This document shows positions 1 through 64,000 of a stretch of 64,000 nucleotides of DNA, piece after piece. Location of the stretch: positions 124,001 to 188,000 of the IMG/VR virus record IMGVR_UViG_3300036770_003657; one strand, 5' to 3'. The notes below the pieces were generated by a model that searched no databases, had not been told where the DNA came from, and saw nothing but the letters and a program-made list of their open reading frames with translations. The stretch is from a virus. The position numbers and the translations under genes were made by a program. The first letter of the stretch is position 1; the number at the start of each line of letters is the position of its first letter.

Positions 1-1
1 T

Positions 2-613
2 ATGATTATTAATAGTAATCTATTTGTTAATGGTACTACAGTTGAAGTTAATACAGTTCAAACTACAATTGATGACCCAATCATTACTATTGGTGGTGAT
101 GCTCCTGCTACAGACACTAATGGTCAAACTGATCGTGGTATTGAATTCCGTTGGTGGGATCCTCTAGCTCTTGATGGACAAGGTGCAGCTAAAACAGGTT
201 TCTTTGGTTTTAAAGCCAGCACACGTACTTTTACATTCATCCCAAGTGGTCGTAATGAAAATGAAATTTTTATTGGTGATAGCGGTACAAGTGAAGGTGC
301 TTTTGAAGTTCCAAACTTACAGACTGAAAATATTACCACAGCTCTTAATCAGAACCTAAGAATAGCACCAAGTGGTACTGGTACTGTAGTTATTGAAAGT
401 GCTATTACACAAGGTACTTGGCAAGCTGATGTAATTGATGTTGCTTATGGTGGTACTGGTCGTGTAGAATTACCAGAAGGCGGTATATTATTTGGTAATA
501 ATGATGGTCCAGTAGGTGTTACAAATCCAGCACTAGCTAATGGTAGTTTATTACAAAGTGATTTAGGGGGCAGACCATACTTTAGTAACATAGTAGATTG
601 CGGAACATACTAA
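2..613 (+). CDS. Phage tail-fibre-like structural protein, 5' end cut by the window
   Basis: The reading frame is open from the window edge to TAA at 611-613 (203 codons visible from an ATG at 2). That ATG is probably internal, because the sequence starts in the middle of a known motif. I see the fibre motif 'NLFVNGTTVEVNTVQTTIDD' followed by 'DPIITIGGD', 'DRGIEF' and 'KTGFFGF', then 'YGGTGR' and 'GGILFGN'. This order is characteristic of repeated beta-rich segments in tail-fibre and structural proteins of marine T4-like phages. It ends in a 'VDCGTY'-type tail. By context with the genes that follow it is a virion protein, probably a fibre or baseplate appendage. Its role in attachment is inferred. 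Confidence 0.7.
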   Translation: MIINSNLFVNGTTVEVNTVQTTIDDPIITIGGDAPATDTNGQTDRGIEFRWWDPLALDGQGAAKTGFFGFKASTRTFTFIPSGRNENEIFIGDSGTSEGAFEVPNLQTENITTALNQNLRIAPSGTGTVVIESAITQGTWQADVIDVAYGGTGRVELPEGGILFGNNDGPVGVTNPALANGSLLQSDLGGRPYFSNIVDCGTY

Positions 614-625
614 CCAAAATTTGTT

Positions 626-647
626 AAATAGTCTGTAAAGGCTTTTT
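626..647 (+). terminator. Terminator-like hairpin 1 after the first fibre gene
   Basis: AGTC (630-633) pairs with GGCT (640-643) using one G-T wobble around loop TGTAAA, and is followed by TTTT. A-rich sequence precedes the left arm. The stem is short, so it is a weak candidate alone. It shares its core GTCTGTAAA(A)GGC with a second hairpin 70 bases downstream. Confidence 0.4.
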
Positions 648-694
648 AGTTAAGAGTTGATATGAAACGTGATTCATTATCTATTATCCTGAAC

Positions 695-723
695 AAAAAA
701 GGGTCTGTAAAAGGCCCATTTTT
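695..723 (+). terminator. Terminator-like hairpin 2 after the first fibre gene
   Basis: GGGTC (701-705) pairs with GGCCC (713-717) around loop TGTAAAA. It is flanked by an A run on the left and ATTTTT on the right, which can extend the stem across a one-base bulge and supplies the U tract. It lies just before the strong ribosome-binding site of the next gene, so it would isolate the two transcription units. Confidence 0.6.
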
Positions 724-737
724 GTATGTAGCGACAG

Positions 738-745
738 AAAGGAGG
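738..745 (+). promoter_or_regulatory. Strong Shine-Dalgarno for the 701-residue structural gene
   Basis: AAAGGAGG ends about 12 bases before the ATG at 758. It is the most complete Shine-Dalgarno I see in the window and fixes the start of that gene, in keeping with a highly expressed virion protein. Confidence 0.65.
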
Positions 746-757
746 CAGGGGTTCTAA

Positions 758-2863
758 ATGGCAGCGCAACAACGAGTAGAACTCTTTAGTGGCCGTGTAA
801 AAAAGGTCAAGCCTACACAAGTCAGCGAACAACGCTACGACTTTTTAAAGTTAAGTGAAGCAGAACCAGATCTAGGTGTACCTGAAACTACAGACAGTGC
901 CGATGTAAGACGTATATTGCTTACTGATAAGAATGGCAAACGCTATTGGAGTGACACTGTACAAATTGATGATAACGGTGATTTACAAAGTAGTGGTCAA
1001 ATACAGGCAGACGCTTTCCATACTGAACGATTAGAAGTAACAGATTCAGGACTTAATGCTAGATTTGTTGGTGAAGATATTAATCTTACAACAAATGGTA
1101 ACTTGCAAACCACTGGACTAGTTAAATTTAATAGTGCAATGGGCGTAAACATAGGTAACCCAGATCAAGGTGCTCTAGTAAGTAGAGCAGTTGCAATGAA
1201 TACAGCCACGCCTGTATCAAGAGGAATGGCACAAATGAATTTTATATTAGGTAAATTAGTACCTAAACCACCCCCAAACTTTCCTAAACTTAAAAATGGA
1301 ACTGATCAAACATTAGCTATACAAAATGTTAATAGTTATAGGATGTGTGATTTTGTTCAAACTGATAACACAAGCAGTAATCGTAATGTAGCAGGTGGTA
1401 CTACAGTAACCGTAGTTAGAAGAGCTGCTACTTATGAAACAAATTATATTAATAATTGTGGCCCAGGTGACAGAGGCACAGTAACAATTTATAAAAATGA
1501 TGTTGCTAGTGGCAGTAAAGCGTTAACAGATGGTCTAGTAGAAGATGAAGATGATACATCACCTAACTACTTATTGGGAACAGATAACGGTTTATACAGT
1601 AATTTACGCATAGCTGATGATAAAGATTATGCTCTGACAGCAGATCCAGCTATTGCTCCACTATTTTGGCAGACTTTTGATGCCAGAGCTGAGGGTACAG
1701 TAACAGAAGGATGGAATGAAGTATACATTGAACACGATCAATTGTTTACAGATCCTGTAACAACTGGAACAACTAATCTAGCTTATTGGTATTATGATGC
1801 TAGCACACCTGGCGTTCCAGTATTTTCTTCAGTTACCTTTACACCAAACGGTAGTCCTACGCTATCATATAGTAGTACTATTCCACATTATGCTAATGCT
1901 ACATCATTTACTTTAGGTTTTGATATTAGTAAACTAAGCGGTGATATGTATCCGACTAGCAATACCTTTATTACCAGTGCAGCAGGTGGTGCGTTTGATG
2001 CTCCTACTCCTTTGACATATGCCAGTGCAGGGATAACTACTCCATTACCTAGGAATTATCTAGCAAGTTCAACTTTACCATTAACAACAACTGTGGCAGT
2101 TAAGTCAGGATTTGGTTCAAGTACTAGCCCAGTAACATTGACAGCTCTAAATAGTTATGGAACTGCTACACAAAATTTTACACCAAGTGGTGGTGTATTA
2201 TTTAAAACTGGAACAAGTAATGCAAGTAGTGTAGAAGAGACAAATATCAGTGTGCCAACAACTAGTTTTGGTAGTGGTAGTGGTAATGCATATAGAATAG
2301 TAAATCCAGGTAGTGGTGATAATCCAAGTTTTACAGCCAACGCAGCAGCATTTAATAGCCAGTCAAGTACCCTACAAACATATGATGCAGTGGTAGTTGG
2401 TAGCGGTAGTCAAGGTGTTTTGAAACACGATGCAACAAATTATAGCACAGGGTTTTTACCACCAGGACCAAATTTAAGTGGACAGGATGCAGATCAATAT
2501 TTTACTTTTGCTTTTGTAAGAGGTGCTATTAGTAAGTTTAATATTAACATTACAGGAACTATAAGAGGTTTATGGGTAGCATTACCAGCCAGTAGCATAC
2601 AAACTAGCATTAATAATTGGTTAGATATGAGTCTTCCATATGCTGGTTCAGGTATTCCAGGTGATCAAGGTAGTGGAAATGGTTCAAATGGTTGCAGTAT
2701 TGGTGGTACAATAACTTTAGGAAGTAGTGTAGCTCAAAGTAAAACCTGTACATTTGGTATTGTAAGTAGTTCTAGTACTGGAACTAATGAAATTTATATA
2801 AGAATTAAACTACAGGCAGGTGATGAAGTTACAGCTCTAAGCTTATCAGGAGCAACTAACTAA
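758..2863 (+). CDS. Large virion structural protein, probable fibre/baseplate component
   Basis: A 701-residue protein rich in Ser, Thr, Gly and Asn with predicted beta character and no signal peptide or membrane segment. The N-terminus ('RVELFSGRVKKVKP', then 'QRYDFLKLSEAEPDLG' and 'DKNGKRYWSD') resembles the start of a structural family in marine T4-like phages. Residues about 60-130 have short fibre-type repeats ('DDNGDLQSSGQIQAD', 'LTTNGNLQTTG'). From about residue 200 on it is long, low-complexity and beta-rich, with no catalytic motif that I recognise. Its TAA overlaps the next ATG by one base, so the two are probably translationally coupled. A tail fibre or baseplate wedge attachment is the best guess from context; the exact T4 counterpart is not clear. 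Confidence 0.65.
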   Translation: MAAQQRVELFSGRVKKVKPTQVSEQRYDFLKLSEAEPDLGVPETTDSADVRRILLTDKNGKRYWSDTVQIDDNGDLQSSGQIQADAFHTERLEVTDSGLNARFVGEDINLTTNGNLQTTGLVKFNSAMGVNIGNPDQGALVSRAVAMNTATPVSRGMAQMNFILGKLVPKPPPNFPKLKNGTDQTLAIQNVNSYRMCDFVQTDNTSSNRNVAGGTTVTVVRRAATYETNYINNCGPGDRGTVTIYKNDVASGSKALTDGLVEDEDDTSPNYLLGTDNGLYSNLRIADDKDYALTADPAIAPLFWQTFDARAEGTVTEGWNEVYIEHDQLFTDPVTTGTTNLAYWYYDASTPGVPVFSSVTFTPNGSPTLSYSSTIPHYANATSFTLGFDISKLSGDMYPTSNTFITSAAGGAFDAPTPLTYASAGITTPLPRNYLASSTLPLTTTVAVKSGFGSSTSPVTLTALNSYGTATQNFTPSGGVLFKTGTSNASSVEETNISVPTTSFGSGSGNAYRIVNPGSGDNPSFTANAAAFNSQSSTLQTYDAVVVGSGSQGVLKHDATNYSTGFLPPGPNLSGQDADQYFTFAFVRGAISKFNINITGTIRGLWVALPASSIQTSINNWLDMSLPYAGSGIPGDQGSGNGSNGCSIGGTITLGSSVAQSKTCTFGIVSSSSTGTNEIYIRIKLQAGDEVTALSLSGATN

Positions 2864-4263
2864 TGGCTATCGTTGATAAACAAAAGGTTGACCTATTATA
2901 TAAGAAACTTTTTGGTGTAGCCAAGACTGATTTTAATACACTAAAAGGTGCTAGTAACGAGGTTATTCCTAGTCCAGCACTGATTCGTGGTGATACTGTA
3001 TGGACACAGGCTAATAGTATACCAGCCATACCTGCTGTGGTTCCTAATATTGTTGAATACTTAACAATACAGTGTGAACCTGATGATACAACTACACCAA
3101 TAAGTGGAGTATACCCAACTTGGATAGCTAAAGGTGGTAGTCCTTTAGAAAGATTAAAGTATTGGATACCACCTGAGTTTGGATCAGCTTATTTGATCGA
3201 AGTATATATAGGTGATCCTGATAATGGTGGAACAAGAATATTTGATGCTGGTATAAATGATAAAGGTGCTTATTACTTTGACTATATGTCAGGTATTTTA
3301 AACTTTACAAATTATACCGATAATGGTGGTAGTACAAATGTTATCCCAGATGGGTTAAGTGGTAATGATATTTGGGTAAGAGGTTATAGATATATAGGTT
3401 TTGTTGGTATAACAGATCAACAAGAGGGTAAGTTTGGTAACTTGCAACTTATCAATAATACTATAGTTGCCATAAACACTGATATAAATGATGATCCAGA
3501 TACTGGTGATGTAATAATTCAACCTAGATTAGATGGATATGTTAGGCTACAGGGCAGTAGATTTACTCAACATGCTACAGATACGGATACTGATGACACT
3601 TATGATTCAGGTAATCCTTATAATACTATATATGAAAAAACAAGTTTATTGGCGAGAGCCAGTACTCTTAATGGTGAGGAAGTAGAAGTCACACTAGATG
3701 GACTTAGTCCAAGTAGTACAAATAGATTTGTATTGGCTAATGATACAACTTATAAGGTACAGGTCAATATAACTGGTAGACTGGATGGCGGAACAGAAAG
3801 CGCTATCTGGAATATAGATTTTTTAGCAAGCAGAGGAGCTAATGCATCGACGACGTCAATAATTGGAAACACTATAACTGAGAAAGTTGCTGGGTCGCCA
3901 AGTACCGCAGTAACTATAGTTACGGTCGCCGCCGGAAGTTTTATCAATGGTAATGTTTATAAAATTAAGACATTAGGCACAACTAATTGGGCCAGTATAT
4001 CAAGTGATGGTGCTACTAGAGATTATGAAGTGGGTAGTGTATTCACTGCTATAGGTTCTGGCACTGGAGATGGTACTGCTGATGAATATTTAAGCCCTAC
4101 TGATCAACGTACTTATAGTTGGGCAGTAAAAGCAGAAGCAGATACTACTAATGGATTGATTAAAATATTGGTTAAAGGTCCTAGTAAATTGAGTGGATCA
4201 GATCCAGATAAAACCATCAAATGGTTGGCAGCGATAAATACATTGGACATTTATGAGACCTAA
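2863..4263 (+). CDS. Virion structural protein with inserted 'YKIKTLGTTNW' module
   Basis: A 466-residue beta-rich protein. The N-terminal part ('MAIVDKQKVDLLYKKLFGVA', 'PALIRGDTVWTQ', 'LKYWIPPEFGSAYLIEVYIG', 'YYFDYMSGILNF') has the look of a conserved structural protein of marine T4-like phages. Residues about 355-405 carry a separate module, 'SFINGNVYKIKTLGTTNWAS' and 'GSVFTAIGSGTGDGTA', which recurs in many unrelated phage structural proteins and looks like a mobile domain. DNA around 3845-3945 is locally richer in G+C (GACGACGTC, GTCGCCGCCGG) than its surroundings, consistent with insertion. The gene sits between two other structural genes with minimal gaps, so a fibre or baseplate role is likely. 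Confidence 0.6.
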   Translation: MAIVDKQKVDLLYKKLFGVAKTDFNTLKGASNEVIPSPALIRGDTVWTQANSIPAIPAVVPNIVEYLTIQCEPDDTTTPISGVYPTWIAKGGSPLERLKYWIPPEFGSAYLIEVYIGDPDNGGTRIFDAGINDKGAYYFDYMSGILNFTNYTDNGGSTNVIPDGLSGNDIWVRGYRYIGFVGITDQQEGKFGNLQLINNTIVAINTDINDDPDTGDVIIQPRLDGYVRLQGSRFTQHATDTDTDDTYDSGNPYNTIYEKTSLLARASTLNGEEVEVTLDGLSPSSTNRFVLANDTTYKVQVNITGRLDGGTESAIWNIDFLASRGANASTTSIIGNTITEKVAGSPSTAVTIVTVAAGSFINGNVYKIKTLGTTNWASISSDGATRDYEVGSVFTAIGSGTGDGTADEYLSPTDQRTYSWAVKAEADTTNGLIKILVKGPSKLSGSDPDKTIKWLAAINTLDIYET

Positions 4264-4272
4264 GGAACGACG

Positions 4273-4518
4273 ATGACGTTGCGCTGGAATATTGATTTTA
4301 AGCCCGCAGACGCAGATTTCTGCTATGTCGACACCTACACAACTCATAATTCTAAAACATTCTACGAGAATATTTTTTACTGTAAGCCAGTAAAATATGA
4401 TGTCGATAGCACCCTATTAAATTATAACAATAATAACAAGCTATTCTACTCAACCTATTGGCCAAATAACGATATAACTCGTCATGCTGTAAGCCAAGGT
4501 GGTAGAATAAGCAGATGA
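4273..4518 (+). CDS. Small conserved-position protein upstream of the giant fibre
   Basis: An 81-residue Tyr/Asn-rich protein ('YVDTYTTHNSKTFYENIFYC', 'LFYSTYWPN') with two Cys and no motif I recognise. It starts 9 bases after the preceding gene, and its TGA overlaps the giant gene's start in the arrangement ATGA, so translation of the 6000-residue protein is probably coupled to it. It could be a small fibre connector or chaperone, but nothing in the sequence proves that. The function is unknown. Confidence 0.6.
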   Translation: MTLRWNIDFKPADADFCYVDTYTTHNSKTFYENIFYCKPVKYDVDSTLLNYNNNNKLFYSTYWPNNDITRHAVSQGGRISR

Positions 4519-7500
4519 GTGTATTAAAGAGATATTTCCAAGGCGTACAAGGAGTCCAAGACGGTTGGCGCTCCATAATGATTGGCGAAAAGGGTGCCCA
4601 AGGTACTCAAGGCCTACAAGGTGACAGCGCAGTTGGTGGATTTTTCTTATGGGAACAAACTACACCAGCTGTAGTTTGGGAAATTCCTCATAACTTAGGA
4701 GCACGAATTGTAGTCGTGCAGTTGGCCAATACCGATGGTGAAAGTATTCAAGAAGGTTTACCAGGTAGTCCATATATAGAATTTATTGATTCTAGTAATT
4801 TAAAGGTATATTTTAGCACAGCTACAGCAGGATATGCAGCAATTACCAGTGGTGGTGGCTTACAGGGTATCCAAGGTATGCAGGGTATCCAAGGTATACA
4901 GGGTGATTTGGGACCACAAGGTATTCAAGGTCGTCAAGGTACACAAGGTTTACAGGGTATTCAGGGTCTAGGTTTTGTATGGCGTGGCCTTTGGAATATA
5001 AACGAAACTTATAATTTTAATGACGTAGTATACTATAATGGTGGTAGCTGGGTAGCCAAACAACCAAATAGTGGTCAAGCAGCTCCATTCCAAGGTAGCG
5101 CATATTGGGATATAATGACAGCCCAAGGACCACAGGGTATACAAGGTGTACAAGGTAGATTTGGTCCACAAGGACCACAAGGACCACAAGGAACACAGGG
5201 TTTACAAGGTGATTTAGGTATACAAGGTATACAAGGTATACAGGGTATTCAAGGTCGAAGCATTATTTGGAAAGGTTATTGGACTGACACTGATGAATAT
5301 TTTATCGGTGATATGGTATACTATAATGGTGGTAGCTGGGTTTCAACTAGAGATGCTAGTTTATCGGATCCAAACATTAATAAAGAGCCATATGTAGGCA
5401 GTCAATTTTGGGATAAGAGTACTAGCCAAGGTATTCAAGGTGTACAAGGCGTACAAGGTGTACAAGGCGTCCAAGGCGTACAAGGTGTACAAGGCGTCCA
5501 AGGTATACAGGGTGTTGGATTCCAATGGCGTGGTACTTGGAGTGCTACTGAAGAATATGATATTAACCATACAGTATACTATAACGGCTTTAGTTATGTA
5601 AGTTTAATAAGATTCAACACTGGAAATAGACCAGATGACCCAGCTCATGATGATAAATGGGATATTGTAGCAGCACAGGGTGTACAGGGTGTCCAAGGCG
5701 TACAGGGTGTACAAGGTGTCCAAGGTGTCCAAGGTGTACAAGGTGTACAAGGCGTTCAAGGTGTACAAGGCGTTCAAGGTGTACAAGGCGTACAAGGCGT
5801 ACAGGGTGTACAGGGTGTCCAAGGCGTACAGGGTGTACAGGGTGTACAGGGTGTACAGGGTATCCAAGGTTTCAGTATTTTATGGCAAGGACAGTGGCAA
5901 AATAATGTAACCTATAATACAAACCACGTTGTTTATTATGATGGCAACAGCTGGATAGCATTAGAGGATGGAATAGAAGGTATACATCCAGGACCAGAAG
6001 ATGATAACGGTTATTGGGGAAGAATGACCGCTCAAGGTATCCAAGGTCTACAAGGTGTCCAAGGTGTACAAGGTGTACAAGGTGTACAAGGTGTACAGGG
6101 CGTTCAAGGCGTACAAGGTGTACAGGGTGTACAGGGCGTACAAGGTGTACAGGGCGTACAAGGTGTACAGGGCGTACAAGGCGTACAGGGTGTACAGGGT
6201 GTACAGGGCGTTCAGGGCGTTCAGGGTGTACAAGGTGTACAAGGTGTACAGGGCGTACAAGGTGTACAAGGCGTACAAGGTGTACAGGGTGTACAGGGCG
6301 TACAAGGTGTACAAGGTGTACAAGGCGTACAGGGTGTACAGGGTGTACAGGGCGTACAAGGTGTACAGGGTGTACAAGGTGTACAGGGTGTACAAGGTGT
6401 ACAAGGTGTACAGGGCGTACAGGGCGTACAGGGTGTACAGGGTGTCCAAGGTGTACAAGGTGTACAAGGTGTACAAGGTATTCAAGGTATTCAAGGTCTT
6501 GGATTTAACTGGAAAGGTGTTTGGGATCCTAATACTACATATTTTACTAATGATGCAGTATTTTATAATGGTAGTGCTTATAATAGTCAATATGATTATA
6601 ATATAGGTAAACGTCCAGATCTAACATGGGACCCTGAAGCATGGAGTATGATTGCAAGCCAAGGTATTCAAGGCTTGCAGGGTGTACAAGGTGTACAAGG
6701 TGTACAAGGCGTACAGGGTGTACAAGGCGTACAGGGTGTACAGGGTGTACAAGGCGTACAGGGTGTACAAGGTGTCCAAGGTGTACAGGGTGTCCAAGGC
6801 GTTCAAGGTGTACAGGGTGTTCAAGGCAATCAAGGTGTACAAGGCGTACAAGGCGTACAAGGTGTACAAGGCGTTCAAGGTGTACAGGGTGTACAGGGCG
6901 TACAGGGTGTACAAGGTGTACAAGGTGTACAAGGTGTACAGGGTGTACAGGGTGTCCAAGGCGTACAAGGTGTCCAAGGTGTCCAAGGTGTACAAGGTGT
7001 ACAAGGCGTTCAAGGTGTACAAGGCGTTCAAGGTGTACAAGGCGTTCAAGGTGTACAAGGTGTACAGGGTATTCAAGGCTTTGGTATCATTTGGCGTGGT
7101 TTATACGATTTTGATACAAGATATTATCAAAATGAAGTTGTATTCTATAATGGCGCAAGCTGGATTGTAAAATATACTGGTGTAGAAGGGGTAACTCCAG
7201 GTAGTGAAAATCCAACTACTGTACCAGGACCAGAGTATAATGATACATTTTGGGAATTATTAGCTAGTCAAGGTATTCAAGGATTACAAGGTGTACAGGG
7301 TGTACAAGGTGTACAAGGTGTACAGGGTGTACAGGGTGTACAAGGTGTACAGGGTGTACAGGGTGTACAAGGCGTACAAGGTGTCCAAGGTGTACAAGGT
7401 GTCCAAGGTGTCCAAGGTGTACAAGGTGTACAAGGCGTACAGGGTGTACAGGGTGTACAGGGTGTACAGGGCGTACAGGGTGTACAAGGTGTACAGGGTG

Positions 7501-10500
7501 TACAAGGCGTACAAGGTGTACAGGGTGTACAGGGTTTACAGGGCGTTCAAGGCGTTCAAGGTGTACAGGGCGTACAAGGCGTTCAAGGTGTACAAGGTGT
7601 ACAAGGTGTACAGGGTGTCCAAGGCGTACAGGGCGTTCAAGGTGTACAAGGCGTTCAAGGTGTACAAGGTGTACAAGGTGTACAGGGCGTACAAGGCGTA
7701 CAGGGTGTACAAGGTGTACAAGGTGTACAGGGTGTACAAGGTGTCCAAGGTGTACAAGGTGTACAGGGTGTCCAAGGTGTACAGGGTGTCCAAGGTGTCC
7801 AAGGTGTACAAGGTGTACAAGGTGTACAAGGTGTACAGGGTGTACAAGGCGTACAGGGTGTACAAGGCGTACAGGGTGTACAAGGTGTTCAAGGTGTACA
7901 GGGCGTTCAAGGTGTACAAGGTGTCCAAGGTGTCCAAGGCGTTCAAGGTGTCCAAGGTGTCCAAGGCGTACAGGGTGTACAGGGTGTACAAGGCGTACAG
8001 GGTGTACAAGGTGTACAAGGCGTACAAGGTGTACAAGGAGTACAGGGTGTTCAAGGCGTCCAAGGTATCCAAGGTATTCAAGGTCGCGGACCTGTATGGC
8101 GCGGTGATTGGAGTTCTACTGAACAATATCAAACAGATGATATGGTATACTATGATGGTAATACTTTTATTGCTATCACAGGCGACGCTACAACAAGATT
8201 CAGTGGTGTAGAAACTAGACCATTATTAAGCCCAGTAGGAGCAGGTTATCCAGGTGATGTGAACGATACTTACTGGAATAGAATGACCGCTCAGGGTGTC
8301 CAAGGTTTACAGGGCGTACAAGGTGTACAGGGTGTACAGGGTGTACAAGGAGTACAAGGAGTACAAGGTGTACAAGGCGTACAAGGCGTTCAAGGTGTAC
8401 AGGGCGTTCAAGGTGTACAGGGCGTTCAAGGCGTACAGGGTGTACAAGGAGTACAAGGTGTACAAGGCGTACAGGGTGTACAGGGTGTACAAGGCGTTCA
8501 AGGCAATCAAGGTGTGCAAGGTGTACAAGGAGTACAGGGTGTACAGGGTGTACAAGGTGTACAGGGCGTTCAAGGTGTACAAGGTAATCAAGGTGTCCAA
8601 GGTGTACAAGGCGTACAGGGCGTACAAGGTGTACAGGGTGTCCAAGGCGTACAAGGTGTACAAGGTGTGCAAGGCGTACAAGGCGTACAAGGCGTACAAG
8701 GCGTACAAGGTATACAGGGTGTACAAGGCGTACAGGGTGTACAGGGTGTACAAGGCGTACAAGGTGTTCAGGGTGTACAAGGTGTACAGGGCGTACAGGG
8801 CGTACAGGGTGTCCAAGGTGTACAAGGTGTACAGGGCGTTCAAGGTGTACAAGGTGTCCAAGGTGTACAGGGTGTACAGGGTGTACAGGGTGTACAAGGC
8901 GTACAGGGTGTACAGGGTGTCCAAGGTGTCCAAGGTGTACAAGGTGTACAAGGTGTACAGGGTGTACAAGGCGTACAGGGTGTACAAGGCGTACAGGGTG
9001 TACAAGGCGTACAGGGTGTACAAGGCGTTCAAGGCAATCAAGGTGTCCAAGGTGTCCAAGGTGTTCAAGGTGTACAAGGTGTACAGGGCGTTCAAGGCGT
9101 TCAAGGCAATCAAGGTGTACAGGGCGTTCAAGGCGTACAAGGTGTACAAGGCGTACAAGGCGTACAAGGCGTACAAGGTGTACAAGGTGTACAGGGTGTT
9201 CAAGGTGTACAAGGTGTACAGGGCGTTCAAGGTGTACAAGGTGTACAAGGCGTACAGGGTATTCAAGGATTTGGATTACGTTGGAAAGGCGAGTACGATC
9301 CTTCCACAATTTACCAACAAAATGATGTAGTTTATTATGACGGTGATAGCTTTATAGCAGTATATCCAATTGACCATTATAATGCACCGTTTGGACAATT
9401 CAGTGGTCAAGTACCAGAATTTACTCCAGGCGATGTAAACACTACATATTGGAATAGAATAACAGCTCAAGGTATTCAAGGTGTACAGGGTGTTCAAGGT
9501 GTACAGGGTGTTCAAGGTGTACAGGGTGTCCAAGGTGTACAGGGTGTACAAGGTCTACAAGGCATTCAGGGACTACAAGGTGTACAGGGTGTACAGGGTG
9601 TTCAAGGCGTCCAAGGTGTTCAAGGCGTCCAAGGTGTACAAGGCGTCCAAGGTGTTCAAGGCGTCCAAGGTGTACAAGGCGTCCAAGGTGTTCAAGGTGT
9701 ACAGGGTGTACAGGGTGTACAGGGTGTACAGGGTGTACAGGGTGTACAAGGCGTTCAAGGTGTTCAAGGTGTACAGGGTGTACAAGGCGTACAGGGTGTA
9801 CAAGGTGTACAGGGTGTACAAGGCGTACAGGGTGTACAAGGTGTACAGGGTGTACAGGGTGTACAGGGCGTACAAGGTGTACAGGGCGTACAAGGCGTAC
9901 AAGGTGTACAAGGTGTACAAGGTGTACAAGGCGTCCAAGGTGTACAAGGTGTCCAAGGTGTCCAAGGTGTACAGGGTGTACAAGGCGTACAAGGCGTACA
10001 GGGTGTACAAGGCGTACAAGGTGTACAGGGTGTACAGGGTGTACAAGGTGTACAAGGCGTTCAAGGTGTTCAAGGTGTTCAAGGTGTTCAAGGTGTACAA
10101 GGCGTACAAGGTGTACAAGGCGTACAGGGTGTACAAGGCGTACAAGGTGTACAGGGTGTACAAGGCGTACAAGGTGTACAGGGTGTACAGGGTGTACAAG
10201 GTGTTCAAGGCGTCCAAGGTGTACAAGGTGTACAAGGTGTACAAGGTGTACAAGGTGTCCAAGGCGTACAGGGCGTACAAGGTATACAGGGCTTTGGTAT
10301 TATCTGGCGTGGAATGTATGATTTCACAACAAGATATTATCAAAACGAAGTTGTTTTCTACAATGGTGCCAGCTGGATAGTTCGTTATACTGGTGTAGAA
10401 GGATTAACACCTGGTATAGATGACCCAACTACAGTACCAGGACCAGAATATAATGACACATATTGGGAATTACTAGCCAGCCAAGGTATCCAAGGATTAC

Positions 10501-13500
10501 AAGGTGTACAAGGTGTACAGGGTGTACAAGGTGTACAGGGCGTTCAAGGTGTACAGGGCGTACAGGGTGTACAGGGCGTACAGGGTGTCCAAGGTGTACA
10601 GGGTGTACAGGGTGTACAGGGTGTACAAGGTGTACAAGGCGTTCAAGGTGTACAAGGCGTTCAAGGTGTTCAAGGTATACAAGGTGTACAAGGTGTACAA
10701 GGTGTACAGGGTGTACAAGGTGTACAAGGTGTACAAGGCGTTCAAGGTGTCCAAGGTGTCCAAGGCGTTCAAGGTGTCCAAGGTGTACAGGGTGTACAAG
10801 GTGTACAGGGTGTACAAGGTGTCCAAGGTGTCCAAGGTGTACAGGGTGTACAGGGTCAGCAAGGTATTCAAGGTCTTGGATTTAATTGGCGTGGAGACTG
10901 GAAAGTAGATGAAGTATATGCCAAGAACGATGCTGTAAGGTATGATGGAACATCTTGGGTTTCTCTAACAAAAGATAATATAGGTAATAACCCAAGGCTT
11001 ACAGAAGGTGTTGAATGGGACGTAATTGCTGCACAGGGTGTACAGGGTGTTCAAGGTATTCAAGGTGTACAGGGCGTACAGGGCGTACAAGGTGTACAAG
11101 GCGTTCAAGGTGTACAGGGTGTTCAAGGCATTCAAGGATTCAGCTTTGTTTGGAGAGGTGAATACGATCACACAGCTGATTATCAACAGAATGATGTAGT
11201 TTATTATAATGGCAGTAGTTTTGTAGCTATTTGGCCAATTAATTTTTATGATGTCATTGGTAGCCAATTCAGTGGTGAAGTACCAGAAGTTATCGGAGTA
11301 TACGGTGAGCCAGGAACATTAAACAGTACATATTGGGCAAGAATGTCAGCTCAGGGCGTACAAGGTGTACAGGGTGTACAAGGCGTACAGGGTGTACAAG
11401 GTGTACAGGGTGTACAAGGCGTACAGGGTGTACAAGGTGTACAGGGTGTACAAGGTGTACAGGGCGTACAAGGTGTACAGGGCGTACAAGGTGTACAGGG
11501 TGTTCAAGGTGTACAAGGTGTACAAGGCGTTCAAGGCGTACAGGGTGTACAAGGAGTACAAGGTGTACAAGGTGTACAAGGCGTTCAAGGCAATCAAGGT
11601 GTACAGGGCGTTCAAGGCGTACAAGGTGTACAAGGCGTACAAGGCGTACAAGGTGTCCAAGGTGTACAAGGCGTTCAAGGCGTTCAAGGCGTACAAGGTG
11701 TACAAGGTGTACAAGGTGTACAGGGTGTACAAGGTGTACAGGGCGTTCAAGGCGTGCAAGGTGTACAAGGTGTACAGGGTGTTCAAGGTGTACAAGGTGT
11801 ACAAGGTGTACAAGGTGTACAAGGCGTACAGGGTGTACAGGGTATACAGGGTGTCCAAGGTGTCCAAGGCGTACAGGGTATACAAGGTTTTGGTATTATT
11901 TGGCGTGGATATTACGACTTCAATACTACATATTTCCAAAACGAAGTTGTTTTCTATGATGGAAATAGTTGGATAGTAAAATACACTGGAGTAGAAGGTG
12001 TTCCTACAGGTATCAGTAATCCAGCAGCAGTTCCTGGACCAACCGATATTGATACTTGGTGGGAAAGATTAAGTAGCCAAGGTATTCAAGGTTTACAAGG
12101 CGTTCAAGGTGTACAAGGTGTACAAGGCGTTCAAGGTGTACAAGGCGTTCAAGGTGTACAGGGTGTACAGGGTGTACAAGGTGTACAAGGCGTACAGGGT
12201 GTACAGGGCGTTCAAGGCGTTCAAGGTGTACAGGGCGTACAAGGCGTACAGGGTGTACAAGGTGTACAAGGCGTACAAGGCGTACAAGGTGTACAAGGCG
12301 TACAAGGTGTACAAGGCGTTCAAGGTGTACAAGGTGTACAAGGCGTTCAAGGCGTACAAGGCGTTCAAGGCGTACAAGGCGTACAAGGTGTACAGGGTGT
12401 ACAAGGCGTCCAAGGCGTTCAAGGCGTCCAAGGCGTACAAGGTGTACAAGGCGTACAGGGTGTACAAGGCGTACAGGGTGTACAAGGTGTCCAGGGTATC
12501 CAAGGTATACAAGGCGGACAGGGTATACAAGGCGTACAGGGCGTTCAAGGTGTACAAGGTGTACAAGGCGTACAGGGTGTACAAGGCGTACAGGGTGTAC
12601 AAGGCGTACAGGGTGTACAGGGCGTACAGGGTGTACAAGGCGTACAGGGTGTACAAGGCGTACAGGGTGTACAAGGCGTTCAAGGCGTACAGGGCGTTCA
12701 AGGTGTCCAAGGTGTACAGGGTGTACAGGGTGTACAAGGTGTCCAAGGTGTACAGGGTGTACAAGGTGTACAAGGTGTACAGGGTGTACAAGGTGTCCAA
12801 GGTGTACAAGGACAACAAGGTATTCAAGGCGGCGGTGTAACTTGGAAAGGCATTTGGAATTCAACAACTAATTACATTGAAAATGATGCAGTATTTTACA
12901 ATGGTAATTCTTGGATCAGCGTATTAGAACCAAATATAGATAATGTACCTAATTTAATGTCAATTTATTGGGACATGCTTGCTAGCCAAGGTATTCAAGG
13001 CTTGCAAGGCGTACAGGGTGTACAGGGTGTACAGGGCGTTCAAGGTGTACAGGGCGTTCAAGGTGTACAGGGCGTTCAAGGTGTACAGGGCGTTCAAGGC
13101 GTACAGGGTGTACAGGGCGTACAAGGTGTACAGGGTGTACAGGGTGTACAGGGTGTACAGGGTGTACAGGGTGTACAGGGTGTACAGGGCGTACAGGGCG
13201 TACAGGGCGTACAGGGCGTACAAGGTGTACAGGGTGTACAGGGTGTACAAGGTGTACAAGGCGTACAAGGCGTACAGGGCGTTCAAGGTGTACAGGGCGT
13301 ACAGGGCGTTCAAGGTGTACAAGGTGTACAGGGTATTCAAGGTGTACAGGGTATTCAAGGTGTAGGATTAATATGGAAAGGTCAGTGGAGTGATTCAGTA
13401 TCTTACATAGCCAACGACATTGTATTTTACGATGGCAGTGCTTATATTTCAGTTCAGTCAACTAACCTAAATAATAATCCAACAATTGAAGATAGATCAA

Positions 13501-16500
13501 CTGAATTTACAACGCCTGGAACTTATACTTGGATAGCACCTCCAGGAGTTACCAGTGTAAGTGCTGTAGCAGTTGGTGGTGGATCTAGACCACAAATAAT
13601 AGGTAGTGGATTCAGCGCCAAGAGTTATGGTGGTGGCGGTGGTGGTTTAGGTTATAAGAATAATATACCAGTCGTTCCTGGCCAAGCTTATACAGTAGTA
13701 GTTGGTAGTGGAGCAGCCACAGGCACATATGGTGATGGTGGTGATAGCTACTTTATCAGTTCAATTACAGTAAAAGGTGGCGGAGCTACTGGCAGCACAG
13801 GTGGTACTTATGTAGGTGATGGCGGTGGTAGCGGTGGTAACGGTGGTGCACCAAACGGAAATTCAAGTGGCGGCGCAGGTGATGGCAGTGCTACATCAGG
13901 TGGTGGTGGTGGTGCAGGTGGTTATAGTGGCAACGGTGGCGTTGGCGGAACTATGTTGGTTGACAGTGGTAATGGAGCCAATTTTGGTGCTAACGGCAGT
14001 GGTGGCGGTGGTGCTGGTGGTGGCGGAAGAAATAGTCACGGTGGCGGCGGTGGCGGTGGTGTTGGTATCTATGGCGAAGGAGACAGTGGACTTGCCAATA
14101 CTACTGCTTATGTACCAAACGTAGGTGGCTGGGGCGGCAATGGTGGTAGTGGTGGTACTACTGGTGGTACTGGAACTCAATCAGGTGTTAATGGTGGTGG
14201 CGGCCTATACGGTGGTGGTGCTGGTGGTGGCTGGGCTGGATATGGTGATGCTGCTGGTGGTGGTGCAGTAAGAATCATATGGGGTGCAGGACGTAGTTTC
14301 CCAAGCACAAACGTCAGTACTGCTAGTGATTTTGTTGAAACATCTACCAATGTTCAATACTGGCAGCGATTTACCAGTCAAGGTATACAGGGCGTACAAG
14401 GTCTTCAAGGTGTACAGGGCGTACAGGGCGTACAGGGCGTACAGGGCGTACAGGGTGTACAAGGCGTACAGGGTGTACAAGGCGTACAAGGTATCCAAGG
14501 TGTACAAGGTGTACAGGGTATCCAAGGTGTACAGGGTGTACAAGGTGTACAGGGTGTACAAGGTGTACAGGGTGTACAAGGTATACAGGGTGTACAAGGT
14601 ATACAGGGTGTACAGGGTGTACAGGGCGTACAGGGCGTACAGGGTGTACAGGGTGTACAAGGTATCCAAGGTGTAAGTATAACTTGGAAGGGAGTTTATG
14701 ATAATGCCGCTCAATATAGCCAAAATGACGTAGTATTTGAAAACGGCAGTAGTTGGATAGCAGTTTATCCATATACAAGTGGAACGTTTAGTGGCATAAG
14801 ACCAGGTGAAACAGTAGGTTGGATCACATATTGGAATATGATGACCAGCCAAGGTATTCAAGGTGTACAGGGTGTACAGGGTGTACAAGGTATTCAAGGT
14901 GTACAGGGTGTACAAGGTATTCAAGGTGTACAGGGTGTACAGGGTATACAAGGTGTACAAGGCGTACAAGGTATTCAAGGTGTCCAGGGTGTACAGGGTA
15001 TACAAGGTGTACAAGGCGTACAAGGTATTCAAGGTGTACAGGGTGTACAAGGTATTCAAGGTGTACAGGGTATCCAAGGTGTACAGGGTGTACAGGGTAT
15101 ACAAGGTGTACAGGGTGTACAGGGTATACAAGGTGTCCAGGGTGTACAGGGTGTACAGGGTATACAAGGTGTACAGGGTGTACAGGGTATTCAAGGTGTA
15201 CAGGGTGTACAGGGTATTCAAGGTGTACAAGGCGTACAAGGTATCCAAGGCGGTCAAGGTATTCAAGGTGTACAGGGTGTACAAGGTATCCAAGGCGTCC
15301 AAGGTGTACAAGGTATTCAAGGTGTACAGGGTGTACAAGGCATCCAAGGTGTACAAGGTGTACAAGGTATTCAAGGCGGTCAGGGTATACAAGGTGTACA
15401 AGGTATACAGGGTGTCCAAGGCATCCAAGGTGTACAAGGTATTCAAGGCTTCCAAGGCACCAAGGGTGAGGGCTTTACATTCTTGGGAGATTGGAGTCCT
15501 GTAACAGAATATATTAAGAATGACAGTGTATACTATAATGGTTCAAGCTATACAAGCACTTACGGTGATATAACATATGCTGGAGGTGGATTTGCTAATA
15601 TTAATCAACGTCCAGGTGAACTAGTAACAATATCAAATGTTAGCCTAACTGCTAGTGGTGTATTCAGTTGCGATAGTGTAAACCTATATAAAGCAGAAGT
15701 TATTAGAGTAAGTGGTACAGTTCCAGCAGGATTTACAATTGAGAATCCAGATAGTCCTGCTCAAGCTCCAACTTACTATACAGCTGGTCAACAAGTTGAT
15801 AATGATTATTATGTAATCACATATCCAAATAATCCAACTACAACCTTTACATTAGGACGTAGTCAATTCTCTGTAGATCCAATTAGTACAACTGGTACAG
15901 GCAGTTTAAGTGGGTTAACATTTAAGGCTGTTCCATGGTTAATTATTAGTGCTCAAGGTATTCAAGGATTACAAGGTGTACAAGGTATACAGGGTGTACA
16001 AGGTATACAGGGTGTACAAGGTATACAGGGCGTACAGGGTGTACAAGGTATACAAGGTGTACAAGGTGTACAAGGTATTCAAGGTGTACAAGGTATTCAA
16101 GGTGGTCAGGGCATACAAGGTGTACAAGGTATTCAAGGTGTACAAGGTATACAGGGTATTATTGGTACTCCAGGTGGTTATACAGCAAATTATAATTGGG
16201 ATAGTAGCACAGCAGTTGCCGATCCAGGTGTAGGTAATGTAACTATTGAGCGTAGTTGGACAGATCAAACTGCTGGTCAAGTTTATATCAATCTTGACAA
16301 GTATGACGCAGATGGACAAGATCGTGCAGCGTGGGTCAATGCTATCAAGTTCTTTGGTAGCGCAAGTAGCTACTATGGTGTTATTACAATTATGCCAGAA
16401 GGTGCTACAAATCAGCGCTGGACCGGTGTTATCACCGTAGTAAATGATCTCAGTACACATTTTAGACTACAGCTAACCTTTGTTGATAGTCAAGGATCAG

Positions 16501-19500
16501 CCCCAACAGTTGGACAAAAATTAGGCGTCAGCTTCCAGCCAGCTGGTCAACAGGGTATCCAAGGCGTACAAGGTATCCAAGGCGTACAAGGTATCCAAGG
16601 TGTACAAGGTGTACAAGGTATCCAAGGTGGTCAAGGCATCCAAGGTGTACAGGGTGTACAAGGTATACAAGGCGTACAAGGCGTACAAGGTATCCAAGGC
16701 GTACAAGGTATCCAAGGTGTACAGGGTGTACAGGGTATACAGGGTGTACAAGGCGTACAAGGCATACAAGGTGGTCAAGGCATACAAGGCGTACAGGGTG
16801 TACAGGGTATCCAAGGTGTACAAGGTGTACAGGGTATACAGGGCGTACAGGGTGTACAAGGTATCCAAGGTGGTCAAGGCATCCAAGGTGTACAGGGTGT
16901 ACAGGGTATACAGGGCGTACAGGGTGTACAAGGTATACAAGGTGGTCAAGGTATACAAGGTGTACAGGGTGTACAGGGTATACAGGGCGTACAGGGTGTA
17001 CAAGGTATCCAAGGTGTACAAGGTATACAGGGTATTCAAGGTTCAAGTATCACGTGGAGAGGCCAATACAGTCCAACAACTGTATACAATACAAACGACG
17101 TAGTATTTGAAAATGGTCAAAGCTGGGTTGGTGTAAGAGGTACAGGTAATAGTCAAACATTAACTAGTGTAGCACACAGCGGTAGTGGTGTGTTTACTTG
17201 TGCTGCTGCTACATTATTTGTTGGTGACCAAGTTACTGTAAGTGGAACAAATGGTGGCAACGTAGTATTACCAGGATACAGTGCTAGTGGTACAAATTAT
17301 TATATTATAGCTACAAATGGTACTACACAATTTACTTTAAGTACTACACTAAACGGATCTGCTGCTACAGCTACCACAGGTACTACAGTCAGTGGATCAA
17401 TGATATTTGTTGTACCAACAGGATTTGGAAATGTAAGACCTAACCTAACACAAACTAATCATTGGAACTTAATGACTAGCCAAGGTATCCAAGGTGTACA
17501 GGGTGTACAGGGTGTACAAGGTATCCAAGGTGTACAGGGTGTACAGGGTATACAAGGTGGTCAAGGCATACAGGGTGTACAAGGTGTACAGGGTGTACAA
17601 GGCATACAAGGTGGTCAAGGTATCCAAGGTGTACAAGGTATACAGGGCGTACAAGGTGTACAAGGTATCCAAGGTGTACAGGGTATTCAAGGTATTACTG
17701 GTTTAGGTATTACTTGGAAAGGAACTTGGACTAGTTCAACAGTTTACAATAGCAATGACGTAGTATTCTACAACGGCAATAGCTGGATTGGTGTACGTGG
17801 AACAGGTAACAGTGTAGCATTAAGTGGTGTAAGTATCGGGGCTAGTGGCGTAATATCCTGTACTGCTACAAGCTTGCCAGCAGGATTCCAAGTAGGTGAT
17901 CAAGTTCTAGTTGCAGGCATTAATAGTGGAACTGGTGCATTACCAAGTTACAGCGCCAGCGGCACTTACTATTATATTATAGCTACAAATGGTAGCACAC
18001 AATTTACCATAAGTACAACAGCTGGTGGTGCTGCTGCTAGTACAACTTCTGGTACTGTAAGTGGTGCAATGACCTTTACTGTAGCAACAGGTTTTGTCAA
18101 TGTCATTCCAAACTTAACTAATACAAACCACTGGAACCAAATGACCAGCCAAGGTATCCAAGGCATCCAAGGTGTACAAGGTGTACAGGGCATACAAGGT
18201 GTACAAGGTGTACAGGGTATACAAGGTGTACAAGGACGTCAAGGTGTACAGGGTGTACAAGGTATCCAAGGTGTACAAGGTGTACAAGGTATACAAGGTG
18301 GTCAAGGCATTCAAGGTGTACAGGGCGTACAAGGTATACAGGGTGTACAAGGACGTCAAGGTGTACAGGGTGTACAGGGCATACAGGGTGTACAAGGCGT
18401 ACAAGGTATACAGGGTGTACAAGGCGTACAAGGTATACAAGGTGGTCAAGGCATTCAAGGTGTACAGGGTGTACAAGGTATACAGGGTGTACAAGGTGTA
18501 CAAGGTATCCAAGGCGTACAGGGTCAGCAAGGTATTCAAGGTTCAGGCTTTAAGTGGCGTGGTGTTTGGGCTCCACAATTTGACTATGCTGTTAGTGATA
18601 TGGTATCACACTTGGGTAGCACATATGTTAGCTTAACTCAGTATCTTCCACAAACACTAGCAAATGTTCAAATTATATCTGCTGGTAAAATAACTTGTAA
18701 CACTCCAACTAATGCATTAAATCCAGGTGATGGTCTTTATGCTATAGGTGTTAAAACTGGAACAGGGTCTATAACTGGTTATAATAGTGCAGGAACAAAT
18801 TATTTCATAACAACAGTTAGCAATAATGCTGGCACTACTACATTAACTTTAAGTGCCAATTATAATCCGTATGTAACAGTTAGTACCACAGCAGGTACAA
18901 GCACTGGTATTACTTTCTACGCACCAACTTTTGTACCAACTAGCTTTACTAAAGATCAATATGATAATGGTCAATCAAGTGTAGGTGCTTGGCAGTTAGC
19001 AGGTTCACAGGGTATTCAGGGTGTACAAGGCGTACAAGGTGTACAAGGTATACAGGGCGTACAAGGTATACAGGGCGTACAAGGAGTACAGGGTATACAA
19101 GGTGTACAAGGTATACAGGGTATTCAAGGTGCAAGCCCAACTTGGAGAGGAACATATACAAGTGGTGTAGCATACAATACTAACGATATGGTATTCCATA
19201 ATGGTAATACATATATGGCCATTTATGGTACAGGTAATACTGTAGCATTAAGTGGTGTAAGTATTGGAGCTAATGGAACATTTACTTGTACAGCAGCAAG
19301 CCCAGCTCTTGTAGTTGGTAATGGTGTTAGAATCGTGGGCGCTGCCAGTGGTACTGGTAGTATTAGTGGTTACACAGAAGGTGCAACTTATTATATCACA
19401 GCTACAAACGGTAGTACAAGCTTTACTTTAAGTTCCACAATCGGCGGTGCAGCAGTAACAACTACTGCTGGTACAAGCACAGGATTAACATTCCAACATC

Positions 19501-22500
19501 CAGTAAGTTTTGCTAATCAAGTTCCAGCAACAGGTCAACCCCCAGTAGTTAATACAACTTACTGGAATCAGATGACCAGCCAAGGTATCCAGGGTGTACA
19601 GGGTGTACAGGGTGTACAAGGTATCCAAGGTGTACAAGGCGTACAAGGTATACAAGGTGGTCAAGGTATACAGGGTGTACAGGGTATACAGGGCGTACAA
19701 GGTATACAAGGTATTCAAGGCTTTAGTGTAACTTACAGAGGACAATACAATCCTGCTACAGTATACACACAGAACGATGTGGTATTTGAAAATGGACAAA
19801 GCTGGATTGCTATATGGCCAATTACAACAAGTACATTTAGTAATGTAAGACCAGGAGTAACAGCAGGTTGGGCTAACTATTGGGGCAACTTAACTAGCCA
19901 AGGTATACAGGGTGTACAAGGTGTACAAGGTGTACAAGGTATTCAAGGTGTACAAGGACGTCAAGGTGTACAAGGTATACAAGGTGTACAAGGCGTACAA
20001 GGTATTCAAGGTGTACAAGGTGTACAGGGTATACAGGGATTAAGTATCAATTGGAAAGGCCAGTTTAATCCTGCTACAGCATATAGTCAAAACGATGTAG
20101 TATTTGAAAACGGCGCAAGCTGGATAGCAAAATGGCCATATGCTAGTGGAACCTTTACAGGAATCAGACCAGGAGTAACAGTAGGCTGGGCTACATACTG
20201 GGATCAAATGACCAGCCAAGGTATCCAAGGTGTACAGGGTGTACAGGGTATCCAAGGTGTACAGGGTGTACAGGGTATCCAAGGTGTACAGGGTGTACAA
20301 GGTATACAGGGTGTACAAGGTGTACAAGGTATCCAAGGTGGTCAAGGTATACAAGGCGTACAAGGTATTCAAGGTGTACAAGGCGTACAAGGTATTCAAG
20401 GTGTACAGGGTGTACAAGGTATACAGGGCTTTAGTGTAACTTATAGAGGAATCTATAACAATGCTACAGTTTATACTCAAAATGATGTAGTATTTGAAAA
20501 TGGACAAAGTTGGATAGCAGTGTATCCAATTACAACAGGTACATTTAGTGGTCAACGTCCAAGTTTAGCAAATACAACATATTGGGGTCAATTAACAAGT
20601 CAAGGTATACAGGGTGTACAAGGTGTACAAGGTATACAAGGTGGTCAAGGTATCCAAGGTGTACAAGGTGTACAAGGTATACAGGGCGTACAAGGTGTAC
20701 AAGGTATCCAAGGTGTACAGGGTGTACAGGGTATACAGGGTGTACAAGGACGTCAAGGTGTACAGGGCATACAAGGTGTACAGGGTGTACAAGGTATACA
20801 AGGTGTACAAGGTGTACAAGGTATCCAAGGTGGTCAAGGTATCCAAGGCGTACAAGGTATTCAAGGTGTACAAGGTGTACAGGGTATCCAAGGATTTAGC
20901 GTAACTTACAGAGGAATATATAATAACGCCACAGTTTACACTCAAAATGATGTAGTATTTGAAAATGGACAAAGTTGGATAGCAGTATATCCAATAACTA
21001 GTGGAACATTTAGTGGTCAACGTCCAAGTTTAGCAAACACAACATATTGGGGTCAGTTAACAAGTCAGGGTATACAAGGTGTACAGGGTGTTCAAGGTAT
21101 TCAAGGTGGTCAAGGTATACAAGGTGTACAAGGTATACAAGGTATCCAAGGTGGTCAAGGTATTCAAGGTGTACAGGGTGTACAGGGTATACAGGGTGGA
21201 CAAGGTATTCAAGGTCGTCAAGGTATACAAGGTATCCAAGGTGGACAAGGTATACAGGGTATTCAAGGTGGTCAAGGTATCCAAGGTGTACAAGGTGTAC
21301 AAGGTATCCAAGGTGGACAAGGTATCCAAGGTGTACAAGGCGTACAAGGTATACAGGGTGGACAAGGTATACAAGGAGTACAGGGTGTACAAGGTATACA
21401 AGGTGGACAAGGTATTCAAGGTATCCAAGGTATCCAAGGATTTAGTGTTACATATCAAGGTGTATACAATAATGCTACAGTGTACACTCAAAATGATGTA
21501 GTATTTGAAAATGGACAAAGCTGGATTGCAATATATCCAGTAACAACAGGAACATTTAGTGGAATACGTCCAGGTGTAACAGTAGGTTGGGCTACATATT
21601 GGGGTAGATTAAGTCAACAAGGTATACAGGGTATACAGGGTGGACAAGGTATACAGGGTGTACAAGGTATCCAAGGTATCCAAGGTGGACAGGGCATACA
21701 GGGTGTACAAGGTATCCAAGGTATCCAAGGAGGCCAAGGTATTCAAGGTATCCAAGGTGGCCAAGGTATACAGGGTGTCCAAGGTGTTCAAGGTATACAG
21801 GGTGGACAAGGTATACAAGGTAGACAGGGTATACAGGGTCAACAAGGACTACAGGGTACACAGGGTCAACAAGGTATCCAAGGACAGCAAGGTACACAGG
21901 GTATACAGGGTCAACAAGGACTACAGGGTACACAAGGACAACAAGGTATCCAAGGTCAACAAGGTACACAGGGTATACAGGGTCAACAAGGATTACAGGG
22001 TACACAAGGACAACAAGGTATACAAGGTCAACAAGGTACACAGGGTATACAGGGTCAACAAGGTACACAAGGACTACAGGGTACACAAGGACAACAAGGT
22101 ATACAAGGACAGCAAGGTACACAGGGTATACAGGGACAACAAGGTACACAAGGTCAGCAAGGTATACAGGGTACACAAGGTCAGCAGGGGACACAAGGTG
22201 TTCAAGGATTCCAAGGATTCCAAGGTTATCAAGGTGTACAGGGTGAACAAGGTATACAGGGTGTACAAGGTATTCAAGGATTCCAAGGATTTATTGGTGA
22301 TCAAGGTACAACAGGTTCACAAGGTACAACAGGTGATACAGGCTTACAGGGATTACCAGGACCACAAGGTACAGATGGACAAACTGGAGCACAAGGTCCA
22401 CAAGGTCCACAAGGTTTAGATGGAACAATTGGAACATTAAGTTTAGCAACATTCAAGAGCGTAGTAGCAGGTGCCGCAAACTTCCAAGACTTCCAAACAG

Positions 22501-22517
22501 CAGTAGCAGCACTATAA
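4515..22517 (+). CDS. Giant 6000-residue collagen-like, multi-module fibre/adhesin
   Basis: One uninterrupted frame encodes 6000 residues. Residues about 41-115 form a fibre domain with the motif '[19 protein letters not shown]'. From residue about 154 to 5700 there are about 25 Trp/Tyr-rich modules of 50-65 residues, pattern 'WrGxWxxxxxYxxNDvVxYnGxSWia...P...YWxxmtsQG', like the chitin-binding-type carbohydrate modules common in phage fibres. They are joined by long tracts of Gly-X-Gln triplets (mostly GVQ, also GIQ, GGQ, GQQ). Other domains are a Gly-rich domain (about 2994-3256), a '[13 protein letters not shown]' fibre domain (about 3883-4011) and beta inserts in some late modules. The C-terminal tract becomes more canonical ('[18 protein letters not shown]'). 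I infer an extremely long tail-associated fibre or surface filament that binds glycans. A passive decoration role is also possible. Confidence 0.85.
13494..14280 (+). other. Gly-rich receptor-binding-like domain inside the giant fibre
   Basis: After module 14 starts ('[20 protein letters not shown]'), the protein switches to '[20 protein letters not shown]' and then about 230 residues dominated by Gly with Ser, Ala, Asn and Tyr. The module's closing 'QYWQRFTSQ' follows at about 14358-14382. The lead-in plus polyglycine run resembles Gly-rich domains of phage and bacterial adhesins. By analogy with polyglycine-loop adhesins such as T2-type gp38 it could be the specificity tip. This is the only such domain in the 6000 residues. 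Confidence 0.6.
16162..16548 (+). other. '[13 protein letters not shown]'-type fibre domain inside the giant protein
   Basis: About 129 residues without Gly-X-Gln triplets: '[20 protein letters not shown]', then '[18 protein letters not shown]', then a beta-rich C-terminal half. The pattern (YxFDSSTxxxDPGxGxxxxN ... DxDGxD) occurs next to collagen-like stretches in many other phage fibre proteins. It replaces a carbohydrate-binding-like module at this position. Confidence 0.6.
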
Positions 22518-22531
22518 GGAGATGATGAGTA

Positions 22532-25372
22532 ATGCCAATTAATTTAGATCAGACGGGCCCAGCGCATTTATTAAGCACCGATGAAGATGGTCTGATCCTT
22601 AATGGCAGTCCAGTCATCTCAAAGAGTATTCACGTTAGTGATATCGAACCAAAAACTTATTTTGGTGATACTAATACTAAATTACTTTGGCTAGATACTG
22701 GTGTACAAGGTGTTAGTAGCTTCCCTAACGGTGGAGCAGCCAATTGGATATTGAGAACTAATGGCAATGGCACAGTAAGTTGGATTCCACCTAGTACTTT
22801 AGATGCTACAAAGTTTCATTATAGAACTAGTACTAATAATACAGCACCAGATCCATTAGGTTTAGGTCCAGGATCTGGGTATGTACGATTTGTCAGGGAT
22901 GAAGAAATAGATCCAATGAGTACTGCTACAAAACTTGTAATTAGTAGTTATAGTGTTGCAGGAGATCCTAATTACATTATGGGAGCTACACCTGGAGTAC
23001 CAAGTTATAATGACATTGGTAGTTTTATAAATGGGTTAAGTGCTTATGGTAATAATAGCCGTAGAGGATTTATCAAGGTAGAAAAGGAAAACGATCCTAA
23101 TCATTTTCAAATTTATAGTTTTAGTACCATAGTAGATAGAGTAGGTTGGTTTGAAATTGATGTTGAAATCGTAAGAGTTGAGACTGGGGATGAAAATTTT
23201 CCTAACGATGAGCCAGTCAGTGTGAACTTTAGTGTGGCAGGCCCCGAGGCATTGACTCAAGATTTAAGTAATTATGTCACTTTTACAGGAACTCAAACAC
23301 TAACGAACAAAACTATAACAACACCAATAATTACAGAACCATCAATTAATAATAAGAGCACTATGCTCACTGATGTTGCTATTGGAAGTAATGGGACCTT
23401 CACCTGTAATGCATCTACTCTTAGAGTACATGATGCTTTAAGAGTAACAGGCCTAAATGCAGGCGATGGATCTATTACTGGATACGATGATGTTAGTGCT
23501 GTATATTTTATTACAGCGACAAATGGTACCACAAGCTTTACCCTAAGTGATACTTTAGGTGGCGTAGCCATAACCACAGTCGCAGGAACAGTTAGTGGAG
23601 CAATGACTTTTACAAATAATGTAGGTGGGATAATTTCTTTTGATGATGCTGATCCAACTAATGGTTTTGAAACAAGGTTAACTGTAATTAGTAGCAGTGC
23701 AGATCATAAAATTATACTTCCAGATGCAACTACTACTCTTGTAGGTATTGATAACACTCAAACTTTAACTAATAAGACTATCATTGAGCCAATTATACAT
23801 GATCCTGAAGTAATTATTACAGATGATGATGTTAATATAACCATAAGCAGTAATATTGCAACAAGTTTCAATAGCAGAATTAATACAGCTGATGCTAAAA
23901 CATATAGTTGGGCAACAAATTATTATTTTGATGGCACGAATTGGCTTAAAGATAATGATAATAGAGGTGGATGGCGTCTAAGTAAAGTAGCAGATATAAC
24001 GCTAGATGCTAATAATAAAATAATTTTAGGCTATGCTCCAATAGGTAGTAATGTAGAAGATCAAAAATTAATATTAAATGGAGATGGTCAGTTAGAATTA
24101 ACTTCAAATATAGCTAGTACAACTACAAGCACTGGTACACTGGTTGTTGATGGCGGTGTTGGAATTAGTGCCGATGTTAATATCGGAGGTGATACTAATA
24201 TAACCGGAACACTTGAAGCAGGAGCAATTGAAAGTACACCGATAGGTTTATCATTCAGATCAACTGGCGCATTTACTTCTTTGGCAGCAAATGGTATACT
24301 GCAAGTAACTGATGCTACAGCCAGTATAAATCAAACAACTGGAGCAGCAGTTATTACTGGTGGACTAGGGGTAGGAGGTGCTGCTTATGTAAATGGTCCA
24401 GTATACTTAAATGCTATAGATCCATTAGACGAAACAGAACTAACAGGGTATAGTTTAGTAGTTCAAAATCCACAGGCTAAAGTAAGGGTAGGGCCTAATT
24501 ATATTGATGGTGCTGTAGATTATATTGATATTTTGACACTTGAAGATAACCCAACAATTACTACTACCAGTGTAAATTTTACATTGGATAATTTACAAAG
24601 TGGTGGTAATATTACATTAACTGCTACAGATGCTTCAGTAATAGTAACTGCAAATACTGCCTCTACAGATAAAGTAACAGGCGCATTAAAAGTAGCAGGT
24701 GGTATCGGTGTTGAGTTAGATATTCATGCTGATGATATCTATGTATATGGACAAACTGGATTAAATGACACTGCCAGTCAAGTAGTAAGTCTAGCAGCAA
24801 CTCAAACATTAACAAATAAAACAATTAATGCCCCTACTATTGATGATGTAGTACTTACTGGCACAGTTAGTGCTAATAGTAGCACAGGTATCGCAGGACA
24901 ATTATTATCAAGCACAGGAACTGGTGTCGAATGGGTTAATCCTGTAACTAATAGTGCTGTAGTATTTTATAAAGCCAGTGATCAAAACTTTTTTACAGCA
25001 GCTACAGTTACATTGCCTGCTAGTCCAACTATTGTAGTAGGATCAGATTTTGGTGATATGAATGCTGCTGGTAGTGGAATCTTTACTTTTAGTGTGGCTG
25101 GTACATATCAAATCATTATCAATTACAGTGTAAGTGATACGGGTGGTGGAGCAACTTATCCAACAGTAGATTTTTGGGTAAGAAAAAATAGCGCAGATAC
25201 TATAAAGTATTGTCAAATTTTAACAAATGGTTCACGAAGAGGTGCTGTAACTGAATATATTGAGTTTGATGTAAATGATACTGTACAATGGTATGTCAAT
25301 AGCACATTACGAGTAAACGGCGGTAGCCCTAGTGCTACAGGCAGTAGATTTACTATTGTTCGAGTAGAATAA
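22532..25372 (+). CDS. Tail-fibre protein with 'TQTLTNKTI' repeats and C1q-like C-terminal head
   Basis: A 946-residue protein with Shine-Dalgarno GGAGATGA upstream. The motif 'TQTLTNKTI' occurs three times (near residues 254, 411 and 761), as in many phage fibres. Residues about 271-370 contain a beta insert ('IGSNGTFTCNASTL', 'YFITATNGTTSFTLSDTLGG') that also occurs in the preceding giant protein. Further on are 'LVVDGGVGISADVNIGG' and 'GALKVAGGIGVE' repeats. The last 140 residues ('GIFTFSVAGTYQIIINYSVS', 'YIEFDVNDTVQWYV', 'SRFTIVRVE') have the spacing of a C1q/TNF-like jelly-roll trimer head, a plausible receptor-binding domain. No bacterial-type terminator follows; a strong promoter begins 2 bases after the stop. 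Confidence 0.7.
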   Translation: MPINLDQTGPAHLLSTDEDGLILNGSPVISKSIHVSDIEPKTYFGDTNTKLLWLDTGVQGVSSFPNGGAANWILRTNGNGTVSWIPPSTLDATKFHYRTSTNNTAPDPLGLGPGSGYVRFVRDEEIDPMSTATKLVISSYSVAGDPNYIMGATPGVPSYNDIGSFINGLSAYGNNSRRGFIKVEKENDPNHFQIYSFSTIVDRVGWFEIDVEIVRVETGDENFPNDEPVSVNFSVAGPEALTQDLSNYVTFTGTQTLTNKTITTPIITEPSINNKSTMLTDVAIGSNGTFTCNASTLRVHDALRVTGLNAGDGSITGYDDVSAVYFITATNGTTSFTLSDTLGGVAITTVAGTVSGAMTFTNNVGGIISFDDADPTNGFETRLTVISSSADHKIILPDATTTLVGIDNTQTLTNKTIIEPIIHDPEVIITDDDVNITISSNIATSFNSRINTADAKTYSWATNYYFDGTNWLKDNDNRGGWRLSKVADITLDANNKIILGYAPIGSNVEDQKLILNGDGQLELTSNIASTTTSTGTLVVDGGVGISADVNIGGDTNITGTLEAGAIESTPIGLSFRSTGAFTSLAANGILQVTDATASINQTTGAAVITGGLGVGGAAYVNGPVYLNAIDPLDETELTGYSLVVQNPQAKVRVGPNYIDGAVDYIDILTLEDNPTITTTSVNFTLDNLQSGGNITLTATDASVIVTANTASTDKVTGALKVAGGIGVELDIHADDIYVYGQTGLNDTASQVVSLAATQTLTNKTINAPTIDDVVLTGTVSANSSTGIAGQLLSSTGTGVEWVNPVTNSAVVFYKASDQNFFTAATVTLPASPTIVVGSDFGDMNAAGSGIFTFSVAGTYQIIINYSVSDTGGGATYPTVDFWVRKNSADTIKYCQILTNGSRRGAVTEYIEFDVNDTVQWYVNSTLRVNGGSPSATGSRFTIVRVE

Positions 25373-25374
25373 TC

Positions 25375-25402
25375 TTGACAATGTAAAAAAAATCTATATA
25401 AT
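25375..25402 (+). promoter_or_regulatory. Perfect sigma70-type promoter TTGACA-N16-TATAAT
   Basis: TTGACA at 25375-25380 and TATAAT at 25397-25402 are both exact consensus, separated by 16 bases. It would initiate near 25409 and drive the three glycan genes that follow. It lies in the only 52-base gap of this region. Such a host-polymerase promoter suggests early expression, unlike the structural genes on either side. Confidence 0.75.
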
Positions 25403-25403
25403 A

Positions 25404-25431
25404 CTAGCATAGATAACTATAATTATGCTAG
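25404..25431 (+). promoter_or_regulatory. Perfect 8-bp inverted repeat spanning the start codon of the DUF4422-like gene
   Basis: CTAGCATA (25404-25411) and TATGCTAG (25424-25431) are exact inverted copies 12 bases apart. The right arm contains the ATG at 25425. It also overlaps the expected transcription start, so it could be a repressor operator or an mRNA hairpin hiding the start codon. Confidence 0.5.
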
Positions 25432-26168
25432 AATTAGGAATGTATTGCCTATGTTATGTAGGCCGAGAACCAAAAAATTATCAGTATAACCAACACAACT
25501 TAATGTGCGGGTCTGTTAATTATAATCAATTTGACGTTTTAGAAATGCAACGTCGAGGATTCTTAATGGATCATGTGGGTGAAAACATAAGTCATATGAA
25601 TAATGACTTTGGTAGTCTTACAGGATTGTATTGGGTTTGGAAAAATGCTGATCATGACTACAAAGGAACTAATACATATCGTATTTTTTGGAATGAAGAT
25701 TTTAATCTTAGACCAAATACTGTATATATTCCTGAAGCAAAAGATATAGTTACTGCTATAAAAGGATATGCTCCTAATGTAAACAGTGTATATGATCATT
25801 TTAGTCATTGTCATAATAGTTTAGGGTGGCAATTATTATATGGACTTGCTGGTGATCGACGTATACCTATTAGTATAGACATGATTGATGACCTTAGGAA
25901 TTACAAATATCTCATTCCTTTCCACATGTTTACAGCAGATAGAGTAACCTTTAATCGTATTTGTGAAATATTGTTTCAAATATTGTTTGAATTTCATGCT
26001 AATTATCAATACTTTTTACCAGAAATTCATAAACGTACTCAACAAGTAAGATTTTATGATTTTTTTGGTGAAAGAATATTACATATTATCCTAACAAATA
26101 ACTATTATTTTTTAGGAAATACAGATATAAGACATTTAAATATACTGGATATAGACCATCATGCTTGA
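25425..26168 (+). CDS. DUF4422-like glycosyltransferase-family protein
   Basis: A 247-residue protein. 'FGSLTGLYWVWKNADHDYKG' near residue 61 matches the signature of DUF4422 proteins ('LTGlYWxWKN', then an xGxxHYRR-type strand), here 'TYRIFWNEDF'. The C-terminal 'VRFYDFFGERILHIIL' matches the family's closing 'GxxxERLL' segment. DUF4422 proteins occur in capsule and O-antigen clusters and are thought to be glycosyltransferases. The usual 'HYRRY' is not intact ('TYRIFW'), so activity is uncertain. No Shine-Dalgarno precedes the ATG at 25425; an ATG at 25440 is an alternative start. It overlaps the next gene by 8 bases. Confidence 0.6.
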   Translation: MLELGMYCLCYVGREPKNYQYNQHNLMCGSVNYNQFDVLEMQRRGFLMDHVGENISHMNNDFGSLTGLYWVWKNADHDYKGTNTYRIFWNEDFNLRPNTVYIPEAKDIVTAIKGYAPNVNSVYDHFSHCHNSLGWQLLYGLAGDRRIPISIDMIDDLRNYKYLIPFHMFTADRVTFNRICEILFQILFEFHANYQYFLPEIHKRTQQVRFYDFFGERILHIILTNNYYFLGNTDIRHLNILDIDHHA

Positions 26169-27414
26169 AAGCAATCGTATACAACCACATTTAGAAAAAT
26201 ATGTAGCCAACCCAACTGATCCAGAGCTTAATTTTATGATGGCTTTGGAATATGATCAAACGGGACAACATGCAAGTGCTGTTAGTTATTATCTGCGTAC
26301 GGCAGAAAGAGCTGAAGATGATTTACTCAAGTATGAATGTTTGATTAGAGCCAGTATTTGTTTTGAAAGACAAGGTAGTAGAAATTTTACTGTAAAAGGA
26401 TTACTACAACACGCTGTGGCCATTATGCCTCATAGACCAGAAGCATATTATCATCTAAGTAGATTTTATGAGCATAAACACGATGACGGTCATTGGAATG
26501 ATACTTATATGATTTCTACTATTGGTGAAAGTGTAGCAGATAATATTAATAGTGGATTACGCACTGATGTTAGCTATTTAGGCAAAGATCATTTAAGATT
26601 CCAAAAAGCTTTAAGTGGTTGGAACTGTGGACTATGCGATGAAAGTCGTAGTATATTCAAAGATCTAATGCGTAGTAAGCAACTTCCAGATGATTATAAA
26701 AAAATTGTGTACAATAATCTTAAGTTTATGAGTGGATATGTAGAGATTCCATTTGATGCTTATGACAAATCTAAATATAATAAATTAAGATTTAAGTTCC
26801 CTGGTGCAGAAAACATTGATGTTAATTACAGTGAAGCATATCAGGATATGTTTGTGCTTAGTATGCTTAATGGTAAAAACTATGGAACATTTATTGAGGT
26901 AGGTGCCGGTAGACCGTTTTATGGAAACAATACAGCCTTATTAGAAAAACAATTTAATTGGAGAGGTATTAGTATAGACTTGGATGAAAGACAGGTCAGT
27001 ACAGAAAGAAGTACACCATTCTTAATTAAAAATGCTTTAGAAATTGATTATGGTAAAATTATTAGAGAATTAAATTTAGGCCCAGTAGTAGATTACTTAC
27101 AATTAGATTGTGATCCACCAGAAGTCACTTTTGAAATACTGAAAAAGATTCCTTTTGATGAATACAAGTTTAAAGTAATAACTTATGAACACGATTATTA
27201 TAATACAGACAAAAAAGAATTAAGAGAAGAGTCTAGAAGATACTTACAATCAAAAGGATATAAGTTAGTGGTAAATGATATTGCTCCTGATGAATGGCGT
27301 AACTATGAAGATTGGTATGTACATCCTGATTATATTGATAAAAGCATATTAGATCGTATGACAGACCTTAGAGATAAGGTTAAGAAGGGCGAAGATTACA
27401 TTTTAGCAGGATAA
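26161..27414 (+). CDS. TPR-domain plus FkbM-family methyltransferase-like protein
   Basis: A 417-residue protein. Residues about 15-125 look like TPR helices ('EYDQTGQHASAVSYYLRTAE', 'RPEAYYHLSRFYEHKHDDG'). Residues about 228-400 fit the FkbM methyltransferase pattern: 'YSEAYQDMFVLSMLNGKNYG', SAM-binding strand 'TFIEVGAGRPFYGNNT' near residue 243, 'WRGISIDLDE', then 'VDYLQLDCDPPEVTFEIL' and 'VITYEHDYY'. FkbM enzymes O-methylate sugars or other small molecules. The TPR+FkbM pairing and the flanking transferases suggest that it tailors a glycan. It could equally act on a host surface polysaccharide. Confidence 0.7.
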   Translation: MLESNRIQPHLEKYVANPTDPELNFMMALEYDQTGQHASAVSYYLRTAERAEDDLLKYECLIRASICFERQGSRNFTVKGLLQHAVAIMPHRPEAYYHLSRFYEHKHDDGHWNDTYMISTIGESVADNINSGLRTDVSYLGKDHLRFQKALSGWNCGLCDESRSIFKDLMRSKQLPDDYKKIVYNNLKFMSGYVEIPFDAYDKSKYNKLRFKFPGAENIDVNYSEAYQDMFVLSMLNGKNYGTFIEVGAGRPFYGNNTALLEKQFNWRGISIDLDERQVSTERSTPFLIKNALEIDYGKIIRELNLGPVVDYLQLDCDPPEVTFEILKKIPFDEYKFKVITYEHDYYNTDKKELREESRRYLQSKGYKLVVNDIAPDEWRNYEDWYVHPDYIDKSILDRMTDLRDKVKKGEDYILAG

Positions 27415-27420
27415 TAGATA

Positions 27421-28200
27421 ATGATTCCAGTAATAGGTACTTGCGTAGTTTTTACAACACATTGGGTAGAACGATTACTAGCCAGTGTAGATTTTCCTGT
27501 GGAGAATTTTCTTATCATTAATAATAATGGTAAAGGTGAGATCACAGAAAATTTAGATGCATTGGCAAAAATTAAAAGACATTTTATTAAAAATGTTCAT
27601 GTTGTTCATATGCCCTGTAATTTAGGAGTTCCTGCTAGTTGGAATCTTATTATTAAAAGTTATATAATGGCACCATATTGGCTAATTGTTAACGATGATG
27701 TAGCATTTGGGCCTGGTATACTAAAGGAAATTTATGATGCAGTCACAGAGGATCCAGAGTTAGGTATAATTCATGCCAATGAAGGAGACTTTAATGTAGG
27801 TAGTTGGGACTTATTTGTATTAAGAGATCATACAGTGGCTAAGTTTGGATTATTTGACGAAAATATGTATCCTGCTTATTGTGAGGATGATGACTATATC
27901 ATGCGTATGATGCATGCCGGTGTTAAGAAAAAATTAGGATTAACTAAAAATTATCTTCATGGAGCAGGAGATAAAACAGAATATCATTTCCATGGTGGTA
28001 ATACACGTAGACACAATCCAGAAATTATGAAAAAGTTGGATGAGGCAAGAGATATGAATATAGAATATCTCACAGCCAAATGGGATAAGCATTGGCGTAC
28101 TTGTTGGCCTACTTTTGAACCATGGCAAGGTCAGCCTCATGTATTAAATGAACAAAGATTTGATTTAGAATTTTTACGTAAGAAATATATAGGATTCTAA
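27421..28200 (+). CDS. GT2-like (GT-A fold) glycosyltransferase
   Basis: A 259-residue protein with the order of a family 2 transferase. It has an N-terminal strand 'PVIGTCVVFTTHWVERLLAS', 'NFLIINNNGKGE', 'VHMPCNLGVPASWNLII' (the NxGxxxxxN nucleotide-sugar region), 'YWLIVNDDVAFGPGILKEIY' with the DD metal site near residue 92, and 'YPAYCEDDDYIMRMMHAG' as the acceptor/catalytic ED segment. No membrane segment is seen, so it is probably soluble. It is the last gene of the plus-strand island; its stop overlaps the 3' end of the convergent Nudix gene by 4 bases. The sugar donor cannot be told. Confidence 0.75.
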   Translation: MIPVIGTCVVFTTHWVERLLASVDFPVENFLIINNNGKGEITENLDALAKIKRHFIKNVHVVHMPCNLGVPASWNLIIKSYIMAPYWLIVNDDVAFGPGILKEIYDAVTEDPELGIIHANEGDFNVGSWDLFVLRDHTVAKFGLFDENMYPAYCEDDDYIMRMMHAGVKKKLGLTKNYLHGAGDKTEYHFHGGNTRRHNPEIMKKLDEARDMNIEYLTAKWDKHWRTCWPTFEPWQGQPHVLNEQRFDLEFLRKKYIGF

Positions 28201-28631
28201 ATTAGGTTTATAATTTGAAATACTGTTTGTAATTTATTTCTTATTGATTTATTGCTAAAACTACTACGTAATCCTTGATGCAATGGTTTAGGACTCATAT
28301 CTATATTAGTCCAACAATATCCACAGTGTTCATCACTTAGAATAGGAATAAATTCTTTTTCTACTACACATAAAAATGTATGAAAATTGAACACTTTATC
28401 ATTACTTACAAAAGTTTCTAAGGGTATACTTTTTATAATAGTAGGACTGAAACCTATTTCTTCTTTAATTTCTCTGTTTAGGCTTTGCCAAGGATTTTCA
28501 CTTTGTTGGGCAGTACCGCCAACCAAGCTCCAAGTACCTTTATGTTTACCATCTGCTTTTTGTAATAGTAAAACACGTTTTGATTCTTTGCTGTAAAATA
28601 AAGCGCCACTGCAAATAATTTGATCTTTCAT
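28197..28631 (-). CDS. Nudix hydrolase (MutT-like)
   Basis: A 144-residue protein, the usual Nudix length. The Nudix box is complete: G39, E45, R53, E54, E57, E58 and G60 fit Gx5Ex7REUxEExGU exactly ('REIKEEIGF'). It is preceded by 'HKGTWSLVGGTAQQSENPWQ'. Such enzymes hydrolyse nucleoside diphosphates linked to another group (oxidised dNTPs, ADP-ribose, NAD, sugar nucleotides or RNA caps); the substrate cannot be assigned. It is the distal gene of the minus-strand gp14-gp15-Nudix unit. Its start overlaps the end of gp15 in the arrangement ATGA, and its end meets the GT2-like gene convergently. Confidence 0.9.
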   Translation of the reverse strand: MKDQIICSGALFYSKESKRVLLLQKADGKHKGTWSLVGGTAQQSENPWQSLNREIKEEIGFSPTIIKSIPLETFVSNDKVFNFHTFLCVVEKEFIPILSDEHCGYCWTNIDMSPKPLHQGLRSSFSNKSIRNKLQTVFQIINLI

Positions 28632-30256
28632 AAAACTAAACGCCAGCTACCTTTTCTATATTCGCCCTCAAAACTTTTTACCCAAGTTATACCATCCCAT
28701 TTGTATTGTACGTTTGTAGTTATATTAGTCTGGTATCTAATAATGTCACTGCTATTTGTACTATCAAAAACTACAGCCCAATTTGATCCATTCCATTCTA
28801 TAAGATCATTAGCATTGGCTATAAAATCACTGCCGTCTAAATTTTTCCAGGCATCAGGACCATCATCGTTTACATAAATTATATAGGTAATTATATCACC
28901 TTCTTCTGCATCTCTTAATAGTCTTAAAACTAATTTACCATCAATATTTAAATCTTTATAGCTTACAGATGTGTTATTAACAAAAACTTCTATGTCTCTA
29001 ACACGATCAAAATCTATTGTAGTATCAATTCTATTACTACTTACTTCAGCAATTAACGTTTCTCTCAACCCACCACCTATGTTGTTTATAATAAGATATC
29101 TTGTACCAGGTGTAGGAATTGGTAACCCACTATTGGGACCTGTTTCTGTAGGATCAATAATAGCATCAAAAGTTCCTGGACTAGTTCTATTTGATGTAGT
29201 TATATCTGTATTACTTGGGTATGTATCGCTATCCCAATTAATATCTAGTATATCACTGTCTAAAGGATTAACGGCTATAGTTCCAACTACATCAAATCCT
29301 GTACTTTGTAATAAAAATATTTTACTTTCCCCAGCTCTATAAGCATTAGGGTATTTGTCTAATATTTCATACCAATTAACAGGGTTCAAACTGTCTAATC
29401 CTGTTTCTCTTATTCTAAAATTTAAATGACCTTTTTCTGTTGGACTAAAAACTTTGGCTTGTCCATTGAATACTATAATATTATATGGTAGAGGCTCAAC
29501 AGCTATAGGTGAAGGTATTTGATCATACAAGCCAACACTGCCTTCATTGGGATCTTGAACAAATCCTTCAAGATATCCTTCAGCAGGTTCTGTAGAATTA
29601 TTATACATGGTCATAATAATACTAGAAACTACACCAAGTTTTTTAACTTTACTGGGTGGACTGATCCAAATTGGCATACTAAAAGTTAAACTGGCTATAT
29701 CTATAGGTGTATCATTACCAACTGGTATTTGACGATTACTAAAATCAACTTGGTCCAAGTATACTACACTTAAACTAGTCCAATCAATGTAATTGTCTGT
29801 TGTCTGTATTTCTAAACTTGGATTAAACAACATCAATATTTGTTCTAATATTTGTAATTTTTGTTCTGTATTAGTTGCCCATATATCTGCTTTAACTGTA
29901 AGTGTATAAGGACTAGGCATCAATCTTTCTACAGTATAGTTTGAACCTTCAGTGGTGGTATAAACACCATTTTCCACAGCACGTTCTCTAATATGTATTT
30001 TACCTACATATGTAGGATCAGCTAGACGTTCCTTATCCATCTGTAAACCAGTAATATAAACTGCTATACGTGGTGCACCATTAATTTTATTTTCACTATT
30101 CTGTTTGATAAGATTAGCTACTTGACGATCCATATCACCGTACATAACAGGTACTTTACTTAAACGACCGTCACCGAATTTTACTACAAAATTACTGAGT
30201 AATCTTATAGTCTGTACTAGATAACGTCTTATCTGACCATCGTAGAAAAATTGCAT
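28628..30256 (-). CDS. 15: Tail sheath stabiliser/completion protein, gp15-like, with long C-terminal extension
   Basis: Residues 1-220 follow T4 gp15 in order: 'FFYDGQIRRYLVQTIRLLSN', 'VPVMYGDMDRQV', 'APRIAVYITGLQMDKER', 'PSPYTLTVKADIWATN', 'QILEQILMLFNPSLEI' and 'TFSMPIWISPP'. gp15 caps the tail tube and sheath and joins the tail to the neck. At 542 residues it is about twice T4 gp15. The extra C-terminal part is beta-rich and ends in 'IEWNGSNWAVVFD', 'YKWDGITWVKSFEGEYRKGS' and 'WRLVL', a Trp-rich module like those in this phage's fibres. It starts one base into the end of gp14 on the minus strand. The gene is inverted relative to gp13, gp18 and gp19. Confidence 0.75.
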   Translation of the reverse strand: MQFFYDGQIRRYLVQTIRLLSNFVVKFGDGRLSKVPVMYGDMDRQVANLIKQNSENKINGAPRIAVYITGLQMDKERLADPTYVGKIHIRERAVENGVYTTTEGSNYTVERLMPSPYTLTVKADIWATNTEQKLQILEQILMLFNPSLEIQTTDNYIDWTSLSVVYLDQVDFSNRQIPVGNDTPIDIASLTFSMPIWISPPSKVKKLGVVSSIIMTMYNNSTEPAEGYLEGFVQDPNEGSVGLYDQIPSPIAVEPLPYNIIVFNGQAKVFSPTEKGHLNFRIRETGLDSLNPVNWYEILDKYPNAYRAGESKIFLLQSTGFDVVGTIAVNPLDSDILDINWDSDTYPSNTDITTSNRTSPGTFDAIIDPTETGPNSGLPIPTPGTRYLIINNIGGGLRETLIAEVSSNRIDTTIDFDRVRDIEVFVNNTSVSYKDLNIDGKLVLRLLRDAEEGDIITYIIYVNDDGPDAWKNLDGSDFIANANDLIEWNGSNWAVVFDSTNSSDIIRYQTNITTNVQYKWDGITWVKSFEGEYRKGSWRLVL

Positions 30257-31560
30257 TATAAATCTGCCTTAGGTCTTAGAACCTTACTTAGAGCTTGACG
30301 TTCAGGAACATCTTCGCCATTAATTCTATTTACATTGACGTTGTTAATAAATCCAGTTTTCTGAGTAGTTCTAACCTGCTTCCAATATTCTGGATTCTCT
30401 AAAGGGTTCTTACCTTGGCTTGGAGTGATGGCAACATATTGTACATTGCCGTATTCTATTAGGTCATTGATTACATATGATACTAGATCATTGTAAACAC
30501 CTTTTGGTGTAGCAAAATTAGCACTAGTGTTAGTTAATGTATGACGTATAGCGTCTTCCATCTTAACCCATCTAAAACCATCAAACCTAAATAATCTATT
30601 AGGAGCAAAATCAATGCGTAAAAAATAATCGTTTTTATATGGGTTAGCAGGAAACATTATCCCGTGCCCAAACTGATATCCATTAGGTGGAAATCCATCA
30701 CCTAAAAGATATCCTGCGTATCCACTGCGTATAGCACGACCATGAATTCTACTGGCATCTAATCCTACAGTACTAGCATCAATATCCATTTGATCAGCAG
30801 TTTCAATTACAGGATTGCCCGTAGTTCTATCTATAGCCAATGTATAAAATTGTCTAGTTTCAAAGCCATTCATTGATGCATCTGCTTCAGCTTGGGCTAA
30901 TATGCTATCATTAATTTGTAGTTCTTGACCCTTAGTACTTAAAATATCACGTAGTGTTTGATCTGTATTTTCACCTGCTGGCTGATCTAGTATATCAGCA
31001 AAAGCTTGACCATCAACTATTTTCTTAAGTTTTAATCTATATAAATGTGGCCACCAAGTTTGACTAAATCCTTCACTAGCTCTAGCAACATCCTCAATAA
31101 CAAAATATCGAGGCAGTGCTATGTTATAATCATTTAGAGCAAACTGATCAACAAGATGAGGCAATTCTATTACATCACCACTTAATGGTTTTCGCCCCAC
31201 TGTTCGTATCCAGTCGTTTATATGTACAGTGGCAAATATAGTATCATTATCTATGAATAAGCCAAATTGACTTAGGTTAAAGTCTAAATTTTGTACTTGG
31301 TAATGACCTCTTATTTTATAAATGCTAGGGTCATATTTGCGATCACGATTCTCCAGTAGAAGTAAGTCTTGTATATTACTTTCTTTAGTTTCAGCATAGT
31401 GAGGCTGATCTGCTGTGGCATTTTCTGGAGCCGTATTCGAACCAACATATTTGTGTAGATAAAAATCTGTACCGCCAACTTGAAACATTTCACTGATTTG
31501 ACGATCAATGAATTTGTAGTCATTTCCACGTTCTGGACGATATAAACTTATGCGGGGCAT
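30256..31560 (-). CDS. 14: Neck protein, gp14-like
   Basis: A 434-residue protein beginning 'MPRISLYRPERGNDYKFIDR', 'QISEMFQVGGTDFYLHKYVG', the typical opening of gp14 in marine T4-like phages. 'HINDWIRTVGRKPLSGDVIE' and 'LPHL' correspond to the T4 gp14 segment 'HxxxGxEPKEGDLIYFP'. With gp13 it forms the neck connecting portal and tail; its position next to gp15 and divergent to gp13 supports the call. It is longer than T4 gp14 (256 residues), mostly in the C-terminal half, which contains 'NRLFRFDGFRWVKMED'. It lacks an obvious Shine-Dalgarno. A GATAAATA octamer lies 4 bases before its ATG, so the mRNA may be leaderless or start further upstream. Confidence 0.7.
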   Translation of the reverse strand: MPRISLYRPERGNDYKFIDRQISEMFQVGGTDFYLHKYVGSNTAPENATADQPHYAETKESNIQDLLLLENRDRKYDPSIYKIRGHYQVQNLDFNLSQFGLFIDNDTIFATVHINDWIRTVGRKPLSGDVIELPHLVDQFALNDYNIALPRYFVIEDVARASEGFSQTWWPHLYRLKLKKIVDGQAFADILDQPAGENTDQTLRDILSTKGQELQINDSILAQAEADASMNGFETRQFYTLAIDRTTGNPVIETADQMDIDASTVGLDASRIHGRAIRSGYAGYLLGDGFPPNGYQFGHGIMFPANPYKNDYFLRIDFAPNRLFRFDGFRWVKMEDAIRHTLTNTSANFATPKGVYNDLVSYVINDLIEYGNVQYVAITPSQGKNPLENPEYWKQVRTTQKTGFINNVNVNRINGEDVPERQALSKVLRPKADL

Positions 31561-31564
31561 AAGG

Positions 31565-31584
31565 TATTTATCAGCAGATAAATA
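31565..31584. promoter_or_regulatory. Divergent pair of GATAAATA late-promoter-like octamers
   Basis: Minus strand: GATAAATA at 31572-31565, reading toward gp14. Plus strand: GATAAATA at 31577-31584, reading toward gp13. Each differs from the T4 late consensus TATAAATA by one base. The plus copy would start transcription near 31590, just before the gp13 Shine-Dalgarno. The minus copy would start at or inside the gp14 start codon. Confidence 0.55.
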
Positions 31585-31601
31585 TCATGGAGACAGCAAA
31601 T

Positions 31602-32366
31602 ATGACTACTACAACAATGCAGGAACGTGAAAAAATCTACAAATATTGTAGACTAATGTTAGGTGATGGGATGGTTGATGTTGAATTAGATCCAGATCAC
31701 TATGAAATAGCCCTAGATCGTGCCCTAAGTCGTTATCGTCAAAAAAGTCCAAATGCTGTAGAAGAAGCTTTTTATTTCTTAGAACTAAAAGAAGATACCA
31801 ATGATTATAGATTGCCTAAGGAAATCATAGAAGTTCGTAGTATATATCGTCGCACTATAGGCAGTAGAACAGCAGGTGGTAGTGGTGGTACACAGTTTGA
31901 GCCATTTAATTTAGCCTATACAAACACTTATCTTTTGAACAGCACTATGTTAGGCGGTATTGCCACTTATGATATGTTTGCTCAATATCAGGAATTAGTG
32001 GGACGTATGTTTGGTGCTTTTATTGAGTTTCAATGGATACCAACTACACATACACTGCGTATCCTACAACGTAGTTATGGTGATGGTGAGCAAGTTTTAA
32101 TACGTGGCTATAATTATAGACCAGATTATATCTTATTACAAGACACCTATGCCAGTCAGTGGTTTAAGGATTATACATTGGCTAATTGTAAATTAATGTT
32201 AGGTGAAGCACGTGGTAAGTTTAGTCAAATAGCAGGACCAGGTGGATCGGGTGGATTAAACGGTGCAGACCTAAAATCAGCAGCTAAAGAAGAAATTGAG
32301 AAGTTAGAAAAAGAAATAGATACCTATGTAGCAGGTGGTACAGGATATACGCTAGTCATCGGTTAA
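31602..32366 (+). CDS. 13: Neck protein, gp13-like
   Basis: I choose ATG 31602 rather than the in-frame ATG at 31587, because GGAG at 31589-31592 gives a 9-base Shine-Dalgarno spacing and a late-promoter octamer ends at 31584. The 254-residue product has 'KYCRLMLGDGMVDVELDPDH', 'ALDRALSRYRQKSPNAVEEA' and 'YRLPKEIIEVRSIYRRTIG', the conserved N-terminal core of gp13 in marine T4-likes. Later come 'FQWIPTTHTLRILQR' and 'YKDYTLANCK'-like 'FKDYTLANCKLMLGEARGKF'. gp13 binds the portal and gp14 to complete the head-tail neck. The C-terminus includes a Gly-rich linker and a helical 'AAKEEIEKLEKEIDTY'. It is a little shorter than T4 gp13 (309). Confidence 0.8.
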   Translation: MTTTTMQEREKIYKYCRLMLGDGMVDVELDPDHYEIALDRALSRYRQKSPNAVEEAFYFLELKEDTNDYRLPKEIIEVRSIYRRTIGSRTAGGSGGTQFEPFNLAYTNTYLLNSTMLGGIATYDMFAQYQELVGRMFGAFIEFQWIPTTHTLRILQRSYGDGEQVLIRGYNYRPDYILLQDTYASQWFKDYTLANCKLMLGEARGKFSQIAGPGGSGGLNGADLKSAAKEEIEKLEKEIDTYVAGGTGYTLVIG

Positions 32367-32374
32367 TATATTGC

Positions 32375-32403
32375 TTGACTTTATCAAATAAATCTATTAT
32401 TAT
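32375..32403 (+). promoter_or_regulatory. Sigma70-type promoter for the dNMP kinase gene
   Basis: TTGACT (32375-32380), 17 bases, TATTAT (32398-32403): one mismatch in each hexamer. It is followed by AAAGGAG at about 32409-32415 and ATG at 32422. It would let a nucleotide-metabolism gene lying among late structural genes be transcribed early. Confidence 0.6.
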
Positions 32404-32421
32404 CATAGAAAGGAGTAAACT

Positions 32422-33093
32422 ATGATTGTAGGTATTTGTGGCTTGATTGGTAGTGGTAAAGACACTATTGCTGATTATCTTGTTAATTTTCATGAATTTC
32501 GTAGGGAAAGTTTTGCTCGTAGTTTGAAGGATGCAGTAGCAGCCGTATTTGGTTGGGACCGTGACTTGTTAGAAGGTCGAACTAAAGAAAGTAGAGAGTG
32601 GCGAGAACAAGTAGACTTTTGGTGGAGTAATAGACTAGGAATAAAAATTACACCACGATGGGTACTACAGAACTGGGGTACTGAAGTATGTCGTCAAAAC
32701 TTCCACGATGATATATGGATAGCCAGTTTAGAAAATAAGCTACGAACCAGTAAGGATAATGTGGTAATTAGCGATTGTAGATTCCCTAACGAAATCAGTG
32801 CAATAAAAAATGCTAATGGAATAATACTTTGGGTACAGCGAGGTGAATTACCTGATTGGTATGATATTGCCTTGGACGCTAATAGTGGCAATTTAAAGGC
32901 ATTTAATTATATGCAGGATATAGGAATACACCCCAGTGAATGGAAATGGATTGGTACAGAGTTTGACATTATTATTGATAATAATAGCAGTTTAAATAAC
33001 TTATATAATCAAATTGAAAGTGTCATATTAAATAGACTAAAGTTTAGTGTTGATAACAAGGTGACTTTTATATATTCAACCGTATCAGAATAG
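32422..33093 (+). CDS. 1: Deoxynucleoside monophosphate kinase, T4 gp1-like
   Basis: A 223-residue protein. P-loop 'GLIGSGKDT' lies at residues 7-15. 'FHEFRRESFARSLKDAVAAV', 'GWDRDLLEG', 'PRWVLQNWGTEVCRQNFHDD' and 'VISDCRFPNEISAIKNANGI' follow the dNMP kinase family of T4-like phages, where the enzyme phosphorylates dNMPs (dGMP, dTMP, hydroxymethyl-dCMP in T4) for DNA synthesis. The usual length is about 220-240. It has its own promoter and a good Shine-Dalgarno. In T4 gene 1 lies near gene 3 and the tail genes, so placement among neck and tail genes is not alien. Confidence 0.85.
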   Translation: MIVGICGLIGSGKDTIADYLVNFHEFRRESFARSLKDAVAAVFGWDRDLLEGRTKESREWREQVDFWWSNRLGIKITPRWVLQNWGTEVCRQNFHDDIWIASLENKLRTSKDNVVISDCRFPNEISAIKNANGIILWVQRGELPDWYDIALDANSGNLKAFNYMQDIGIHPSEWKWIGTEFDIIIDNNSSLNNLYNQIESVILNRLKFSVDNKVTFIYSTVSE

Positions 33094-33104
33094 CCTTATA
33101 AGTT

Positions 33105-33176
33105 GATTTCTCCTAGTTTTAGGCAGCATTTTTTACCAAATCAAGCTAAATACTTGAGTAAGATTTAGGAGAAATC
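33105..33176 (+). promoter_or_regulatory. Long-range inverted repeat that can hide the tail-sheath ribosome-binding site
   Basis: GATTTCTCCTA (33105-33115) is the exact inverse of TAGGAGAAATC (33166-33176). The right arm contains the AGGAG Shine-Dalgarno (33167-33171) for the sheath gene at 33182, and the left arm a matching anti-Shine-Dalgarno UCUCCU. Fifty bases separate the arms. Pairing would occlude ribosome entry. Confidence 0.55.
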
Positions 33177-33181
33177 TAAGA

Positions 33182-36100
33182 ATGGCTCAACTTAACTCAC
33201 CTGGCGTCGTAGTCACAGTTGTCGACGAAAGTTTTTATACACCGGCAGCCCCAAGCACAGTACCTTGTATAGTAGTAGCAACAGCAGAAAACAAACCTAA
33301 TGGAGCCAACACTGGTATCGCTCCAGGTACATTAAAAAGTAATGCAGGGCTAGCATACTTAATCACTAGTCAAAGAGACTTATCTGAAACATTTGGAGTC
33401 CCAATTTTTAGGACTGATTCAAATAATAATCCTGTACATGCTGGTGAACAAAACGAATATGGTTTACAGGCTGCTTATAGTTTATTAGGAGTCAGTAATA
33501 GAGCATATGTGGTTAGAGCAGATGTTGACTTAGGTGCATTAGATCCACAAGCACTTGCTCCACAAGCTGAACCAGAAGCAGGTACTTATTGGTTTGACGT
33601 TGTTAAAAGTTCTTGGGGTATTTTTGAGTGGAATGGTGATGTTAAAGGCGTAGGTAGAGGTCAAACATTTACTAAAAAAGTACCAACAATTGTAACAGAT
33701 CCTGCTAAAGTTGATAGTATAACAGGTGCTCCTAAAGCCAGTGTAGGGACAGTAGGTGATTATGCTGTAGTAAGTTTAATGAACCTAGCAACAAGCTACA
33801 GTGGTGCAGATGTGATGTGGTATAGAAATAGTACAGAATGGGTTAAAGTTGGTAGTGATGATTGGCGTATTAGTTGGCCAGCTGCTATTAGTACTAAATC
33901 TACAATTAATATACCAATAGGCGATGACGATCTAAGTATTGAGATTGATGGTGTTTCAGGATTTGATCCTCTAACTGAAACTATTACATTACCAACAGGT
34001 ACTGTTAGTGCAAGTACTATAGCGTCAGCAATTAATACTTGGAGCCCAGGACCACAACCTCTTGTAGAAGCTCGTGTAAATTCTAGTGGCCGTCTTGAGC
34101 TTTATAGTAGAACTGGGAGTTTTACAATAGGTGGAGCAGCAGCCCAACATATAGGAATAAATGCAGGAACTTATAATAGTCCAAAATTAGAAGTAGCTCC
34201 TCATACAAGAGTTCCATTATTTAAAACAGGTGATCCTGCACCAAGACCAACAGGTAGTGTATGGATTAAGACAACAACAGCCAACGGCGGAGCAGAATTT
34301 GCTCTTAAAAAATATAATGCTGATTCAGATATATTTGAATCAATAACAGCTCCGATGTATCCTAATGCAGCAGAAGCGATTTATGCTCTGGATAAAACAG
34401 GTGGTGAAAGATTACCAGTAGGTAGTGTTTATGTAAAAACAAATCAAACAGAATATCTTTATACATACCCAACTAGTGATAAAGGTCCTTTAAGTGCAGA
34501 CTTTAAGTTTTATAGAAAAAACACTATGGGTGCGACCACTATAACTAGTAAGAAAATTGAAAATGCAACACTGGCTCCTAATATTCTTGATTTAGTTTTT
34601 CAAGAAACAAAAGCAGGTATGGCAGGATATGGATCACCTGTAACTGTTACTGTAGAAGTGTATGGTGTTGCAAGCGATGCAGAAGATATTGCTAAGGCAA
34701 TTAATGATCAAACAGATCTAGTAAATGTTAGAGCACAAGTTGATAGTCAAAACAGACTAGTAATTCAACACTTGTTAGGTGGTGATATTAGAATTGAGGA
34801 AAGTAGCGTATCAGCAGAAAAATTAATAACAATTTTATTTTCAGGTCAAAAAAATGCTCAGTTACATGCTAGTGATTTTGATGATTCCACAGCAAGTTTT
34901 CAACCACAATGGGAAGTAAGCCATTGGGATGCATTAAGATTTACAGCAAGTACTGATGCACCAACTACATTAACTTTGGACCAAACATTATGGTATAATA
35001 GTGTAGTTGATGAAGTTGATATTATGGTACATGATGGTCAAAAATGGAGAGGATATAAAGAAATATTCCCACTTACAGACGATAATGGTCCACAAGTGGC
35101 AGCAACTAGACCGCTTACCCAAAGCACAGGATCTCCATTAGTTGATGGTGATTTATGGATAGATACTAGTGATATTGATAATTATCCAATGATTTATAGA
35201 TTTGATACAAGTAGACCAGGAACTACTTTTACAAAGTGGGTACTGTTAGATAAGACAGATCAAAGTAGTGAAGATGGTGTCTTATTTGCAGATGCACGAT
35301 GGACTGATATCGGTGTAGGGGCTACATATGGATCAAGCACTATACAAGAACTTTTACAGAGTAGTTTTGTAGATCCAGATTGTCCAGATCCTGCATTATA
35401 TCCAAAAGGTATGTTGCTATGGAATATGCGTCGCAGCGGTTTCAATGTTAAGAAATTTGTACAAAATTATATCGATGTAAATGAAGTTAATACACGTTAT
35501 GAAGTTTTAGGTATTAGCGGATTTATGATAGATGAATCCATGACTGATTATTATCCACATCGTTGGGTAACAATTAGCGGTAACCAAGAAAATGGTGCCG
35601 GATACTTTGGTCGCCATGCACAACGTAGAGTAGTAGTACAAAGTTTACAAGCAGTAACAAATAGTTCACGTGATATACGTGAAGAAGCCAGAGTGTTTAA
35701 CTTATTATCTTGTCCAGGATATCCAGAATTGATTGGTGAACTAATTAATCTAAACTTTGATCGTGGACTAACAGCGTTTATTGTAGGTGATACACCTGCT
35801 AGGTTAACTCCAGATGCAACAAGCTTAAAAGCTTGGGGTGATAACTTAAGACTAAGTGTAGAGGACAATGAACAAGGTGCTCCTAGTTATGATGAATACA
35901 TGGGTATGTTTTATCCATGGGGATTCACTAGTGACTTGTCAGGACGTAATATTGTAGTTCCACCAAGTCATATGATGCTAAGAACAATAGCATTAAGTGA
36001 TAGTGTAAGTTATCCTTGGTTTGCCCCAGCAGGTACACGACGTGGTGGTATTACAAATGCTAGTAACGTAGGTTATATTGATGACGAAGGCGAATTTGTA

Positions 36101-36547
36101 GTAGTTGCTCTAAATACTGGACAGCGTGATACATTATATGATGTTAAGATTAATCCAATTACATTCTTTACAGGCGCTGGTCTTGTAAACTATGGTCAAA
36201 AAACTCGTGCTAAAAATGCAAGTGCTCTAGATCGTATCAACGTAGCAAGACTAGTAATTTATCTACGTAGGCAGCTAGATATTTTAGCTAAACCATATGT
36301 ATTTGAACCTAATGATAAGATTACAAGAGATGAAATTAAAGGTGCAGTGGAAAGTTTATTGTTAGAACTAGTAGGTCAAAGAGCATTATATGATTATATT
36401 GTAGTGTGTGATGAGTCAAATAATACTCCTGCTAGAATTGATAGAAACGAGTTGTATGTTGATGTTGCTATTGAGCCTGTTAAAGCAGTTGAATTTATCT
36501 ATATTCCACTGAGACTAAAGAATACGGGTGAAATTGCTGGTCTATAA
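33182..36547 (+). CDS. 18: Tail sheath protein, gp18-like, enlarged
   Basis: The N-terminus 'MAQLNSPGVVVTVVDESFYT' with 'APSTVPCIVVATAENKPNG' and 'SQRDLSETFGVPIF' is diagnostic of contractile tail sheath proteins. The C-terminal third ('LINLNFDRGLTAFIVGDTP', 'FYPWGFTSDLSGRNIVVPPS', 'RINVARLVIYLRRQLDILAK', 'YIPLRLKNTGEIAGL') is the conserved sheath polymerisation domain. At 1121 residues it is much longer than T4 gp18 (659). The extra sequence is in residues about 120-720 and contains repeated 'G(S/D)xW(I/V)xT' segments ('GSVWIKTTTANGGAEF', 'GSVYVKTNQTEYLYTY', 'GDLWIDTSDIDNYPMIYRFD'), which probably decorate the outer tail surface. It is followed directly by the tube gene. Confidence 0.9.
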   Translation: MAQLNSPGVVVTVVDESFYTPAAPSTVPCIVVATAENKPNGANTGIAPGTLKSNAGLAYLITSQRDLSETFGVPIFRTDSNNNPVHAGEQNEYGLQAAYSLLGVSNRAYVVRADVDLGALDPQALAPQAEPEAGTYWFDVVKSSWGIFEWNGDVKGVGRGQTFTKKVPTIVTDPAKVDSITGAPKASVGTVGDYAVVSLMNLATSYSGADVMWYRNSTEWVKVGSDDWRISWPAAISTKSTINIPIGDDDLSIEIDGVSGFDPLTETITLPTGTVSASTIASAINTWSPGPQPLVEARVNSSGRLELYSRTGSFTIGGAAAQHIGINAGTYNSPKLEVAPHTRVPLFKTGDPAPRPTGSVWIKTTTANGGAEFALKKYNADSDIFESITAPMYPNAAEAIYALDKTGGERLPVGSVYVKTNQTEYLYTYPTSDKGPLSADFKFYRKNTMGATTITSKKIENATLAPNILDLVFQETKAGMAGYGSPVTVTVEVYGVASDAEDIAKAINDQTDLVNVRAQVDSQNRLVIQHLLGGDIRIEESSVSAEKLITILFSGQKNAQLHASDFDDSTASFQPQWEVSHWDALRFTASTDAPTTLTLDQTLWYNSVVDEVDIMVHDGQKWRGYKEIFPLTDDNGPQVAATRPLTQSTGSPLVDGDLWIDTSDIDNYPMIYRFDTSRPGTTFTKWVLLDKTDQSSEDGVLFADARWTDIGVGATYGSSTIQELLQSSFVDPDCPDPALYPKGMLLWNMRRSGFNVKKFVQNYIDVNEVNTRYEVLGISGFMIDESMTDYYPHRWVTISGNQENGAGYFGRHAQRRVVVQSLQAVTNSSRDIREEARVFNLLSCPGYPELIGELINLNFDRGLTAFIVGDTPARLTPDATSLKAWGDNLRLSVEDNEQGAPSYDEYMGMFYPWGFTSDLSGRNIVVPPSHMMLRTIALSDSVSYPWFAPAGTRRGGITNASNVGYIDDEGEFVVVALNTGQRDTLYDVKINPITFFTGAGLVNYGQKTRAKNASALDRINVARLVIYLRRQLDILAKPYVFEPNDKITRDEIKGAVESLLLELVGQRALYDYIVVCDESNNTPARIDRNELYVDVAIEPVKAVEFIYIPLRLKNTGEIAGL

Positions 36548-36551
36548 AAAG

Positions 36552-36559
36552 TATAAATA
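36552..36559 (+). promoter_or_regulatory. Exact T4-type late promoter octamer before the tail tube gene
   Basis: TATAAATA matches the T4 late consensus recognised by gp55/gp33-modified RNA polymerase. It lies in the 33-base gap between sheath and tube genes, would start transcription about 36565, and is followed by CGGAG and ATG at 36581. The match is seen; use by a gp55-like factor is inferred. Confidence 0.65.
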
Positions 36560-36580
36560 ATAAGAACGGAGCAAAGAACT

Positions 36581-37207
36581 ATGGCAATTGCAACATTAAA
36601 TAGATTTACAGTGCCTTTATCAACAGACGCTAGTGCTAGTAACCAAGGCATGTTAATGCCCAAACTCAAATATCGTTTTAGAATTATGTTTGAGAATTTT
36701 GGTGTTACTAGTCCTTCAACAGAGTTGACCAAGCAGGTACAAACAGCAGCTAAACCCACTGTACAGTTTCAAAATATGGTAATTGAGACATATAACAGTA
36801 AAATTAATTATGCAGGTAAACCAACTTGGAATCCAATTACAGTGGTTATTAGAGATGATGCTACAGGTATTGTAAGCAAGTTAGTTGGTGAGCAGATGCA
36901 GAAACAGTTCGATTTCTTCGAACAGGCCAGTGCTGCTAGTGGTGTAGATTACAAGTTCTTAATGCGTATTGAAATAACAGAAGGCGGAAACGGTATTCAC
37001 GTTCCAACTGTATTAGAAACTTGGGAGTGCTATGGTTGCTATATCCAACAGGCTAATTGGCAATCATTGAGTTATGCAGAAGCAGCTCCACAAACAATTG
37101 ACCTTAATATTCAACCAGATAATTGTATCCAAATTCCACAAGGCAGTGGTGTTGGTGCAGCTATTGGCAGAAGTGTGCGTACAATGGCAACTGGTTCTGG
37201 TGCTTAA
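36581..37207 (+). CDS. 19: Tail tube protein, gp19-like
   Basis: A 208-residue protein with the T4 tube layout: 'MLMPKLKYRFRIMFENFG', 'PTVQFQNMVIETYNSKINYA', 'GKPTWNPITVVIRDDATGIV', 'QKQFDFFEQASAASGVDYKF' and 'LETWECYGCYIQQANWQSLS' with 'APQTIDLNIQPDNCIQ'. Gp19 polymerises as hexameric rings forming the inner tube through which DNA passes. Length is slightly above T4 gp19 (163). It follows gp18 as in T4, has its own late-promoter octamer, and is ended by a clear intrinsic terminator at 37221. Confidence 0.9.
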   Translation: MAIATLNRFTVPLSTDASASNQGMLMPKLKYRFRIMFENFGVTSPSTELTKQVQTAAKPTVQFQNMVIETYNSKINYAGKPTWNPITVVIRDDATGIVSKLVGEQMQKQFDFFEQASAASGVDYKFLMRIEITEGGNGIHVPTVLETWECYGCYIQQANWQSLSYAEAAPQTIDLNIQPDNCIQIPQGSGVGAAIGRSVRTMATGSGA

Positions 37208-37220
37208 TATTAGAACAAAT

Positions 37221-37244
37221 AAAAAGGGGCTTAGGCCCTTTTTT
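37221..37244 (+). terminator. Intrinsic terminator after the tail tube gene
   Basis: AAAAAGGGGC pairs with GCCCTTTTTT around a TTAG loop: GGGC (37227-37230) with GCCC (37235-37238), extended by A-T pairs and one G-T. It ends in a T run. This is the clearest terminator in the window. Confidence 0.85.
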
Positions 37245-37245
37245 A

Positions 37246-37273
37246 TTGACTTTTTATAATAATAGCATATTTT
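37246..37273 (+). promoter_or_regulatory. Candidate sigma70-type promoter after the gp19 terminator
   Basis: TTGACT (37246-37251) is separated by 16 bases from TATTTT (37268-37273), immediately after the terminator and ahead of ATG 37294. The -10 match is only moderate (4 of 6) and the gap is A+T-rich, so chance matches are easy. Confidence 0.35.
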
Positions 37274-37293
37274 GAACTATACTAAATAATATT

Positions 37294-38376
37294 ATGGCGA
37301 GTCCGTTTAATGGATTATTGAATCAAATTGGTAATGGGTTATTAAGACCCAAAGGCCAAATGGGTGACTGGCAACATGCTGCTCGCACCTTTGTGGATGA
37401 TTATTTTAGACTAGCTCCTAAAGCCAAGTTTTTATATCATGTCTTTTTTAAGATTAATAGAAGTGCAGTGTTTTTTCAAGCACTTACAGAACGACATCAA
37501 AATGAAGTTGGGTTATTAGTTAAGGCAGTTGAGCTGCCGAAATTCAATATGAAAACTCAAACTTTAAATCAGTATAATAGAAAGAAAGTAGTTCAAACTA
37601 GTCATAACTTCGGACCAATGACTCTACGTTTTCATGATGATAGATCACATATTGTAAACATTTTATGGCAGGCATATTACAAATATTATTATGCAGATCC
37701 AACAACTGCCACTCAAAAGGAAGCGTATCTACGTAATGCTATGAAATCATGGAGTTATGTAAAAGGAGCACACGGGTTTGATAACAATTCATCTATTCCA
37801 TTTTTTGACTATATTAGTTTATATCAGTTAAACAAGAGAGAGTTTGTTCAATATAAACTAATTAATCCAGTAATACAAGCGTTCAACCATGATAATGCAT
37901 CTAGTAGTGATCAAGGAACAGCAGGTGCTGAATGTACTATGACCATAAATTACGAAGCAGTAACCTATGATATGGGAAGTATAAGTGGTGGTAAGGTAGA
38001 AGGGTTTGCACAGGAACACTACGATAAAAGCCCAAGTCCATTAAGTGCTGCGGGCGGCGGAACAGGTAGCTTACTAGGAGCAGGTGGAGTGTTAGAAGGA
38101 GCTGCTGGAGTATTTGGTGCAATTAGCAATATGAATGAAAATGGATATACCTTAGGTGGAATTTTAGATGCGGGTATCGCTGCCAAAAATACTATTGACA
38201 ATGCTAAAAAGTTAAATAAAGCAGGCTTAAAACAGGAAGGTTTAGGACTAGCTACAGGTTTACTTGTTGGCGGCACAGGATTAGCTGTTCAGGCATTAAA
38301 GGGAGTTAATTTTTCAACTCCATCTAGCACACCTAAAACAGAGGCTAAACCCCTTAATATAGACTACGGAACATGA
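37294..38376 (+). CDS. Virion protein, possible baseplate/tail-tube (gp19/gp48/gp54-type) protein
   Basis: A 360-residue protein. Residues 1-210 ('NGLLNQIGNGLLRPKGQMGD', 'FRLAPKAKFLYHVFFKIN', 'EVGLLVKAVELPKFNMKTQT', 'LNQYNRKKVVQTSHNFGPMT', 'LRFHDDRSHIVNILWQAYYK') have the strand order of tube-like proteins ('F.V...LP......Y......N......F..D'). I recognise the same sequence type in marine T4-like phages, where it is annotated as a structural protein. 'CTMTINYEAVTYDMGSIS' near residue 215 is the usual closing strand. The C-terminal 130 residues are Gly/Ala/Ser-rich and probably flexible. A T4 counterpart among gp48/gp54 (baseplate hub tube) is plausible but unproven. Its stop overlaps the next start as ATGA. 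Confidence 0.6.
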   Translation: MASPFNGLLNQIGNGLLRPKGQMGDWQHAARTFVDDYFRLAPKAKFLYHVFFKINRSAVFFQALTERHQNEVGLLVKAVELPKFNMKTQTLNQYNRKKVVQTSHNFGPMTLRFHDDRSHIVNILWQAYYKYYYADPTTATQKEAYLRNAMKSWSYVKGAHGFDNNSSIPFFDYISLYQLNKREFVQYKLINPVIQAFNHDNASSSDQGTAGAECTMTINYEAVTYDMGSISGGKVEGFAQEHYDKSPSPLSAAGGGTGSLLGAGGVLEGAAGVFGAISNMNENGYTLGGILDAGIAAKNTIDNAKKLNKAGLKQEGLGLATGLLVGGTGLAVQALKGVNFSTPSSTPKTEAKPLNIDYGT

Positions 38377-38738
38377 ACACTAATTTACCTTTAAACACAC
38401 AGGATTCAAATAAAGAAGTACGTCAATTTTTTGATAGCTATTTTACTGCTGAAGTAACATTCCCTACAGCGCAAATAGATGCAGTGTTAGGGTTTTTTCA
38501 AAAAAGAGGGTTTGAAGAACAAGCAAGTAGAAGTGTAAGTATTGTACTAATGAATCAAGCTAAAATAGATAATGTTAATGTGTTTGAACTATTAGATAAG
38601 CTAAAAAACTATAATAATGTACAATTGAATAAAGTGGTCACGCAGATACTTAATTTTTATAGAACCAAAACCAGTGTATTGGGTTATAAAACCGTCGTAC
38701 AAGATGACACTTTTGAGAGTCGTAATATTCTTATATGA
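38373..38738 (+). CDS. Conserved small protein of T4-like marine phages
   Basis: A 121-residue mostly helical protein: 'VRQFFDSYFTAEVTFPTAQI', 'DAVLGFFQKRGFEEQASRSV', 'AKIDNVNVFELLDKLKNYNN', 'TQILNFYRTKTSVLGYK'. I recognise the pattern 'FFxKRGFxExAxxxxxxVLxxQAKxxNxNVFxLxDxL' as a family found next to gp4/tail genes in marine T4-like phages. Its role is unknown; a virion or assembly factor is suggested by context. Start and stop overlap both neighbours (ATGA), implying coupled translation with the upstream tube-like gene and gp4. Confidence 0.65.
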   Translation: MNTNLPLNTQDSNKEVRQFFDSYFTAEVTFPTAQIDAVLGFFQKRGFEEQASRSVSIVLMNQAKIDNVNVFELLDKLKNYNNVQLNKVVTQILNFYRTKTSVLGYKTVVQDDTFESRNILI

Positions 38739-39172
38739 GTAAATTTGCCAAAGGTAAATTCACTCCAAAAAATCCAGCAAAATATGTAGGTAATAGAGAA
38801 CCTACTTATCGTAGTAGCTGGGAATGGGCCTTTATGAACTTTTGTGATACGCACCCTAATATACAGCGTTGGGCCAGTGAAGCTGTTAAAATACCCTATA
38901 AAAATCCATTGACAGGAAGACAAACAATATATGTTCCAGACTTTTTTATACAATATATGGATAAAAAAGGTAAACTATTAACAGAAATAATAGAGATCAA
39001 ACCACAAAATCAACAACTTGTAGAGAAGGTAGGTCGTAATAGCGCAAGAGCCAGTGCCTATGTAGTCAATCAAGCTAAATGGGCTGCTGCTAGTCAATGG
39101 TGCCGTAATGCAGGACTAACTTTTCGTGTACTTAATGAAACAGATATTTTCCATCAAGGCGGAGTAAGATAA
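38735..39172 (+). CDS. 4: Head completion nuclease, gp4-like
   Basis: A 145-residue protein that aligns by eye with T4 gp4: 'KFTPKNPAKYVGNREPTYRS', 'SWEWAFMNFCDTHPNIQRWA', 'SEAVKIPYKNP', 'TIYVPDFFIQYMDKKGK', 'EIIEIKPQNQ' and 'NQAKWAAASQWCRNAGLTFR'. The nuclease-like residues of the TnsA/PD-(D/E)xK fold are visible: E30 in 'SSWEW', D69 in 'VPDF', E87 and K89 in 'EIK'. gp4 (also called gp50/4) acts after DNA packaging to make heads competent for tail joining. The gene overlaps the previous one by 4 bases and runs into gp16. Confidence 0.88.
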   Translation: MSKFAKGKFTPKNPAKYVGNREPTYRSSWEWAFMNFCDTHPNIQRWASEAVKIPYKNPLTGRQTIYVPDFFIQYMDKKGKLLTEIIEIKPQNQQLVEKVGRNSARASAYVVNQAKWAAASQWCRNAGLTFRVLNETDIFHQGGVR

Positions 39173-39175
39173 ATA
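39168..39175 (+). promoter_or_regulatory. GATAAATA late-promoter-like octamer before gp16
   Basis: One mismatch to TATAAATA. It overlaps the gp4 stop codon and ends 4 bases before the gp16 ATG at 39180, the same spacing as the gp14 octamer on the minus strand. Transcription from it would begin at or just inside gp16, so the match may be fortuitous. Confidence 0.35.
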
Positions 39176-39179
39176 AGGT

Positions 39180-39659
39180 ATGACTAAGAAATTAGAAGAA
39201 GTACTCAATTTACCTGAAAATAAAAAAATTATTAAGGAAGAGAAGAAGGAACGTGAAAAGCCTGAACCCTTCCTACGTGACATAGCAGAGTTTGACAAGA
39301 TTAGTGCGGCACTGCCACAAGTTAAAGGTCTTGGAGATCTAAGTGATAGTGAGTTTGATGCCCTAGCAGATAGAGCTACTAATGCCTATGATGACCTAAT
39401 GGATCTAGGAATGAATGTAGATTCACGTTATAGTGGGCGTATTTTTGAAGTAGCTGGAACCATGTTAAAAAATGCCATTGATGCGAAAGCAGCTAAAGTA
39501 GATAAAAAGTTAAAAATGATCGAGCTACAACTTAAAAAGGCAAAGTTAGATCAGGATGCTGAGTCAGATGCTAATAAAGGGGTCAATATTCCAGGCGATG
39601 GATATATAGTAGCAGATCGTAATAGTCTGCTTGAAAAACTAAAAAATATGAATAAATAA
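39180..39659 (+). CDS. 16: Small terminase subunit, gp16-like
   Basis: A 159-residue, highly charged helical protein. 'LADRATNAYDDLMDLGMNVD', 'RYSGRIFEVAGTMLKNAIDA' and 'KAAKVDKKLKMIELQLKKAK' fit the central coiled-coil core of T4-like gp16 ('P..ME..A.L......N...L.LHK.M'). The C-terminal 'GYIVADRNSLLEKLKN' parallels 'xVFMGSPTELMDEI' of T4. Length matches T4 gp16 (164). It recognises DNA and regulates the gp17 motor during packaging. gp17 lies only 1.2 kb downstream, separated by two small genes rather than overlapping it as in T4. Confidence 0.8.
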   Translation: MTKKLEEVLNLPENKKIIKEEKKEREKPEPFLRDIAEFDKISAALPQVKGLGDLSDSEFDALADRATNAYDDLMDLGMNVDSRYSGRIFEVAGTMLKNAIDAKAAKVDKKLKMIELQLKKAKLDQDAESDANKGVNIPGDGYIVADRNSLLEKLKNMNK

Positions 39660-39676
39660 TGTATATTGGATATAAT

Positions 39677-40234
39677 ATGGCTACTTTTAAGGATTATCTA
39701 GCAGAAAGCAAAAAAGTCTATAACTTTAAAGTCAAAGTTGCAGGTGACTGTGCTCCTAAAGCACATGACATTTTAAAAGTGTCATTAAGTGAGTTTGAGT
39801 GTAATAGTGTAAGCAAACCTAAGCGTACGCCTATTACTGAAACACCTTTAGACTTTCCACATCAAAAGTTTAGTCATATAAACATTTTTGACATTAGTTG
39901 TAATTACCCAACTACCAGTCAAGTAATGGCAGCTAGAGTAGCTGAAGCATTAAAAATAAGCAATGCCTGTGTAATTGTAAAAAGTGAATTTGAAGAATTA
40001 GAGCAAACTAATAACTTAGAAGGATTTAAAAGGATTGGCACTAAAGCAGAATCTATATTGAATAAACCTTTAGAGGATGTTAGTGGACAAGACTTAGTAG
40101 GCGAAAAACGTCTAAGTTTTTTGAAAGAGTTAAACAAAGTTAAACACGCAGGTGAACAAGTTAAAGGTGTAAATGATCAATTATTAGCCAAGAGCGTGCC
40201 TACAGGATCATCACCAGAAAAGAAAGGACGCTAA
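39677..40234 (+). CDS. Conserved T4-like phage protein with 'MATFKDYLAE' opening
   Basis: I use ATG 39677, not the in-frame ATG at 39659, because the family begins 'MATFKDYLAESKKVYNFKVK' and 39659 would add six residues overlapping the gp16 stop. It encodes 185 residues. 'VYNFKVKVAGD', 'KRTPITETPLDFPHQKF', 'INIFDISCNYPTTSQVMAAR' and 'ISNACVIVKSEFEE' define a family that I associate with the packaging/head region of marine T4-like phages. It has an alpha/beta look with a charged helical C-terminus. The function is unknown; a head or core protein is plausible from position. An AATAAATA octamer at 39651-39658 could be a weak late promoter. Confidence 0.65.
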   Translation: MATFKDYLAESKKVYNFKVKVAGDCAPKAHDILKVSLSEFECNSVSKPKRTPITETPLDFPHQKFSHINIFDISCNYPTTSQVMAARVAEALKISNACVIVKSEFEELEQTNNLEGFKRIGTKAESILNKPLEDVSGQDLVGEKRLSFLKELNKVKHAGEQVKGVNDQLLAKSVPTGSSPEKKGR

Positions 40235-40235
40235 T

Positions 40236-40820
40236 ATGGATTTTAATAAATTATACAAAAAGATAGCAGATTTAGATCAAGGTCGTCAAATCCTAAAAGA
40301 GAGTGAACAACCTATTGAAGAATGTGGTATGATGGGTATGAGCCCAATGGGTGGTATGGATGATCGTCCTACCACAATGAGTGTAAACATGAATGCCAGT
40401 GGTGCAGAAGGTATTCGTGAACTATTAAACATCCTACAAGGTCAAGGTGATGATATGCCAGGTGGTATGGATGGTCCAGATGGCGGCCCAGCAGGTGTAC
40501 TAGTAGGTATGGATGGCCCAGATGGAGGAGATGATATAGGTCCCGACGGTGCTCCAGATATGCATGATCATGGTGATGAAGATCCAGGTCAAAAACCCAT
40601 GCTTGGTAAAGGTCCAGAAATGGATGAAGAATTTGCTAACACACCATCCCCTAGTATGGGATCAGTAGCTGATATGACTCCAACTGGTGATGATTTGAGT
40701 AGTAAAGGCGGTAATGAGGTTGGTCAAGTTGCAGGCGGTGGTAATCCATATACACAACCAATGGCAGAAAGTCTTCGCGGTAAATTGGCAGCATTATATC
40801 ACGAAATAAAAACTAGATAA
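40236..40820 (+). CDS. Acidic Met/Gly/Asp-rich conserved phage protein
   Basis: A 194-residue protein preceded by AAAGGA. The first 35 residues are helical ('MDFNKLYKKIADLDQGRQIL'). The centre is low complexity with 'GMMGMSPMGGMDD' and 'GMDGPDGGDDIGPDG', then 'ASGAEGIRELLNILQGQGDD'. The C-terminus 'MAESLRGKLAALYHEIKTR' is a short conserved helix seen at the end of related marine-phage proteins. Strong acidity and low complexity suggest a disordered assembly or scaffold-like role, but there is no direct evidence. Its stop overlaps the gp17 ATG by one base (TAATG). Confidence 0.6.
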   Translation: MDFNKLYKKIADLDQGRQILKESEQPIEECGMMGMSPMGGMDDRPTTMSVNMNASGAEGIRELLNILQGQGDDMPGGMDGPDGGPAGVLVGMDGPDGGDDIGPDGAPDMHDHGDEDPGQKPMLGKGPEMDEEFANTPSPSMGSVADMTPTGDDLSSKGGNEVGQVAGGGNPYTQPMAESLRGKLAALYHEIKTR

Positions 40821-42403
40821 TGGCCAAGTCGCTTGATGGTGTACTAACCAAAAAAGCACATAAGAAGGAAAAGTACACCGAGGATCAAATAGAACATTTA
40901 TTATTATGTAGTGATCCTGAAACTGGCTACTTACATTTTAGTAAACATTTTTATTTCATTCAACACCCAGTAAAGGGTAAACTATTATTTGAGCCTTTTG
41001 GATTCCAAGAAAGGCTTATGTATGCTTACCATAATCATAGATTCACTGTAAACATGCTACCACGTCAGATGGGCAAGACTACTTGTGCGGCCTGTTATCT
41101 TTTATGGTATGCCATGTTTATTCCAGATCAAACAATCCTTATAGCAGCCCACAAGTACACAGGTGCATATGAAATTATGCAGCGTATTAGATATGCGTAT
41201 GAATTATGCCCTGACTTTATTCGTAGTGGTGTTATTAACTATAACAAAGGTAGTATAGAATTTGACAACGGTAGTCGTATTGTTAGTGCTACAACTACTA
41301 ACAATACTGGTCGTGGTATGAGTATATCCTTACTATATTGTGATGAGTTTGCGTTTGTACAACCTAATATAGCAGATGAGTTTTGGACTAGTATAAGCCC
41401 AACACTAGCCACTGGTGGTCGTGCTATTATCACCAGCACACCAAATAGTGACGAGGATACATTTGCTAACATATGGAAAGAAGCTAATAATAAGTTTGAT
41501 GAGCATGGAAATGAGCAAGAATTAGGGTTGAATGGATTTTTCCCATTTACCTGTAGTTGGAATGAACACCCAGATCGTGATGAAAAATGGGCTAGAGAAG
41601 AACAAGGTCGTATTGGTGAAGAACGATTTCGTCGTGAATATGGCTGTGAGTTCTTGATCTATGATGAAACATTAATTAACAGTATTAGATTAAGTGAACT
41701 TGTAGGTAGAGAACCAATATTTAAAATGGGTCAAACACGTTGGTATAATAAGGTTAATCCTGAAATGTTATATCTTGTAGCAGTTGATCCTAGTTTAGGA
41801 ACAGGTGGAAACTATAGTGCCATTGTGGTATTTGAATTACCTTCATTTAAACAGGTAGCAGAGTGGTATCATAACACTACACCTATACAAGGTCAAATCA
41901 AAGTACTTAAGGATATACTAGATTATCTTGAAGATCAAATGGAAGGCAATACCAATAATATATATTGGAGTATAGAAAATAATACTGTTGGCGAAGCTGG
42001 ACTAGTTGTTATACGTGACTTAGGTGAAGAAAAATTTCCTGGGCTTATGATCAGTGAACCAATACGTAAAGGTCACGTACGCAAGTTTCGTAAAGGATTT
42101 AACACCACGCACAATGCTAAAATTGCTGCCTGTGCTAGACTAAAACACTTAATTGAAACTGGGCAAATGACCATATGTAGTAAGCCCATGATCAGTGAAT
42201 TAAAGACATTTGTTGCTCATGGATTCAGTTTCAAAGCTAAAGAAGGTGATAATGACGATCTTGTCAGTGCCTTATTATTACTGTGTAGAATGAGCGCTCT
42301 AGTAGCAGATTGGGATCCAAGAGTGTTTGAAAGCTTGAGTGGTGTACACAATGAGGATGATTTTATAGCACCATTACCAATATTCCTTTCCCAAAGTTTC
42401 TAA
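40820..42403 (+). CDS. 17: Large terminase subunit (packaging ATPase and nuclease), gp17-like
   Basis: A 527-residue protein. ATPase motifs: Walker A 'PRQMGKT' at 81-87 (T4 has SRQLGKT), Walker B 'LLYCDEF' with D175 E176, coupling motif 'TSTPNS' near 205. Nuclease domain: 'YLVAVDPSLGTGGNYSAIVV' with D323, 'WSIENNTVGEAGL', and the final acidic 'DNDDLVSALLLLCRM', all RNase H-like headful nuclease motifs. It powers DNA translocation into the prohead through the portal and cuts the concatemer. Shorter than T4 gp17 (610), mostly by lacking N-terminal residues. It overlaps the preceding gene by one base. Confidence 0.95.
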   Translation: MAKSLDGVLTKKAHKKEKYTEDQIEHLLLCSDPETGYLHFSKHFYFIQHPVKGKLLFEPFGFQERLMYAYHNHRFTVNMLPRQMGKTTCAACYLLWYAMFIPDQTILIAAHKYTGAYEIMQRIRYAYELCPDFIRSGVINYNKGSIEFDNGSRIVSATTTNNTGRGMSISLLYCDEFAFVQPNIADEFWTSISPTLATGGRAIITSTPNSDEDTFANIWKEANNKFDEHGNEQELGLNGFFPFTCSWNEHPDRDEKWAREEQGRIGEERFRREYGCEFLIYDETLINSIRLSELVGREPIFKMGQTRWYNKVNPEMLYLVAVDPSLGTGGNYSAIVVFELPSFKQVAEWYHNTTPIQGQIKVLKDILDYLEDQMEGNTNNIYWSIENNTVGEAGLVVIRDLGEEKFPGLMISEPIRKGHVRKFRKGFNTTHNAKIAACARLKHLIETGQMTICSKPMISELKTFVAHGFSFKAKEGDNDDLVSALLLLCRMSALVADWDPRVFESLSGVHNEDDFIAPLPIFLSQSF

Positions 42404-42409
42404 TAAATA
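42402..42409 (+). promoter_or_regulatory. AATAAATA octamer between gp17 and the 733-residue gene
   Basis: One base off TATAAATA, six bases before ATG 42415 in a short gap. It overlaps the gp17 stop codon. A weak candidate, supported mainly by recurrence of the same octamer in other gaps. Confidence 0.3.
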
Positions 42410-42414
42410 ATACT

Positions 42415-44616
42415 ATGAGTGCAAATTTCGAACGAATAGCTATAGATTTGGGTCGTCAATTACAGACTAGATTTCCTAGCCTACAAAAAAGTACAGGTGA
42501 TGACAAACCTATAGATGGAGTAAATTTAACGGACAAAGACGCACGTAAGTTTAACTTTGATTTTGTTGATGAAAATGGGCAAAAACTAGTCAATGTCACA
42601 GTAAGCCTTAATGAAAAAGAAGAAGATGGTGATGGTCCAGGATTGGACGTAAGTTGGAATGATCGTGTTAATAGTAGAGCATGGGATAGGTTTATACGCA
42701 GCATATTGCCCAAGTTTGCTCAAACACATGGATTAAATTTTAACGCACAAAATCCTAGTCAAAGTAATCTAGTAAAAAGAAGTTCCGTTGGGGAAGGTAA
42801 GATGAATGAATCAAAATTGTTTGGTACCAGTAAAACTAGCTACCAAGAAATAGGTGAAGCTAAAATTATTGTAAGGCACAGTCAGCCTATTAATTTTAAT
42901 GCTCCAAATGGAAGAACACAGCATATTGAAAACATTTATGTGGAAAACAGCATAGGTGAAAGATTTCGTTATCCTATTAAACACTTGAACGGTGCTAGGG
43001 CAATGGGTCGTCATATTGCAGAAGGTGGCAGCTTCTTTGACGATATTGGAAATTATATTATTGGACTAAGCGAGGAACTCAGTAAGCTAAGAGTGTTTAA
43101 ACACTATGTTGATCGTAGTCCAGTTGTTAGCGAAAGTATGAGCAATATACAAGCTAAAGTTATTGATCGTATTACAGGTATTAAAGAAGAAATACATAGC
43201 TTACAAACTAACAAATATTATGGTCAATTTAAAGAAAGTTTTAGAAAAAGTAAAAATGTTGACGTACCAGAAGATATCTTAAATGATTGGATTGATCGTT
43301 TAACTGTACGCAGTTTTAATGAAGAACTTAAGGATGCGTTTCCATATATCTACAGACTAGTTGATGAAACACAGATACCTATTAAAGAACTTACAGCTGA
43401 TGATATATTGGAAGATGATAAAGAGAAGGAATACGATGACAATGATCCACCATTTGATCCAGACCCACCTAAGAAAAAGAAGGAAGCTGGTGATAAAGCA
43501 GAACACGGTGGACATAGTCGTGCCAAACATCTTGCTAAGAGCGCAATGAAAGATGTTAAAGAATTTAGTACTTTTGAACGTTATCTAAATCAAATTGTCA
43601 GTGAGACAGATGATTTATTCAATGCTGATGAGGAAGTACAAGCACAGGCAATGGAAAGTTTAAAGAATTTATTTGCCAGTGAAGTACCTTTAGGAACAAA
43701 TGGTAATAATGCTGTAGATAGTATATCTGGCGTCATTGATGAGAAAAAGTTGAATAAGGCTTTTGAATTGTTAGCAGAACTTGGTTTAGATGAAATGGAT
43801 GCTAGACCAATCATTAATGAGTTTCTAAAATCATATGATGCAGAAAATGGAACAGATTTAAGTGGGAAGTTAGGATATGAACCAGGAGTTTCATCCACTC
43901 CACCACCTGCACCAGAACCTGCTGCACCACCTCCTGAAGCAGCAGCTCCAGAACCTGCAGCAGCTCCAGAACCTGCAGCTCCACCTCCTGAAGCAGCAGC
44001 CCCTCCAGCAGCCCCACCTGTTGATCCTATGGCAGGCGGAGCAGCACCTGGACCAATGATACCAAATCCAGCAGCTCCACCTATGATGGAGGGAAGGATG
44101 ATGCATCGTATTGTGGATGAAATTTTTAGTAGAGTCAGTGGCTTCTTCAATGAGAACAATGGTACATTTACTATTGGTGAAGAAGGGTTTGTTACCAAGA
44201 TGTGTAAAGAGCTTAAGGAAAAATATCATATTGATCCAAAACATCCTAAGTCAGAAATGTTTGATCGTATGGTAGAAGGTGCCTGTGCTCGTATTATGGA
44301 AAAGATGAAGCAAAAGCATCAAGCAGAAAGTGATCACGCCCGTATGTTAGAACTTTCTGGTATGATGCCAAATCAAGATGTGGCGGAAAATAGAGCTGCT
44401 ATGCTAACACCTGATGAAATGGTCGCTATTTTTACTAAAGAAAAAACCCAGGATCAAATAGATGCAGAAAGAGTAGCGAAAGGTCTTCCACCAAGCAGAC
44501 CAGGTTGGACACCACCACCTACTACAGGACAAGCAAAGAAACCAGTTCAAGGTCAAGGTAATGTTAGAGAAGGTGATGAGTTAGGTAGAGTATTAAAAAT
44601 AGCAGGATTACGATAG
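42415..44616 (+). CDS. Large conserved virion-associated protein of marine T4-like phages
   Basis: A 733-residue protein. Residues 1-130 open 'FERIAIDLGRQLQTRFPSLQ' and 'RKFNFDFVDENGQKLVNVTV'. Residues about 135-220 contain the best conserved block: 'MNESKLFGTSKTSYQEIGEA', 'IIVRHSQPINFNAPNGRTQH', 'IENIYVENSIGERFRYPIKH', 'LNGARAMGRHIAEGG'. A helical part follows ('WIDRLTVRSFNEELKDAFPY'). Residues about 490-565 are a Pro/Ala linker, then another folded segment ('GTFTIGEEGFVTKMCKELKE') and a disordered tail. I recognise the conserved block from structural proteins of marine T4-likes. It has no enzymatic motif; an internal head or core protein is a guess. It is the last gene before the gp32 control region. 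Confidence 0.65.
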   Translation: MSANFERIAIDLGRQLQTRFPSLQKSTGDDKPIDGVNLTDKDARKFNFDFVDENGQKLVNVTVSLNEKEEDGDGPGLDVSWNDRVNSRAWDRFIRSILPKFAQTHGLNFNAQNPSQSNLVKRSSVGEGKMNESKLFGTSKTSYQEIGEAKIIVRHSQPINFNAPNGRTQHIENIYVENSIGERFRYPIKHLNGARAMGRHIAEGGSFFDDIGNYIIGLSEELSKLRVFKHYVDRSPVVSESMSNIQAKVIDRITGIKEEIHSLQTNKYYGQFKESFRKSKNVDVPEDILNDWIDRLTVRSFNEELKDAFPYIYRLVDETQIPIKELTADDILEDDKEKEYDDNDPPFDPDPPKKKKEAGDKAEHGGHSRAKHLAKSAMKDVKEFSTFERYLNQIVSETDDLFNADEEVQAQAMESLKNLFASEVPLGTNGNNAVDSISGVIDEKKLNKAFELLAELGLDEMDARPIINEFLKSYDAENGTDLSGKLGYEPGVSSTPPPAPEPAAPPPEAAAPEPAAAPEPAAPPPEAAAPPAAPPVDPMAGGAAPGPMIPNPAAPPMMEGRMMHRIVDEIFSRVSGFFNENNGTFTIGEEGFVTKMCKELKEKYHIDPKHPKSEMFDRMVEGACARIMEKMKQKHQAESDHARMLELSGMMPNQDVAENRAAMLTPDEMVAIFTKEKTQDQIDAERVAKGLPPSRPGWTPPPTTGQAKKPVQGQGNVREGDELGRVLKIAGLR

Positions 44617-44633
44617 ATTTAATCTACCTTTTT
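44614..44633 (+). terminator. Weak terminator-like hairpin after the 733-residue gene
   Basis: TAGAT (44614-44618) and ATCTA (44622-44626) can pair around TTA, followed by CCTTTTT. The stem is short and all A+T-rich apart from one pair, so this is tentative. Confidence 0.3.
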
Positions 44634-44635
44634 AC

Positions 44636-44664
44636 TTGATTTTATAAATACAAACGCATACAAT
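44636..44664 (+). promoter_or_regulatory. Candidate sigma70-type promoter for gp32
   Basis: TTGATT (44636-44641), 17 bases, TACAAT (44659-44664). The spacing is ideal, with two mismatches at -35 and one at -10. It overlaps the late octamer at 44643 and the inverted repeat at 44652, giving gp32 both an early/middle and a late start, as is known for T4 gene 32. Confidence 0.45.
44643..44650 (+). promoter_or_regulatory. Exact late-promoter octamer upstream of gp32
   Basis: TATAAATA, identical to the T4 late consensus and to the octamer before gp19. Expected start is near 44656, about 90 bases before the gp32 ATG. Confidence 0.6.
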
Positions 44665-44678
44665 ACAAGTATGCGTTT
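44652..44678 (+). promoter_or_regulatory. Perfect 10-bp inverted repeat in the gp32 control region
   Basis: AAACGCATAC (44652-44661) and GTATGCGTTT (44669-44678) are exact inverse copies around AATACAA, followed by TGTTTG. It may be an intrinsic terminator for the upstream operon (stem then T-rich), an operator covering the -10 of the sigma70 candidate, or a 5' mRNA structure. The sequence cannot decide. Confidence 0.55.
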
Positions 44679-44700
44679 TGTTTGACAGGGCGTCAGACAT

Positions 44701-44730
44701 ATAGGCAAATTTTAAACAACATAGGCAAAT
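44701..44730 (+). promoter_or_regulatory. Direct repeats ATAGGCAAAT in the gp32 leader
   Basis: ATAGGCAAAT occurs at 44701-44710 and again at 44721-44730, exactly 20 bases apart, just before the AGGAGA Shine-Dalgarno and the ATG at 44745. Because T4 gp32 represses its own translation by binding an unstructured leader, these copies are a candidate autoregulatory site. Confidence 0.45.
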
Positions 44731-44744
44731 ATAGGAGAAACACT

Positions 44745-45725
44745 ATGGCAACTTTGGCAGAAATTAGGGCAAAACTTAAAGAGCAAGAACTTAAAGGCGG
44801 ATCAACAGGAGGCGGAGACCTCACAATTTATCCCTTCTGGAACTTAAAAGAAGGTGGCGAAAGCACAGTAAGATTCCTTCCAGATGGCGATTCAAGCAAC
44901 ACATTCTTTTGGGTAGAGCGTGCTGTAATCAAACTTGAATTCGCTGGAATCAAAGGTGAAACAGATAACAAAAAAGCAAGTGTACAAGTTCCTTGTATGG
45001 AAATGTATGGCGAATCTTGCCCAATTCTTAATGAAGTGCGTCCTTGGTTTAAGGATCCCAACCTTGAAGCAATGGGTCGTAAGTATTGGAAGAAGCGTAG
45101 TTATTTGTTCCAAGGTTTTGTAGTGGAAGATGGCCTTAAGGAAGATACACTTCCAGAAAATCCTGTGCGTAGATTCATTATTGGTCCACAAATCTTTACT
45201 CTTATCAAAGGTGCTTTGATGGATCCAGAGATGGAAGATCTACCCACTGACGTAGTTAATGGTGTAGATTTTAAACTAATCAAATCAAGCAAAGGTGGTT
45301 ATGCTGATTATGGTACAAGCAAGTGGAGTCGTCGTAGTCGTCCACTAAATGAGAAGGAACAAGCAGCATTAAAAGAGCATGGCTTGTTTAATCTTAAAGA
45401 TTTCCTTCCCAAGAAGCCCACTGAAGTTGAACTCAAGGTTATCAAAGAAATGTTTGAAGCCAGTGTAGATGGTGAAGCATTTGATATGGATCGTTGGGGT
45501 CAATATTACAAGCCCAGCGGAGCAAGTGCCCGTACTGGTGATCCAATGGCTACTGGTCGTAATAGTGATACTACAACAGTAGAAGAGCCAGATATGGATG
45601 AGGACGTTAAATCAACACCTAAGGCAGTGTCTAAACCTGCCCCAAAGGCTACAGATGATTCAAAGAGCCCAGACAGTCGTGCTGGTGACATCTTAGCAAT
45701 GATTCGCAATCGTAACAAGCAATAA
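44745..45725 (+). CDS. 32: Single-stranded DNA-binding protein, gp32-like
   Basis: The start is ATG 44745 with AGGAGA at 44732-44737; the frame is open back to a TTG at 44682, but that stretch is leader. 326 residues. 'TIYPFWNLKEGGESTVRFLP' and 'ERAVIKLEFAG' form the OB-like core. 'VPCMEMYGESCPILNEVRPW' covers the T4 zinc region; only C84 and C92 remain, because the fourth ligand of T4 ('CPVC') is replaced by 'CPIL' and the His ligand is absent. The C-terminus is acidic then basic ('DMDEDVKSTPKAVSKPAPKA'). gp32 coats single strands and recruits UvsX/UvsY; it lies directly upstream of uvsX. Confidence 0.9.
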   Translation: MATLAEIRAKLKEQELKGGSTGGGDLTIYPFWNLKEGGESTVRFLPDGDSSNTFFWVERAVIKLEFAGIKGETDNKKASVQVPCMEMYGESCPILNEVRPWFKDPNLEAMGRKYWKKRSYLFQGFVVEDGLKEDTLPENPVRRFIIGPQIFTLIKGALMDPEMEDLPTDVVNGVDFKLIKSSKGGYADYGTSKWSRRSRPLNEKEQAALKEHGLFNLKDFLPKKPTEVELKVIKEMFEASVDGEAFDMDRWGQYYKPSGASARTGDPMATGRNSDTTTVEEPDMDEDVKSTPKAVSKPAPKATDDSKSPDSRAGDILAMIRNRNKQ

Positions 45726-45734
45726 AAAACTATA

Positions 45735-45764
45735 TGACTCGGGCTTTACGCTCGAGTCACCTTT
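45735..45764 (+). terminator. Hairpin between gp32 and uvsX
   Basis: TGACTCG (45735-45741) pairs with CGAGTCA (45753-45759), extended by G-T, G-C and C-G inside, leaving a five-base loop. CCTTTT follows. The stem is strong but the T run is short, so it may only attenuate transcription or protect the abundant gp32 mRNA 3' end. Confidence 0.6.
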
Positions 45765-45776
45765 TGGGAGATTTGT

Positions 45777-46835
45777 ATGGCTACAAAGGCATTCGATTTA
45801 AGTAAATTTCGTAAAACATTAACAAAGAGCATTGATGGACTTGGTGTAGGCTTTAATGATCCTACTGATTGGGTCAGCACCGGCAATTATGCTCTAAACT
45901 ATTTGATTAGTAGTGACTTTAAGAAAGGTGTACCACTTGGTAAGGTCACTGTATTTGCTGGTGAGAGTGGTGCAGGTAAGAGTTATATCTGTAGTGGTAA
46001 TTTGATTAAAAATGCTCAAGAACAAGGTATTTTTGTTGTATTAGTTGACAGTGAAAATGCCTTGGATAAGGCATGGCTTGAAGCGTTGGGTGTTAGCACT
46101 GATGAGTCAAAACTTCTTAAGCTTAATATGGCAATGATTGATGATGTTGCTAAGACTATAAGTGAGTTTATGAAGGAATATAAGGCCATGCCAGAAGATT
46201 CTAAGCCTAAAGTATTGTTTGTAATTGATAGTTTGGGTATGTTATTGACTCCTACTGATGTTGATCAGTTCGAAGCAGGCAATATGAAGGGTGACATGGG
46301 CCGTAAGCCTAAGGCATTGACCAGTTTAGTTCGTAACTGTGTTAATATGTTTGGTAGTCACAATGTAGGTCTTGTTGCTACCAATCATACATATGCTAGT
46401 CAAGACATGTTTGACCCAGATGACAAGATCAGTGGTGGTCAAGGTTTTATATATGCATCAAGTATTGTAGTTGCCATGAAGAAGCTTAAGTTAAAAGAAG
46501 ATGAAGATGGTAACAAGATCAGTCAAGTTAAGGGTATACGTAGTGCCTGTAAGATTATGAAGACTAGATATGCTAAACCTTTTGAGAATATTCAAATTAA
46601 GATTCCTTATGAGACAGGAATGGATCCTTATAGTGGTCTAGTAGACTTATTTGAAGAAAAGGGTATCTTAGTACAGCAAGGTAATAGGCTTAAGTTCGTT
46701 GATAGTACTGGTAAAGAGCATTTATTTTACAGAAAAGAATGGAAAAGTGATAAATTAGATATGATAATGGCGGATTTTCCCAATATCAAAATAAAAGATG
46801 AAGTCATTTTAGAGGAAACTGTAGAACATGAATGA
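45777..46835 (+). CDS. uvsX: UvsX, RecA-like strand-exchange recombinase
   Basis: A 352-residue protein with GGGAGA upstream. Walker A 'GESGAGKS' is at 62-69 and Walker B 'VLFVIDSL' has D151. 'VSTGNYALNYLISSDFKKGV' precedes the P-loop, and 'VGLVATNHTYASQDMFDPDD' with 'KISGGQGFIYASSIVVAMKK' is the DNA-binding/ATPase-coupling core typical of T4-like UvsX rather than bacterial RecA. It performs strand invasion for recombination-dependent replication with gp32 and UvsY, both encoded alongside. Length is close to T4 UvsX (391). Its end overlaps the next small gene by 8 bases. Confidence 0.95.
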   Translation: MATKAFDLSKFRKTLTKSIDGLGVGFNDPTDWVSTGNYALNYLISSDFKKGVPLGKVTVFAGESGAGKSYICSGNLIKNAQEQGIFVVLVDSENALDKAWLEALGVSTDESKLLKLNMAMIDDVAKTISEFMKEYKAMPEDSKPKVLFVIDSLGMLLTPTDVDQFEAGNMKGDMGRKPKALTSLVRNCVNMFGSHNVGLVATNHTYASQDMFDPDDKISGGQGFIYASSIVVAMKKLKLKEDEDGNKISQVKGIRSACKIMKTRYAKPFENIQIKIPYETGMDPYSGLVDLFEEKGILVQQGNRLKFVDSTGKEHLFYRKEWKSDKLDMIMADFPNIKIKDEVILEETVEHE

Positions 46836-47067
46836 TACACAAATTGGAGAAGTATGGTTATTCTTCAAGGAATATTTGCGTAAGGAAGATATTAGCAATG
46901 CTGCGGAAGCTTTTGTAGATCTATTAGCAGATTTTAACATTAAAGATAAGGTATTACAAGGTGCAGTAGGTTTTGACCCAGACTTAGACACAGCTATTGA
47001 ATATTATTTAGAAGATGATAGTGAAGAAGAATACGAAGAGGATTATGACGAAGACGACGAGTACTAA
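46828..47067 (+). CDS. Small acidic conserved protein between uvsX and uvsY
   Basis: A 79-residue protein. Residues 1-58 ('IGEVWLFFKEYLRKEDISNA', 'AEAFVDLLADFNIKDKVLQG', 'DPDLDTAIEYYLED') form a helical family that I recognise next to uvsX in marine T4-like phages. The last 20 residues are almost entirely Asp, Glu and Tyr. Its role is unknown. The acidic tail and position between two recombination genes suggest an interaction with gp32, UvsX or UvsY, but this is inference. The start overlaps uvsX; uvsY begins 2 bases after the stop. Confidence 0.7.
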   Translation: MNDTQIGEVWLFFKEYLRKEDISNAAEAFVDLLADFNIKDKVLQGAVGFDPDLDTAIEYYLEDDSEEEYEEDYDEDDEY

Positions 47068-47069
47068 TT

Positions 47070-47522
47070 ATGTGGTACTCTAAAATATTAAAAGATATTA
47101 CTGTATTACCTGATGCTATTGATTACTATACTAACGAGTTAAGTGAAGCTAAACTAGATGCTCGTATAACGGGAAATATTGAAAAGGCAGCTGCCAGCAT
47201 GCCTGGTATAGTAGAACATAGGTTTGGACAATTACAGGAAATTGAAGCAATTTTAGAGTACCTCAATATAGAACTAAGACAACTTAAAAGTCAGCATTTT
47301 CGTAAATATTTAGAAAATTATCAAAGAGCATTGAGTAGTAGGGATTGTGACCGTTATGTAGAAGGTGAATCAGATGTAGTTGATATGGAAAAAATCATCA
47401 ACGAGTTTGCCCTTCTACGTAATAAATGGTTAGGAATCACAAAGGCGTTGGATGTCAAGCAGTGGCAGCTAAGTAATGTAATTAAATTACGAACTGCGGG
47501 AATGGAAGATGCAACATTATGA
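47070..47522 (+). CDS. uvsY: UvsY, recombination mediator
   Basis: A 150-residue helical protein, near the 137 of T4 UvsY. 'ITGNIEKAAASMPGIVEHRF', 'GQLQEIEAILEYLNIELRQL', 'FRKYLENYQRALSSRDCDRY', 'SDVVDMEKIINEFALLRNKW' and 'LRTAGMEDATL' match the UvsY pattern of marine T4-like phages. UvsY hexamers load UvsX onto gp32-coated single strands. Its neighbours gp32 and uvsX complete the mediator system. It overlaps the following cupin gene by 14 bases, so the recombination operon runs straight into the accessory region. Confidence 0.85.
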   Translation: MWYSKILKDITVLPDAIDYYTNELSEAKLDARITGNIEKAAASMPGIVEHRFGQLQEIEAILEYLNIELRQLKSQHFRKYLENYQRALSSRDCDRYVEGESDVVDMEKIINEFALLRNKWLGITKALDVKQWQLSNVIKLRTAGMEDATL

Positions 47523-47865
47523 ACAAGTAGATAAGACTTGGGGTTATTATCGTGTATTTTACGAAAATGGTCCTGAAACTAAGGTTAAAGAGTTAGTCTG
47601 CAATCCACATAGCAAATTAAGCCTTCAACGACACTTTGATCGTAAGGAGTTTTGGTTCTTTATGGAAGGTGAAGGATATATTAATACACTTAATAGCAAT
47701 GGTGAACTTGTATGTATGGGACCTTATAAACAGTTTGACACTGCATTTATTGACTACGAAGAATGGCATCAATTAGTTAATGAAGGTGATATACCTATAA
47801 AAATTGTAGAAATACAATATGGGCGCAAATGTATAGAAGAGGACATAGAAAGAAAGGTACTATGA
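47509..47865 (+). CDS. Cupin, mannose-6-phosphate isomerase type II-like
   Basis: A 118-residue single cupin. 'KTWGYYRVFYENGPETKVKE', 'LVCNPHSKLSLQRHFDRKEF', 'WFFMEGEGYI' and 'DYEEWHQLVNEGDIPIKIVE' follow the C-terminal isomerase domain of bifunctional mannose-1-phosphate guanylyltransferase/mannose-6-phosphate isomerase. Metal-ligand candidates are the H in 'QRHF', the E that follows and the later H in 'EWHQL'. As a stand-alone domain it may interconvert mannose-6-P and fructose-6-P, or act as another sugar-phosphate isomerase. It opens a run of glycosyltransferase-like genes, consistent with sugar supply. It is translationally linked to uvsY and to the next gene (ATGA). Confidence 0.75.
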   Translation: MQHYEQVDKTWGYYRVFYENGPETKVKELVCNPHSKLSLQRHFDRKEFWFFMEGEGYINTLNSNGELVCMGPYKQFDTAFIDYEEWHQLVNEGDIPIKIVEIQYGRKCIEEDIERKVL

Positions 47866-48209
47866 ACGAAGATCTTAAAAAAGTATTTGAAATAGCTAAT
47901 TATATGACCACTTTAAATCTTCAAAAGAGGGAATTATATGAAGAATTTGAGCAGAGCTGTTATTATCATAAAGATGGCCATACATTTAAAGCTTCAGAAC
48001 AAATGATAACCTTTTTAACTTCATTATTAAATAGAAACTTGGAATCTTTCTTAATTTTGGATAGTAACAATGAGCCTTATAACATTGAAAATATTGACGA
48101 ATTTTTAAAAGATATTATAGCAGTACATACTGAAGCAATGAATGCTTATTATTATAGTTACAAAAAATTAGTGCAGCAAAGAAGTGTTGAATCAATAATT
48201 ACAAAATGA
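47862..48209 (+). CDS. Helical protein of unknown function
   Basis: A 115-residue protein from ATG 47862, which overlaps the cupin stop as ATGA; an upstream in-frame ATG at 47829 would bury 33 bases in the cupin gene and is less likely. It is mostly helical and charged ('LKKVFEIANYMTTLNLQKRE', 'IDEFLKDIIAVHTEAMNAYY'), with no motif I recognise. It could be a partner of the adjacent transferases. Its stop again overlaps the next start. Confidence 0.6.
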   Translation: MNEDLKKVFEIANYMTTLNLQKRELYEEFEQSCYYHKDGHTFKASEQMITFLTSLLNRNLESFLILDSNNEPYNIENIDEFLKDIIAVHTEAMNAYYYSYKKLVQQRSVESIITK

Positions 48210-49003
48210 ATAATGGAGTTTTAATTTTTGCTCAAAATGGAAATTTTGATTATGTTAAGCTAGCTGAATTATCTGCACTTAGAGTAAAAGAATACTTGGA
48301 CTTACCAGTTAGCTTAGTAACTAATATTAAGTATCAGAATAAAGATAGTGTTTTTGATAAAATTATTAATATAAAGTCTAAACAGTCGCAAATTAGAAAT
48401 ATACACGATGGAAACAATTCAAATAGAGTTAAATGGCTAAACTTTGATCGTCATTTAAGTTATGAACTTAGCCCTTATGACAAAACTTTAGTTATTGATG
48501 CAGATTATTTAGTTTCTTCAAACAATCTAATGTATTGCTTTGAATCTAATAAAGAATTTCTGATCTATAATAAAGATTATTATTTCATTGAAAATGTATT
48601 TGAAAAGAATTTTAAGTATATTAATGAATTTGGAATACCTTTTTATTGGGCCACTGTATTTTATTTTACTAAGACAGAAAAAAATAAATTATTTTTTAAA
48701 TTTATAGAGTATATTAAGGATAATTGGGACTATTATAGGGTGTTGTATTCAATTATAGATAGTAAGTTTAGGAACGACTTTGCTTTTAGCATAGCAATTA
48801 ATCTATTACATAATCAATTATCAAATAAAGAGTTTGGATTTATTCCTGGTAAGCTATTTTATACAATAGATAAAGATAGTTTAATTATGAATGAAAGTGA
48901 AACTATGGGATTTTATCTTCACAATAACTCTTGTGTTAAGACTAAAGGGTTAGATGTTCATGTAATGAACAAAAAAAGTATAGTTAGGGTATTAAATGAA
49001 TAA
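48206..49003 (+). CDS. GT-A-like putative glycosyltransferase, copy 1
   Basis: A 265-residue protein. The opening 'GVLIFAQNGNFDYVKLAELS', 'LDLPVSLVTN' and the acidic metal-binding motif 'TLVIDADYLV' (D98, D100) match a GT-A/GT8-like transferase fold. 'NEFGIPFYWATVFYFTKTEK' and 'SIAINLLHNQLSNKEFGF' are the acceptor-side segments. The next gene has the same order ('GHLIFAQNSSINYVRQAYAL', 'DSD', '...SLDVASSLAVN'), so the pair looks like a tandem duplication followed by divergence. The donor and acceptor are unknown. Confidence 0.6.
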   Translation: MNNGVLIFAQNGNFDYVKLAELSALRVKEYLDLPVSLVTNIKYQNKDSVFDKIINIKSKQSQIRNIHDGNNSNRVKWLNFDRHLSYELSPYDKTLVIDADYLVSSNNLMYCFESNKEFLIYNKDYYFIENVFEKNFKYINEFGIPFYWATVFYFTKTEKNKLFFKFIEYIKDNWDYYRVLYSIIDSKFRNDFAFSIAINLLHNQLSNKEFGFIPGKLFYTIDKDSLIMNESETMGFYLHNNSCVKTKGLDVHVMNKKSIVRVLNE

Positions 49004-49814
49004 AGGTCATCTTATTTTTGCCCAAAATTCTTCAATAAATTATGTCAGACAGGCGTATGCTCTTGCTTTGAGTATTAAAAAGTTTAATAAAATCAACAAA
49101 GTCTGTTTAGTAACTAATGATGCAGTTCCGTTAGAGTACATTAAAGCCTTTGATCATATAGTTCCTATACCCTGGGGAGATATGTCATCTAATTCTGAAT
49201 GGAAAATAGAGAATAGATGGAAATTAATATATGCTAGCCCCTTCAAAGAAAATTTAGTTTATGATTCTGACATGATTTTACTGAGTAGCAATGATCATTA
49301 TTGGTATCATTTAGATAGTTATGATATAGCATTAACTCAAAATGTTAGAGATTATAAAGGAAATAAAATAACTTCAAGTAATAATCCTTATAGAAAAGTC
49401 TTCTTTAATAACAATTTACCAGATGTTTATTTTGGCTTACATTATTTTAAAAAAAATAGTATAAGTTTTGAGTTTTACAAATGGTTAGAACACATAATAA
49501 AAAATTGGGACTTATTTTCTCAAGAATTTACTAAAAAATCTAGACAAAAAACTGCTAGTTTAGATGTGGCAAGTTCGCTTGCTGTTAATTTTGGGGATTT
49601 TAAAATTGCTAATGATATATTGTCCTTTGTACATATGAAACCTTTAATACAAGGTTGGGAAATAAGTAATATAGAATCTTGGACAGATCATATAATATAT
49701 GATTTTAATCAGAATTGTGTGTTAAGTATGGCCAATACAATTCAATCAGGAATATTTCATTATACTGATGACAAATTTTTATCAAATGATATCATTAAGT
49801 TCTTAGAGAAGTAA
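48996..49814 (+). CDS. GT-A-like putative glycosyltransferase, copy 2
   Basis: A 272-residue protein that overlaps copy 1 by 8 bases. 'GHLIFAQNSSINYVRQAYAL', 'KVCLVTNDAVPLEYIKAFDH', 'IENRWKLIYASPFKENLVYD' then 'SDMILLSSNDHYWYHLDSYD' carry a clear DxD site (D90-S91-D92), the usual nucleotide-sugar/metal motif. 'YFGLHYFKKNSISFEFYKWL' and 'HMKPLIQGW' follow. The family is like phage-encoded GT8-type enzymes. It is better preserved around the DxD than copy 1 (IDAD versus YDSD). It probably acts with copy 1 on a glycan. The exact sugar is unknown. Confidence 0.65.
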   Translation: MNKGHLIFAQNSSINYVRQAYALALSIKKFNKINKVCLVTNDAVPLEYIKAFDHIVPIPWGDMSSNSEWKIENRWKLIYASPFKENLVYDSDMILLSSNDHYWYHLDSYDIALTQNVRDYKGNKITSSNNPYRKVFFNNNLPDVYFGLHYFKKNSISFEFYKWLEHIIKNWDLFSQEFTKKSRQKTASLDVASSLAVNFGDFKIANDILSFVHMKPLIQGWEISNIESWTDHIIYDFNQNCVLSMANTIQSGIFHYTDDKFLSNDIIKFLEK

Positions 49815-49815
49815 T

Positions 49816-50349
49816 ATGAATAATGAAATTATATTAGAACCTATTATATTACCTACTCAAGTGTTTTATTTATATTATAATAATGAAGGTTATATTACTG
49901 AGTTATTGAATTATAAAAAAGACACTGGAAATTATATTGAGGTTAGTGATGAATTTGTAGTCAGTTTTAGAGAAAGTAATAAAGATCTATCTAATTTTAA
50001 AGTTGAAATTGATAATAGCTGTAGAATTATTAGGAATGATAATTTATATAATCAACGTTTTTATTTTATAATATATGAAACAGATGATATTACAGATTTA
50101 GTTATTCTTATAGGTAAAAAGGAACTTTTGTTTACATTGTCATCTAACTTAGGATATAATTTACAAGATAGTGCAACATTCTCCTTTTATATAGTAAGTA
50201 AAATTAATCCTAATTTTTTACTAGTTAACATTCCTATTAAGTATGGAGATTTAAAAAAAGGATATAGATTTAAATATAAGTTTGACAACCAAAAAGAAAT
50301 AATAACGACAGTCAAATATTTTAATTCTTATAAAATAAAATATGAGTAA
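49816..50349 (+). CDS. Beta-rich protein of unknown function
   Basis: A 177-residue protein starting one base after the previous gene. Alternating hydrophobic strands ('TQVFYLYYNNEGYITELLNY', 'RFYFIIYETDDITDLVILIG', 'SATFSFYIVSKINPNFLLVN') suggest a beta sandwich. 'EFVVSFRESNKDLSNFKVEI' is in the middle. No catalytic residues can be picked out. It might bind a glycan for its neighbours, but that is speculation. It overlaps the next gene by 8 bases. Confidence 0.55.
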   Translation: MNNEIILEPIILPTQVFYLYYNNEGYITELLNYKKDTGNYIEVSDEFVVSFRESNKDLSNFKVEIDNSCRIIRNDNLYNQRFYFIIYETDDITDLVILIGKKELLFTLSSNLGYNLQDSATFSFYIVSKINPNFLLVNIPIKYGDLKKGYRFKYKFDNQKEIITTVKYFNSYKIKYE

Positions 50350-51271
50350 AAAAATAAAGCTAATTGATTGTGATTTAATTTATTTAAGTTACGATGAACC
50401 AAACAAAGAACGCAATTATGCTGATTTGAAGAAAAAATTTCCTTGGGCTAAACGTGTAGATGGGGTGCATGGTAGCGATAGTGCTCATAAGGCCTGTGCT
50501 AGACTGGCTGAAACTGATCGTGTAACTATTATTGATGGTGATAATATCGTTAAACCTGAGCTAATGAATCAAGTTATTGAGTTAATTGATACGGCAGATA
50601 CTAGCATATGTGTTTTAAGTTTTCCTGCACAAAATATTATCAATGGTTTAATATATGGCAACGGTAGTATTAAAAATTGGCCTACACAGTTAGTGTTAGA
50701 TATGCGTACGCATGAAAATGCAGATCCCTCTAATGATAAAACACAGGTAGATTTTTGTTGGGAAATAAAATATCTTCAAATGAATAATTGGATGAGTTGG
50801 GTTCATAATAATTCTAGTCCACATCAAGCATGGAGAGCAGGATTTCGTGAAGGTGTTAAAATGAGCTTGTTAGAAGGATCCAAACCTAGTTTAGATAAAC
50901 CATTTGATAAACAGGTACATTGGAAAAACTATCATAGACTACTAGCTTGGATGAACGTAGGTAGTGATGCAGATAATGGACTATGGGCAATTTACGGGGC
51001 AAGGCTAGGATGTTATATGACCTTGCTAACAGATTGGGATCATTTAAATGTTAGGACCTTTAGTTATCTCAATGATTTATATGCTAGAATTCAACCTTCA
51101 AGTACTGAAGCATTAATATTAGAAATTAGTAGATTGGGAAAGGAGCTTAAGGAAGGTCTTGGTATTCTTACAGGTCCAAGTTTTTTAGATGTAGATCAAT
51201 CTAAATATTTTAAGTCTGTATACACTAATCCACCAAGGCTTAAAAGTGATTGGATAGTAGAAAATGTATGA
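50342..51271 (+). CDS. GT-A-like putative glycosyltransferase, 'YLSYDEPN' family, copy 1
   Basis: A 309-residue protein. 'LIYLSYDEPNKERNYADLKK' and 'PWAKRVDGVHGSDSAHKACA' precede 'VTIIDGDNIV', a DxD site at D65/D67. 'NIINGLIYGNGSIKNWPTQL' and 'NSSPHQAWRAGFREGVKMSL' follow. The next gene shares this order ('FISYSEPNAEDNW', 'AKRVHGVKGIHQAH', 'VIDGDAEI', 'YGNGGVKLLP', 'WKSAFRECAKL'), so the two are paralogues. I recognise this type in marine T4-like phages, usually without a biochemical role. A GT-A sugar-nucleotide transferase is the best structural guess; the gene has an extra C-terminal 60 residues relative to its sister. Confidence 0.55.
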   Translation: MSKKIKLIDCDLIYLSYDEPNKERNYADLKKKFPWAKRVDGVHGSDSAHKACARLAETDRVTIIDGDNIVKPELMNQVIELIDTADTSICVLSFPAQNIINGLIYGNGSIKNWPTQLVLDMRTHENADPSNDKTQVDFCWEIKYLQMNNWMSWVHNNSSPHQAWRAGFREGVKMSLLEGSKPSLDKPFDKQVHWKNYHRLLAWMNVGSDADNGLWAIYGARLGCYMTLLTDWDHLNVRTFSYLNDLYARIQPSSTEALILEISRLGKELKEGLGILTGPSFLDVDQSKYFKSVYTNPPRLKSDWIVENV

Positions 51272-51959
51272 TATGGTCTTCATAAGTTACTCGGAGCCAA
51301 ATGCAGAAGATAATTGGACAAAATTAAAAACAAGGTTTTCTCTAGCAAAACGTGTTCATGGAGTAAAAGGTATACATCAAGCTCATATATTTGCTGCTAA
51401 AAAAGCGTTAACAAATATGTTTTGGGTTATTGATGGTGATGCTGAAATATTAGACACTTTTGATTTTAATTTTAGAATAAAGCAATATGATACCGTTTAT
51501 GTTTGGCGTAGTCTAAATCCTATTAACGACTTAGAATATGGAAATGGCGGAGTAAAGTTATTACCTAGAACAATGACAATAAATATGGATACTAGTAAAC
51601 CAGATATGACTACTAGTATAAGCAATAAATTTGTTCCTATGCATCAAGTTAGTAATATAACACGATTTAATACAGATGAGTTTAATACATGGAAAAGTGC
51701 TTTTAGAGAATGTGCTAAATTAGCAAGTAAGATTATTGACAGACAAAAAGTAGCTGAAACTGAATATAGATTAGATACTTGGTGTAAAATAGGTAAAGAT
51801 AGAACATATGGCATTTATGCATTGGAAGGTGCTATTCAAGGTAAAGCCTATGGGTTGGAATGCATGTCCAATAAAAGTAATTTATCCTTAATTAACGATT
51901 TTGAATGGCTTCGATCAAGATTTAATTTATATTATGAAACAGAACGAATCAAGCAGTGA
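51264..51959 (+). CDS. GT-A-like putative glycosyltransferase, 'FISYSEPN' family, copy 2
   Basis: A 231-residue protein overlapping copy 1 by 8 bases. 'MVFISYSEPNAEDNWTKLKT', 'RVHGVKGIHQAHIFAAKKAL', 'TNMFWVIDGDAEILDTFDFN' with D57/D59, 'LEYGNGGVKLLPRTMTINMD' and 'EFNTWKSAFRECAKLASK' match a family I know from marine T4-like phages, where it is annotated as hypothetical or glycosyltransferase-like. It ends 'FEWLRSRFNLYYETERIKQ'. As with the 48206/48996 pair, two diverged tandem copies are kept. Confidence 0.6.
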   Translation: MYDMVFISYSEPNAEDNWTKLKTRFSLAKRVHGVKGIHQAHIFAAKKALTNMFWVIDGDAEILDTFDFNFRIKQYDTVYVWRSLNPINDLEYGNGGVKLLPRTMTINMDTSKPDMTTSISNKFVPMHQVSNITRFNTDEFNTWKSAFRECAKLASKIIDRQKVAETEYRLDTWCKIGKDRTYGIYALEGAIQGKAYGLECMSNKSNLSLINDFEWLRSRFNLYYETERIKQ

Positions 51960-52872
51960 AATAGATTGTTTTTATGGTTTAGAAGAATACTACAAATATA
52001 TTAGGAGATATAATATTAGTAGCTTCATACATGAATTAATTAATCTTACAATATTAGAAGATCCGTATCCGACTTTAAAAAGATTATTAGTTCAAGCTCA
52101 TAATCTTAAAAGTGAAGAATGGGTATATACAAAAAGTGTAACATTTTTTTTAAAATTATTAAAAAAAGAGTATTCACTAGTCGATTTGGCTAGTGTAGCA
52201 AGAAATTACTTTGAAAATGAAAAACTGTTTAGAATTATTCATGCTTATGAACGTAGTGGGAATGATTTACAAGGAATTGCAGATGGATTGAGTAGAGGTC
52301 AAGTCAAAAGTAAAATTTGGCTGATTAAGGAACTTATTCCTATTAAAAAACATTTTGATAATATACTAGTATTAGCTGGATGGTTTGGACAATTTAAGAT
52401 GTTATACGCTAACAGATGTACATATAAAAAAATGCGTATCATTGATATTGATAAAAATAATTGTAAAATTGGTGATGAAATATTTAATAATCAAGATTTA
52501 CAAGATTATAAAGTTAAAAGTATATGCGGTGATATCAATAATTTAGTATGTCATAAAAATGGGTATGAATTTGAGATAGAAAATTTTAAAACAGAGTCTT
52601 CATATAAGGAAAAATATCTTCCTAACTTAATTATTAATACAAGTTCTGAACATATGACTGAGGAATGGTTTTTTCAACTTAAATCTAAAAAGCTAGAAAG
52701 TAACCCACTAGTAGCTATACAGAGTAATAACTTATTTGATATTCCAGAACATATTAATTGTGTTTATAGTATTAATCATATGAAGAAAAAATTTCCTATG
52801 ACAGAGATATTATTTGAGGGAGAGCTTCAGTTAAAGGGATATAAGCGAGTAATGTTAATAGGAAGACCATGA
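51937..52872 (+). CDS. Rossmann-fold, class I methyltransferase-like protein
   Basis: From ATG 51937 it has 311 residues; an in-frame ATG at 51901 would add 12 residues and a longer overlap with the preceding gene. The N-terminal half is helical ('HELINLTILEDPYPTLKRLL', 'QGIADGLSRGQVKSKIWLIK'). The middle has 'NILVLAGWFGQFKMLYANRC' and 'MRIIDIDKNNCKIGDEIFNN', arranged as motif I and the acidic motif II of a SAM-dependent methyltransferase, then 'YLPNLIINTSSEHMTEEWFF'. The final 'FEGELQLKGYKRVMLIGRP' is the usual last strand. The Gly pattern is 'AGWFGQ' rather than the classical GxGxG. Substrate unknown. Confidence 0.6.
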   Translation, partial: KQNESSSEIDCFYGLEEYYKYIRRYNISSFIHELINLTILEDPYPTLKRLLVQAHNLKSEEWVYTKSVTFFLKLLKKEYSLVDLASVARNYFENEKLFRIIHAYERSGNDLQGIADGLSRGQVKSKIWLIKELIPIKKHFDNILVLAGWFGQFKMLYANRCTYKKMRIIDIDKNNCKIGDEIFNNQDLQDYKVKSICGDINNLVCHKNGYEFEIENFKTESSYKEKYLPNLIINTSSEHMTEEWFFQLKSKKLESNPLVAIQSNNLFDIPEHINCVYSINHMKKKFPMTEILFEGELQLKGYKRVMLIGRP

Positions 52873-53093
52873 TAGATTTAGATAAATTAGAACTGCGTGA
52901 TTTACAAAAGGAATCAGCTAGGGCATTGAGTGTTATGGAAGCTACCAATAATAATATATATAAATACAATATACAAGCTTATCATAACAGTCAAAATTGG
53001 TATAAAGCTGTAATAAAGGATTATATAAACCAATATGGAGATTTACCAAGTAAAACTGGACCTGCTAATTCAATAATACTTATTTTAGACTAA
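52869..53093 (+). CDS. Small helical protein preceding the radical SAM cluster
   Basis: A 74-residue protein, overlapping both neighbours by 4 and 1 bases. 'LDKLELRDLQKESARALSVM' and 'AYHNSQNWYKAVIKDYINQY' are helical; no Cys or catalytic motif is seen. It could be a precursor or carrier peptide for the following radical SAM enzymes, since small genes often occupy that place in peptide-modifying clusters, but it lacks a recognisable leader or core and the idea is weak. Confidence 0.5.
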   Translation: MIDLDKLELRDLQKESARALSVMEATNNNIYKYNIQAYHNSQNWYKAVIKDYINQYGDLPSKTGPANSIILILD

Positions 53094-54268
53094 TGCTTTA
53101 TACATATCAAGAAATAAAAACAGTTCATCTAGAAATTACAGATTCTTGTAATGCTGCTTGTCCTATGTGTGCAAGGAATATTAATGGCGGAGAGGATAAT
53201 CCCCAGATGCCTAACACTGAACTAAGTATAAATGATATTAAAAAAATTTTTAAACCTATATTTATTAAACAACTTGAAAGAATATATATGTGCGGTAATT
53301 ATGGAGACCCAATTGCCGCTAAGGATACACTAGAAGTATTTGAATATTTTAGGCAGCATAATGAAAAGATTATGCTTAGTATGCATACCAATGGTAGTGC
53401 AAAAAAATCAGAATGGTGGACAAAGTTAGCTAAGGTATTAGGTCGTAAGGGATATGTTGTTTTTAGCATAGATGGCTTGGAAGATACTAATCATTTGTAT
53501 AGACAAAATACAATATGGTCTAAAATTATGGAAAATGCACAAGCGTTTATTAACGCAGGTGGTCGTGCTAGGTGGGACTATATTGTATTTGCTCATAATG
53601 AGCATCAAGTAGAACAAGCAGAGTTATTGGCTAAAGAAATGGGATTTGAACGTTTTCAATATAAAAAGTCTGCTAGATTTTTCAGTAATGTAGCAGGAAC
53701 AACTAAAGAAATGCATCAAGCTAGTAATCGTAAAGGTATGCAAACTGCTTTGCTTCAAATACCTTCTAGTCCTAAATATAGAAATGCTGCTTTAGATAAA
53801 ATGTCAGAAGTTGCAAAGGATAATACGGAAAAAATTAATTTCCTACCATCAAGAGTTAAAGATATTGAAGGAACATTAACTAAACAATATTTTAGTAAAG
53901 ATTCTAGTAAAAAAAAGCCAATGGAAAAAGAATGGGATAATGTTCCTATTAAGTGCAAAGTGTCAGAGGAAAAAAGTCTTTATATTTCAGCAGAAGGAAT
54001 AGTGCAACCATGTTGTTGGACAGCTGGCCAAATGTATCTTTGGTATTATGAACCTGAAGGGGGACAAATTTGGGATTATATTAAACAAGTAGGAAAAGAA
54101 AACCTTTCTGCGATACATTACGATTTAGAATCTATTGTAAATGGTAAATACATGCAAGAACTAATACCTAATAGCTGGAGTAAGCCTAGCTGTGCAGATG
54201 GTAAATTAGCTGTTTGTGCTAAGATATGTGGTACAAAATTTGACGCTTTTGCAGAACAATTTAAATGA
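53093..54268 (+). CDS. Radical SAM protein 1, C-terminal twitch/SPASM-like
   Basis: A 391-residue protein with the [4Fe-4S]-binding CxxxCxxC at C19, C23 and C26 ('DSCNAACPMCARN'). The SAM segment appears as 'YMCGNYGDPIAAKDTLEVFE', a GNYGDP variant of the usual GGEP. 'KVLGRKGYVVFSIDGLEDTN' and 'ARWDYIVFAHNEHQVEQAEL' are later barrel strands. The C-terminal half has 'CKVSEEKSLYISAEGIVQPC' and 'CWTAG', and 'CADGKLAVCAKICG', which look like an auxiliary cluster region. Such enzymes often modify peptides. The substrate here is unknown. It begins a run of six radical SAM genes with coupled translation. Confidence 0.85.
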   Translation: MLYTYQEIKTVHLEITDSCNAACPMCARNINGGEDNPQMPNTELSINDIKKIFKPIFIKQLERIYMCGNYGDPIAAKDTLEVFEYFRQHNEKIMLSMHTNGSAKKSEWWTKLAKVLGRKGYVVFSIDGLEDTNHLYRQNTIWSKIMENAQAFINAGGRARWDYIVFAHNEHQVEQAELLAKEMGFERFQYKKSARFFSNVAGTTKEMHQASNRKGMQTALLQIPSSPKYRNAALDKMSEVAKDNTEKINFLPSRVKDIEGTLTKQYFSKDSSKKKPMEKEWDNVPIKCKVSEEKSLYISAEGIVQPCCWTAGQMYLWYYEPEGGQIWDYIKQVGKENLSAIHYDLESIVNGKYMQELIPNSWSKPSCADGKLAVCAKICGTKFDAFAEQFK

Positions 54269-55251
54269 AACCTATAGCTATAAATTATGTTGATACTAGA
54301 AGGTATGATACAGTATATATAGATTGGACGTTGGGTAATTTTTGCAATTTTAAATGTAGTTATTGTCCAGATAATTTGCATAATAATTCAAATCCTATGG
54401 TAGAAATTGAAAAGGTAAAAAAATTTGTTAAACTAATGTTTGGTCATTATGCAAAACATCTGAATAAAAAATATTTTGTGTTTAATTTAATGGGCGGTGA
54501 ACCAACACTTTGGAAAAGTATAGAACCATTTATCATATGGGTTAAAGAGTATAGTAAAGATTTAGGAATAGTTTCATATATTGAAGTATTAACAAACGCT
54601 AGTAGAACTTTACGTTGGTGGAATGACTATGTAAAATATTTTGACTTTATAAAAATTACTCATCATACTGAATTCGCTAACCCTATTCATACGAGAACAG
54701 TTGCTGATCTTGCTATAGATAATGGAATAAACGCTACAGTGCAAGTTACTATGATACCTGCATTATGGAATAATTGTATAGAACATTTAGATCAAATTAA
54801 ACAAAGTAAACATGAATTCCAAATTGATGTAAAACCTTTACGTTTAGATTTCGGACCTCATCTATACGATTACACATCAGACCAACTTGCTTTCTTTAAA
54901 AAACTATATAGAAAAAATAACATTAAAAGTAGATTGTCAGGATCAATTGGAATGGGAAGTAAATTTTTATTTCCTGATAATACAGAAAAGCAAATTAGGT
55001 ATCAAGACTTGATTTCTAATAAAGAAAACTCTTGGGTAGACTGGAAATGTTGGGCAGGTTTAGATATACTTACTATAAGATCAGATGGATCTCTTAGAAT
55101 GGGAGGTGCTTGTCTAATGAAAGATAATGGGTTTTTTGATAAAAAAATTACAGATGATGATATTGTATTTAGAATTGACCCTATAATTTGTAAACAACAA
55201 TGGTGTAGTTGCTCACCTGATATGGAAACAAGGAAAGAAAATGTTAGATAA
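54265..55251 (+). CDS. Radical SAM protein 2
   Basis: A 328-residue protein. CxxxCxxC at C27, C31 and C34 ('GNFCNFKCSYCPDNLHNN'), then 'FVFNLMGGEPTLWKSIEPFI' with the GGEP SAM contact and 'YIEVLTNASRTLRWW'. 'IKITHHTEFANPIHTR' resembles the barrel of small-molecule or sugar-related radical SAM enzymes. The C-terminus has 'WKCWAGLDILTIRSDGSLRM', 'GGACLM', and a final 'CKQQWCSCSPDME', a Cys set that could bind an auxiliary cluster. It overlaps both neighbours (ATGA upstream, 11 bases downstream). Function unknown. Confidence 0.85.
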   Translation: MKPIAINYVDTRRYDTVYIDWTLGNFCNFKCSYCPDNLHNNSNPMVEIEKVKKFVKLMFGHYAKHLNKKYFVFNLMGGEPTLWKSIEPFIIWVKEYSKDLGIVSYIEVLTNASRTLRWWNDYVKYFDFIKITHHTEFANPIHTRTVADLAIDNGINATVQVTMIPALWNNCIEHLDQIKQSKHEFQIDVKPLRLDFGPHLYDYTSDQLAFFKKLYRKNNIKSRLSGSIGMGSKFLFPDNTEKQIRYQDLISNKENSWVDWKCWAGLDILTIRSDGSLRMGGACLMKDNGFFDKKITDDDIVFRIDPIICKQQWCSCSPDMETRKENVR

Positions 55252-56413
55252 TACAGTAATCTGTATGGTTCCATTTAGAGAATTACACATTAACAATAAT
55301 GGAAAATATAGAAATTGTTGTATACAACAAAATACAATGGGTAAAATTAATTTAAAAGTTAAGGATCCTAATTTGTGGTTTCAAATGCAACAAGACATGG
55401 TTGAGCTAAGAGCTGATTTAGAGCAAAATAAACGTCACTTAAATTGTATTAAATGCTGGAAATTAGAGGATGAAGGGCTATCATCTTATAGAATGAATTG
55501 GAATAATCAATACATATCTAATGGAGATACAGATCTTATACCTAGAATAGAAGTAATTGATTTAAGATTGGGTAATAGATGTAATCTTAAATGCAAAATG
55601 TGTAACTCAACTTGGAGTAATTTGATTTCTTCAGAAGTAGAAGAATTAAAAAAAATAGGAATTGATAATACTTATACTCAAATGCCAGTAATTGGTATAG
55701 TTAAACAATCTGATGATTTTATGGATGGATTATTTAACTTTATAAAACGCACTCCTACCATTAAAGAAATTAAGTTGGCAGGCGGTGAACCTTTTGTCAT
55801 GTCAGAAGTAGAGGAATTTATTCATAGGTTAGTTAAAGAAAATTTGACCAATTTTGAAATTAGTTTACTTACTAATGTGACTATTGTAAAAGATAGAATA
55901 ATAGAGGATTTAGAAAAATTTAAGAGCACTCATATACAATGTAGCATTGATGGTATTGGAAAATATTTAGAATATCAGCGAAGTCCTTCTAAATGGGAAG
56001 TAATTAGTAGAAATTTTGAAAGATTATATAATTCAAAGTTAACAGTAAATTTAACACCTTGCTGGAGTAATTTAAATATACTATCTGTAGCAGATTTTTT
56101 AGAATGGACTGCTAATTTCCCCAAAAGTCATGTTGCATACAACGAAGTAAATAAACCATCATACCTTGATTGGAGATTAGTTCCTATAAAAGAAAGAAAT
56201 GAAGTTATTGATAAATTAAAAAAATTAAAATTACATACTAAAGTACATAGGGATTATACCAAATTAATCAATAAGTTTCAGTATGAAGTAAGAGATTATC
56301 TACAAGAAGAAATAATACAGTATTCTGATGCAATTATAGCATGGAATAGATTCGGTAAAGTACAATATCAAGAGTTATATCCTTGGAACTCAAGAATATT
56401 AAATAGCATATGA
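55241..56413 (+). CDS. Radical SAM protein 3 with N-terminal Cys-rich (twitch-like) region
   Basis: A 390-residue protein. The N-terminus has 'CMVPFRELHINNNGKYRNCC' (C8, C26, C27) followed near residue 67 by 'CIKCWKLEDEG', so a possible auxiliary Fe-S site precedes the core. The radical SAM motif is 'LRLGNRCNLKCKMCNSTWSN' with C114, C118 and C121, and 'KEIKLAGGEPFVMSEVEEFI' is the SAM contact. 'THIQCSIDGIGKYLEYQR' follows. The same order occurs in radical SAM proteins 4, 5 and 6, so they are paralogues. I infer an oxidoreductive enzyme acting on a peptide, protein or large substrate. Start overlaps the end of gene 2. Confidence 0.85.
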   Translation: MLDNTVICMVPFRELHINNNGKYRNCCIQQNTMGKINLKVKDPNLWFQMQQDMVELRADLEQNKRHLNCIKCWKLEDEGLSSYRMNWNNQYISNGDTDLIPRIEVIDLRLGNRCNLKCKMCNSTWSNLISSEVEELKKIGIDNTYTQMPVIGIVKQSDDFMDGLFNFIKRTPTIKEIKLAGGEPFVMSEVEEFIHRLVKENLTNFEISLLTNVTIVKDRIIEDLEKFKSTHIQCSIDGIGKYLEYQRSPSKWEVISRNFERLYNSKLTVNLTPCWSNLNILSVADFLEWTANFPKSHVAYNEVNKPSYLDWRLVPIKERNEVIDKLKKLKLHTKVHRDYTKLINKFQYEVRDYLQEEIIQYSDAIIAWNRFGKVQYQELYPWNSRILNSI

Positions 56414-57813
56414 ATAATTCATACCCTTCAAAGACTTGGTGTATACTTCCCTGGGTGCATTTAAGTACAAGACCAGATGGTAGTATGCGTGTTTGTTGTA
56501 CAGCCAATGCAAGTGGTGTAGGACCTAGTAATGATTTTAAAATAGGTGGTCCACAAGTTGGTGTTTTAAAAGATGATCAAGGGTTACCTAGTAATTTAAA
56601 CATATTAGACTTTAAAAGTGCTTGGAATAGTACTTATATGAAAAATGTACGAAAGCAAATGCTAGCGGGTGAAAAGCCTGCTAGTTGTTTAAAATGTTAT
56701 AAAGAAGAAGATGCTGGTCATAATAGCAAAAGAATGTGGGAAACTGAATACTGGAAGCAAAGAGTTAGTATAGATAAATTAATAGAAAATACTGAAGACG
56801 ATGGATCTGTTCCACCTGAGTTAACTTATATAGATTTAAGATTTGGAACTAAATGTCAATTAGCTTGTATTATGTGCAGTCCACATGATAGTTCAGGATG
56901 GATTAAGGATTGGCAAACTGTTTATCCTACATTAGAAAATCAAGGTGTAAAAAAGATTTGGCAATGGGATAATAAAGGTAGTATTAATGGCAGTAGTTAT
57001 AACTGGCATAAAAATAATCCTGTATTTTGGAAACAGTTTTACGAACAAATACCGCACATGCAGCAGGTGTATTTTGCAGGGGGTGAACCTTTAATTATTG
57101 ATGAGCATTACGAAATACTTGAAGAAATTATAAGACAGGGCAAAGCCAAAGATATAGAAATTCGTTATAATAGTAACGGTGTAGAATGGAGGGATGATTT
57201 ATTTGACTTATGGAAACATTTTAAAATAGTGAGATATCATTATAGTGTAGATAGCATAAATTCAATGAATGAATATATCCGCTACCCAAGTAAATGGGAA
57301 AGGACATCTGAAGTATTTAAGATTTTAGATGAACAAACATCTGATAATGTTGAGGTTACTGTAGCCTGTGCAGTGCAAGCGTTAAATATATATTATATCC
57401 CTGATTTTTTACGTTGGAAATTAGAACAAAATTTTAAGAAAGTTAATATGTGGCCGTTAGGTGCTGGAGGAATAAACTATCACTTTGTGTACTGGCCTGC
57501 TTTTTTAAACGTAAAGGTTTTACCTAACTGGTTCAAAGACGAATGTGAAAGAAAATACAAAGAGTTTATACCTTGGTTTGAAAATAACTGGGAGTTATGT
57601 TTAGCTGAAAAAGATAGAGGTAAAGTTTCCAAAGATAAGTGGTTAACTAATTCCTATGGTATTAAACGACTTAGAGGAATGATAAGTTTTATGAAATCTG
57701 AAGATTGGAGTCAACGTTTACCAGAAATGAAAGACTATTTAGAAAAAATTGACAGACACAGAGATACTAGTTTTTATCAAATTTTTCCAGAAATGGCTAA
57801 AATTTTTACTTAG
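56410..57813 (+). CDS. Radical SAM protein 4 with N-terminal Cys-rich region
   Basis: A 467-residue protein, the longest of the set. N-terminal 'TWCILPWVHLSTRPDGSMRV' and 'CCTANASG' (C11, C29, C30), then 'CLKCYKEEDAGHNSKRMWET'. The core CxxxCxxC is C149, C153, C156 ('RFGTKCQLACIMCSPHDSSG'), with 'QQVYFAGGEPLIIDEHYEIL' and 'VRYHYSVDSINSMNEYIRYP' later. The C-terminal 90 residues ('NWFKDECERKYKEFIPWFEN') are helical and specific to this group. Its stop is 8 bases before the oxygenase-like gene, the only real gap in this part of the operon. Confidence 0.85.
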   Translation: MNNSYPSKTWCILPWVHLSTRPDGSMRVCCTANASGVGPSNDFKIGGPQVGVLKDDQGLPSNLNILDFKSAWNSTYMKNVRKQMLAGEKPASCLKCYKEEDAGHNSKRMWETEYWKQRVSIDKLIENTEDDGSVPPELTYIDLRFGTKCQLACIMCSPHDSSGWIKDWQTVYPTLENQGVKKIWQWDNKGSINGSSYNWHKNNPVFWKQFYEQIPHMQQVYFAGGEPLIIDEHYEILEEIIRQGKAKDIEIRYNSNGVEWRDDLFDLWKHFKIVRYHYSVDSINSMNEYIRYPSKWERTSEVFKILDEQTSDNVEVTVACAVQALNIYYIPDFLRWKLEQNFKKVNMWPLGAGGINYHFVYWPAFLNVKVLPNWFKDECERKYKEFIPWFENNWELCLAEKDRGKVSKDKWLTNSYGIKRLRGMISFMKSEDWSQRLPEMKDYLEKIDRHRDTSFYQIFPEMAKIFT

Positions 57814-57821
57814 GATAGTTT

Positions 57822-58829
57822 ATGTACGAATCTTTACACGGAGATCCAATAGTTTTTGCTAAAGTAGAAAAGGATTTAAGATTTCTTCATTCTAGATGGC
57901 AAAAAAGTGATACTTATGCTGAACCTCATGAAGGTTATATGATGCATTTAAGAAATCCTGATGTAGTAGACAATATAGCAAAAAACCTTGAACCTGCTAA
58001 GATGTTCACAGATGAACAAAGTTCTTTTAATCGAGATGAGTTATCTTGGCTTTATGGATTTGCTTTTAGTCAATGTTTGAATGTAAGGCATAATGCAAAT
58101 GGAACAATATTTTTGTCCGGTAATTTACATAAAATTGCCGAAAAGTTTATAGATAAGTTATCTAAAATTTTGCCAGGTTGTGAAAATAGTCCTAGTGTAG
58201 CAGGAAATTTTTTAATTACGCCTAGTCAATATGGTCTTCATACAGATAGTACTAGAGAGACAGATTGGATGGATAGTTTAAATAAAATTTCTGTAAATGA
58301 TTCAAGAAGAAGATATGTGCCATGGAGAAATATTCTAATACCAATATGGATAGGGGGAAACCCAGACACTGTAAGTCATGCTGTATTTTTTGATCAGCGT
58401 CATATAGATTTTGCTCATGTTTATCTTCATGGAAGACCTTACGCTAAGGATCCAGCAACTACATACCCTATTGTTTACAATCATTCTGATGTAGTTTTTC
58501 ATAATGAATTAGGAGAAATTATACCTAATGAGAGAAATCTTTTATCTTATGATAAAGAACATCATAAAAAATATTTGTATTATACACCATATAGCAGATT
58601 AACTGGGTTAACACCATCTTTAACTACAGAATGGATACCAGGTAAACCATTTGTTTTTGATGCATTTCAATTACATGCTACTAATAAAGGTACAGAAGTT
58701 GAATATGGGTATAAACATGTAAGTATAAACAAAGAAGGAAAGGAACTCTCATCAAGAATAGAATTTAAGCATAAAACATGGGACGTTAAAATGGGACTTC
58801 TATTAACTTTTTTACGTGAGGTAGTATGA
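57822..58829 (+). CDS. Putative Fe(II)/2-oxoglutarate-type oxygenase
   Basis: A 335-residue protein. The motif 'QYGLHTDSTRETDWMD' gives an HxD pair at H140/D142, and 'FDAFQLHATNKGTEVEYGYK' places a third histidine at H285 ahead of a basic residue, the arrangement of the 2-His-1-carboxylate iron site. 'RNILIPIWIGGNPDTVSHAV' and 'TEWIPGKPFVFDAFQLHATN' look like jelly-roll strands. Such enzymes hydroxylate or halogenate amino acids, sugars or lipids. It lies between radical SAM genes 4 and 5 and overlaps gene 5 as ATGA, so its product probably works with them. The 2OG-binding residue is not certain. Confidence 0.6.
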   Translation: MYESLHGDPIVFAKVEKDLRFLHSRWQKSDTYAEPHEGYMMHLRNPDVVDNIAKNLEPAKMFTDEQSSFNRDELSWLYGFAFSQCLNVRHNANGTIFLSGNLHKIAEKFIDKLSKILPGCENSPSVAGNFLITPSQYGLHTDSTRETDWMDSLNKISVNDSRRRYVPWRNILIPIWIGGNPDTVSHAVFFDQRHIDFAHVYLHGRPYAKDPATTYPIVYNHSDVVFHNELGEIIPNERNLLSYDKEHHKKYLYYTPYSRLTGLTPSLTTEWIPGKPFVFDAFQLHATNKGTEVEYGYKHVSINKEGKELSSRIEFKHKTWDVKMGLLLTFLREVV

Positions 58830-60028
58830 AATCTAAAACATTTTGTGTTATGCCTTGGAATAGTATTGCTACTAATGCTTCTGGAATTTATAGAGTTTGT
58901 TGCAATAGTACTCCTGGGAAAAACGTAATTAATGATGATAATGGACAACCAACAAAAATTTTTAAAAATAGTCCTAGCCAAATTTGGAACTCTTATACAT
59001 ATAAAAAAATAAGGGCAGAAATGTTATCTAATGTTCGTCCTGAAATGTGTGAAAGATGTTTTAAGGAAGAAGATTCTGGAATCGAATCTGCTAGAATGAA
59101 TTGGAATAAACGTTGGTATAACGAGTCAAAAAATTACGATGTGATAGAAAAAAATATGGACATTCAGTATATAGATTTAAGATTAGGAAATCTATGTAAC
59201 CTAAAATGTAGAATGTGCAATCCTTACAGTAGTAGCCAATGGGTAGATGAATGGAATCAGGTAGTCGATACTGCTGAACTTGTTCCTAATTTTAAAATTT
59301 CGGATGATGAGAGTGTACGTTTATCTAGCCTAGATTGGCCTACTCGTTCTAAAACTTGGGAAAATATTATAGAAATTGCAGATACTATAGAAGAGATATA
59401 TCTAACTGGTGGAGAACCAACTCTTGCTATAGAGCAATATAAACTATTTGAAATTTTGAAACAAAAAAAATTAACAAAGAAAATTAAGTTAAAATATAAT
59501 ACAAATTTAACAAATATCCCTAAAAAAATGATAGATTATTGGAGATATTTTAAGAAGATTCAAATTAATGCTAGTATAGATGCGTTTGCTGATTTAAATC
59601 GTTATATTAGGTTTCCTACTTCATGGGATATGGTAGACAAAAATATAGAAAAATTTGTAAATATGAAAAATGTTGAAGTACAGTTGCACTGTACTGTTCA
59701 AATGTATAATATATTAAAGCTTCATGAATTATTTGAATGGATGAAAAAGTTTCAATCTATAAAACTGTATTTAAATATTTTAAATCATCCAAGATCTATG
59801 AATATTAGAGTCCTACCAAAAGAACTTAAAATTATAGCAGAAGAAAATTTGCAAGATTATTTAGATCTTCCTAAGGTGGAGCAAGTGATAAAATATATGA
59901 ATGATAAGGATGAGAGTGAATTTTTAAATGAATTTTTTAATTACACAATAAAGTTAGACCAATTACGTAAACAAAATCTATTTAACTTGGTACCAGAACT
60001 AGAAAAATATTATGTTCGGAGCGAGTAA
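58826..60028 (+). CDS. Radical SAM protein 5 with N-terminal Cys-rich region
   Basis: A 400-residue protein. N-terminal 'FCVMPWNSIATNASGIYRVC' and 'CNST' (C7, C25, C26), then 'MCERCFKEEDSGIESARMNW'. The core is 'LRLGNLCNLKCRMCNPYSSS' with C124, C128, C131, followed by 'EEIYLTGGEPTLAIEQYKLF' and 'IQINASIDAFADLNRYIRFP'. It is closest in layout to proteins 3 and 4. The N-terminal Cys set plus 'KEED.G..SAR' looks like a shared auxiliary-cluster domain placed before, not after, the barrel. It overlaps protein 6 by one base. Confidence 0.85.
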   Translation: MKSKTFCVMPWNSIATNASGIYRVCCNSTPGKNVINDDNGQPTKIFKNSPSQIWNSYTYKKIRAEMLSNVRPEMCERCFKEEDSGIESARMNWNKRWYNESKNYDVIEKNMDIQYIDLRLGNLCNLKCRMCNPYSSSQWVDEWNQVVDTAELVPNFKISDDESVRLSSLDWPTRSKTWENIIEIADTIEEIYLTGGEPTLAIEQYKLFEILKQKKLTKKIKLKYNTNLTNIPKKMIDYWRYFKKIQINASIDAFADLNRYIRFPTSWDMVDKNIEKFVNMKNVEVQLHCTVQMYNILKLHELFEWMKKFQSIKLYLNILNHPRSMNIRVLPKELKIIAEENLQDYLDLPKVEQVIKYMNDKDESEFLNEFFNYTIKLDQLRKQNLFNLVPELEKYYVRSE

Positions 60029-61254
60029 TGAAACATTTGGTTTGTAGTAAAATGTGGACAGATGTTAATATCAATATTCCCACTAAGGAAATTAAAAATT
60101 GTTGTAAACGTCAATCGGCTAAAATTTCCTTAGAAGATTTAAAAACATATGGTAAAAATATCTTCACTAAACACGAGTTATTAGAAAACGATAAAAGATT
60201 TATGATACAGGAAAACAAGTTACCAGACGCTTGTTATGGTTGTAAAATTACATGGCCAAATTCTCTTTGGTCAGTTTGGAACTTATGGAAGGAAAAAGAA
60301 TGGTCTAAAGATGAATTGTATAGACTAATTGATGAAGATAAGGTATACCAAATAGAAATAATGTTAGGTATTACTTGTAATCAAGCCTGTATGTATTGTA
60401 CAGAATATGTAAGTAGTAAATGGGCAGACATAAAAAGAATTGATATAAAGCCTGATGACGAATGGGAAAACCTCGCTTTAACGAATTTATACAATTATAT
60501 AGAGAATGATAGATATAATGATAGCAACTCTATATTATATAATTTTTTAGGAGGAGAGCCTTTTTTAGAACCTAAGATTTTTGAAGTCATTGAAAATTTA
60601 ATTAAAATTCATAAAGATAAAAATGTTCAATATAAAAGAATTAATATAAACATGACTACAAATCTTAATATCAAACCTAAAACTATTGATAGATATTTAG
60701 AAATGGTTTCAGGCAATCGAGAAATTTCTTGGAGTTTAAGTGCTAGTATAGATTCTTTAGGTAAACAAGGTGAGGAAATTAGAGACGGTTTAATTTTTTC
60801 TAGATTTGAGCATAATTTAGAAAAGATTTATGAATCAAATATGTTTACAACTATAAGTTTGTTACCATCTGTAAGTGCTTTAAGTATACCAAATAAGATT
60901 GATTTAATTAAATGGTTTTTTAATTTGTCTTTTAGATATAAAAAACCTAACGAATTTGGACATTCATTTAATATTGCTTCTAATATTGTTACATGGCCTG
61001 ATGCCATGCACCCAGGTATACTCACTGATGAATATAAGTCTGAAATTGACAAATGTATTAATTACATTGATAATTTAGATTCAACTAGTAATACTCAAAA
61101 ATATAAAAACCATCTTATTAATTTACGTAATATAATTGGTACTAAAAGGCAGACAAGTTATTTGGAAAGTTCAAGAAAATGGTATCAAGATCAAGGTAGA
61201 TTAAAAGGAAAAGATTATTTTGAAATTTTTCCGTTTTTAAATGTAATTTTATGA
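60028..61254 (+). CDS. Radical SAM protein 6, divergent member of the N-terminal Cys-rich group
   Basis: A 408-residue protein. 'VCSKMWTDVNINIPTKEIKN' and 'CCKRQ' keep C6, C25 and C26, and 'CYGCKITWPNSLWSVWNLWK' keeps the CxxC but not the 'KEED' of its sisters. The core is C117, C121, C124 ('LGITCNQACMYCTEYVSSKW'). 'ILYNFLGGEPFLEPKIFEVI' is the SAM contact and 'EISWSLSASIDSLGKQGEEI' a later strand. It is the last of the six radical SAM genes and overlaps the next gene as ATGA. Divergence suggests a substrate different from those of proteins 3 to 5. Confidence 0.8.
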   Translation: MKHLVCSKMWTDVNINIPTKEIKNCCKRQSAKISLEDLKTYGKNIFTKHELLENDKRFMIQENKLPDACYGCKITWPNSLWSVWNLWKEKEWSKDELYRLIDEDKVYQIEIMLGITCNQACMYCTEYVSSKWADIKRIDIKPDDEWENLALTNLYNYIENDRYNDSNSILYNFLGGEPFLEPKIFEVIENLIKIHKDKNVQYKRININMTTNLNIKPKTIDRYLEMVSGNREISWSLSASIDSLGKQGEEIRDGLIFSRFEHNLEKIYESNMFTTISLLPSVSALSIPNKIDLIKWFFNLSFRYKKPNEFGHSFNIASNIVTWPDAMHPGILTDEYKSEIDKCINYIDNLDSTSNTQKYKNHLINLRNIIGTKRQTSYLESSRKWYQDQGRLKGKDYFEIFPFLNVIL

Positions 61255-62645
61255 GCAATATCTCTATTAATTTTGTTACAGTAAAACAAAATAGATTAGA
61301 CAAGATACTTTTTGTATTTTGGAATGATTATTTTTATAATTCAAAAAAGTATTCTAATGATTTTAATTATGCCAATGACTTCATGCTTATGACACAAATG
61401 CTATCTAATAGCATGTTATATCATAATTATGATAGAATATTATGTTATAATTTAGAAGAAGCTTTAGAATTAGGACGAGCAGCAGGATTTAAACATGCTG
61501 TAATTCAGACTCCAGGGAGTGTTATTAATAAAAATTTTGATAAAATAATTTTAGATTATGTTAAAAGTAAGGACTATTTTTTAATTGGTCATATTTTAGA
61601 TGGTAAGCCTAAGAACAAATACTTATATATACACGAACAACTGTTTGTTATAAATTTAGAAAAAATATTAAATTTTGATTATATTATTGACAAGGAATGT
61701 AAGACAGAAAGAACATTTAATAATTATATTAGAAGTGAGTATAATTTTCATGATGATTATACACCTTTATGGATTAAGAAAACAAATGGCAGTATTACAA
61801 CAAAAAATTATAATTGGTCTGCTTCATATTTGAGTTATGGACTTGAAGTAGATGGGCTTTTCACATTTAGTCATAATATAAGATCCAGTAAACTGCATAT
61901 GTATCCTGAAAATAAAAACCATAAAGAAACATGGTATAGTGAGATCAATGAAAATAATCAATTAAAAAATATTATAGATAATGCATATAAAGTTGATAGA
62001 ACTAATCATATTTTTAATAATGAGAATTTTTCTAAAATATCAGCAAAAGCAGTTAGTTCTAAAATAGATACGTTAGTCTTGCCTGCTAGTGGATTTTATT
62101 CAGTTCATGCTTTTTCTCATTTTAGGCCTACTAAAATAATTTATTATGATATAGACAATGTTACTCTTAAGGCTAGAAAGTTAATTAATGAAACTTGGAA
62201 TGGTGTTGATAATATTGACTTCGGCGATCTTTCTGTAAATATTTTTCAAGATAAAAATGTCAACAATATACAACTTGTTGATAATGAATGGATTAAAACT
62301 AGAGAAGAAGCTTTAGAAATATGGAAAGATTTTCAAAAAGTTGACAAAGTGTACCATAATATTGATATTATAGAAGATTATGATAAACTTTTAGGAATTT
62401 TGCCTGATAATAATATGTTTATTTGGTTAAATAGTATATATACTTATAGTACAAATATTTGGAACCATAGACCTAGTAAGATATTTAAATCTTATTTTTC
62501 TCTTGTATATAGACTTATTGATTTCAAAAGTCAAATTTGGATAGATGTAAAAGAGCCTATGGGACAATATCGTTGTTTTGAAGTACATAAATATAGTCCA
62601 GATGCTGTAGCTATGTCTTATGCTAATTATAAAAAATTTATATGA
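61251..62645 (+). CDS. Unknown protein with Rossmann-like C-terminal half
   Basis: A 464-residue protein. The N-terminal 180 residues ('RLDKILFVFWNDYFYNSKKY', 'HAVIQTPGSVINK', 'YLYIHEQLFVINLEKILNFD') are not a family I can name. From about residue 277, 'KIDTLVLPASGFYSVHAFSH' and 'PTKIIYYDIDNVTLKARKLI' have the strand-loop-helix-acid-strand order of a SAM- or nucleotide-binding fold, similar to the proteins at 51937 and 63181. A methyltransferase or a sugar-nucleotide-related enzyme is possible. The gene is very A+T-rich and linked to its neighbours by ATGA overlaps. Confidence 0.55.
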   Translation: MSNISINFVTVKQNRLDKILFVFWNDYFYNSKKYSNDFNYANDFMLMTQMLSNSMLYHNYDRILCYNLEEALELGRAAGFKHAVIQTPGSVINKNFDKIILDYVKSKDYFLIGHILDGKPKNKYLYIHEQLFVINLEKILNFDYIIDKECKTERTFNNYIRSEYNFHDDYTPLWIKKTNGSITTKNYNWSASYLSYGLEVDGLFTFSHNIRSSKLHMYPENKNHKETWYSEINENNQLKNIIDNAYKVDRTNHIFNNENFSKISAKAVSSKIDTLVLPASGFYSVHAFSHFRPTKIIYYDIDNVTLKARKLINETWNGVDNIDFGDLSVNIFQDKNVNNIQLVDNEWIKTREEALEIWKDFQKVDKVYHNIDIIEDYDKLLGILPDNNMFIWLNSIYTYSTNIWNHRPSKIFKSYFSLVYRLIDFKSQIWIDVKEPMGQYRCFEVHKYSPDAVAMSYANYKKFI

Positions 62646-63184
62646 TTATTGCTGGTAATAAAAACTATGGGCTCGCTAAAGAATTATATAAATATTATCC
62701 TGATGCCTTTTTTGCTAGTAGAACTACAGGATTTGATTTAACTAATTCTACTGATCAAAAAAAGTTAGCAGATTTAGTTTTGGAAAACAAAGTTTTTATT
62801 AATTGTAGTGCTTTATGGAAGTTTAATCAAACTGTTTTATTAGACATAGTTTATAAAAAATGTTTAGAAAATAGTCATAGACCTTACATAATAAATGTTG
62901 GATCAACAACAGATCGTGTAAAAAAAGGGGGGTCTTGGTTATATAATGCTGAAAAGAAAGCATTGAGAGATTATAGTAATACTTTAGGTATAAATGGAGT
63001 ATGGGATAAGGGACCGAAAGTGACCTTAATAAGTTTTGGGTCATTATCAAATGTACAGCAAAAGCATCCTAGTAGAAAATGTATTCCTATTGATATTGCT
63101 GCTTCCTATATAAAATGGATTTTAGAACAGCCTGAAAGTTTATGCATAAATGAAATAAGTATTGACCCGGTACAGTTTATATGA
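62642..63184 (+). CDS. Short-chain dehydrogenase/reductase-like protein, short
   Basis: A 180-residue protein. 'YIINVGSTTDRVKKGGSWLY' and 'NAEKKALRDYSNTL' contain the SDR catalytic layout: S88, Y101 and K105 (YxxxK). The N-terminal dinucleotide motif is degenerate ('IIAGNKNYGLAKEL') and 'NCSALW' replaces the family's NNAG. It is well short of the usual 240-260 residues, mainly in the N-terminal part. It may oxidise or epimerise a sugar or an amino-acid-derived carbonyl, or be a non-catalytic remnant. It overlaps both neighbours. Confidence 0.65.
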   Translation: MIIAGNKNYGLAKELYKYYPDAFFASRTTGFDLTNSTDQKKLADLVLENKVFINCSALWKFNQTVLLDIVYKKCLENSHRPYIINVGSTTDRVKKGGSWLYNAEKKALRDYSNTLGINGVWDKGPKVTLISFGSLSNVQQKHPSRKCIPIDIAASYIKWILEQPESLCINEISIDPVQFI

Positions 63185-64000
63185 AAATTAAAATAGGAAT
63201 ATTATTTAATGAACTAAATGTTGATAAGGAAATACTTTTTGTAAGGAATTATCTAGAAAATACATTAAGAGCATTCAATACAGATTCTTTTTTTTGGCAA
63301 AAAATTTCTGATATAGAAGAATCAGTAGACTATTTATTAGTTGTTAAAAATGATTTTGTCATTATAAATGCTGATTTATTTGTTCAAAATTTGATAAATT
63401 TATGTGATAATTCTACTTATGAAACAGAAGAGTTTGTATTTACTAAAAAAAATAATTCTGTAGAAACGAGCAAAAAGTTAGAATTATATTATTCCAGTAC
63501 TTATCTTGCATATGATAGATTCAAAAGAGAGTATGACGGTCACGGTAGTAAATTTTTTTTAAAATATTGGGCGTATAATTCTGAAGTTATACCTTATCAA
63601 ATTCCACCACGAACAGATTGCTTGCTAGTTATAGGTGCAGGATTATTGCCTTTGGCTGCTATATCGCATTTAGAAAATCCTGCTACAATAATTATAATTG
63701 ATCATAATAAAAATTGCATTGATTTTCAAAAATTTTTAATAAACAATTTTGATTACATTAAGAATAGTAATTCTTACCACAATTTAGTTGATAACTATAC
63801 AATAGAAAATAGACAAGATTATTGTAATATCAAAAATAATAATAATTTAGAAGTTATTTTAAAAAATTTAGATAAAATACGGAAAAGATTAAATGATAGT
63901 AATATTTTATATTTTTATAATGATATTACTGAACCAAATTTAGAAATATTAGATATTATAAGAAAATCTAATAACCCATATGTATATTTTAGTAATGTAT
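63181..64000 (+). CDS. Rossmann/methyltransferase-like protein, 3' end beyond the window
   Basis: ATG 63181 overlaps the SDR stop as ATGA. The frame stays open for 273 codons to the window end, so the gene is incomplete. 'DCLLVIGAGLLPLAAISHLE' then 'ATIIIIDHNKNCIDFQKFLI' is a glycine-rich loop and acidic strand like SAM-binding motifs I and II. The N-terminal 130 residues ('GILFNELNVDKEILFVRNYL', 'YLLVVKNDFVIINADLFVQN') resemble nothing I can name. By context it is another tailoring enzyme of the accessory operon, which therefore continues to the right of this window. Confidence 0.55.
   Translation, partial: MKIKIGILFNELNVDKEILFVRNYLENTLRAFNTDSFFWQKISDIEESVDYLLVVKNDFVIINADLFVQNLINLCDNSTYETEEFVFTKKNNSVETSKKLELYYSSTYLAYDRFKREYDGHGSKFFLKYWAYNSEVIPYQIPPRTDCLLVIGAGLLPLAAISHLENPATIIIIDHNKNCIDFQKFLINNFDYIKNSNSYHNLVDNYTIENRQDYCNIKNNNNLEVILKNLDKIRKRLNDSNILYFYNDITEPNLEILDIIRKSNNPYVYFSNV

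Follow-up and report, generated by a model that had tools for sequence, protein, structure and literature searches.

The question raised by this locus is whether an open reading frame of 6000 codons, much of it a simple Gly-X-Gln repeat, can be a genuine viral gene and, if so, what sort of structure its product would build. The locus lies in a window of 64,000 nucleotides, positions 124,001 to 188,000 of the virus record IMGVR_UViG_3300036770_003657 (G000; 399,796 bp). A first-pass annotation of this DNA had proposed an uninterrupted frame for a very long, proline-poor, collagen-like phage fibre with about 25 carbohydrate-binding-like modules. The frame is indeed uninterrupted: it starts with ATG and contains no internal stop and no N. 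The parts of the protein, and the genes that adjoin it, are collected in Table 1.

Table 1. Features of the fibre gene and its neighbours (positions in the window).
Feature	Position	Strand	Basis or remark
Conserved upstream neighbour ORF758	758..2863	+	phrog_8578; homologue of Atu_ph07 gp325
Conserved upstream neighbour ORF2863	2863..4263	+	phrog_9417; N-terminal resemblance to Atu_ph07 gp325
Giant collagen-like fibre protein, 6000 aa	4515..22517	+	Frame, composition, orthologues
N-terminal domain, residues 39–114, beta-rich, candidate virion anchor	4629..4856	+	Start conserved in alignment
CBM5/12-type module 1	4974..5126	+	Module count, Pfam
CBM5/12-type module 2	5262..5429	+	Module count, Pfam
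CBM5/12-type module 3	5520..5678	+	Module count
CBM5/12-type module 4	5877..6035	+	Module count
Long-tract region: near-pure (GVQ)n tracts, the longest of 109 triplets, with modules 5–13 between	6036..13367	+	
Module 5	6504..6662	+	
Module 6	7086..7271	+	
Module 7	8091..8294	+	
Module 8	9276..9470	+	
Module 9	10299..10484	+	
Module 10	10881..11036	+	
Module 11	11145..11354	+	
Module 12	11895..12080	+	
Module 13	12837..12989	+	
Module 14, fused to Gly-rich domain	13368..14381	+	Pfam Gly_rich_2
Module 15	14679..14852	+	
Module 16, 161 aa	15474..15956	+	Position kept in G008 and G014
Non-CBM module, 121 aa, starting TANYNWD after GTPGGY	16182..16544	+	Position kept in G008 and G014
Module 17, extended	17049..17483	+	
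Module 18, extended	17709..18152	+	
Module 19, extended	18549..19001	+	
Module 20, extended	19137..19583	+	
Module 21	19728..19901	+	
Module 22, within the 62-aa stretch modelled with AlphaFold2	20046..20219	+	
Module 23	20436..20603	+	
Module 24	20901..21068	+	
Module 25	21447..21620	+	
C-terminal cap, 25 aa, candidate trimer nucleus	22440..22514	+	
Putative virion structural protein, 946 aa, directly downstream	22532..25372	+	Syntenic in G008
Three fibre-adjoining genes: DUF4422; TPR with FkbM-like region (by eye); GT2-like glycosyltransferase	25425..28200	+	Conserved in G008

Under two definitions of a tract, the protein contains 28–29 Gly-X-Gln tracts with 1,141–1,187 triplets, that is, 3,423–3,561 residues or 57–59% of its length, in keeping with the rough count of 3,500 made at first reading. 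The commonest triplets are GVQ (813) and GIQ (212), followed by GGQ (29), GLQ (20–21) and GQQ (19). Glutamine occupies nearly every Y position; proline, earlier remarked to be nearly absent, accounts for 0.28% of tract residues (0.6% at X), and charged residues for 0.6%. Pfam Collagen and CBM_5_12 both exceed their cut-offs in several pieces of the protein, which also matches tail-fibre PHROGs. The uninterrupted Gly-X-Y tracts match Pfam Collagen, as those of phage collagen-like tail fibres do; the proline-rich X positions and charged residues of known viral collagens are not found in them.

A long frame in a simple repeat might arise by misassembly or by chance. Several related contigs do end inside the array, and the repeat opens long frames on other strands too. 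Against this, no 99-mer occurs twice within the array, which makes its collapse or expansion unlikely given an assembler that used longer k-mers. The tract codons are varied for glycine (GGT 855, GGC 268, GGA 46), and those for valine (GTA 659, GTT 85, GTC 66) and glutamine (CAA 769, CAG 388) are likewise mixed. Two diverged contigs carry full-length orthologues: IMGVR_UViG_3300022752_000018 (G008) encodes one of 6,247 aa, with matching ends and a gene order conserved to either side, and IMGVR_UViG_3300022752_000020 (G014) one of 6,481 aa, also with matching ends, adjoining a homologue of ORF758. The lengths of the three proteins agree to within about 8%, though single tracts differ widely. 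Compared with the G014 orthologue, the modules differ by 0.19, 0.15 and 0.40 at codon positions 1, 2 and 3, and are 76% identical in amino acids; they are under purifying selection, the changes falling mostly at third positions. In a close strain, L009 (97% identity in the best segment), all eight of the tract lengths that were compared between C-terminal modules are retained; the terminal tracts of L009 and G000 are nine triplets apart (74 against 83), and the tract at the contig edge of L009 is cut. Expansion of the array during assembly was rejected on the unique 99-mers and the two diverged orthologues, and an artefact or a chance frame is largely refuted and extremely improbable. Searches of GenBank phages by tblastn, with the N-terminal and module-rich parts of the fibre and the low-complexity filter on, gave no match. 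It should be added that an 81-aa ORF just upstream (4273–4518) is by eye unlike the ORF of 85 aa that takes its place in G008, and so is probably not a gene.

The virus is a T4-like jumbo myovirus, nearest to PA5oct, Phosso and Atu_ph07; its terminase is nearest to those of PA5oct, MIJ3, Phosso, Atu_ph07 and the CBB/BF group. The first-pass comparison with T4 stands in the broad sense (UvsX, UvsY, a gp32-like protein, sheath and terminase), but a jumbo phage of this kind should not be measured against a virion the size of T4. Around the fibre gene lie those for sheath, tube, head closure, terminase, UvsX and UvsY. In Atu_ph07, gp325 is the homologue of ORF758, gp326 is a weaker match to it, and the next gene, gp327, is annotated as a tail fibre with collagen repeats; in Phosso, the ORF758 homologues adjoin a collagen-like ‘minor tail protein’ (81451–83622). 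Tail-fibre proteins were identified in the Atu_ph07 virion proteome, and CDS 284–329 of that phage are named as a virion-protein cluster (PMC6102473). Given this synteny with a collagen-like tail-fibre gene and the presence of tail-fibre proteins in those virions, assignment of the product as a virion fibre, as first suggested, is well supported by comparison of genes. The protein might instead serve off the particle, as an intracellular scaffold or a secreted matrix during infection; the virion-gene neighbourhood, the tail-fibre PHROGs and the positional equivalents in Atu_ph07 and Phosso make that very unlikely.

The DUF4422, TPR and GT2-like genes downstream are possibly a cassette that modifies the fibre. 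Between them and the structural gene is a sequence that matches the sigma-70 promoter consensus at 12 of 12 positions (TTGACA-16-TATAAT; 25375–25402, + strand). Further along the window (48000–64000), GC falls to 24–32% across a run of genes with radical SAM/SPASM proteins; Atu_ph07 likewise has several radical SAM genes (gp165, gp168 and gp171).

By our own count there are 25 CBM5/12-type modules in the fibre, the number first estimated, some of them extended and one fused to a Gly-rich domain; 24 sites match a single module at E<1e-3. Their membership of CBM5/12 is indicated by profile and by predicted fold. PF02839 scores 39.5 bits on the N-terminal piece against a cut-off of 26.2, and most modules taken singly score under the Pfam cut-off. 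The AlphaFold2 model of one module is four-stranded (pLDDT 89.9), and Foldseek relates it with probability 1.00 and E of 0.007–0.06, no match reaching E 0.001, to the Anabaena eCIS baseplate (7b5h), the A-1(L) tail fibre (8kec) and the chitin-binding domains of ChiC and SmChiB (E 0.03–0.05 for the latter domains). Judged by eye, a tryptophan or tyrosine stands at the candidate aromatic position in about half of 33 aligned modules. The modules are candidates for glycan binding; in A-1(L), no binding to its host cells was seen for the neck fibre's own carbohydrate-binding module (PMC10966104). A single module like those of the fibre also occurs in a virion structural protein (phrog_11591) elsewhere in the window (30256–31560, – strand).

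Sequence searches of the PDB with a module or the N-terminus of the fibre returned nothing useful. The N-terminal domain is modelled with pLDDT of about 70–86 over most of residues 41–110, too weakly for a fold search, and gave no significant match to PDB folds. A pattern for the C-terminal cap matched only members of the fibre family among the loci compared.

Taken together, these results indicate that the probable product of the gene is a giant virion fibre of a jumbo myovirus, collagen-like but almost free of proline. Three chains would assemble in parallel as a homotrimer, joined and nucleated by the conserved C-terminal cap; the Gly-X-Gln tracts would form a triple helix, with each interruption of the repeat folding into small CBM5/12-type knobs displayed along the shaft; and the conserved N-terminal domain would fasten the fibre to the capsid (as a hair), neck or tail. 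Trimer, helix, location and tethering role alike are predictions. At 0.286 nm per residue the contour of the tracts alone computes to 0.98 µm, which agrees with the earlier figure of nearly one micrometre as arithmetic for extended tracts, and the whole fibre, if fully extended into a filament, would measure about 1.0–1.2 µm, several times the virion. Such a length suggests a flexible multivalent tether, which could catch cells or surface glycans at a distance from the virion and so make infection more likely.

Counting against this scheme is the near-absence of proline and charged residues, the usual stabilisers of collagen. Proline occupies 22–48% of X positions in the collagens known from phages, viruses and Gram-positive bacteria (PMC3368898, Table 4), and the values for the present tracts are far lower. 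The protein could be a virion fibre that is not an extended filament, being wrapped around the tail or capsid, or having tracts that are partly disordered or form polyproline-II bundles; such bundles, and untwisted triple helices, do exist (PMC11869133). Known appendages are also short, the whiskers of CBB being about 119 nm (PMC5259590) and the neck fibres of A-1(L) about 100 nm (PMC10966104). We nevertheless regard a compact or disordered fibre as the less likely reading: the pure (GVQ)n tracts have no turn-like sequence breaks, and the length step described below is within the values for a twisted triple helix.

A further feature of the fibre is a regularity in its tract lengths. The lengths of 118 de-duplicated inter-module tracts fall in groups around 16, 25, 33, 42, 51, 60, 68, 76 and 85 triplets, with a Rayleigh R of 0.48 at 8.53 triplets (8.45–8.78 on bootstrap by phage) that was exceeded in none of 4,000 jittered sets. 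Homologous tracts differ by 0–1, 8–9, 16–18 or 26–27 triplets, and values in between are rare. When differences of at least three triplets were compared at orthologous positions, the period was 8.45–8.5 in all three pairs among G000, G008 and G014. The mean cosine at 8.53 triplets, a period fitted with G014 held out, was 0.70 (G000–G014), 0.74 and 0.59 (jitter p <= 1e-4); periods of 8 and 9 fit worse, and 7 and 10 do not fit. What is new here is that orthologous tract lengths differ by multiples of 8.5 triplets, with the caveat that orthologous tracts share ancestry. Distinct lengths taken within each phage give a weaker signal (Fisher p about 8e-4; p 0.16 for G000 alone), and distinct lengths pooled over all phages proved a weak test (R 0.25). 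In two tracts with identical flanks, the near-identical contigs L036/G008 and L037 have lengths of 48/44 and 43/47 triplets (−4 and +4); these half steps break the rule of 8.5 and are either natural variation or assembly error.

The step lies close to what is known of collagen twist. True repeats of 6 nm (7/2 helix, 7 triplets) and 8.58 nm (10/3 helix, 10 triplets) have been described, and native collagen shows values near 7.7 nm among others (PMC3933592); phage collagens have an average twist of −106° (PMC3368898). By our arithmetic that twist corresponds to 8.57 triplets per turn, and 8.53 triplets to about 7.3–7.4 nm; the ideal helices, with 7 and 10 triplets to the turn, lie on either side. 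For helices poor in imino acids a turn of nearer 10 triplets is expected, which counts against reading 8.5 as a turn. We read the regularity as tract lengths held near whole turns of the triple helix, which would set successive knobs on the same rotational face. We tentatively propose, as a possibility, that the phase of the helix supercoil is under natural selection: integral turns (8.5 triplets, about 25.6 residues, about 7.3 nm) would separate successive knobs, and length changes would be tolerated mainly in whole turns, along a collagen that has almost no proline and measures about one micrometre. Against this, a trimer with three-fold symmetry should show a period of one-third turn (about 2.85 triplets), and it is the full-turn period that is seen; the one-third-turn phase (2.84 triplets) was rejected at a mean cosine of only 0.12–0.30.

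It is quite possible that, in the same fibre, the steps come instead from turnover of repeats in the DNA, through slippage or unequal recombination working with units of 8 and 9 triplets, and owe nothing to selection on helix phase. The array is rich in repeats, its tracts share ancestry, G000 shows mild autocorrelation at 8 and 16 triplets, and a 72-bp unit is reported near the 3′ end. The best period is, however, non-integer in each comparison, and the autocorrelation of codons at silent sites has no peak at 8.5 or 17 triplets in G000, G008 or G014, so that no higher-order repeat in the DNA can be seen behind the steps. Added to this, phages with unlike patterns of X residues share the same length classes. 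In the tracts of L010–L013, valine and isoleucine alternate at X with a period of 2 triplets, and in G000 and L009 the period is 2.67; being phage-specific, this pattern was dropped as a structural signal. Searches of an open-access library returned no title or abstract with an earlier report of quantised collagen tracts, or of a proline-poor Gly-X-Gln giant phage fibre.

The fibre gene is not the only giant frame of this virus. Upstream of the window (G000:C1:103124-123172; L049:19124 to L048:19172) lies a second, of 6,682 aa (MSTNIRFKRSDIPGKV...), with C-x-RD and YGGN-like repeats and a syntenic homologue of 6,653 aa in G008; the genome thus has two proteins of over 6,000 aa with about 5 kb between them. 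A third, of 4,801 aa with CBM5/12-like matches (G000:C1, about 53000–63000, – strand), lies beside a collagen-like frame of 365 aa (52142–52681). Large frames with CBM matches also occur in G008, Phosso, Atu_ph07, PA5oct and a Vibrio phage. A further contig of 405,016 bp (G004; L017, L061 and L062) ends inside collagen-like frames and has several shorter collagen-like ORFs (346–1,758 aa); it is a different phage with a collagen array of its own.

If borne on the virion, the protein would rank among the longest predicted phage fibres; as a collagen almost without proline, hydroxyproline or charge, it would test what a triple helix requires. The twist of collagen has long been argued over, between the 7/2 and 10/3 models, and quantised tract lengths would offer an evolutionary readout of it, testable with natural length variants.

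Finally, the fibre can be set beside known systems. The chitin-binding CBM5/12 modules of ChiC and SmChiB, and their phage and eCIS relatives (8kec and 7b5h), share its Pfam profile and predicted module fold, but here the modules are strung along collagen tracts. The hair-like whiskers of the jumbo phages CBB, phAPEC6 and Atu_ph07 are long thin appendages of related myoviruses, those of Atu_ph07 being chiefly capsid-associated (PMC6102473). The present gene is of a candidate type for such appendages, the hair genes of CBB not having been identified in the paper that describes them (PMC5259590). As to the hairy-whisker proteins of Rak2-like phages, collagen-like genes are present in the relatives Atu_ph07 and Phosso and absent from CBB, Serratia BF and PA5oct; collagen as the general hair protein was therefore rejected, and CBB, hairy yet lacking such a gene, indicates that hairs do not need it. 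Close counterparts are the collagen-like proteins of the Agrobacterium phage Atu_ph07 (gp327, gp288 and gp472) and of the Sinorhizobium phage Phosso, which come from related jumbo phages and, in the case of gp327 and the Phosso gene, adjoin homologues of ORF758; they differ in being about 610–790 aa long, with visibly proline-richer tracts and fewer and other modules. The collagen-like tail fibres of phages, among them EPclA–D of E. coli prophages and the tail fibres of PHROG 5073, 6320 and 819, have the same glycine at every third residue, breaks at small domains and fibre position in the genome; the EPclP entries consulted are of about 400–700 aa with 48% proline at X and many charges (PMC3368898), as against 6,000 aa here. 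Amongst collagen-like phage fibres, the present one is an extreme form.

Follow-up and report, generated by a model that had tools for sequence, protein, structure and literature searches.

In a 64,000-base stretch of viral DNA (the window; positions 124001-188000 of a 399796-base virus record), the short gap ahead of a glycan operon contains a sigma70-type promoter that may also supply part of a read-through hairpin of the T4 gene e/I-TevI type. RNA arriving from upstream would hide the start codon, and RNA from the nested promoter would leave it accessible. This reading is plausible, if unproven, and we lean towards it slightly. Its basis is the conservation of the promoter, the synteny of the locus, the pairing of the arms, the contrast in folding between both RNAs and a stronger, co-varying case in the same genome.

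A sigma70-type promoter within the late gene cluster

Late genes surround the site, among them terminase, tail tube, tail sheath stabiliser, head-tail adaptor, tail sheath and fibre families. The features of the locus, in window coordinates, are the following.

4515-22517: ORF of 6000 aa, the first 995 residues of which match collagen-like and other tail-fibre families
22532-25372, plus strand: upstream virion structural gene, 946 aa, syntenic, with partial matches to PHROG virion structural families (E about 1e-7)
25375-25380, plus strand: -35 element TTGACA, exact, in 27/27 copies
25381-25396, plus strand: A-rich spacer of 16 nt, of equal length in the aligned copies
25397-25402, plus strand: -10 element TATAAT, exact, in 22/27 copies, the remaining 5 differing by one base
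25404-25412, plus strand: left arm of a 9-pair stem, CTAGCATAG, with 25404-25408 upstream of the predicted +1
25409-25419, plus strand: predicted +1, placed 7 nt past the -10 element, and conserved leader start ATAGATAACTA
25423-25431, plus strand: right arm of the 9-pair stem, TTATGCTAG, containing the start codon
25425-26168, plus strand: DUF4422 glycosyltransferase-like gene, 247 aa (PF14393, E 2.1e-24)
26161-27414, plus strand: TPR/FkbM-type methyltransferase-like gene, syntenic, with weak Pfam matches that are all below cut-off (FkbM, E 0.04)
27421-28200, plus strand: GT2-type glycosyltransferase gene, third and last of the operon (phrog_29879, a galactosyltransferase PHROG, E 1.8e-25)

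Long antisense ORFs run along the 6000-aa ORF.

The promoter starts 2 bases past the stop of the virion gene, and a terminator scan of the gap between both revealed no terminator-like site. It is the sole exact TTGACA-N15..19-TATAAT within the window. The statistical case from this single sequence is modest, because first-order shuffles of the window yielded a mean of 0.28 exact promoters, with at least one in 52/200 shuffles, and the chance expectation for an 8-bp inverted repeat with a loop of 3-20 is 0.027 per 57 bp. On the evidence of the aligned sequences (27 copies, 21 distinct) the promoter is real, a point settled by its conservation and above all by the invariant TTGACA. Both the exact TTGACA-N16-TATAAT reported by the first-pass annotation and its description as a very strong promoter are thus borne out by sequence and conservation. 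With hexamers near TTGACA and TATAAT, a spacing of 16 within the 15-19 bp range and retention in relatives, the site conforms to the sigma70 type and not to a T4 late promoter, for which TATAAATA would be the local promoter. Early timing is assumed from the promoter type. The genome record as a whole holds 36 exact promoters, compared to 4 matches of the reversed pattern, and 16/36 are followed within 75 nt by a GGAG-type site and an ATG; from this we infer that they look like an early promoter class.

Elsewhere in the window, TATAAATA and a GGAG site stand at 36552-36583, right before the tail tube gene at 36581, in an arrangement resembling a T4 late promoter; this combination occurs 3 times in the genome record versus 0 for the reversed control. 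At 44643-44680 an inverted repeat (AAACGCATAC/GTATGCGTTT) and a T-rich stretch come directly after the same late-type motif TATAAATA, so that a promoter-like motif adjoins a terminator-like element.

The three-gene operon and its relatives

The promoter heads a compact three-gene unit (DUF4422 glycosyltransferase-like, TPR/FkbM-like and GT2-like), in agreement with the glycan island among late genes described in the first-pass annotation, the FkbM assignment being the weak one. The methyltransferase-like gene overlaps the stop of the DUF4422 gene, and minus-strand convergent genes come after the GT2-type gene. The order virion gene-[promoter]-gt-mt-gt2-nudix(-)-gp15(-), in which the labels gt, mt, gt2, nudix and gp15 are our own, is kept in 26/26 relatives reaching upstream, and in the cut loci L028-L030 it is consistent as far as the sequence extends. 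The gap from the upstream ORF to the DUF4422 gene is 52-53 bp in 26/27 copies, which are all those measurable, the upstream ORF being cut in L014. The ATG at 25425 is present in 27/27 aligned copies. A second in-frame ATG (25440) was considered as the true start and rejected, being missing in L022 and L023/L024. No Shine-Dalgarno-like match beyond TAA was found upstream of the ATG at 25425, as had been noted before; the same holds, at a threshold of at least 4 nt, for 20/40 window gene starts listed, so this start is not unusual.

A wide pattern combining leader and start context retrieved 118 stretches. Among the 80 listed, 13 were known loci and 67 were new, and 5 of these new ones encode the DUF4422 gene, all on contigs already in the copy set; 32 further stretches gave 2 matches, with upstream sequence identical to L018/L027 and L025/L026. 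In a 22-stretch search, 19 corresponded to the window locus and 3 (L099, L108, L111) to other loci. A DNA search of the phages collection gave no match, and a protein search gave 3 distant ones. The genome contigs include 295 distant relatives, of which 80 were taken (24-34% identical) and left out of the analysis. L139 has a copy of the gene, 35% identical, that overlaps the preceding ORF, and in L366-L368 no promoter with up to one mismatch was detected ahead of the methyltransferase gene.

Pairing of the arms around the start codon

The segment CTAGCATA (25404-25411) is matched in 8/8 bp by its reverse complement TATGCTAG (25424-25431), so that the palindrome seen earlier over the predicted +1 region and the ATG stands. 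Comparison of the same gap in relatives showed that the promoter is kept, but the exact 8/8 palindrome is found in only 3/27 copies, with outer bases varying in both arms. Pairing appears to be better kept than sequence. In the 9-pair stem, 86.2% of the cells are standard pairs (21 distinct rows), a value reached in 0/500 shuffles, and slid registers are paired at 47.2% at most. Changes on both sides occur at 25406/25429 in 4 distinct rows and at 25405/25430 in 1, and these 5 cells were reached in 3/500 shuffles; two of the five covariation measures were no better than shuffles (158/500 and 450/500). A mismatch at 25407/25428 occurs in 10/21 distinct rows, those of the 53-nt-gap group, several of which are predicted to fold a different hairpin just ahead of the AUG. 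When arms were swapped among 14 distinct pairs, own arms averaged -8.70 kcal/mol versus -7.77 for swapped ones, and 25/2000 permutations were as good; within the 52-nt group alone the test was weak (160/2000). Arm pairing in the window family thus seems to beat swaps and shuffles modestly. As the copies are related, these counts do not represent independent events.

Predicted folding of the two RNAs

Because the predicted +1 (25409) falls within the left arm, RNA from the promoter could not form the whole hairpin. Opening the start region was calculated to cost 9.4 kcal/mol in read-through RNA compared to 2.4 in RNA from 25409. In line with this, the window RNA folded from 25404 gave a z of -2.6 (3/200 shuffles as good), and from 25409 a z of 0 (90/200). 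The start-codon occlusion suggested by the first-pass annotation would therefore fail for the promoter's own RNA and is possible for read-through RNA. Over 19 distinct copies, obtained after removing 8 rows identical over 80 nt, the mean opening cost of read-through RNA was 8.93, versus 5.85 when the 25 bases before +1 were shuffled. The effect was positive in 17/19 copies and above a z of 2 in 6/19; in L014 and L022 it was absent, slightly negative. In a longer-shuffle test of 40 window gene starts, the ATG at 25425 ranked second (z 1.67). By raw duplex energy the window start ranks 142nd of 365 ORF starts in the scanned part of the genome, and its hairpin is therefore ordinary in strength.

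A second locus in the same genome

The second site, at G000:390163, has the following extent.

G000:390158-390249 (= L369:1659-1750): promoter and start of a lipoprotein-like gene, 83 aa

Here the promoter spacer and -10 element form 18 base pairs with the start codon of the gene and the codons after it. By eye we take the gene product to be a lipoprotein; a family search gave no convincing match. The 12 relatives and the own copy comprise 11 distinct sequences, of which 8 have a z above 3. L394 and L395 reach 1.9 and 1.6, the latter reading TAAACT at the -10 place, and L411/L412 are without the hairpin. Own arms averaged -19.4 kcal/mol compared to -11.3 for swapped arms, with 0/20000 permutations as good; after removal of 3 near-duplicates (8 left), 2/40320 were as good, the true order included. 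A count in a fixed register over 7 rows (62.9% paired, 13/500 shuffles as high, and 66.1% at a slide of +2) was weaker, because the stems occupy different registers. By the swap test there is a strong case that the arms change together in the relatives, stronger than that at the window site, and we would put more confidence in the read-through hairpin at this locus than at the window site. At both loci the folding predictions pair the initiation region in upstream-started RNA, as in gene e and I-TevI.

Such pairing was infrequent among promoters. Of the 36 exact ones, 25 had a testable start, although 4 of these are doubtful with a leader of 0 nt (L031, L055, one in L140, and L141), and a z above 2 was obtained for L039 (2.0), the window site (3.1) and G000:390163 (7.7). 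Among one-mismatch promoters with a spacer of 17, 24/25 were taken, the excluded one being intragenic and located in the window; 15 were testable and none exceeded a z of 2. Pooling both screens, 3/40 promoter-gene pairs are above 2, both described sites included.

The conserved leader start

The leader start ATAGATAACTA has a mean column identity of 0.978 (21 distinct copies), compared to 0.968 for the -10 element and 0.911 for the first codons. Within the leader, TAGATAA is found in 27/27 copies and extends into the hairpin loop. The hairpin leaves the loop part of this invariant motif unexplained, and no test fully accounts for the conservation of ATAGATAACTA. We also weighed a T4 gp43-type operator loop (UAAC) at this site and rejected it, since its C is not conserved.

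At G000:10312-20956 (L031-L043, L372-L377) there is a series of promoter cassettes that resemble one another, most of them reading TTGACAGGTCTTT...TATAAT. Most of them precede an ATG with a GGAG-type site, and several have leader starts equal to ATAGTAAAC. The likeness of the window leader to these cassettes is only a lead, because the loose pattern TATAAT-N6-ATAGNNAAC gave 46 matches versus 47 for the reversed control.

Alternative explanations

The promoter and the conserved leader start could be the only functional elements, with the palindrome a coincidence of the GCATAG of the leader and the CTATGC context of the start codon. We regard this as possible, if somewhat doubtful. The rarity of exact 8/8 arms is what such a coincidence would produce, as are the ordinary strength of the hairpin for this genome, the weak swap test within the 52-nt group and the near invariance of the four inner stem pairs, which leaves them with little information. 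It fits less easily with the changes on both sides at 25406/25429 (4/21 distinct rows) and 25405/25430 (1/21), with the 17/19 copies that hide the start codon more than when upstream bases are shuffled, and with the same layout, strongly co-varying, at a second locus of the same genome.

The palindrome had been proposed to be operator-like, and a position just downstream of a promoter is indeed a usual one for an operator; here a dimeric repressor of phage or host bound over +1 would shut a very strong promoter, and conservation of the leader start equals that of the -10 element. However, a fixed operator is unlikely because the exact palindrome persists in just 3/27 copies: the half-sites are not conserved, the outer arm bases vary, and the most conserved stretch is asymmetric. 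Moreover, no second exact copy of TAGCATAGATAACTA was found in the genome record. We therefore consider this explanation very improbable. Matching of the arms by template-switch (quasi-palindrome) mutation during replication, rather than by selection for RNA folding, is also unlikely, though somewhat less so, and it can overlap the other readings. Template-switch correction keeps inverted repeats matched without any function, and could also yield the co-change at the lipoprotein-like locus. Nevertheless, 10/11 distinct sequences of that locus retain a paired element near the start codon despite differing arms, and few of the other promoters tested have such an element.

Proposed mechanism

According to the read-through hairpin reading, a sigma70-like, host-type promoter would transcribe the three-gene glycan operon separately within the late structural cluster. 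RNA begun at about 25409 would be without 5/9 left-arm bases (CUAGCAUAG), and because these are absent the AUG would be open and the operon translated. In RNA continuing from the virion gene, the whole left arm would pair with UUAUGCUAG around the AUG, leading to poor translation, and translational coupling would extend this to the closely spaced genes downstream. As the nested promoter is of the sigma70 type and its surroundings are late, late read-through would be a silent RNA. The +1 site, the read-through, the early timing, the coupling and the effect on translation are all inferred here. The on/off control put forward in the first-pass annotation would survive, if occlusion holds, as a switch between two RNA origins, but without a repressor.

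In broader terms, this phage lineage might turn promoter DNA (spacer, -10 element or discriminator) into an antisense arm for the start codon, a gene being translated only from the RNA of its own sigma70-type promoter. Such an arrangement would shield likely host-surface genes, namely the glycan operon and the lipoprotein-like gene, from read-through, restrict them to early-only synthesis even where the transcription unit is late, and make promoter and coding sequence co-evolve. We offer this generalization tentatively, as one that may well hold but on which we would not yet rely.

It is usual to regard a promoter and a start codon as distinct elements, and here the promoter DNA seems constrained to pair with start-codon RNA; with such pairing, the origin of a transcript would decide its translation. 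If this is true, genes of a late cluster would keep early-only expression with neither repressor nor terminator, and the pairing would be a sequence signature to seek in uncultured phages.

Comparison with known systems

A literature search, which had most subscription journals outside its coverage, found no sigma70-type version of such a hairpin. Work on T4 gene e (lysozyme) describes a local promoter in the DNA encoding the 5' arm, whose RNA is without that part and is translated, and a longer upstream RNA that folds over the initiation region (PMC3014915). In a second study, the ribosome binding region of I-TevI, I-TevII, I-TevIII, segB and Aeh1 mobE is hidden in read-through RNA, the RNA of the late promoter of I-TevI escapes the fold, and the hairpin-controlled genes are late genes carried on transcripts of early and middle genes (PMC2988022). 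The window site would be like gene e if RNA from the nested promoter, begun at the predicted +1, lacks part of the 5' arm. It differs from gene e, where promoters are late and a late gene is silent in early RNA, as the window promoter is of the sigma70 type in a late cluster and late read-through would be silenced; if true, this would be the T4 device turned round in time. Also unlike gene e, the window site has no Shine-Dalgarno sequence and the AUG itself is paired. I-TevI, I-TevII, I-TevIII, segB and Aeh1 mobE are homing endonucleases whose promoters are middle or late, whereas here sigma70-type promoters precede a glycan operon and a lipoprotein-like gene.

Two other arrangements are comparable. 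In IS10 and IS50, an inverted sequence pairs over the transposase start in read-through RNA but not in RNA from the element's own promoter. The window site resembles them in the predicted hiding of the start in outside RNA and its openness in RNA from its own promoter, and differs in that it is a stable, syntenic phage locus with no transposase among the genes examined. Lambdoid morons are accessory units with their own host-type promoter among late genes, as is the window operon. Unlike them, however, the latter comprises three genes, has a synteny that is fixed throughout a T4-like large-phage lineage, and adds the hairpin.
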